Made by a program: the position numbers and the translations under genes. The notes under the pieces are model-generated. The model was given only the letters and a program-made list of their open reading frames with translations, had not been told where the DNA came from and searched no databases. From a virus, in IMG/VR virus record IMGVR_UViG_3300010151_000139, positions 1 through 25,816 of that record: a stretch of 25,816 nucleotides of DNA. One strand, 5' to 3'. Of this stretch, positions 1-25,816 are shown piece by piece. How positions within the stretch are numbered: the stretch's first letter is position 1; each line of letters opens with the position of its first letter.

Positions 1-345
1 TCCCTACTGACTTCGGGGTCACATGTAACTGCCCCATTTAGGGTATCTCGTGCAACACCCAATGCAGTCCTAACAGTTAAAATTGAGCTGTCGGGAACTA
101 GCAGCGGGAGCAGTACCATTCAAATTCAAGCCCGCCATGTTGCTAACCCGGGAGTTACTACAGGGCTGGTGGCTACTGCTATTAAGGACACGGATGCATT
201 TCCGACCATAGTAGTAAATGAAACACAGGCCGCTTCTGTGTATCAAGAGAACTTTCATTTCCCCTCGGTGGGGGGCGTATTTGATGTGATTGCAACAGTT
301 TCCGGAACCGACACTTTCAAATTAACTCTGTACATCGCTCCATAA
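1..345 (+). CDS. C-terminal part of a probable phage structural protein (5' end outside window)
   Basis: Frame 1 is open from the first base to a TAA at 343-345, giving 114 residues with no start inside, so the gene begins upstream of the window. The translation is rich in Ser, Thr, Val, Ala and Gly with alternating hydrophobic residues (for example VLTVKIELSG and DTFKLTLYIAP at the end), which is the look of a beta-sandwich. No Cys, catalytic motif or membrane segment is visible. Position directly before a holin/XhlA-like small membrane protein fits a tail, fibre or decoration protein at the end of a late operon, but this is inference from composition and place. The family is not recognised. 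Confidence 0.7.
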   Translation, partial: SLLTSGSHVTAPFRVSRATPNAVLTVKIELSGTSSGSSTIQIQARHVANPGVTTGLVATAIKDTDAFPTIVVNETQAASVYQENFHFPSVGGVFDVIATVSGTDTFKLTLYIAP

Positions 346-357
346 GGTTTTAATCAA

Positions 358-633
358 ATGCCCGAGTACACCGATAATGGGAATGGGGAATTTAGAGGAT
401 CCACGAAAGCCCGCTTGCAGATTCTTGCAGAGGGCCAAGCCGCCATTTCTCAAAAAATAGAATCCCTACACAAAGAAGCTCTCACGATGATCGAAGTTCA
501 ACGTGAGCGGATTACTAATTTAGAAACGTGGAGAGCTACTCTAACAGCTAGAATAACATTAGTTGTTGGCGTGGTCTGTACGATTGGAACATTCATAGTT
601 AACTGGGTCACGTCTCAACTATCTGGGGGTTAG
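358..633 (+). CDS. Small coiled-coil protein with C-terminal membrane helix (XhlA-like)
   Basis: 91 residues from an ATG with an AAGG ribosome site about ten bases upstream. Residues 17-60 are a charged helix with heptad-like spacing (ARLQILAEG, SQKIESLHKE, VQRERITNLETW), followed at about 66-86 by one hydrophobic segment (ITLVVGVVCTIGTFIVNWV) and a short polar tail. This N-cytoplasmic coiled coil plus single C-terminal helix is the architecture of XhlA/hemolysin-type phage proteins that accompany holins and of several tail-adjacent phage membrane proteins. It sits 12 bases after the structural gene and 1 base before the next gene, so the three are probably cotranscribed. A role in lysis or membrane attachment is inferred only from this architecture. 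Confidence 0.75.
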   Translation: MPEYTDNGNGEFRGSTKARLQILAEGQAAISQKIESLHKEALTMIEVQRERITNLETWRATLTARITLVVGVVCTIGTFIVNWVTSQLSGG

Positions 634-634
634 G

Positions 635-871
635 ATGTATTCATTTTTTTCACGGATATTTGGAACCTCCATAGAATCTTCTCAACAGAAGGTCTCTTCT
701 CCTATTCAGAGCGACGAATCAGATATTCCCTTGGATAAGGTAGATGAGGAGACGGCTCACTCTACCGCACTCTTAAATATTCAAGAGGTTCTAAGAGAAC
801 TTGACGTCCTCTCTCGACAGTGGGTAGAGGACGCGAGTCCCCCAGATCTAAAAGAATTAGAATCCGAGTAG
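635..871 (+). CDS. Small acidic phage protein of unknown function
   Basis: 78 residues. The ATG lies one base after the stop of the preceding gene, with a G-rich ribosome site (GGGGGTTAGG) reading across that stop, so translation is probably coupled. The N-terminus (MYSFFSRIFG) is short and aromatic, possibly amphipathic. The rest is strongly acidic with a predicted helix near residues 45-65 (TALLNIQEVLRELDVLSRQW). No recognised domain. It is the last gene of the leading + strand block and ends 3 bases before the 3' end of the convergent minus-strand gene. No hairpin terminator is visible between them. Confidence 0.6.
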   Translation: MYSFFSRIFGTSIESSQQKVSSPIQSDESDIPLDKVDEETAHSTALLNIQEVLRELDVLSRQWVEDASPPDLKELESE

Positions 872-874
872 TAG

Positions 875-1978
875 TTACTTAACTTCAAATTCTCTATGGA
901 CGACTTGGGCGGCATCTGGTCCTTTGAAGTGCGGTCGTATCCATATTCTCTTGGTCTTTAATAGTCCCTCTCCGTAGGGTTGCATTCTCCAATGTCCACG
1001 AACTTGGAAGCGCACACGTAAGTGCAGGTTCCCCTTAGAACTTGCATGACTGGAGGGTCCTCCGGGTATTTGAATTGCCCCACCCACCTCGGTATACGGG
1101 ATGTCGGACGCCCTTGATTTTTTTCTCTCCAATCTTCCCAGTTTCTTAACTCCCACATTCTTCAATTTAATCTGAGATGACGGGGATGGAATGTTCTTCA
1201 AATCCGGGGTATCCGAGGTTATGTACAGGACAGTGTTTATCGCTAAATTAATAAGACCTCGGAGATCTGTATTTTTGGTGGACATCTCTAACGCATCGCC
1301 CGTATCCCGATCGGAGTAATCCCCGCCAGAGAGTTGTTTGAGTGGCCCGAAGTTTTCACTAGAGAGTTCACCTCTCCATTTATCCATGTCTATTTGAATG
1401 TGGTACAGATTGTCATCTATCGTAATCCCTAATTCGGTCTCTTTGTACCCCTTGGCCACCCACATAAAATTTATTTGGGTCCAGTTCCGTTTGGAACCCC
1501 CTGACATGTCCACTTCATCTGTTTTGTGAATATAGCACCCCTCTAACGGGTAGAGGGTTCCATCCTCATGACTTATATGGATATCAGAGTGATCCCACGC
1601 TATATAAAATGCATCAAACGGAAGTTCTAGTTGATCCAACTCTAATTTGAAATCTGTGGATGACAGTAGTTCGGTTAGATTATGACTAACTCTGAAAATT
1701 CTCTTACCGCTTAGAGAGAATCCCATCAACATCCTCTCTTCCCATATTGGGGACTGTGCCGCATCCGCCCCCAATTTCGACAGCATGTCTTGGCAGATTG
1801 GATTATTCTTTAAGAGGGACCATACGTTCACCTGACGGGGTTCGTATTTATCGAACCCCATCTCCGAGTAAAATTGTTCTCGGTCCAGTTGGAGCCGAAT
1901 GGGCTTCCCGTCCATGTTGAAAACGTGATCGAGTTTTGAAACGCGCTCGAAATGAATTTTTGATGGTATAGCGTTCAT
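875..1978 (-). CDS. AcrVA2-like phage protein with C-terminal RGHWR signature
   Basis: 367 residues, the only confident minus-strand gene. Seen: an LPFDAFYIAW strand near 119-128, a helix near 239-260 (RGLINLAINTVLYITSDTPDL), a basic linker at 278-290, and a C-terminal block at 326-353 with VRGHWRMQPYG then RIWIRPHFKGP. That combination (hydrophobic helix ending in PD, then basic linker, then RGHW...YG...W-P) resembles, from memory, the AcrVA2 anti-CRISPR family, whose members act against Cas12a, and many uncharacterised phage/plasmid homologues. Length is close to AcrVA2 (about 320). Its isolation on the opposite strand with a private promoter fits an accessory gene. Anti-CRISPR activity is not implied by the motif alone. 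The start has no Shine-Dalgarno, and the -10 box lies 5 bases upstream, suggesting a leaderless message. Confidence 0.7.
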   Translation of the reverse strand: MNAIPSKIHFERVSKLDHVFNMDGKPIRLQLDREQFYSEMGFDKYEPRQVNVWSLLKNNPICQDMLSKLGADAAQSPIWEERMLMGFSLSGKRIFRVSHNLTELLSSTDFKLELDQLELPFDAFYIAWDHSDIHISHEDGTLYPLEGCYIHKTDEVDMSGGSKRNWTQINFMWVAKGYKETELGITIDDNLYHIQIDMDKWRGELSSENFGPLKQLSGGDYSDRDTGDALEMSTKNTDLRGLINLAINTVLYITSDTPDLKNIPSPSSQIKLKNVGVKKLGRLERKKSRASDIPYTEVGGAIQIPGGPSSHASSKGNLHLRVRFQVRGHWRMQPYGEGLLKTKRIWIRPHFKGPDAAQVVHREFEVK

Positions 1979-1983
1979 GTAGT

Positions 1984-2012
1984 CTTATATGGTAATCACC
2001 GCACCCACTCAA
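1984..2012 (-). promoter_or_regulatory. Sigma70-like promoter for the AcrVA2-like gene, likely leaderless
   Basis: Read on the minus strand: TTGAGT (2012-2007), 17-base spacer, TATAAG (1989-1984). The start codon begins 5 bases after the -10 box, so transcription would begin at or beside the ATG. No ribosome binding site is present between them. Confidence 0.55.
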
Positions 2013-2018
2013 GGCGGT

Positions 2019-2045
2019 TTGATTGCGAGGCAACTTCAATATAAA
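2019..2045 (+). promoter_or_regulatory. Candidate divergent promoter for the early gene block
   Basis: TTGATT (2019-2024) and TATAAA (2040-2045) are separated by 15 bases, slightly short for sigma70. It lies back to back with the minus-strand promoter, 7 bases from its -35 box, so the two directions may compete or share control. It would give a leader of about 30 bases before the 80-residue gene. Confidence 0.4.
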
Positions 2046-2082
2046 ATCTTCAACAGAATTTATTTTTGTTCGGAGATAGTAA

Positions 2083-2325
2083 ATGCCACGAAAAAGCGGA
2101 CAGCCAGGAGAAGCTCCACTCCGGGTTCCGAACAAAAATCGGGGTATCATAATTCTACCCACCGTAAATGGGTACCTCATGCAGACGGTCCCCATAGATC
2201 TTTTGCCTCGAATGGATTTAACCTCTCAAACGTGGGTTACTGAAAGTCCCGAGAAGGTGGGTGAGATCCTCCCCGATATTCTTAGATCCCTGCATAAATC
2301 TAACTTTCCTCCGGACGAACATTAG
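2083..2325 (+). CDS. Small phage protein of unknown function, divergent from the AcrVA2-like gene
   Basis: 80 residues. The ATG is chosen because GGAG at 2072-2075 sits 7 bases upstream. The frame that starts at 1989 has no such site and covers the promoter region. The product is basic at the N-terminus (MPRKSGQPGE) and then has strands (GIIILPTVNG, MQTVPIDLLP) and an amphipathic C-terminal helix (EKVGEILPDILRSLH). No recognised domain. Small divergent partners beside anti-CRISPR-like genes are sometimes regulators, but no helix-turn-helix is visible here. Confidence 0.6.
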   Translation: MPRKSGQPGEAPLRVPNKNRGIIILPTVNGYLMQTVPIDLLPRMDLTSQTWVTESPEKVGEILPDILRSLHKSNFPPDEH

Positions 2326-2350
2326 GCAATTTCTCAAGTATCATCTTGGG

Positions 2351-2362
2351 TAAACTGAATAC
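2351..2362 (+). promoter_or_regulatory. Possible leaderless -10 element before the 228-residue gene
   Basis: TAAACT (2351-2356) stands 6 bases before the GTG at 2363, with no Shine-Dalgarno between them and no good -35 box. The placement mirrors that of the minus-strand gene, where TATAAG lies 5 bases from the ATG. Confidence 0.25.
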
Positions 2363-3049
2363 GTGAGAAAAAAGAAACTCCACATCTTAAATCCACGACC
2401 CATACAGACGAAAATTTCAGGTGTTATGGTTGAGATCTACCCCCTAGTGCGGGCCCACACCGCCATAACCGCTCCCGCGATTAAAAAAGCAATGGCTAAA
2501 TTTAGACAGTGTGACGTGAACTATATCTCTCTAGACCACAAGGTCTATCAGATTAGCGGGGTGTGGAACGGGTTGCTCTGGGATGGCAAGAAACCAATTG
2601 AAGACCTTGCGTCAAGTTATGGAGAAATACATATTATTCGAGGTGACTGGGTAGCCTTTTTGGATATCCAACGTATTCGATCCTTAGTGGAAGCTATAAT
2701 ACTTCAATTAGATGCACTGGGGCTCCAATGCACTGATCAAGTATTTTTGGACTGTATACATTTCTCAAGAGATGACTTTGCCCCCGCCGGTCTACTTCGA
2801 GCTTTAATCGGGGCCCGTGAGGTTCTTGAAGATTACAAGCCCCTCTTGGTCCCAGAGATATTTAATCTGTTAAAGATGGGGGAGTCCTACCTGAGGGAGC
2901 ATGGAGTGCGTCAAAAACGAAAAACTTGTTCTAAGTGTTGGGGTCGTAAAGTTATAAGTAGTTCTACCGTCACGTTAGGAATGGCCCAAATCTTTACACA
3001 TTCCGATCCTAACGTAGTGTCCCCCTGTGATAAGTGTTCAAATACCTGA
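2363..3049 (+). CDS. Phage protein of unknown function with C-terminal zinc-ribbon-like Cys pairs
   Basis: 228 residues from a GTG start. A later ATG at 2426 (residue 22) is the alternative. The body is mixed alpha/beta with a helical centre (IRSLVEAIILQLDALG, GLLRALIGAREVLEDY). The C-terminal 40 residues carry C189-x2-C192 (TCSKCWGRK) and C222-x2-C225 (SPCDKCSNT), separated by about 30 residues, a probable zinc ribbon. It is the first of five neighbouring proteins with paired cysteines. No family is recognised. The gene is preceded by a TANNNT element and followed by an 84-base gap holding the next promoter. Confidence 0.65.
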   Translation: MRKKKLHILNPRPIQTKISGVMVEIYPLVRAHTAITAPAIKKAMAKFRQCDVNYISLDHKVYQISGVWNGLLWDGKKPIEDLASSYGEIHIIRGDWVAFLDIQRIRSLVEAIILQLDALGLQCTDQVFLDCIHFSRDDFAPAGLLRALIGAREVLEDYKPLLVPEIFNLLKMGESYLREHGVRQKRKTCSKCWGRKVISSSTVTLGMAQIFTHSDPNVVSPCDKCSNT

Positions 3050-3074
3050 GGCAATTTACTTAAGGCATTTACGC

Positions 3075-3102
3075 TTGATTTATGCGATGACTGTCGTATA
3101 GT
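3075..3102 (+). promoter_or_regulatory. Sigma70-like promoter for the HTH/Cys-rich gene cluster
   Basis: TTGATT (3075-3080), 16-base spacer, TATAGT (3097-3102). It would start transcription near 3109, giving a leader of about 25 bases that contains the GGAG site for the TTG start at 3134. The -35 sequence is the same as that of the candidate at 2019. Confidence 0.55.
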
Positions 3103-3133
3103 TTAAGATGTAAATCATCACTGGAGTACAAAA

Positions 3134-3361
3134 TTGAAAGTACCATTGGATACTTATCTGTCTCCCATGTCAGTGGCAAAGAGGCGAAATTCTAGCCAAG
3201 ATACTGTTTTAAGAGCAATCTATGATGGTGACCTTAAAGGAATCCAAGTCATAGGTCCTAATGGATCGATAGTTGCTATTGGTGTTCATCCAAAGGATGC
3301 CGAGGCGTGGGTCCCCCGTCTTCGTGCTAGGAAGCTATCAACCCCCTCGGGGTCTTCATAA
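3134..3361 (+). CDS. Small helix-turn-helix DNA-binding protein (excisionase/MerR-like)
   Basis: 75 residues from a TTG start with GGAG (3123-3126) 7 bases upstream. Residues 8-60 read as an HTH_17/excisionase-type domain: YLSPMSVAKRRNSSQDTVLRAIYDGDLKGIQVI, a short turn, then a wing and HPKDAEAWVPR, matching the usual SVAEAA-x-S-x-x-TV-R-I-x-G-L pattern and the final D-x-E-AW. Such proteins bind DNA and act as excisionases or small phage regulators. No integrase is present here, so a regulatory role for this early operon is the simpler reading. It is the first gene after the promoter at 3075-3102, and its stop overlaps the next ATG (TAATG). Confidence 0.7.
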   Translation: MKVPLDTYLSPMSVAKRRNSSQDTVLRAIYDGDLKGIQVIGPNGSIVAIGVHPKDAEAWVPRLRARKLSTPSGSS

Positions 3362-3753
3362 TGAGATTTAACTATGCATACGACACTATAGACTCTTCTA
3401 CGAGTTGTCCAGCGTGTAGTCATTCTTTGGGTATCTTCGTAACTGAGGCGTTCAATCCATCTTCTAAATTTCCAAAGAAGTTCAAGCCTGGGGATACGTT
3501 TAAGAATTCTGAGGGGTCTTTAATTAAAGCTCAAGAATTCTCAGTGTTCTCGTTATGTTCCCATTGTCAATCATTTATTAAAGGTTCCGTTAGAATCTTA
3601 AACGGACACATAGTGGAATTCAAAGATGATACCCAAGCTAAGTTTTGGGTCAGCTCTCGCGCTTACTTTGATGGGCTCCAAAAACTAGACACTGAGAATG
3701 TAAGACTTCTGAGTGTGTTGGAAAGATTGGTCCATGAATCTTCACACCAATGA
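3361..3753 (+). CDS. Zinc-ribbon-like small phage protein
   Basis: 130 residues, ATG overlapping the previous stop as TAATG. Two Cys pairs, C16-x2-C19 (SCPACS) and C66-x2-C69 (LCSHCQ), frame a roughly 45-residue beta-rich insert with many Phe and Lys. After the second pair come strands (SVRILNGHIVEF) and a C-terminal helix. This spacing suggests one zinc site holding the two halves of the fold together. No named family is recognised. It is translated with the HTH gene and overlaps the next gene by 20 bases. Confidence 0.65.
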   Translation: MRFNYAYDTIDSSTSCPACSHSLGIFVTEAFNPSSKFPKKFKPGDTFKNSEGSLIKAQEFSVFSLCSHCQSFIKGSVRILNGHIVEFKDDTQAKFWVSSRAYFDGLQKLDTENVRLLSVLERLVHESSHQ

Positions 3754-4333
3754 GTCTGGCTTAGTGTGGTGTGCGAAACTAAATTCAGATGTTCGCCCAG
3801 ATCTTTCTAATCTCTCGGGATGTTCCCACTGTGTTTACTGTTCCAAACTTCATCAATCTAAGTCTATGCAGATCACGGGCGTAACTTGTAGGTTAGTCCC
3901 AAACATCAAATTCTGTGAACGTCAGGCGGTGAATGATGATGGGTCCAGATTATGCTTGGTAGAGACTGACCTGGACGAGTACAAGTCCCTTACCGGACAT
4001 GTTGATGCGAAGTCGGTCCCCGAAGATTTTATAATTCCAAGACCCACCACATTTACAAAATGTCTTCTATGCTTTTCGACGGGCCGTACTATCTGTAAAG
4101 CAATTCCCGGTAAATCTAAAGAAGTTATAAACGCTTGTCAATCTTTGTCTAGTCCCAAAATTCAATCCCAATACCCACCTCCGGTATCTGAAGGAGGTCG
4201 GGCTATGCGCTCAATCCTTAAAAAGTTAAACCCCTCATGGTCGAGCGTATCGAATGAATTAGAAGATAGGGGGGAATCCCCGTTTAATCCAAATGAGCCG
4301 GATACAGGAAATGGAATGGAGAGATCGAAATGA
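3734..4333 (+). CDS. Cysteine-rich phage protein of unknown function
   Basis: 199 residues. The ATG at 3734 has GGAAAG (3720-3725) upstream and a short overlap with the previous gene. A GTG at 3713 would add seven residues without a better site. The N-terminal half holds many Cys (13, 30, 33, 36, 52, 61, 74), including CSHCVYC, and the middle holds KCLLCFSTGRTIC, so one or two metal sites are likely. Alternation of Cys with basic residues recalls zinc fingers rather than a ferredoxin. The C-terminal third is Pro/Ser-rich and probably disordered. No family is recognised. ATGA overlap with the following gene indicates translational coupling. Confidence 0.55.
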   Translation: MNLHTNESGLVWCAKLNSDVRPDLSNLSGCSHCVYCSKLHQSKSMQITGVTCRLVPNIKFCERQAVNDDGSRLCLVETDLDEYKSLTGHVDAKSVPEDFIIPRPTTFTKCLLCFSTGRTICKAIPGKSKEVINACQSLSSPKIQSQYPPPVSEGGRAMRSILKKLNPSWSSVSNELEDRGESPFNPNEPDTGNGMERSK

Positions 4334-4554
4334 GTGACGAACGATTAGACATCAATGATTTGGTATATGAATATTCTGACGTTACTCATGCGGACCTCAT
4401 TCTCCTGATAACCCATGAGGGCGTCGGGGTTACTGGGTGGGAGCAACGATTTTTGAATGATTATACGGTCCGGGGGAGAACCACATTCACCCAAAGACAA
4501 TCCGAGGTGCTTGGAATGATTTTCAGAAAACGGGTCGAAGGTAAGGAAGAGTGA
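4330..4554 (+). CDS. Small phage protein of unknown function
   Basis: 74 residues, starting in an ATGA overlap with the upstream stop. The sequence is acidic at the N-terminus (SDERLDINDLVYEYSD) and then has a compact helical part (QRFLNDYTVRG, TFTQRQSEVLGMIFRKRVEG) ending in a charged tail. The pattern of a short helix, GRTTFT-x-RQ and a closing helix is seen in small phage proteins near replication genes, but no function can be given. It lacks the Cys pairs of its neighbours. Confidence 0.6.
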   Translation: MSDERLDINDLVYEYSDVTHADLILLITHEGVGVTGWEQRFLNDYTVRGRTTFTQRQSEVLGMIFRKRVEGKEE

Positions 4555-4826
4555 ACAACCGCATTGCCTCAGGAGTATTGTGCTGGATGTGCGAATTCTG
4601 GCTACCCCGCGAGGGTGAGGTGTTGGACCGGTGGTCACGTATTAACTCAAGTAGTACCGAGGCCAGATGCGGTGTCTGCAAAATTCTTAAGAATGCCGGA
4701 GTTAACGCTCCGTTTAGATGGACCCGGGCCGATAGTCATTGCGAACACGCTTTAATGAACAAAGAGGCAACCAGTGAAACTGTCTTCCGACAAATCAATG
4801 AGACCCCTGGTAGTACTGGGGGTTGA
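4551..4826 (+). CDS. Small zinc-finger-like phage protein
   Basis: 91 residues from a GTG that overlaps the previous stop as GTGA. Cys pairs C11-x2-C14 (CWMC) and C40-x2-C43 (CGVC), plus C64 and H66 (HCEH), indicate at least one zinc site. A competing +1 frame from 4564 is shorter and has no better initiation site. The last 53 bases overlap the start of the RuvC-like gene, an unusually long overlap. The C-terminus beyond residue 75 is therefore probably unconstrained, or the effective end of the domain lies earlier. Confidence 0.5.
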   Translation: MNNRIASGVLCWMCEFWLPREGEVLDRWSRINSSSTEARCGVCKILKNAGVNAPFRWTRADSHCEHALMNKEATSETVFRQINETPGSTGG

Positions 4827-5370
4827 TACAGGATTCTCCACTTATGGATTATCGCGTGTTGAAATTTTCCCAGAGATTCGGGTGCGAGCTTTTACAACTC
4901 TCAGGTACATCGACAAGGGGAACGACCTGAAGGCCACTGAGAGGATGCTTTCCGTTGGTTATGACATGTCGAATCAGGTTCATACTTGGATTGATTCCAA
5001 TTTTAAGGATAACCCGCCCATAGCCGTTGCAGTCGAGGGAGTCTCAATTCCTCAGAAGGTTGGGCCCCAAACCACTCTAAAAATAGGAATTGGATGGGGC
5101 ACCCTCCTTTCGGTGGCCTCTCGTTTGGGAGTTCCTGTTTTCCAGAGGTTCCCTGCCGCGATAAAGCAACACCTGACAGGTAAGAAATCCGCCTCTAAGA
5201 AAGAAATTCAGGCAGTCCTTTCTAATAAATTTTGCGTGGATTTTGAGGGGATGAATCTCACGCTAAGAGAGCACGCTGCGGATTCTATAGCAGCCGCGAT
5301 AACCGTAGCACAGCAAGAGAAAATGGTGGGTATGGCTATCTCCGCGATTCGGAATCATGTTTCCACCTGA
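4774..5370 (+). CDS. RuvC-like Holliday junction resolvase
   Basis: 198 residues, GTG start with GAGG 7 bases upstream. An ATG at 4798 would remove eight residues but keep the fold. The RNase H-like nuclease fold is read from VVLGVDTGFSTYGL (catalytic D18), PPIAVAVEGVSI (E88), LTGKKSASKKEIQ (the KS-x-K-x-x-V-like helix of RuvC), and HAADSIAAAI (H167 and D170). RuvC-family enzymes cut four-way junctions symmetrically with Mg2+. In phages they resolve recombination or replication branches before packaging. It closes the early cluster and is followed by the control region of the replication operon. A second, unrelated resolvase-like nuclease occurs at 16885-17274. Confidence 0.88.
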   Translation: MKLSSDKSMRPLVVLGVDTGFSTYGLSRVEIFPEIRVRAFTTLRYIDKGNDLKATERMLSVGYDMSNQVHTWIDSNFKDNPPIAVAVEGVSIPQKVGPQTTLKIGIGWGTLLSVASRLGVPVFQRFPAAIKQHLTGKKSASKKEIQAVLSNKFCVDFEGMNLTLREHAADSIAAAITVAQQEKMVGMAISAIRNHVST

Positions 5371-5435
5371 TACAAATTACGCGCCCCATTTGTGCAACGA
5401 AGCTACTTCCAAAACTCCCCGTGGGTCTTTTTGTG

Positions 5436-5464
5436 TTGACGTGCCCGTGGCCCCTTGGTATGTT
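5436..5464 (+). promoter_or_regulatory. Sigma70-like promoter 1 of the replication operon
   Basis: TTGACG (5436-5441), spacer of exactly 17 bases, TATGTT (5459-5464). The -35 has five of six consensus bases. Confidence 0.55.
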
Positions 5465-5470
5465 TTCCGT

Positions 5471-5537
5471 CCGACCGTAGTAGCTACGTGAGTTCACGTT
5501 AAGTCGATTAAACTTTATATAACTCACCCCCGGTCGG
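5471..5537. repeat. Nested inverted repeats around promoter 2
   Basis: An outer pair CCGACCG (5471-5477) and CGGTCGG (5531-5537) encloses an inner pair GTGAGTT (5488-5494) and AACTCAC (5521-5527). Within the left side, ACGTGA-GT-TCACGT (5486-5499) is a separate short palindrome overlapping the -35 of promoter 2. The enclosed 5499-5522 is AT-rich. Arrangement suits a regulator-binding site. An RNA fold would need transcription from the upstream promoter. Confidence 0.5.
5493..5521 (+). promoter_or_regulatory. Sigma70-like promoter 2 of the replication operon
   Basis: TTCACG (5493-5498), spacer of 17 bases, TATATA (5516-5521). Its -35 is covered by the palindrome at 5486-5499, so a bound regulator would block it. 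Confidence 0.45.
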
Positions 5538-5603
5538 GCGCTGCTAGGGAGTGGCAGTCTTAGGGAGAATTGCAACCATGTTTAATATCTGAGGAGAAAG
5601 TCC

Positions 5604-5861
5604 GTGTATAAGGTTGAAAGTAATCAAATATCCTCGTATCTTGTCCCTGCCCCTCCTACTCCCACACGCCTCTGGGGGGGTCGATCCAACCGAAGAAGTT
5701 TGAGTTCTATACCTACCCATTCTTCTAAAATTGCTCTACGCTTCTCCTCCACTCCCACGAGGATTGAGGCGCATTGCTATGCGGGAGGGTTACATGACAG
5801 GGGCTTCGGTTTTGCCGCCGAAGCCCCGTCTTTTTGCCTTCTACGAAAGGCAATTCAATGA
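5604..5861 (+). CDS. Leader ORF coupled to the replication initiator
   Basis: 85 codons from a GTG with GAGGAG (5591-5596) 7 bases upstream, one of the best ribosome sites in the window. The stop overlaps the initiator ATG as ATGA. The translation is low in recognisable structure (Pro, Ser, Arg rich, for example VPAPPTPTRLWGG), no family is recognised, and its last third runs through a terminator-like hairpin. It may therefore be a translated leader whose ribosome traffic controls the hairpin, rather than a protein selected for its own function. The four-codon frame at 5578-5592 ends on its ribosome site. The alternative is that the stretch is an untranslated leader or a short RNA ending at the hairpin. 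Confidence 0.4.
   Translation: MYKVESNQISSYLVPAPPTPTRLWGGRSNRRSLSSIPTHSSKIALRFSSTPTRIEAHCYAGGLHDRGFGFAAEAPSFCLLRKAIQ
5796..5835 (+). terminator. Intrinsic terminator-like hairpin (attenuator candidate)
   Basis: GGGGCTTCGG (5800-5809) pairs perfectly with CCGAAGCCCC (5818-5827) around an 8-base loop. GAC (5796-5798) and GTC (5828-5830) extend the stem past a bulged A. A TTTTT run follows (5831-5835). It lies inside the leader ORF and 22 bases before the initiator ATG, with no promoter after it. Confidence 0.75.
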
Positions 5862-7003
5862 GTTCTACAGCTCTCCGCGCACAGTCTGCGCAATCACACG
5901 TCGAGCTAACGCTCTGTCAGACTCCTGGAGAGGCCCCACGGCAGTTTACACCCCTCTACGATGATGTGATGATCAGAGCCGATCTATCTCTGACTGAGAA
6001 GGTCGTTCTGTGCTTCTTACGCCGTCAAATAAACCCCGCCGCTGGTAGGTTTGAATGCCGACCCTGTCAGACAACCATCTCTCGTAAATTAGGGATATCA
6101 CTCCGAACTGTGGAGAGGTCAATATCCTCTCTCCTGTTAAAAAATGCTATCCGGTCCTCCCGTAAAAGCCGTCACCAGAGCAATCGATATGAGATACTAC
6201 CCACCCCCCTGACCCGTCAGGATGGCGGGTCTGGGACCCGTCAGGATGGCGGTTCGGGACCCGCCATAATGGCGGCTGGAAGAGACAAGAAAGAAAGAGA
6301 CAAGAAAGAAAGAGACAAAACTACCCGCGCTTCTTCAGCGCGGATCGATATTTCAATCTTGTCTGGACACCCAGAAGGGAAATTAAAGATGGGACGAAGA
6401 CCTAAGACTTCTGATTTTGATTTGAGACCGGCGTCTGAGATGTTTTCAAATGACCATGTGGATCTGGAAGATTTTGTATTGGGGAAACGCGCCGCTATTC
6501 CAGAAGGCAAGAGGTCAATCCTCGTAGCCCAATTGGTAGAGGATACTGACTTGCAGCGAACATGGTTTCGTAAGGGTCCTGGTTTGCTGAAGAGGATTAG
6601 GAAGGCGGCTGATGTCGAAGTGGAGGACTGGACACCCGAACAGCTCTGGTCTTACTGGAGACTCCTTCTCCGTCTATCATGGCCCGACACCGGAATTTCA
6701 ATCTCTAAGAAGTCTAAGCACACGGAGATCGGGTGTGTCGGAAAAGCCATGAAGCGATTTGGACCCGAGATAGCGAAGAGGCTCTTAGAGAGTCTCGTTG
6801 TTCGGTGGCGGGATGTTAAGAGGGAGAACAAGTGGCTGGACCTTGAGAGGCCTTCAGTGTCCCTCGCATCTGGCGAGAAGATGGGCCCCACATTGGTGTC
6901 TCAATTCAAATTAGATCGATCTGGGTCTGTAACTGAGAAGCTTTCGGGTGGCGCGGATCCCCTTGAGCAGCTACGCGCACGGAAGGCGCGGAGACAATCG
7001 TAA
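5858..7003 (+). CDS. O-like replication initiator with winged helix-turn-helix
   Basis: 381 residues. The ATG at 5858 is preferred over the TTG at 5834 because AAAGG lies 7 bases upstream and the ATG overlaps the leader stop. Residues 40-112 form a RepO/HTH_36-like winged helix: LSLTEKVVLCFLRRQIN, then CQTTISRKLGISLRTVERSISSLLLKNAI, then a basic wing ending NRYEI. Residues 118-156 are low complexity: two TRQDGGSG units and RDKKE repeats, encoded by the DNA repeats at 6211-6320. The C-terminal part (about 195-300) is helical with W-rich segments. By analogy with lambda O, the N-domain would bind origin iterons and the C-domain contact helicase loader or helicase, whose genes follow. TAATG overlap with the loader gene. 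Confidence 0.75.
   Translation: MSSTALRAQSAQSHVELTLCQTPGEAPRQFTPLYDDVMIRADLSLTEKVVLCFLRRQINPAAGRFECRPCQTTISRKLGISLRTVERSISSLLLKNAIRSSRKSRHQSNRYEILPTPLTRQDGGSGTRQDGGSGPAIMAAGRDKKERDKKERDKTTRASSARIDISILSGHPEGKLKMGRRPKTSDFDLRPASEMFSNDHVDLEDFVLGKRAAIPEGKRSILVAQLVEDTDLQRTWFRKGPGLLKRIRKAADVEVEDWTPEQLWSYWRLLLRLSWPDTGISISKKSKHTEIGCVGKAMKRFGPEIAKRLLESLVVRWRDVKRENKWLDLERPSVSLASGEKMGPTLVSQFKLDRSGSVTEKLSGGADPLEQLRARKARRQS
6211..6275. repeat. Iteron-like dyad array (candidate replication origin)
   Basis: Three repeats start at 6211, 6235 and 6258. The first two share GACCCGTCAGGATGGCGG and the third is GACCCGCCATAATGGCGG. Each is itself dyad-symmetric: repeat 1 has GACCCG and CGGGTC arms nine bases apart, and repeat 3 contains the perfect palindrome CCGCCAT-A-ATGGCGG. 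Placement inside the initiator gene, just after its HTH coding part, matches the lambda-type origin layout. Confidence 0.55.
6281..6320. repeat. 15-base purine-rich tandem repeat beside the iterons
   Basis: AGAGACAAGAAAGAA occurs at 6281-6295 and 6296-6310, followed by a partial third copy AGAGACAAAA (6311-6320). One strand is almost pure purine and AT-rich compared with its surroundings. In lambdoid origins a similar asymmetric AT-rich tract beside the iterons is where the duplex opens. It encodes RDKKE repeats. Confidence 0.6.
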
Positions 7004-7614
7004 TGGCTCACCTTCAATTATTGAATTCTACTCGGCTTGAGAAATTGACTTATTCTCATTTCCAGAGGGCACATCTTCCCAAGAGGTCGTGGTCTTACAA
7101 GTTGGGAGACATCGAAGATCTTGATCGTGCTGAGAACAATTTTATACGTGAGTACTGTTCTGAAATTTATGACCATCTGACCGCTGGGGATGGAGTACAC
7201 CTCACGGGCGAGTCGGGGGTGGGGAAGACGACGGTTGCTTGTATTATCGCTAAGTACGCGATGTTGCATCAGGCCACTGTTTTGTATTTGACGGGTGAGC
7301 GATATTTCGAGGCTTATATGAAAGATCGGATGTTTGATGAAGGTGAGGGGGAGACCATTGTGGAGAGGGCCAGGAGCGTCAATCTTTTGATTCTAGATAA
7401 TCCCTCAACCGCGGGTGAGTCTAAGTTTGCGTCCGCCAAGATTAGGTCACTCCTTAAAGATAGGGCCGATGATTTGTTGGCCACGGTTTTCGTGACTGAT
7501 GTTCCGTGGGATGACCCGGACTGGGTGGGGGATTTGTCTCGGGACCCTAGCTTGTTCGAGAGCTGTCCATTTAGTTTGAATTTTAAGGCTCCCTATTGGA
7601 GTAAGTCAGAATGA
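7003..7614 (+). CDS. AAA+ helicase loader (DnaC/IstB-like)
   Basis: 203 residues. Walker A GESGVGKT (69-76), Walker B LLILDN (128-133), and a downstream strand ATVFVTDVPW carrying the sensor-1 position. The N-terminal 60 residues (YSHFQRAHLPKRSW, helix to YDHL) match the short segment before the P-loop in DnaC/DnaI-type loaders, though this protein is shorter than DnaC (245). The Walker B ends in DN rather than DD/DE, so the catalytic acidic pair may be incomplete. Such ATPases open the ring of the replicative helicase and deliver it to the origin. It lies between the initiator and the helicase, overlapping the first as TAATG and the second as ATGA. Confidence 0.8.
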   Translation: MAHLQLLNSTRLEKLTYSHFQRAHLPKRSWSYKLGDIEDLDRAENNFIREYCSEIYDHLTAGDGVHLTGESGVGKTTVACIIAKYAMLHQATVLYLTGERYFEAYMKDRMFDEGEGETIVERARSVNLLILDNPSTAGESKFASAKIRSLLKDRADDLLATVFVTDVPWDDPDWVGDLSRDPSLFESCPFSLNFKAPYWSKSE

Positions 7615-8936
7615 AAATCGGATTGGGGATCAGTGGTCATATCTTAGTGTCTCGGGATCGGTCCACGTTGATGGCTGTATTAGATGCTGGGATAACTCCG
7701 GACTTAATGCAGGAGGACGAGGCCGCTCTCTTTTCTGCGATTAAGAAGCATTTTAATGAGTATGGGGTTATCCCCGACAAGGAGAGTTTGCGCGGCAAGA
7801 TTGCTGGCGTTCTGATTGATCAGATCCCTTCTGAGATTCCGGAGCCCCTCGGATTTTATATCCGTGAGGTTCGACAGAGATCCTTATCCGTGAATGTTGC
7901 GGAAACTCTGAAGCAGTGCATCAAGTCGGTTGAGTCTAGTAATCCCGACGAAGCAATTGAGCTGATGCAGAAGCTCGTGTTTCATAATATCGGAGTAGCC
8001 TCCACTCATGGGGGTGGGGTAGATATTCGGGACACGGCTCGCCAGAGGTGGGAGGAGTATGAGCATCTAAGAGATCTCAGACTTTCCGGAAATATAGATG
8101 GGGTGCCCTTCCCGTGGGACTTTCTGAATGAGCTTACCTTCGGTCTTCATGACGGCGACCTCGCTTGCTTGGTGGGTCGAATTGGAGTGGGTAAGAGTTG
8201 GTTGATTTTGCACTGCGTTATTGCCGCATGGAAGTCTGGGAAATCCCCACTTCTGGTCACCACGGAGATGTCTGAAAATCTCTTAAATCGTCGAATTGAT
8301 GGGATGATGTCGGGTGTGTCTTATACCGATTTCACTCACGGTCAGTTGGGGACGGCAGCGGAGGAGCACGTGAAGCTTGTTACGTTGAAGGAGTATCAGG
8401 ATCTCCCACCTCTAATTGTTGTGGGTAGCCCGAAGATTAGGACTCCCGAGGATTTAGCCACCGCCATACATACTTACCGACCCGACGGTGGAGTGTTTGT
8501 TGACGGTATCAATCGTATGCGGGCAGGTAGTAACAACGATAGGTATCAGCGTGTCGCTGAGGCTGCGGATGGCCTTAAGGCGGTTGCGGATGGGTGTGGG
8601 GTCCCGATTCTAGGGACAACCCATTTCCATCGTCAGGGCGGGAAGACGGCGAAGAGCAGTTCGAAGGGTGATATGGAGGATATTGGGTATGCCTATGCTA
8701 TCGCGGAACAGGCCACTCTTCTGTTTGGCCTGATGCAGCCAAATGATTTCAAGTTGGATAACCAGATTTTGGTGAAGATCATGAAGGGTCGTGAGATGAA
8801 GCACCCCGAGGGATTTGTGGTGAACTGTAATCCAGACACAATGAACTTTGACCTCATTGGATCTTGGCAGGACGGTCAGACTGTTCCCATACAGAAGGGC
8901 CCGGTTGATGTGGAAGACGAGGAGGCACCATTTTGA
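7611..8936 (+). CDS. DnaB-type replicative helicase
   Basis: 441 residues, ATG in an ATGA overlap with the loader. The N-terminal about 130 residues are helical as in DnaB/gp41-type N-domains (LFSAIKKHFNEYGVIP, then ETLKQCIKSVESSNPDEAIELMQ). The RecA-like C-domain has Walker A GRIGVGKS (189-196), the catalytic-Glu motif LLVTTEMS (E219), Walker B GGVFVDGINRM (293-303), and a later GTTHFHR segment in the place of the DnaB H4-type motif that contacts DNA. The family forms a hexamer unwinding DNA 5' to 3' on the lagging strand, partnered here by the loader upstream and the primase downstream. The C-terminal tail is acidic (VDVEDEEAPF), perhaps a protein-contact tail. Confidence 0.9.
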   Translation: MKIGLGISGHILVSRDRSTLMAVLDAGITPDLMQEDEAALFSAIKKHFNEYGVIPDKESLRGKIAGVLIDQIPSEIPEPLGFYIREVRQRSLSVNVAETLKQCIKSVESSNPDEAIELMQKLVFHNIGVASTHGGGVDIRDTARQRWEEYEHLRDLRLSGNIDGVPFPWDFLNELTFGLHDGDLACLVGRIGVGKSWLILHCVIAAWKSGKSPLLVTTEMSENLLNRRIDGMMSGVSYTDFTHGQLGTAAEEHVKLVTLKEYQDLPPLIVVGSPKIRTPEDLATAIHTYRPDGGVFVDGINRMRAGSNNDRYQRVAEAADGLKAVADGCGVPILGTTHFHRQGGKTAKSSSKGDMEDIGYAYAIAEQATLLFGLMQPNDFKLDNQILVKIMKGREMKHPEGFVVNCNPDTMNFDLIGSWQDGQTVPIQKGPVDVEDEEAPF

Positions 8937-8968
8937 TGTGCCCTAAGTACCAAAGAGGAGACCGTATC

Positions 8969-9301
8969 ATGGACGATTATAAGCACCCCCCGAAGAGCGA
9001 GGAGGGGCCGTCGCGCTTTATGAGGGAGCATGGGATTCTGTGTAACTCTGCTTTGTGGAGCTACAACGAGAGCCAGAGGCAGGTTATTGATGATGCCGGT
9101 CTCTCCTATCGCGTGGTAAACGGAGGTACGACTCTCTTGTTTCGAGAGAGGCTGATGCCCAAAGCAGATTTCTATCCGGGACGAGACCGTTGGAAGGTGG
9201 GTTGCAAAGTGACAGAGGGTACTGCCGTAGCCTTTGTTGAGTGGTGGATAAGGATGCGGAAAGAGCGCGACGAAGCCGCTGAGCGGGGTGGGGGAGTGTA
9301 G
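8969..9301 (+). CDS. Small phage protein between helicase and primase, unknown function
   Basis: 110 residues. The ATG at 8969 is chosen because GAGGAG (8955-8960) lies 8 bases upstream. An ATG at 8936 overlapping the helicase stop, with GAGGAGG before it, would add 11 residues and cannot be excluded. The sequence has a helical N-part (SRFMREHGILCNSALWSYNESQRQV), a beta-turn region (YRVVNGGTTLLFRERL) and a C-terminal Trp-rich amphipathic helix (VAFVEWWIRMRKERDEAAER). No domain is recognised. Its fixed place inside the replisome operon suggests a replication accessory role, by context only. Confidence 0.65.
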   Translation: MDDYKHPPKSEEGPSRFMREHGILCNSALWSYNESQRQVIDDAGLSYRVVNGGTTLLFRERLMPKADFYPGRDRWKVGCKVTEGTAVAFVEWWIRMRKERDEAAERGGGV

Positions 9302-9303
9302 TT

Positions 9304-10269
9304 ATGGAGGCTTCTCAAATTGTGGAGGTGTTGAATAGGGCTGGATGTCAGAAGGTGCGAGTTTCGGAGCCCAACGTATGGTGCTGCTGCCCCCTCTCAA
9401 AGTGGACCCATGAGTCTGGGAGCGACCATCGGCCCTCTTGCTCAGTCCTGATAGCAGAGGACGATACCAGCGTGTTTATTTGCTGGGGGTGTAAGGCTAA
9501 GGGGACGCTGTCGGATTTGATTTATCGTCTAAATACGTTCCGCAACGGGACGTTGAGCGAACTAGTTATGTGGGTAGAGGAGAGGGACCGGCCTAATTTG
9601 AATAACATGCTCGAACGGGCACTCGTTCGTTCGGTTGATGGTGGGATGTCTGTGACAGATATAACAACCCCCTCGGAGTGGATATTAGACGAGTCGGTAC
9701 TTGACGGATTTGTGGGAAAAGTTCCCCAGTACGTCATAGGTCGTGGGCTGACCCTTAAGACCTGTAAATTTTGGGAGTTGGGATACGATGAGGACCCCCT
9801 GGATTCCAGGTTAGTTTTTCCTGTTCGGGACTACGTCGGAAGTCTCGTGGGGATGGTTGGTAGGGCCCTCACCCCAGACGCTAGGATTAAGTACCGGAAT
9901 TATAGTGGGTTTCATGGTGCTAATTTTTTGTATGGGGAGGATAAGTTTGACCCTGTCGATGACCGACCTATTGTGTTGGTTGAGGGTATGCTGGATGTAC
10001 TCATGTCTTGGCAGCACGGCATTTGTCAGCCTCTCGGCATATTCGGATCGCGATTGACTCGGGAGCGGGCCCGAAAATTAGAGGTTCTCGTGGGCAGACG
10101 AACCATTTTGACCCTGTTTGATCCGGATAAGGCAGGCTCGGATGCCCGAAAGAGTGTGGACGAGCATCTGGGGGGGACCATCCCCGTATTTCATCGAGAG
10201 TGTCCCGAAGAAAAAGATCCAGGAGACCTTGACAAGTCGGAATTAGAGTCTATTCTAAACTGTAGTTAA
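9304..10269 (+). CDS. DNA primase with zinc finger and TOPRIM domain
   Basis: 321 residues, about half the length of bacterial DnaG. The N-terminus has a CHC2-like zinc finger: C29-P, H36 or H42, the HRPSCSV segment equivalent to the family TPSF, and CWGCK (C60, C63). The central part has a short RNA-polymerase-type region (SRLVFPVRDYVGSLVGMVGRAL). The TOPRIM motifs are RPIVLVEGMLD (E227) and ILTLFDPDKAGSD (D273, D275), the metal-binding acidic residues. There is no C-terminal helicase-binding domain as in DnaG, so contact with the helicase may be through another part. It would make RNA primers at the fork. A 61-base gap follows before the SSB-like gene. Confidence 0.88.
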   Translation: MEASQIVEVLNRAGCQKVRVSEPNVWCCCPLSKWTHESGSDHRPSCSVLIAEDDTSVFICWGCKAKGTLSDLIYRLNTFRNGTLSELVMWVEERDRPNLNNMLERALVRSVDGGMSVTDITTPSEWILDESVLDGFVGKVPQYVIGRGLTLKTCKFWELGYDEDPLDSRLVFPVRDYVGSLVGMVGRALTPDARIKYRNYSGFHGANFLYGEDKFDPVDDRPIVLVEGMLDVLMSWQHGICQPLGIFGSRLTRERARKLEVLVGRRTILTLFDPDKAGSDARKSVDEHLGGTIPVFHRECPEEKDPGDLDKSELESILNCS

Positions 10270-10330
10270 CCAAAGTTTTTAAGAATGTCTTGAGCGGTCA
10301 ACGTGCCGTATAGACGCAAAGGAGTCCAAT

Positions 10331-11095
10331 ATGAGTTGGCATGGAAGTGGATACGACCAACACGATCAGAATTTGAAGGATCAGGAGGCTCTCCGATCCG
10401 AGTCTTCAGAGGGCCGAAGATTTTGGATGCCCGCCGTCGTTGGGGATAATCCGGAGAAGCCTCGAAATGAGGCGGTGATTAGCATCTTGGGGGGAATTAT
10501 TGGGGACGATGGGACTGTCACGTCTGACCCATTTACATGGTGGGAACATAATCCGAAGATCAATGGGACGTATAAGAATTGGCATACCTGTACCAGGGCG
10601 TTGGGGGGCTGTCCGTTCTGCGATGCTGACCCACAAGGTGAGCAAATGCGCCGATATTTCTGTGGTGGGTGGACCGTGATCGACCACAGTGAGTGGACAT
10701 CTAAGACGGGTATTCTCGTTAAGAATCAGAAGAAGCTACTCGTTGCAAAGAGTGACATGGTCGCAGTTTTTCGTAAGAAGCAGGAACTTCGCGGCACACT
10801 CGTGGGGACAAAATGGCACGTATTCCGGAGTGGCGCTAAGAAGGCCAACATCGGAGATCAGTGGGAGTTCATTGAGAATATCGATTTGGACTCGTCTGGA
10901 CTGGTTGATGGGGAGAATAATCCCGTTGACTCAGGTGTGATTGATTACATGAAGGTCTTGACGCCACCCACTGCGGAAGCGACTCAGTCTATTTTGAATC
11001 AGTGGCGTCCTTCGACCGTTGGAGGCCCTCCAAGCGGTGAACCCGCAGGGACTAGTGGAGGTCATGGACAGTCTGTGCCCTACGATAGCTTTTAG
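10331..11095 (+). CDS. Probable phage single-stranded DNA-binding protein
   Basis: 254 residues, ATG after a strong AAAGGAG site. Seen: an N-terminal strand set (RRFWMPAVVG, VISILGGIIGDDG), a metal-binding-like cluster H85-x-C87 and C94-x2-C97 plus C111 (WHTCTRALGGCPFCDAD), and an OB-like run of strands with many aromatic and basic residues (GILVKNQKKLLVAK, GTKWHVFRSG, QWEFIENIDLD). The C-terminal 40 residues are Gly/Pro/Ser-rich and end in VPYDSF, an acidic-aromatic tip like SSB tails. The zinc cluster and place between primase and polymerase recall gp32-type proteins. Function is inferred from place and architecture, not from a diagnostic motif. Confidence 0.6.
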   Translation: MSWHGSGYDQHDQNLKDQEALRSESSEGRRFWMPAVVGDNPEKPRNEAVISILGGIIGDDGTVTSDPFTWWEHNPKINGTYKNWHTCTRALGGCPFCDADPQGEQMRRYFCGGWTVIDHSEWTSKTGILVKNQKKLLVAKSDMVAVFRKKQELRGTLVGTKWHVFRSGAKKANIGDQWEFIENIDLDSSGLVDGENNPVDSGVIDYMKVLTPPTAEATQSILNQWRPSTVGGPPSGEPAGTSGGHGQSVPYDSF

Positions 11096-11113
11096 TTCTG
11101 GGGGCGGAACACC

Positions 11114-13201
11114 GTGGGATTTCAAGGAGAACTGTTTGCTCTCGACAATGAGGGCAACGAGATTGAACAGCCGGAACTCCGGACTAGAGATGAGAACTGG
11201 TCGGTGTTTAAGGTCGCGCTGTCGTCCTGTCTCAACGCCTCTGAGTACTGCTTAGATCTCGAAACTACGGGACTCAATTCTCGCCTCGATAGAATCACCG
11301 TAGTATCTCTGGCGGTCTCCCCAGTCGAAGGGTGTGGTGACCACGCAGCATACGCTTGGGCATTTGAGGTTGATGGAGATCGCGGAGTTCCTCTTTATGA
11401 TGTTGTTCGGCTGCTCCGCCCCCTTTTTTCTGATCCCTCGAAGATGGTATATGGTTGGAATCTTAATTTTGATTTCCAATTCTTGCTATCTCAGGGATTG
11501 GAAATCCACAATCGAGTGTTTGATGGGATGCTGGCCTCGAAGCTCTTAGACGAGACGGGTCAGCTGAAGGGGCTCAAGTTTACAGTTTTGGACCTGCTGG
11601 GTTACCAGATGATGGAGTTTATGCAGGTCCAGGCGTTTCCCAGCCTTCTGGTTGAGTACGCGATCGATGACACATTGTGGTGTCTGCGTGTGTGCAAGGA
11701 ATGCTTAGAGCCAGATATCGTTGATCAGGGTTTATATAAGATTCTGATCGACATTGAGGGTGAGACTGTAAAGATCGTCTCTGAGGTTGAATTTCATGGT
11801 CTCTACATGGATCGTCAACACCTCATAAAGATGGCTACGGTTTATGAGGACCGCCTCTTCGGAGTTGAGGAGGATATCTACACTATCGCAGGCCATCGTT
11901 TTCTGATTTCGAATCCTGAGCAGTGTTCTCAGGTTATCTTCGGTGAGTTAAAGGTTGACTCCTTTGGGTGTAAGCGTAATCAGAGTGGTTGGCCCTCTAC
12001 TGCTGAAAAAGTTTTATCGGTTATTATTGATCGGCATCCGATTATCCAGAAGCTACTGGAGTACCGTCGTATTAGTAAGGTGTTGGGCACTTATCTTCGC
12101 CCTCTCACGAGGAAGTGGATGACGGAGAGTAATCGTGTACATGCCGATTTCTTGCAACTGGGAACCACCACAGGTCGTTACGCAGTTCGTAAACCAGGTC
12201 TTCAGCAACTTCCTGCTTATCCCTATAACGGCGTCCGCAAGGCGGTGTGCTCTCAGCCTGGAATGGCCCTAATCCAAGCGGACTGGTCTCAGATTGAGTT
12301 GAGATTAATCGCGTGGTTATCCGGGTGCCAAAACATGTTAGCTGCATTTGTGGGGGACGACCGTGTAGATCTTCACCAACAGACGCAGGACCGGACAGGG
12401 TGCAAGAGTCGAGGTGATGCTAAAACTCTAAACTTCGGTCTAGCGTATCTCATGCAAGTTGAGACGCTTGCGCGGGAGTTAGGAAATGTTCCACTCCATG
12501 TAGCCCAGAGGTATTGGGACGCCTACCATGAGACATATCCGGAGCTAAACAACTATTACGCTACTGTGATGTCGGAGCTAAAAGGTGGGGGGTACACATC
12601 TAATCTGACTGGCCGTCGCCGCAGGTTCCACGAGGGTCTTATTCGCAGGATTAAGTGGGGCGATAAGATCCACCGCGAGGCCGTCAATTTCCCAGTTCAG
12701 GGTGGAGCTGGGGACCTACTTAAGATCGCGTGTATTCGGATGCGCAAGAATCTGGAGGAACTCCGATCTGTTGACCCCCGCTGGAATGATTTTCGATTCG
12801 TTCTCTTTGTTCATGATGAGATTTTGGCGGAATGTCCCGAGGGGTTAGCCCAAGATGCTGCCAACTTTATGAGAAAGCATATGGAGGAGTCGATTGTTCT
12901 CCCTGTTGTTTTGGGGGGTTCGGAGTACTCCTTAGTTTTAGAGGCCGACATTTGTATTTGTCCGTACTGGTCAATTTCAAAATTGGATCCTGATGAGCAG
13001 TTGATTGTTTATCGCAGTGAGGAGGAGTTCGATGAGAGCAGGGCTCAATTTTATTTGCATGACAAGTATTTATCAGCTTCCAAAACCGTGAGGGCCGTGT
13101 TGGATTTTGCCAAGTCTCAGAACCTATTCGACACTTCAATGCCTACTTTAGCTGAGTATAGGTCTGCTCAGAAATCCATGTCTTCTGGGGCGACCGTATG
13201 A
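11114..13201 (+). CDS. Family A DNA polymerase with 3'-5' exonuclease
   Basis: 695 residues from a GTG. Exonuclease motifs: Exo I DLETTGL (48-54), Exo II NLNFDF (116-121), Exo III YAIDD (182-186). Polymerase motifs: A, LIQADWSQIELRL with metal-binding D390; B (O helix), R433-x3-K437-x3-F441-x3-Y445; C, VHDE (566-569) with D568. T-x-T-GR (351-355) precedes motif A as in Pol I. There is no 5' nuclease domain. The residue equivalent to E. coli Pol I position 762 is Phe, and the residue after the O-helix Tyr is Leu rather than the usual Gly. The replicative polymerase of this phage, in a four-base overlap with the SF2 helicase gene. Confidence 0.95.
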   Translation: MGFQGELFALDNEGNEIEQPELRTRDENWSVFKVALSSCLNASEYCLDLETTGLNSRLDRITVVSLAVSPVEGCGDHAAYAWAFEVDGDRGVPLYDVVRLLRPLFSDPSKMVYGWNLNFDFQFLLSQGLEIHNRVFDGMLASKLLDETGQLKGLKFTVLDLLGYQMMEFMQVQAFPSLLVEYAIDDTLWCLRVCKECLEPDIVDQGLYKILIDIEGETVKIVSEVEFHGLYMDRQHLIKMATVYEDRLFGVEEDIYTIAGHRFLISNPEQCSQVIFGELKVDSFGCKRNQSGWPSTAEKVLSVIIDRHPIIQKLLEYRRISKVLGTYLRPLTRKWMTESNRVHADFLQLGTTTGRYAVRKPGLQQLPAYPYNGVRKAVCSQPGMALIQADWSQIELRLIAWLSGCQNMLAAFVGDDRVDLHQQTQDRTGCKSRGDAKTLNFGLAYLMQVETLARELGNVPLHVAQRYWDAYHETYPELNNYYATVMSELKGGGYTSNLTGRRRRFHEGLIRRIKWGDKIHREAVNFPVQGGAGDLLKIACIRMRKNLEELRSVDPRWNDFRFVLFVHDEILAECPEGLAQDAANFMRKHMEESIVLPVVLGGSEYSLVLEADICICPYWSISKLDPDEQLIVYRSEEEFDESRAQFYLHDKYLSASKTVRAVLDFAKSQNLFDTSMPTLAEYRSAQKSMSSGATV

Positions 13202-14616
13202 GCTACGTTGACTCTCTTTATTGGGTTCCCTGTGGTGATGTGATTGTGCGTGAATTGAAGTCACAGCTGACTCTCACTAAGCGGGGCAACAAGCTGTTTG
13301 ATCCGAATGCGGCGGATGAGCGAATTCCCATGTGGGATAGTCGCGGGGGATATATAGGTACTCCCGTCTCGTGGGGTTTTCAAAAATACGGGAATCCCTC
13401 GGAGGACCGTAGGACGTTGGGGACGCTATCTGTTGAAAGCCAGTTTAGTTTTACTGGTACCCTGGGGTGTCATCCGGGGAGGGAGCTTCAGTCTTATTTC
13501 GTGGAGAATACTTGTAAGCATTTGCGGGGTAACCTGAGTAATGGAACGATCTCCCAAGCCCCGCCGGGGTATGGGAAAACTGTATTGGGTGCTGCGATCT
13601 CCGCTGAGATGGGGGTCAAGACCATGATTGTAGTACACAAGGAATTCTTACGCGACCAATGGATTAAATCGTTTTCGGAATTTACGGATTTACGTTCGGA
13701 TCAGATTGGAATAGTTCAGAGTTCAACAGAGGATTGGGAAGATAAGCCGGTTGTTATTTGCATGATTCAATCGCTGTTGTCGCGTGAATACTCTCCGGAG
13801 TTCTGGGAGTCCTTTGGACTGGTGATACTGGACGAATGCCATCGCGTTGGTTCTCCTTTATGGTCCTCTCTCGCCAAGAAGATTCCAGCAAAATACCGAC
13901 TTGGGCTCACCGCCACACCCCGCCGTAAGGACGGATTACTGAAAGCATTTTTGTGGTCCCTTGGGATGGTGGACACGGTGGTAAGAGCTGATTTAATTAC
14001 TCCTCAGATTTATCATCTTCAAGTTCCGCAATTCTGTCCTTTGATTAAGACCCGACAGGGTAAGCCGATGGCCTCTAAGATGTTGTCTTTATTGCTTGGG
14101 ACTACGTCCACTTCGGTTCCTGGTCGGAAGACGCGGCAGACGATTTCCGCTCCAAATACGGGGAGCAATAAACGAGATCAGATTATTGTGCGGGAGATCG
14201 CTCAGGCTCTTAAATCGGATCGTAAGATTTTAATTTTGAGTGACCGGATACCGCACCTAGAGCGGATGGGGGAGTCCTTGAAAGCTTATGGTTCGTGGAG
14301 TCAGGATTTTTATATTGGAGGTAGATCCAAATCCGAACGGAAGATTGCAGAGAAGGCTCAATGCATTTGGGCAACTTATGCGATGGCCCAAGAGGGGTTG
14401 GACATTGTTGAGATTGACACCGTAGTCCTCTCTAGTCCGAAGAGTGATGTGGAGCAGACTGTTGGTCGTGCTATGCGTCCTCATGAGGGGAAAAAGCAGG
14501 TACTCGTGATCGACATTGCGGACGATGTGCCCCCTTTTAGAAATATGTCTCATCGACGTTTGAAATTCTATAACAGCAAGAATTGGAAAGTTACGAGGTT
14601 ATCCCGTGGGCAGTGA
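13198..14616 (+). CDS. SF2 DEAD/DEAH-type helicase (UvsW/RadD-like)
   Basis: 472 residues, ATGA overlap with the polymerase. Motifs in order: Walker A APPGYGKT (121-128), motif Ia VVHKEFLRDQW, motif II LDECH (211-215), motif III LGLTATPRR (235-243), then a C-domain with WATYAMAQEGLDI (motif V) and EQTVGRAMRP (motif VI, with the arginine finger). A 120-residue N-terminal part precedes the ATPase core. UvsW and related phage SF2 enzymes unwind branched recombination and R-loop structures and promote branch migration or fork regression. Placement beside polymerase and upstream of RecA-like gene fits that role. The exact subfamily is uncertain. Confidence 0.87.
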   Translation: MSYVDSLYWVPCGDVIVRELKSQLTLTKRGNKLFDPNAADERIPMWDSRGGYIGTPVSWGFQKYGNPSEDRRTLGTLSVESQFSFTGTLGCHPGRELQSYFVENTCKHLRGNLSNGTISQAPPGYGKTVLGAAISAEMGVKTMIVVHKEFLRDQWIKSFSEFTDLRSDQIGIVQSSTEDWEDKPVVICMIQSLLSREYSPEFWESFGLVILDECHRVGSPLWSSLAKKIPAKYRLGLTATPRRKDGLLKAFLWSLGMVDTVVRADLITPQIYHLQVPQFCPLIKTRQGKPMASKMLSLLLGTTSTSVPGRKTRQTISAPNTGSNKRDQIIVREIAQALKSDRKILILSDRIPHLERMGESLKAYGSWSQDFYIGGRSKSERKIAEKAQCIWATYAMAQEGLDIVEIDTVVLSSPKSDVEQTVGRAMRPHEGKKQVLVIDIADDVPPFRNMSHRRLKFYNSKNWKVTRLSRGQ

Positions 14617-15118
14617 CACCTATCGAGATTGGTACTTAGCAAACCGTGATCGAGTTAATGCGGATCGTCGTCAGAAGTACGCAGATGATCCGGAGTTGAG
14701 ATCCGTTATTTCTCAGAGAAGTAAGAACCGTTGGACAAGTGGGAAATCTCAGCGGATTCGATTCCGACAGGAGAAGGTTCTCAAGTCCCTTGGATTCATA
14801 GATGTTCTAGATGTTGAGAACATACGTCATGTACGCATTGCTCTGATTGGAGAGGAGCTTCGTCGGATCTATTCTAGCAAGCTACTGTCCTGTGTTCTGG
14901 GGATAGACGTGTGGACGCTCAAGAGATGGGAGAAGGCGGACGCGATAATCCGACCCGACTTCGTGGATGACTCTGGTCGTAATTGGTTTACGCGGGATTC
15001 AATTCAATTCATGTTTGATGTTGTAAAGGATCATCGTGCGGAGAATTATCGCTTATCGGATTTTGGAAAAGTGGTTCAGAGTATTTGGAGGGGTCGAAAT
15101 GGCAACCGAGAAGGATAG
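14606..15118 (+). CDS. Phage DNA-binding-like protein with MerR-type HTH
   Basis: 170 residues from a GTG with GAGG 7 bases upstream, overlapping the helicase gene by 11 bases. The N-terminus (DTYRDWYLANRDRVNADRRQKYADDPE) has the basic WY-x2-NR...R-x-Y-x-DPE pattern often found beside HNH-type or NUMOD phage proteins, but no HNH nuclease residues follow. Residues 90-135 resemble a MerR-like HTH: SSKLLSCVLGIDVWTLKRWEKADAII, then RNWFTRDSIQFM. DNA binding is likely, and a regulatory or structural role inside the operon is possible. No catalytic motif was found. Confidence 0.6.
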   Translation: MGSDTYRDWYLANRDRVNADRRQKYADDPELRSVISQRSKNRWTSGKSQRIRFRQEKVLKSLGFIDVLDVENIRHVRIALIGEELRRIYSSKLLSCVLGIDVWTLKRWEKADAIIRPDFVDDSGRNWFTRDSIQFMFDVVKDHRAENYRLSDFGKVVQSIWRGRNGNREG

Positions 15119-15413
15119 AGGAAATGCTACGGCGATTGTAACCGTCGTGGATTCAAGTGGTACGGAGTCGATTAAGCACGAGTTGTTCAGTAAGCTACCC
15201 TTTGGGGTTCCTGTTGAGGAGGCCGCACTCGCACGTGTGGGGACTTCGAGGGGGGTAACTTTGAACATGGGGAACTATGAGTCCGTCAGGGTAGATGTAT
15301 GGGTAACGGTCCCCTGTCACCTGAGTGAGACCGTCGAAGCGTATGAGTTCGTGAGTGACTGGTGTGAAGTTCGCGTTAAGGACGAGGTGAGTAAGATTCG
15401 CTCAGGGGATTGA
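15099..15413 (+). CDS. Small phage protein of unknown function
   Basis: 104 residues. The ATG at 15099 is chosen for GGAGGGG (15087-15093) just upstream. The longer frame from 15036 lies inside the previous gene without such a site. The middle (LNMGNYESVRVDVWVTVPCHLSETVEAYEFV) follows a G-x-YES-x-x-V-x-V...P pattern that I recall from small phage proteins annotated as hypothetical near recA-like genes. The remainder is acidic and probably mixed alpha/beta. No function can be given. Confidence 0.65.
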   Translation: MATEKDRGNATAIVTVVDSSGTESIKHELFSKLPFGVPVEEAALARVGTSRGVTLNMGNYESVRVDVWVTVPCHLSETVEAYEFVSDWCEVRVKDEVSKIRSGD

Positions 15414-15414
15414 A

Positions 15415-15726
15415 ATGGTACCGGATAGGATTTGGGTGGATCAAAACGGTAGATTGTTCCATGTTCGGGAGTTAAGAAATTCTCATCTTCGTAGACTGAT
15501 TAAGATGATGCGTAATCGGAGAAATCGATCGACCCTGCAAATGGAGAGCGCCATGTCGAAGATAGATTCCAATCGGAATGATCCCGAGATATGCTCTTCT
15601 CAGTTGCAGCATCACGCCGAATTGGAAACCATCTTTAAGGAGTCGGGCGAGTGGTTAACTACGTTCGAGGAGGAGAAGTCTCGCCGTAACATGATAGACA
15701 CTGTAATTGATGTGGAGTTTCTCTAA
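15415..15726 (+). CDS. Small phage protein with W-x-D-x-NGR/HL motif, unknown function
   Basis: 103 residues, ATG two bases after the previous stop, with AGGGG upstream. The start, RIWVDQNGRLFHVRELRNSHLRRLIKMMRNR, follows a pattern known from small phage proteins (W-x-x-x-G-x-x-x-x-V-x-x-M/L-x-x-x-HL-x-N/R-x-I). The rest is a charged helix with many Glu, Arg and Asn, then IDTVIDVEFL. Its stop overlaps the recA-like ATG as TAATG, so it is probably translated with it. Biochemical role unknown. Confidence 0.65.
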   Translation: MVPDRIWVDQNGRLFHVRELRNSHLRRLIKMMRNRRNRSTLQMESAMSKIDSNRNDPEICSSQLQHHAELETIFKESGEWLTTFEEEKSRRNMIDTVIDVEFL

Positions 15727-16901
15727 TGTCTGTAGATCCTGAACTTGCGAAGTTTATTGAGAAGGTCAACAAGCGGTATAAGGCCCCCGATAATTCCCCC
15801 ATAATTTTCTCTGCGGAGTCCTCTCCCATACTTCAAATCCCAAGACTCCGGACTGGAGTCTTTAGTTTAGACTTGGGCTTGGGTGGTGGTTTTCCACAGG
15901 GTCGGATTGTTCGAGTCTATGGACCTCCCTCAGGGGGCAAGAGTCTCCTATGCCTGCGAATGGTTCAGGAAAATCAAGGGAAATGTCGAAACTGTTGGAA
16001 AGCATTTTCTGAGGTTAAGAAATCCAAGTGTTGCTCTAAGCCTCGGAGATTCCGAACACTTTGGTTAGACGTGGAGGGCGTTTGGGAAAACAACTGGGCA
16101 TTGAAGCACGGTGTAGACTTAGACCAAGTTATTGTCTCCCGCACCGAGTTCGCGGAGCAGGGATTAGACATTGTCCATTCTTGTCTTCTGGAGAGAGCCG
16201 TTGATTTGGTGGTGATCGACTCTTTGGCTCAGTTATCAACTACTAAGGAGTTAGATTCTTCTCAGGAGGACACGAAGGTTGCGTTGAATGCTCGCGCTGT
16301 AAATGAGTTTCTTCGCAAATGCGTTGCTGATTTGAACTCTCAGAAAATCGCTCACAAATCTACCGTAATCCTGATTAATCAGATTCGGTATTCCGTTGGA
16401 GCCTACGGTGACCCCGAAACTATGCCAGGCGGTATGGGCCAGGAGTTCGCATCTTCGGTTGATGTTCGATTGCAGCGTTATCGGGTAGTCACCGATAAGG
16501 GTAAGCTGACGGGTCCCGCGGCGGACAATTCGACGCAGGGTGTGCCCGTTGGAGCAATGACCAATTTTAGGATTACTAAGAATAAAACCTCACCCCCGCA
16601 TAGGTCCGGGGAGTATTGTATTTGGTTTTCGGATGACGAGAACAGCGGTCGAAAGGTAGGCGACGTCGATTGTTCTGACGCCTTGTTTGAGTATGGGGTT
16701 CGGTGCGGAGTCCTTTCTAAGGAGGGTCGCAGTTATGTATTTACTGATCTTGAGGGGACCTTGTATACGTTGGACACGAAGAAGGACGCGGTTAAGCGGC
16801 AGATTTTCGAAGATGACCGCCTCTATAAATCTTTGCAGGAGGCGGTTCTCAATAAGTTAACGGGTAGCGTGTCAAGTGATTCAGATGCCCGGGTTCTTTG
16901 A
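15726..16901 (+). CDS. RecA-like recombinase with inserted Cys cluster
   Basis: 391 residues. Walker A GPPSGGKS (66-73), Walker B LVVIDSLAQL (161-170), NQI (218-220), and the L2-like loop GGMGQEFASSVDVRL (235-249) identify a RecA/UvsX-type strand-exchange ATPase. The acidic WLDVEG (113-118) corresponds to the WIDTE motif. Between the P-loop helix and that strand there is an insert with C87-x2-C90 and C102-C103, a probable zinc knuckle absent from E. coli RecA. Such proteins coat ssDNA and pair homologous DNA. They would feed junctions to the RuvC-like and PDDEXK enzymes. The C-terminal 90 residues carry a DNA-binding-like strand/helix region. The start codon overlaps the previous stop as TAATG. 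Confidence 0.9.
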   Translation: MSVDPELAKFIEKVNKRYKAPDNSPIIFSAESSPILQIPRLRTGVFSLDLGLGGGFPQGRIVRVYGPPSGGKSLLCLRMVQENQGKCRNCWKAFSEVKKSKCCSKPRRFRTLWLDVEGVWENNWALKHGVDLDQVIVSRTEFAEQGLDIVHSCLLERAVDLVVIDSLAQLSTTKELDSSQEDTKVALNARAVNEFLRKCVADLNSQKIAHKSTVILINQIRYSVGAYGDPETMPGGMGQEFASSVDVRLQRYRVVTDKGKLTGPAADNSTQGVPVGAMTNFRITKNKTSPPHRSGEYCIWFSDDENSGRKVGDVDCSDALFEYGVRCGVLSKEGRSYVFTDLEGTLYTLDTKKDAVKRQIFEDDRLYKSLQEAVLNKLTGSVSSDSDARVL

Positions 16902-17274
16902 TAGGCCACGAAAGCCCCGTAAAGGGTTTTCGTTAGATCGTCGCCCGCAGGATGCAAAGGGACACGAGAGGGACACCGCTAAATCCTTGGGCGGCTACCC
17001 TACTGCGGGGTCGGGGAATAAGCCGGGTCAAAAGAGCGATGTAGTTGTTCCAAAGGGCCGGATTCATGATTCGACGGCAAGGGTTGAATGTAAGAAGACG
17101 AGTCGAAAATCGATTACGATTAGTCTTAAATGGTTGGAGAAGATTGCACGGGAGGCTGTGGAGTCCGGTAGAACACCTGTGATTGCACTTCGATTTGAAT
17201 GCGCAGAGTTTGCGGAAGCCGACTGGGTTATGGTCGAGCGTCGTCATTATGAGGAGCTGACAGATGAGCAGTAG
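16885..17274 (+). CDS. PDDEXK-type nuclease, probable Holliday junction resolvase
   Basis: 129 residues. ATG at 16885 chosen. A GTG at 16876 is the alternative, and neither has a strong ribosome site because both lie in the overlap with the recA-like gene. After a basic tail, the core reads AGSGNKPGQKSDVVVP (D52), then ARVECKKTSRKSITI (E68-x-K70), then a long helix LKWLEKIAREAVESGRTPVIALRF, the D...E-x-K signature and layout of Hjc-like and phage resolvase nucleases. Metal-dependent cleavage of branched DNA is inferred. It overlaps the Cas4-like gene by 11 bases, making a RecA, resolvase, exonuclease trio. Confidence 0.75.
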   Translation: MPGFFDRPRKPRKGFSLDRRPQDAKGHERDTAKSLGGYPTAGSGNKPGQKSDVVVPKGRIHDSTARVECKKTSRKSITISLKWLEKIAREAVESGRTPVIALRFECAEFAEADWVMVERRHYEELTDEQ

Positions 17275-18247
17275 TTGGTTTGAGCATGCTAAGGATGCAT
17301 CTTCTCATAAGAGGGCAGCTTCGGAAGCCATCGCGCAGTCCGAACAGCGCCGACGGAATAACCGTCCCGCCCCTCCCCCCTCAGGTTCCCGCGCAGAGTC
17401 TGGAATAACCTCTGCGATGTTCGATTGGATGGTGGAGGACGATCTAGCCAAGTGGAAAAGCCGCGATCCGTATAAGTTGAAGTTCTACGCTTCTCAACTT
17501 TATGATTTGTGTCCCCGACAGTGGGCCCTGTTGATGCGGTTGAAGCGGGAAATAGTTCATGACAGAAATACCCCGAATGATCTCTTGACTTTTGGTATCG
17601 GACATGCTTACCACGATCTATTCCAAAACAACCTCTGGGCCTTCTCTGGGCTTCTTCATGGGGATTGGGAGCATCGGGTAACGGGGGAGATACATGTGGG
17701 GACTTGTCCAGATAGGAGTGGACATTGGAGGTATAAGGAGCGTCGAGTTACCTTACCGGTTCCTGGGTTACCCAACACCGAGGACTGGTCAATAATTGGA
17801 AAGATAGACGCTGACTTTTCCCCAGACTTGGGGGATCTTAAGAGCTGTAGTCCCAAGATATATGATTGGTTAGATCGTGGGTATAGTCGGTTAGATGATA
17901 TTGAGGATTGGTTTGAGATCATGGGAGAGGATTGCGGGTGGTCGGATGCGTATGCTCGCAAACATACTTTCCAGTTAACTATTTATCTCTATGCGGCTGA
18001 TCGGGAGCGGGGGTGGTGTATGTATGTGCCAAAGGCAAAGGCGCGATCGCCGCAGCCTCCCATAAAAGAATTCCTTGTGCCGAAGCGCCCCTTAATTTTG
18101 GAGGCGGCTCACAGGAAAGTAGAGCAATCGTTTAGGGCTTGGAATGGGGGGGACTGGGAGGGGCCCCTTCCGGACATGCCGTGTAAATCCATAAGTTGTA
18201 AGCTTGCCCAAGACTGTCCCGTGGCCAGCGAATGTTTTAAGGCTTGA
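17264..18247 (+). CDS. Cas4/RecB-like PDDEXK exonuclease with C-terminal Cys cluster
   Basis: 327 residues. Seen: ASQLYDLCPRQWALL (C83, the N-terminal Cys-Pro motif), FGIGHAYHDLF (H114/H117), GEIHV (E142), IIGKIDADFSPDLGDLKS (D182, D191 and K193, the nuclease D...D-x-K motif), HTFQLTIYLYA (the Q-x3-Y motif), and C-terminal C307, C312, C318, C324. The single N-terminal Cys plus a C-terminal trio is the 4Fe-4S ligand pattern of Cas4 and AddB nucleases. The first 60 residues are low complexity. It probably resects DNA ends for recombination. No CRISPR array or other cas gene is present, so a CRISPR role is not supported. Confidence 0.8.
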   Translation: MSSSWFEHAKDASSHKRAASEAIAQSEQRRRNNRPAPPPSGSRAESGITSAMFDWMVEDDLAKWKSRDPYKLKFYASQLYDLCPRQWALLMRLKREIVHDRNTPNDLLTFGIGHAYHDLFQNNLWAFSGLLHGDWEHRVTGEIHVGTCPDRSGHWRYKERRVTLPVPGLPNTEDWSIIGKIDADFSPDLGDLKSCSPKIYDWLDRGYSRLDDIEDWFEIMGEDCGWSDAYARKHTFQLTIYLYAADRERGWCMYVPKAKARSPQPPIKEFLVPKRPLILEAAHRKVEQSFRAWNGGDWEGPLPDMPCKSISCKLAQDCPVASECFKA

Positions 18248-18249
18248 AA

Positions 18250-18429
18250 ATGTCTGAATCCAAAATTAATAGAAATGCGCAATTGTGCGGATACCCATCC
18301 TTAGAGCATTACTTTATAGCGAATGCGGCTAAGACGTTTGAGTCCATGTCCCAAGATTTGAAAGTTTCGATAACTACAGTGACTTCCGCTTATAGGGAAC
18401 TATTGGAGCGGGCTAAGGGGGTTAGATGA
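18250..18429 (+). CDS. Small HTH-like phage protein
   Basis: 59 residues. The ATG at 18250 has AAGG about 8 bases upstream. A TTG two codons earlier is less likely. The sequence is basic and helical: NAQLCGYPSLEHYFIANAAKTFESMSQDLKVSITTVTSAYRELLERAKG reads as two or three helices, the last pair (MSQDLKVSITTVTSAYREL) fitting a helix-turn-helix recognition unit. A DNA-binding role is likely but unproved. ATGA overlap with the next gene. Confidence 0.55.
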   Translation: MSESKINRNAQLCGYPSLEHYFIANAAKTFESMSQDLKVSITTVTSAYRELLERAKGVR

Positions 18430-19217
18430 GCAGAGACATGGTTGAAAATTCTACGGATCCCAGTAATGGGAGAATAGATGAGGTTCGGTTGTCCCTTCAG
18501 GAGCTATCCGATCGAATGACGAGAGACCACATCGAGATGGGGTGCCTCCTCTGGGAAGTTGACAGGAACGAGTACTTTCGGGATTGGGGTTATGATTCGT
18601 TTATTGAGTATGTTGAGGGTGAGTTGGACTTTAAGAGACGTAAGGCTGAATATCTCCGACGACTTTATGATCGATTTGTAGTTGAGTTGGGGATAGATAA
18701 GCAGCGACTCTTAGATATAAAATGGACAAAGGCTTCTTTGATCGAGCCTGTGGTGGACGAGAACAATGTTGACCAGTGGTTATCTCGTGCGGTAAATACC
18801 CCATATGCTCAACTTGCTCGCGAGGTGAAAGCTGTTCGGGTGGGGGCAGGAAAGGATTCTCCCGGTATGCAGCCCACCTCGGATGGTTTGAACATGGCTG
18901 GCGGTTTTGAGGGGGGAGTGGAGGTTCGTAAGTACGCATTGTATCCCAAGCAGCTTGGGAATGTTAATAGGGCCTTCGAGTTGGCTTCTGGTACTGCCAA
19001 GTCCGACAAGCCGGGACATTTATTAGACATGATTTGTTTAGAGTACTTGGCGGGTCGGGGAGAAGTTTCAGATAATCCTAATTCGGAGATCCAGACATGG
19101 ATAAGCAGCATGAAGAAGAGACTGCCAGACGTGACGGTTTTAGCATTTCGGGGAGGTCGGGATCAGCTTCGGGGGAGACTCAAGATGATGTTGAGCGAAC
19201 TGGACTCCGAAGACTGA
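18426..19217 (+). CDS. Phage protein of unknown function with helical N-domain
   Basis: 263 residues, ATGA overlap with the gene before. The N-terminal half, DWGYDSFIEYVEGELDFKRRKAEYLRRLYDRF (about 53-84) followed by LAREVKAVR, is a pattern I recall in phage proteins of unknown function: a short F-x-x-WG-x-x-SF-x-x-Y motif, then a helix that packs against it. A Gly/Pro linker (about 141-168) leads to a second helical domain. No catalytic motif is seen. The 3' end is overlapped by 121 bases by the next gene. Confidence 0.65.
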   Translation: MSRDMVENSTDPSNGRIDEVRLSLQELSDRMTRDHIEMGCLLWEVDRNEYFRDWGYDSFIEYVEGELDFKRRKAEYLRRLYDRFVVELGIDKQRLLDIKWTKASLIEPVVDENNVDQWLSRAVNTPYAQLAREVKAVRVGAGKDSPGMQPTSDGLNMAGGFEGGVEVRKYALYPKQLGNVNRAFELASGTAKSDKPGHLLDMICLEYLAGRGEVSDNPNSEIQTWISSMKKRLPDVTVLAFRGGRDQLRGRLKMMLSELDSED

Positions 19218-19447
19218 CTAACGTTGCATCCACGGTGTGGTATTCCGAATTGGTTGAAGTAGTGGCAGACGCGGTTACGCAGGGCTCTTCTTTAGGGTCA
19301 GATGACCAAGCTCGTGTAATCCTAGGGGCAGTACTTCAATACTTTGAGGACACCGGCTTGGTGTGGGATGAGGTTGGGGCTCAAGTATGCGCACACGGTC
19401 AGGTGATGCGTAAGATGGCGGCTATATTGCGATCTTCTCCAGAATAA
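19097..19447 (+). CDS. Small phage protein overlapping its neighbour
   Basis: 116 residues. The ATG has GGAG (19085-19088) 8 bases upstream, which is why this start is kept although it overlaps the previous gene by 121 bases in another frame. No better start exists downstream, since GTG at 19235 has no ribosome site. The N-terminal 40 residues, made from the overlapped DNA, are charged and probably disordered. From residue 45 a helical domain begins (YSELVEVVADAVTQG, ARVILGAVLQYFEDTG, HGQVMRKMAAILR). No family recognised. The stop overlaps the next ATG (TAATG). Confidence 0.5.
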   Translation: MDKQHEEETARRDGFSISGRSGSASGETQDDVERTGLRRLTNVASTVWYSELVEVVADAVTQGSSLGSDDQARVILGAVLQYFEDTGLVWDEVGAQVCAHGQVMRKMAAILRSSPE

Positions 19448-19884
19448 TGAGACCGCGTAGGATTAAGATCTACGTGGTTCCGGTTGGGTCTAAGGCGGTC
19501 GAGAGGTGGTCGGCTCTTATTAAGCACGATGAGATACTCGAAGTCCGATCTCTGGGTTTCTACGAGGTTTCGGACACCGATTGTTCGTGTCCTGGATATG
19601 CCATTCGCAGGGAATGTAAGCATTCTAAAATGTTTTTGGGAATTCATCCATTTACCTCAGAGTCCCGAGGATTCACCTATGCGCGTATTCTTCACACAAT
19701 ATTCGAGATCGACGGTGTGAGGACCACTGTAATTAGTGGGTCTGAGGTGAGTGCCACGTTGAGAGGGTTTCAAAGTTTTGCCATTAGTGTTGCACACCCT
19801 GGATATCCAAGTGGTGCGGATGTATTTTTTGAAATGTCGGGATCTCCCAGCGTTCGGATAACTCTGAGGCCCCCGCTATCTTGA
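19447..19884 (+). CDS. SWIM-type zinc-finger phage protein
   Basis: 145 residues, ATG overlapping the previous stop as TAATG. The centre contains C46-x-C48-x8-C57-x-H59 (DCSCPGYAIRRECKH), the CxC...CxH arrangement of the SWIM zinc finger. SWIM fingers bind DNA or proteins and occur in recombination-related proteins, plant FAR1 and MuDR factors, and many phage proteins of unknown role. Flanking parts are beta-rich, with no further motif. Its position between replication genes and the uracil-DNA glycosylase suggests DNA or ssDNA recognition, by context only. Confidence 0.7.
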   Translation: MRPRRIKIYVVPVGSKAVERWSALIKHDEILEVRSLGFYEVSDTDCSCPGYAIRRECKHSKMFLGIHPFTSESRGFTYARILHTIFEIDGVRTTVISGSEVSATLRGFQSFAISVAHPGYPSGADVFFEMSGSPSVRITLRPPLS

Positions 19885-19895
19885 GATAGGTTTCG

Positions 19896-20552
19896 ATGTC
19901 TGATCAAGAATATCTTGAGCGGTCTGAATTGGCACACGCTCTTCGTGGCTGCTCGATCTGCGACCTTCGGAAGACTATACAGAGTCCCGTTCCGGGGGAG
20001 GGTCCGAAGGATTCTTTAATCGTCTCCATTGCTAGAAGTCCAGGGAAGGATGATGATCGGCGTGGGCGACCTTTTTTGGGAAGCTCTGGAGAAGTTTTTG
20101 GGGAGTGCCTACAAGTTCTGGGTCTCCGACGCGAGGATATGGGCCTCTTAAATACAATTTCATGTTTCACTACTCGTCCCGATAATCGGAGACCCACCTC
20201 GGAAGAATTGTATAACTGTCGTCCGTGGAGGGAGCAGCAACTTTCTTGGTTCCATCGGAAGTTGATTGTTCTTGCGTGGGGCCGAGAGGCAGTAGAGGCA
20301 GTTTATGGGGGAGTGGACAGGATGACCGACATTGTGGGTCAAGTGTTTAATCCTTGCGTGGCCCCCGATAGGGGGGGCATTAAGGATTGGGTCGTCATAC
20401 CACTTTGGCATCCCGCTTATCTGATGAGAAATGCTAAAACAAAGCGGATGTTTCGAGATGAGCTGGGTATCCAAGTTGGGGAAAAAATCTCAGGGATTTT
20501 GAAAGGTGGGATTCCAGGTCGGGGTGAGGTTCAGGGCGAGTTATTCAAATGA
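19896..20552 (+). CDS. Uracil-DNA glycosylase, family 4-like with Fe-S ligands
   Basis: 218 residues. Four cysteines match the family 4 4Fe-4S ligands: C19-x2-C22 (CSICDL), C90 (LLNTISC) and C108 (YNCRPW). Motif 1 reads ARSPGKDDDRRGRPFLG, where family 4 usually has GEAPG-x-x-ED-x-x-G-x-PFVG, so the position before PG differs. Motif 2 is WHPAYLMRN (H172). NR-x-P (97-100) also fits. These enzymes remove uracil from DNA, leaving an abasic site. It follows the SWIM-finger gene and precedes, through an ATGA overlap, a signal-peptide protein. The departure from the canonical motif 1 could change specificity or activity. Confidence 0.82.
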   Translation: MSDQEYLERSELAHALRGCSICDLRKTIQSPVPGEGPKDSLIVSIARSPGKDDDRRGRPFLGSSGEVFGECLQVLGLRREDMGLLNTISCFTTRPDNRRPTSEELYNCRPWREQQLSWFHRKLIVLAWGREAVEAVYGGVDRMTDIVGQVFNPCVAPDRGGIKDWVVIPLWHPAYLMRNAKTKRMFRDELGIQVGEKISGILKGGIPGRGEVQGELFK

Positions 20553-20566
20553 TTAAGAGGTATCTG

Positions 20567-20848
20567 ATGAAGGTATTACTATTGATTTTGGTGGCCTTAG
20601 TTTCGGTTGTTCATGGTCAATCCGCTCACGCCATACAGGAAAAGAATTTAACCATCTCTAAATTGAGGGCCGAGGTGGCGTCTCTAAAACGAGAATTGGC
20701 GGAGGTGCGGGAGGGGGTCGACAATCATTTTCAATTTTTGAATCTTCTACGTTCGTGTCTCTTGCGTCGAGTTGTATACTCTCCGGGCAGTCTCACCTCA
20801 AGGGAAGCCCAACCCCATGGAACACGTAGAAATCTTTCGGATTATTGA
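20567..20848 (+). CDS. Small exported or membrane protein with coiled coil
   Basis: 93 residues. The ATG at 20567 has AGAGG 6 bases upstream and starts directly at the hydrophobic segment. An ATG at 20549 (overlapping the glycosylase stop) adds six basic residues. Residues 1-18 (MKVLLLILVALVSVVHGQ) form a signal sequence or anchor, possibly cleaved after AHA. Residues 22-48 (EKNLTISKLRAEVASLKRELAEVREG) are a clear coiled coil. The architecture recalls inner-membrane spanins (Rz-like) but no lipoprotein partner is embedded in it. The last 30 residues overlap the next ORF and look unstructured. Confidence 0.5.
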   Translation: MKVLLLILVALVSVVHGQSAHAIQEKNLTISKLRAEVASLKRELAEVREGVDNHFQFLNLLRSCLLRRVVYSPGSLTSREAQPHGTRRNLSDY

Positions 20849-20957
20849 GAGCTTACGACAACTCGCTTCTGAATCCCTCTCCATTAAATCCCGTGATGAT
20901 CTTTTGCGGGCCGCTCTCCTAATTGAATCCCTCTTGTCGGAGGGAACTAACGCCTAG
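20817..20957 (+). CDS. Small helical protein, partly overlapping
   Basis: 46 residues from the ATG at 20817 (an in-frame ATG/other start at 20772 would place 15 more residues in the overlap). The sequence is a single amphipathic helical hairpin (EIFRIIESLRQLASESLSIK, DDLLRAALLIESLLSEG). The ribosome site is weak (AAGGGAAG about ten bases upstream). Reading is supported by the clean helical pattern rather than by homology. It ends 80 bases before the next gene, just upstream of that gene's promoter. Confidence 0.4.
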   Translation: MEHVEIFRIIESLRQLASESLSIKSRDDLLRAALLIESLLSEGTNA

Positions 20958-20974
20958 GTAAATTAATTTAGGGG

Positions 20975-21017
20975 GAGGGGTTGAATATTTGCGATGATCA
21001 TCTTATAATCCCCCTCA
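20975..21017. promoter_or_regulatory. Promoter spacer palindrome and flanking repeats (operator candidate)
   Basis: The perfect palindrome GATGATCATC (20993-21002) fills the spacer of the promoter at 20981-21009. GAGGGG (20975-20980) and CCCCTC (21012-21017) form an inverted pair outside it. A dimeric regulator bound here would cover the promoter. Confidence 0.4.
20981..21009 (+). promoter_or_regulatory. Strong sigma70-like promoter for the GHKL gene
   Basis: TTGAAT (20981-20986), 17-base spacer, TATAAT (21004-21009) with a consensus -10. AAGGAGG (21025-21031) then precedes the ATG at 21037 by five bases. Promoter and ribosome site are the best pair in the window. Confidence 0.8.
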
Positions 21018-21036
21018 TCAATTCAAGGAGGACGTT

Positions 21037-22374
21037 ATGCGATATTTAATCATTGATAATGAGGGGGCGGTTGATCCGGACGCTCTTCGTTTTATGGGGT
21101 TCAGCTCAAAGAGGGGCGATAGCTCCAAGATAGGATTTTTCGGATCGGGTCAGAAGTATGCTGCTGCGGTTTTGTTGAGGAACCGTTCCAGCCTGTCCTG
21201 CGTTAGTCATTTTCCTAATGGGGATAAGCTTCGAGTGGAGTGGATTACTAAACCAGTGATCGTTCGCGGAGTGGAGACTAAGGAAATGTTTATGCGGACG
21301 AAGGTCCGCCATGCCGACGGATCTGAGGATCGGGCAAAATCGATTCCGCTCAGTACGACCATCGATATTGGACCCACGTGGGACGCTTGGATGGGTGTCC
21401 GAGAGGTCTTGTCCAATGCTGTGGACGAGGGGTTTTTACACGTAAGCTCTGCGGAGTCGGGAGACGCTTGGGACTGCCCAGAGGGTGGCACCCGGTTCTT
21501 CATTAAGATGTCTCCTGCGATTTTAGCTGTCCACAACTCGTGGGATCGATATTTTCGTATCGATAGAAGTTCATTCGTTGAGTCTACTTCGCATGGTCGG
21601 ATATTACCGTCCATAGGTCCGGGGACCAGGTTTTACCGCAAGGGATTTCTGGTCTATGAGTCCCGACTGAATGGTAAGTACGACTATGATTTCGACGACA
21701 TTTCTATTGGAGAGGATCGGACTGCCACCCGATTCGAGTGTAATTGGGAGGCTGTAACGCTTCTTAACTATTCTACGCCTTCTCTGAAGAGGTCTATTTT
21801 AACTTCTTCGAACGAATTCGAGATTTCACTGGGTGAGTCATGTTCAAGTTTGTCCGAGGGCTGGTCCGAGGCCATACTTGATTCCGAAATCGTTGGGACT
21901 CCGACGGAGTTTCGGATATTTAAGGGCAGGATTGACGGTAAAGTCCCTGCCCCCGTACCATCAGATGCATGGGCAATTAAGCTCTCTGGGTGCGAGTCTG
22001 TCCCTTCTCTGTCCAAATTGGTTGGCAAGGGCCCCAAGAATCCCCATGTCGAGGTAGATGTGATTGAGGATCGAGAGGAGTCTCTATTGAACGAGGCCTT
22101 CGAGATACTGGAGAGATCGGGGTTCGACTTGTCTCGGGACGAGGTGAAGATTGTCCAGTTTGAGGACACATTGGTTCTGGGGGATGCGTCTTCCAGCACA
22201 ATATTGATTAGCCAGAGAGTTCTGTCCATGGGGATGCGAGAAGTATTAGCAACTTTGATCGAGGAGTGGGCCCACAGGAGAAGTCGAGCTTGTGACGAGA
22301 CGCGCCAGTTCCAGAATTTCTTGCTAGATAGGATAGTTGAGCTGGTGTCTGTTCGAGAGGTCGCCGTATGGTAA
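21037..22374 (+). CDS. GHKL-ATPase-like phage protein with C-terminal EExxH motif
   Basis: 445 residues from an ATG with a consensus promoter and AAGGAGG site. Residues 31-46 (KIGFFGSGQKYAAAV) look like the G-box (GxGxK/A) of GHKL (gyrase, Hsp90, histidine kinase, MutL) ATPases, and 122-131 (REVLSNAVDE) like the N box with E123, N127, D130. The middle is strand-rich. The C-terminus, TLIEEWAHRRSRACDETRQFQN (406-426), holds E409-E410-x-x-H413 and a D-x-x-R-x-FQ motif, resembling a degenerate metallopeptidase active site. T4 rIIA is a phage GHKL protein, but this is much shorter. It is transcribed alone and ends in two terminators. ATP binding is likely. The peptidase reading is weaker. Confidence 0.62.
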   Translation: MRYLIIDNEGAVDPDALRFMGFSSKRGDSSKIGFFGSGQKYAAAVLLRNRSSLSCVSHFPNGDKLRVEWITKPVIVRGVETKEMFMRTKVRHADGSEDRAKSIPLSTTIDIGPTWDAWMGVREVLSNAVDEGFLHVSSAESGDAWDCPEGGTRFFIKMSPAILAVHNSWDRYFRIDRSSFVESTSHGRILPSIGPGTRFYRKGFLVYESRLNGKYDYDFDDISIGEDRTATRFECNWEAVTLLNYSTPSLKRSILTSSNEFEISLGESCSSLSEGWSEAILDSEIVGTPTEFRIFKGRIDGKVPAPVPSDAWAIKLSGCESVPSLSKLVGKGPKNPHVEVDVIEDREESLLNEAFEILERSGFDLSRDEVKIVQFEDTLVLGDASSSTILISQRVLSMGMREVLATLIEEWAHRRSRACDETRQFQNFLLDRIVELVSVREVAVW

Positions 22375-22382
22375 ATATTTAT

Positions 22383-22452
22383 CCGCCCGATAGGTCTAAG
22401 CTATTCCCGTAAGTTTATTCCCTGAACTGTCTTCGTTGCCGGGCGGGTTTTT
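22383..22452 (+). terminator. Long-loop terminator after the GHKL gene
   Basis: CCGCCCG (22383-22389) pairs with CGGGCGG (22440-22446), followed by TTTTT (22448-22452). The 50-base loop has its own small inverted repeats (ATAG/CTAT near 22390-22404 and AGTT/AACT near 22412-22428), so the RNA could fold as a branched structure. Confidence 0.5.
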
Positions 22453-22453
22453 A

Positions 22454-22495
22454 ACCCCCGTTAATGCGATTGAACTCGTGTTGGCGGGGGTTTTT
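22454..22495 (+). terminator. Second intrinsic terminator
   Basis: ACCCCCGTTAA (22454-22464) pairs with TTGGCGGGGGT (22481-22491), 11 base pairs with two G-U pairs, around a 16-base loop, then TTTTT. Placed back to back with the previous one, it seals off the GHKL gene. Confidence 0.8.
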
Positions 22496-22521
22496 GATAG
22501 GATCTCAATAGACTGTAAATA
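22494..22521 (+). promoter_or_regulatory. Candidate promoter of the membrane-protein cluster
   Basis: TTGATA (22494-22499), 16-base spacer, TAAATA (22516-22521), then AGGAG (22523-22527) before the ATG at 22537. Its -35 overlaps the T run of the terminator. An inverted pair GGATCTC (22500-22506) and GAGATCC (22525-22531) flanks the -10, covering the ribosome site. Confidence 0.45.
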
Positions 22522-22536
22522 TAGGAGATCCTCGAT

Positions 22537-22905
22537 ATGTGGGAAATTGTTTTAGACCATTTGCCTTCGATTGCTTTTCTGTTGGTGTCTTCCGCGATTT
22601 TGTGGGGTGTCCGTAAGCTCAGTTTGCGGAAGGATGTGGAGGAAGCCATTATATCTCTAACCAAGCGCGTGGTGGACAAGTGCGAGGAGATGGTGGGGAC
22701 TGCCATGGAGTTTGATTCTGAGGGCGGGGCTCGGATTACGGCTGCTGAGTTCTCCCTCCTCCGCCAAAAGGTCTGGGATCTTTTGTTAACCGAGCTTAAA
22801 GGCCCCTCGGGATCTATTCTCCGAAAGTGGGGAGAAGCCCGAGTGAAGGGTCTAATCGGAATTGTATTAGCGAAGATGGGAGTGTCTTCACTGGTGAGTG
22901 AGTAG
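22537..22905 (+). CDS. Small membrane protein, holin-like
   Basis: 122 residues with AGGAG nine bases before the ATG. Residues 8-25 (LPSIAFLLVSSAILWGVR) are one hydrophobic span, followed by a long charged helical region (LRKDVEEAIISLTKRVVDKCEEMV, ITAAEFSLLRQKVWDLLLTEL) and a last weakly hydrophobic helix (VKGLIGIVLAKMGVSSLV). An N-terminal membrane helix plus cytoplasmic helical domain is typical of several phage holin families, but no specific family is recognised. The promoter and four following small membrane/lipoprotein genes make a compact envelope-directed cassette. Confidence 0.6.
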   Translation: MWEIVLDHLPSIAFLLVSSAILWGVRKLSLRKDVEEAIISLTKRVVDKCEEMVGTAMEFDSEGGARITAAEFSLLRQKVWDLLLTELKGPSGSILRKWGEARVKGLIGIVLAKMGVSSLVSE

Positions 22906-22908
22906 GCC

Positions 22909-23118
22909 ATGAAGTTTTTATTGAGTATTCTTAAACTCCTATTCGGGGTGGTTGTCGATAAGCTGGTAGAGTCCTTTGCCTTCAAGAAGAAGTCCTATGT
23001 TACGGAGAAGAAGTCATATGTGTCCGGACCGACTATCCCACTTCCTAGCGAGAATGAGCCAATTATTGAAGACGACAGCATTACTGGCGATCTTCTCGAT
23101 GACGATATCATCGTGTAG
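22909..23118 (+). CDS. Small membrane-anchored protein with KKSYV repeat
   Basis: 69 residues, ATG three bases after the previous stop. The N-terminal 20 residues (MKFLLSILKLLFGVVVDKL) are hydrophobic, a likely anchor. A tandem motif KKSYVTE-KKSYVSG follows (residues 26-40), then an acidic tail (EPIIEDDSITGDLLDDDIIV). Its last 65 bases overlap the following lipoprotein gene in another frame. Composition is like a short inner-membrane partner of a lipoprotein, which with the overlap resembles an Rz/Rz1-type spanin pair, although it lacks the long periplasmic coiled coil of Rz. Confidence 0.5.
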   Translation: MKFLLSILKLLFGVVVDKLVESFAFKKKSYVTEKKSYVSGPTIPLPSENEPIIEDDSITGDLLDDDIIV

Positions 23119-23428
23119 TAGTGTTGAGGTTGATCGTGTCGAGAAGCACCTGATCGCATACGATCAGTCACCACCTCTCCCACAAAATAGTGGGGTTAAG
23201 GTTAGATTAGACTTGGGTGTTCCCGGTCTACTGTTCCAGCCTGGAATTGACCCATCTCAGGTTGAGGTATCCCCTGGGACATACGTTCTATTAGGTGTAG
23301 AGGTTTACCGTCGCATGTACGCAGCGGTCTCTGCAATTAAATCCATTCAATCCGATTTAACGAATGATCAGCGGAGAGCGTTTATCTCCGCACAGCAAGA
23401 AGCCCTCCGGGACTTGGATAAGGAATAG
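23054..23428 (+). CDS. Phage lipoprotein (spanin-like candidate), overlapping gene
   Basis: 124 residues from the ATG at 23054. The frame stays open upstream to 22976 but the longer N-terminus is Arg/Pro-rich and not signal-like. MSQLLKTTALLAIFSMTISSC has a short positive region, a hydrophobic stretch and the lipobox ISSC, so signal peptidase II cleavage before that Cys is expected. The mature part (about 100 residues) is acidic with helical C-terminus (AAVSAIKSIQSDLTNDQRRAFISAQQEAL). No strong Shine-Dalgarno is present, so it may be coupled to the overlapped gene. An outer-membrane lipoprotein would imply a Gram-negative host. Confidence 0.55.
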   Translation: MSQLLKTTALLAIFSMTISSCSSVEVDRVEKHLIAYDQSPPLPQNSGVKVRLDLGVPGLLFQPGIDPSQVEVSPGTYVLLGVEVYRRMYAAVSAIKSIQSDLTNDQRRAFISAQQEALRDLDKE

Positions 23429-23432
23429 ACAT

Positions 23433-23798
23433 ATGAGACGTACATTGATTGCCATAGCATTAGTTTCACTTTTGGTCTTTCCCTCTTGTATTAGTTCCGA
23501 CGCTATCTCTGCCGCACAGGCCTATTTGGAGTCTTACTCATTTGAGTCCGAAGGTCAGTGCGACGGTCAGGTAGCGTTCAATGCTAAGTATCTAGCTATC
23601 GATGCAAAGACCACACTCACCGTTCGATTCCGTAAGGGGGCGACGATCTTGTGGGAGCGCGAATTTAATGCCGAGGTCGGGAGGAGGTCTTACATGGTGA
23701 CCTTTAATTCGGACGGGGAGTTTTTGGAAGTTATTACGGTCCCGTGGGCGCAAGTCCGAACATCTATGACTTGGCTCCCCGGTGACGTTACTCCTTAG
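23433..23798 (+). CDS. Second small phage lipoprotein
   Basis: 121 residues. The ATG at 23433 has AAGGA (23420-23424) eight bases upstream. The longer frame from 23364 adds an Arg/His-rich piece before the signal. MRRTLIAIALVSLLVFPSC has the lipobox FPSC. The mature part is beta-rich (TLTVRFRKGATILWEREFNAEV, YMVTFNSDGEFLEVITV), possibly a small sandwich. It lies immediately after the first lipoprotein gene and before the ParB-domain gene. Function unknown. Confidence 0.6.
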   Translation: MRRTLIAIALVSLLVFPSCISSDAISAAQAYLESYSFESEGQCDGQVAFNAKYLAIDAKTTLTVRFRKGATILWEREFNAEVGRRSYMVTFNSDGEFLEVITVPWAQVRTSMTWLPGDVTP

Positions 23799-23810
23799 GA
23801 GGTCGGAAAA

Positions 23811-24698
23811 TTGACTGATAACGACGAGAATGTTGAGATTTTTGATGACGCCAGTGAATCGGAATTGGTGGATCGCCCGATTGGGGGGGTCTCTGTTGAG
23901 ATCCACGAGGCGGTCTCCATTCCATTAGAGCGCATAGATTTGTGGGAAGGTAATCCCAATGTCATGGAGCCCCAATTAGCCCAAGACCTTACAGATGACA
24001 TCATCGAGGATGGATTTGACGAGCCAGTAGGACTTGTTCCTGTGGATGAGGCTAAGTATGTGGAATCCGGACTAGGGGAGTACCTCTCGAATGGGGGGAG
24101 GTTCCAATGCTGGAACGGGAACCATCGAATAAACGCCATGCGGGAATTAGGGTCCATTGAGATCCCAAGTGTTATTCGAACCGGAATGACGGAGGAGGAG
24201 AAAGCTATCAAGGTTGTCCGCCGTAACCTTGTTCGAGGCGACCTGGATCCCGTCCGATTCGCGGAGCTAATTGATACCCACTTGTTTGGGATTGATCCGG
24301 AAGTTCTCGCGAGGAGCATGGGTTTCTTGAACACCGAGGAGTTAAAAGACATCTTGGATGCCGCTGAAACTGGAAGCGACTTTTTGGAGGGTGATGAGGG
24401 GGAAGATCCATCGGACGCCGAACATGCTCCAGGTCCCGGAGGGGGGGCTAGGGGTGGTGACTCTATTGATGGCTTGGCAAGTATGATTTCTCAAATCATG
24501 AGTAGGTATGGAGACAGTGATCCACAGAGTTACCTCTGCTTTGTTTGGAAAGACAAGGTCCACTTTCTTGGGATGCTGGATGATCGCACCAAACGATCTC
24601 TTGAAAAGTTCTCCGAGACACTGTCCGACTCGGGGCAGAATTTCAATGATGTCCTGACCGAAATGTTGGAAGAGCGTTTGAGTGATTCGGACCTTTAA
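23811..24698 (+). CDS. ParB/Srx-fold domain protein
   Basis: 295 residues from a TTG with AGGAGGT upstream. After a 30-residue acidic tail, EAVSIPLERIDLWEGNPN (33-50) and GGRFQCWNGNHRINAMRELGSIEIPSVI (95-122) match the ParB/RepB/Spo0J N-domain, including the N-HR box (normally GHHR or GNRR) at 103-106. These folds bind CTP in true ParB and act as nucleases or kinases in other members. No HTH DNA-binding domain follows, so this is not a plasmid-type ParB. The rest is helical, with a Gly/Pro linker (about 206-218). In phages such proteins often sit next to terminase or methylase genes. Confidence 0.75.
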   Translation: MTDNDENVEIFDDASESELVDRPIGGVSVEIHEAVSIPLERIDLWEGNPNVMEPQLAQDLTDDIIEDGFDEPVGLVPVDEAKYVESGLGEYLSNGGRFQCWNGNHRINAMRELGSIEIPSVIRTGMTEEEKAIKVVRRNLVRGDLDPVRFAELIDTHLFGIDPEVLARSMGFLNTEELKDILDAAETGSDFLEGDEGEDPSDAEHAPGPGGGARGGDSIDGLASMISQIMSRYGDSDPQSYLCFVWKDKVHFLGMLDDRTKRSLEKFSETLSDSGQNFNDVLTEMLEERLSDSDL

Positions 24699-24715
24699 TA
24701 TTTAGGGGGCCTTCC

Positions 24716-25774
24716 ATCTCATTCGGTAATTGGTCTAACTCTGATAGTAAGTGGTCTAAGGTAGATACTCGCACGGAGGCAGGCGTACTCTGCAATCGTC
24801 AAACTTGCGGATGTGACACCTGTCCTGTCAGTAAGTTTTGTGCAGGTCCTAATCCTAAATGTGACGCCCGTTTCTGCGGTCAAGAGTGTGGGGGCTGTCG
24901 TGCTGTTTGTAATAGACACGAACACCGTGACGACATTATGGACAAGTGGGGTGGTCCCGAGTTTGACCACATCAAGTGGGAGCCCTTTAGACTACCGAAC
25001 ATACCTTCTGTAATGTTTCAAATGAATACTCCGATCAAGAGGCCCACTACGGCCTCCGGATTTGTGGTCAATATTCGTAAAATTCTATATGCGGAGGATT
25101 CCAAGGGGGACTCACTAAATTACTCCCCTCAGAAGTATCTTAGAACCCGGTTTAATCTTCCGTTAGACAGTTTGGTTGCTGTCACATTTACTGCCCCCGA
25201 CAATGTTGTGGATTATTTAGGGTTCGACATTGATGAAACTTGTGATGAGATCGCCAAGTTTAGTGTTGATTTTGTGTTCGGGATAAATTTCTCAATTTAT
25301 GAAAATTACCCAGCCTTTGATGCCACGTACAATCTTAAGAAGAGATTTGTCTCACTTGAGAAGTTCCAAGAGAGGGGGATCAATGTTGTCCCCGACATTG
25401 GATGGCTTAGTTATAAGGATCGTGCTCGCGTCCTAGGTTGGTTAGAGGACAATGAAGTTCACTATATAGCCCGTAATTTTCAGACGGTATCCTCCAAGGT
25501 AGGAACTAATACATGGGGAACTTTTGTGAAGGAATTAGGGTATATTAGGGAGAGATTCCCGAACATGCACATGTTTCTTCATGGCTGTAGTGGCCGAAGG
25601 CGAATCCAGTCTGTTCTGTCGAACGTGGACGGTCCGTTCACTTTCATAGATGCCAAATCACAGAGACTTGCGGAGTTTCACAAGGATGTGTACTTGAACG
25701 TGGATCGGGACATACATGTAGACGATTTGTTTGAGAGTAACACCGTTACTCTCCAAAAATGGGCCGGGGGGTAA
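24716..25774 (+). CDS. DUF4417-like phage protein with Cys-rich N-terminus, probable ATC start
   Basis: 352 residues if started at ATC 24716. The first standard start in this frame is ATG 24938 (residue 75). Upstream of that ATG the frame stays open to TGA at 24683 and codes for a dense Cys cluster (C26, C31, C33, C36, C42, C49, C54, C58, C61, C65), too ordered to be chance. AGGGGG (24704-24709) lies six bases before the ATC. The region from about 138 reads VFGINFSIYENYPAF...GINVVPDIGW, matching from memory the DUF4417 pattern (FSIY-x-x-x-P...G-x-x-VIPNV-x-W), a TIM-barrel-like protein of unknown function. The Cys block would bind iron-sulfur or zinc. A -1 frameshift from the ParB gene or a sequencing error are alternatives to the ATC start. 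Confidence 0.65.
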   Translation: MSFGNWSNSDSKWSKVDTRTEAGVLCNRQTCGCDTCPVSKFCAGPNPKCDARFCGQECGGCRAVCNRHEHRDDIMDKWGGPEFDHIKWEPFRLPNIPSVMFQMNTPIKRPTTASGFVVNIRKILYAEDSKGDSLNYSPQKYLRTRFNLPLDSLVAVTFTAPDNVVDYLGFDIDETCDEIAKFSVDFVFGINFSIYENYPAFDATYNLKKRFVSLEKFQERGINVVPDIGWLSYKDRARVLGWLEDNEVHYIARNFQTVSSKVGTNTWGTFVKELGYIRERFPNMHMFLHGCSGRRRIQSVLSNVDGPFTFIDAKSQRLAEFHKDVYLNVDRDIHVDDLFESNTVTLQKWAGG

Positions 25775-25776
25775 GA

Positions 25777-25816
25777 ATGGGAACCGCAGGAAAGTCAGCG
25801 GGTGGCGGAGGCATAA
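25777..25816 (+). CDS. Start of the next gene (3' end outside window)
   Basis: An ATG two bases after the preceding stop, with a G-run (GGGGGG) ribosome site, opens a frame that reads MGTAGKSAGGGGI and runs off the window. Thirteen complete codons are visible, too few for a family. Spacing and ribosome site match the other operon genes here. Confidence 0.4.
   Translation, partial: MGTAGKSAGGGGI

Follow-up and report, generated by a model that had tools for sequence, protein, structure and literature searches.

Gene neighbourhood and predicted DNA-binding domain of the initiator

We analysed a window of 25,816 bp that comprises the whole of one IMG/VR record and is probably a fragment of an unclassified phage genome. 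All genes from position 1989 on face the same direction, including those on both sides of the repeat array described below. An O-like replication initiator gene (5858..7003, plus strand; PHROGs 270, 391 and 678) encodes 381 amino acids from an ATG at 5858, which follows AAAGG and is most likely the gene start rather than the TTG at 5834. It is followed on the same strand by genes for a DnaC-like helicase loader (7003..7614; phrog_50, 6.7e-14), a DnaB-like replicative helicase (7611..8936; DnaB_C, 6.8e-16; phrog_19, 3.4e-55), a DNA primase (9304..10269; phrog_47, 6.1e-45) and a family A DNA polymerase (PolA, 11114..13201; PF00476, 1.1e-78), and Pfam-type and PHROG matches also place a second helicase and a RecA/UvsX-like gene downstream. 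These matches bear out the loader, helicase and primase assignments of the initial annotation, which had been made from the sequence without database searches. Genes for recombination and repair include a RuvC-like gene near the replication cluster (4774-5370), the RecA/UvsX-like gene (15726-16901), an Hjc-like nuclease (16876-17274) and a member of the uracil-DNA glycosylase superfamily (19896-20552). A weak DUF4417 match lies at the record end (24938-25774). The ~490 nt that separate the RuvC-like gene from the initiator (5371-5857) have no gene assigned, carry promoter-like sites at 5436 and 5614, and contain a strong intrinsic-terminator-like hairpin (5800-5827) ending ~30 bp 5′ of the initiator start. 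This interval returned nothing at gathering level from Rfam and could be a small RNA or attenuator.

The initiator protein matched PHROG 270 at 1.6e-7 and the O-like families 391 and 678 at 3.7e-5 and 6.1e-5, all modest scores and the latter two covering the N-terminal half only, while HTH_36 (1e-4) fell just under the cut-off. The window initiator gave no match to PF04492 (Phage_rep_O), which lambda O itself matches at 5.7e-36, and a solved-structure sequence search with the full protein returned no match. Using AlphaFold2 with a 7-sequence alignment we obtained a model of a winged-helix DNA-binding domain (residues 30-116; 5945..6205, plus strand) with a pLDDT of 82 and the order HHHH-beta-beta; the full initiator run as a single sequence gave a pLDDT of 39 and was discarded. 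The best solved-structure matches of the model were MarR-like winged helices, and a viral structure library returned predicted phage HTH proteins, several of them named replication protein O, lambda GpO N-terminal or replication initiator. The predicted recognition helix, RTVERSISSLLLK (6101..6139, plus strand; residues 53-65 in the AlphaFold2 model), contains R-T-V-E-R.

Repeat array and GC skew switch within the initiator gene

A repeat array (6211-6343) starts 6 bp past the end of the winged-helix domain at 6205 and lies, as initially annotated, between this domain and the C-terminal part of the protein, whose gene ends at 7003. It begins with three 24-nt repeats, at the starts first assigned to them (6211, 6235 and 6258), with identities to the first of 100, 92 and 67 %. 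Each contains a 19-bp dyad on the plus strand, ACCCGTCAGGATGGCGGGT in iteron 1 (6212..6230), ACCCGTCAGGATGGCGGTT in iteron 2 (6236..6254) and ACCCGCCATAATGGCGGCT in iteron 3 (6259..6277), at spacings of 24 bp and then 23 bp. The 18 bases common to the first two repeats (GACCCGTCAGGATGGCGG) and the 15-base palindrome in the third (CCGCCATAATGGCGG; 7+1+7) were both found as reported earlier. All three dyads have an 8-3-8 organisation, with half-sites in the order ACCCGTCA/ACCCGCCA/ACCCGTCA/AACCGCCA/ACCCGCCA/AGCCGCCA and the consensus ACCCGYCA-NNN-TGRCGGGT. The initiator gene had a tandem-dyad score of 31, whereas its 300 dinucleotide shuffles reached no more than 29 and every other one of the 18 window genes stayed at 17 or below; the three-iteron pattern occurred once in the window and in 0 of 100 shuffles. 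Iterons 1 and 2 each encode TRQDGGSG while iteron 3, read in a different frame, encodes PAIMAAG; the repeat is therefore a DNA element and not a protein linker, and its presence in two frames indicates that selection kept the DNA symmetry and left the amino acids free to change. As RNA, iterons 1 and 2 (6214-6252) would fold into hairpins resembling CsrA sites, with CAGGAUG loops.

Next to the dyads, on their 3′ side, lies a purine tract (6278..6320, plus strand) that contains 15-bp direct repeats and, on the basis of its purine bias and duplex stability, is a candidate DNA unwinding element. The 15-mer AAGAGACAAGAAAGA is present at 6280-6318 (6280-6294, 6295-6309 and a partial copy at 6310-6318), the copy number being 2.6 by TRF and not 2.7 as first annotated. 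Positions 6280-6319 are 93 % purine, which places them among the most purine-biased 40-mers in the whole window, and have the lowest duplex stability within the initiator gene. Two features that define lambda-type intragenic origins, tandem dyad-symmetric iterons ~20-24 bp apart and a purine-asymmetric, low-stability tract beside them, are thus both found here. A GC-rich inverted repeat, CCGCGCTtcttcAGCGCGG (6325..6343), had been overlooked in the initial annotation; read on the minus strand (6345-6323) this hairpin is terminator-like, with a stem followed by AGTTTTGTCT.

An origin at the array predicts a switch of GC skew there, and the initial annotation had proposed looking for a turning point near 6250. 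With a single-changepoint model fitted to G versus C, and support taken as two log units, we located the changepoint at ~6220 over the 25.8-kb record (support about 6178..6466), unchanged for the ranges 1-25816, 2000-25816, 2000-12000 and 4500-9000; the record is a fragment whose left arm measures only 6 kb. The log-likelihood gain was 24.9 (range 2000-25816), whereas none of 200 block permutations exceeded 9.0. Masking 6205-6345 moved the maximum to 6374 (support 6162-6731 for ranges starting at 2000 or later), third codon positions alone placed it at 6379 (support 6178-6565), and third-position skew within the initiator gene was -0.15 before the array and +0.32 after it. At eight further loci with iterons, most of them short pieces, the changepoint fell at or beside the array in a minority only, and skew at these loci, being mixed, was left out as support.

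A skew switch could also mark a boundary of transcription, here a new operon beginning past the terminator-like hairpin at 5800-5827, rather than of replication. The strength of this hairpin and the start of the run of replication genes at this point speak for such a boundary. However, changepoint support starts only at 6178 (at least 6162 when masked, for ranges from 2000), ~300 bp past the operon start, and positions 5858-6210, though inside the same operon as the array, have a skew of -0.19, of the opposite sign. This opposite skew, together with the co-directional genes on both sides from 1989, makes an operon boundary alone a poor fit, and we consider it unlikely.

A smaller chance still attaches to the dyads being operators through which the HTH protein regulates its own gene, with the origin elsewhere. 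The nearest solved structures of the winged helix are indeed transcription repressors and promoter-like and terminator-like sites lie upstream, but the array sits ~350 bp inside the gene, beside its weakest duplex and on the skew switch, with loader and helicase genes downstream. The identically laid-out O sites of lambda are, moreover, origin sites (PMC5043065), and we regard the operator reading as improbable.

Dyad arrays and recognition helices in other initiators

We surveyed 117 initiator ORFs, drawn from about 1,000 genomes on the basis of protein family, together with 150 control ORFs, using a scan that recovers the four annotated iterons of lambda at their exact positions. Significant intragenic tandem dyads were present in 52 of the 117 initiators (44 %) against 10 of 150 controls, and 26 initiators against 1 control had two or more spacings in the range 22-24 bp; as the criteria were set during data inspection and the genes are related, these counts show generality and not exact probabilities. 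Among 48 distinct genes the modal spacing was 23 bp, and in 35 the copies were spread over two or more frames. In 41 of 51 sets the segment directly 3′ of the dyads was the least stable duplex in its gene, and short direct repeats were enriched 3′ of the dyads (27/50), the 15-mer of the window being the strongest of all. Purine bias, found in 13 of 51 sets only, was dropped as a general mark in favour of low duplex stability, and the GC hairpin was weak as a general third element (12/51). A 12-bp direct repeat type (ACAGAGAATACA/ACAGAGATTACT) lies 3′ of the iterons in four initiators of proteobacterial phages or prophages (L160, L165, L168 and L169) and might, in the manner of the DnaA 13-mers, be a sequence-specific single-strand site.

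Protein scans with the initiator, helicase and polymerase identified no close relative or one distant one. Motif searches, which used DNA alone and were blind to protein, returned seven other initiator lineages (L034/L004, L062, L068, L071, L149 and two Acinetobacter prophage lineages), all with two to four dyads directly 3′ of the HTH region and an R-x-x-E-R recognition helix as in the window. Six of the seven matched PHROG replication-initiation families at E<1e-4; L149 had no family match, and L068 is incomplete, being cut at the edge of its piece. The Acinetobacter initiators (L123/L147 and L106/L151) carry four near-identical CCGYCANNNTGRCGG dyads at 23-bp spacing 3′ of the HTH region, read in three frames, and clearly exemplify, in natural genes, how DNA sites can lie within coding sequence. 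They share an R-T-x-E-R helix with the window, and a low-stability downstream tract is seen in L155, a copy of L123, but protein identity to the window is ~17 % and both the C-terminal part and the downstream repeat are different. A scan of viral contigs with a single 19-bp motif yielded mostly lone palindromes, inspected examples of which include terminator-like hairpins, and for this reason only clustered dyads were used. Searching 257 Gb of genomes with the three-iteron pattern gave 72 hits. Most were judged to be chance occurrences, in long ORFs or GC-rich DNA and with only one exact dyad, and a few are protein repeats, among them the IF2-like L142.

The relatives and the survey also bear on whether the repeats simply encode a protein linker of low complexity (TRQDGGSG ... 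RDKKERDKKE) and have no role as DNA. Such a linker would suit their position between two domains and the in-frame 15-bp repeat and copies 1-2, but copy 3 retains its dyad out of frame as PAIMAAG, the Acinetobacter relatives read their four copies in three frames, and the survey's modal spacing of 23 is not a multiple of 3, leaving this reading very improbable. Just as improbable is an RNA-level role as GGA-loop hairpins of the CsrA/Rsm type, for which the CAGGAUG loops of copies 1-2 and an Rfam CsrB match (E 0.048) might be cited, as the match scores 16.3 bits against a gathering threshold of 71 and was rejected, the copy 3 loop is CAUAAUG and the loops of relatives are AAA, AAT, CTT and similar.

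In the aligned winged helices of the motif-selected initiators only four columns are invariant, all in the recognition helix: R, E, R and L. A Glu before the second Arg was accompanied by CCGNCA-NNN-TGNCGG in 10 of 11 tabulated initiators, some of which are duplicates of one lineage, and the eleventh, L255, has the identical half-site with a 4-bp spacer; the same motif occurred in 0 of the 29 tabulated initiators with a residue other than Glu. Outside the table, L066 has CCGACAT dyads but a different helix, so the rule is not absolute. Since the motif-selected genes were picked by their half-site, the independent evidence consists of L255 and the low background of Glu in the protein-selected set. 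Covariation of helix and half-site seems to extend past the Glu: L255 pairs RTVER with CCGACA (4-bp spacer), and L226, L233, L238 and L240 pair a [VI]DRAM helix with a GCCGCA half-site. Tentatively, and at somewhat less than even odds, the winged-helix initiators of phages from many bacterial groups may follow one origin grammar, in which dyads spaced by ~23 bp in any frame precede a duplex of low stability that frequently contains repeats of 10-15 bp. Under this grammar the half-site would follow from the residue preceding the second Arg (Glu for CCGNCA, Asp for (G)CCGCA, Lys/Arg for mostly GG-rich sites). If this is true, one could infer from sequence where the origins of many uncultured phages lie and what specificity they have.

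A candidate intragenic replication origin

The origin of lambda lies within the O gene and combines inverted-repeat iterons bound by O dimers with a 40-bp AT-rich tract whose purines are nearly all on one strand (PMC5043065; PMC7466680). In both lambda (NC_001416) and the window, tandem 19-bp 8-3-8 dyads with copies in several frames lie midway along the initiator gene beside a purine-asymmetric weak duplex, and an inverted repeat follows the last dyad (at 42 bp in lambda and 47 bp in the window). The window spacing of 24 and 23 is that of lambda iterons 2-3-4. The half-site ACCCGTCA of the window and ATCCCTCA of lambda are identical at 6 of 8 positions and both have a 3-bp spacer, so that the initial description of the repeat sequence as unrelated to lambda was slightly too strong. 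The window has three dyads where lambda has four, its tract is less AT-rich and contains perfect 15-bp repeats, and it encodes a DnaC-like loader with the phage's own DnaB, primase and PolA where lambda uses P and host DnaB. The likeness to lambda first proposed therefore holds for the O/ori layout but does not extend to O/P; the lack of a PF04492 match and the different helicase machinery set the window apart from the lambda O/P module proper. Its helicase module is nearer the gp38-gp39-gp40 set of SPP1, with which it agrees in gene order. In SPP1 oriL lies inside gene 38, with repeats and an AT-rich unwinding element, and the initiator, gp39 loader and gp40 helicase form a set (PMC6316719). 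The SPP1 repeats are described as direct repeats whereas those of the window are dyads, and SPP1 relies on host primase and polymerase whereas the window phage encodes its own.

By every feature tested the window carries a lambda-type intragenic iteron origin, an arrangement itself already known from phage lambda. The score of the array against 300 shuffles, the skew changepoint, the gene context and the recurrence of the architecture in other initiators support the origin first suggested here, and we put the probability that 6211-6343 is a phage replication origin within the initiator coding sequence, working through binding, melting and loading, at roughly 0.88. We infer that the winged helix, through its R-T-V-E-R helix, would bind the three 19-bp dyads, probably as one dimer each. 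With the dyads about two helical turns apart, the complex may wrap or bend the DNA and so melt the neighbouring weak purine tract. The C-terminal part of the initiator would then recruit the DnaC-like loader, which would place the phage DnaB on the opened strand for the phage primase and polymerase to act.

With this array, a concrete candidate origin is available for an unclassified phage whose replisome is mostly phage-encoded. It also indicates that sequence alone can reveal origins inside initiator genes, with frame-independent dyads, duplex stability and skew as three independent cross-checks. Added interest lies in dyads that are independent of reading frame, in the autonomy of the replisome and in a possible rule linking helix and half-site. 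The dyad sequence and the helix predicted to read DNA suggest a recognition rule common to otherwise very different phages, and if the association holds, the specificity of such initiators would become predictable.
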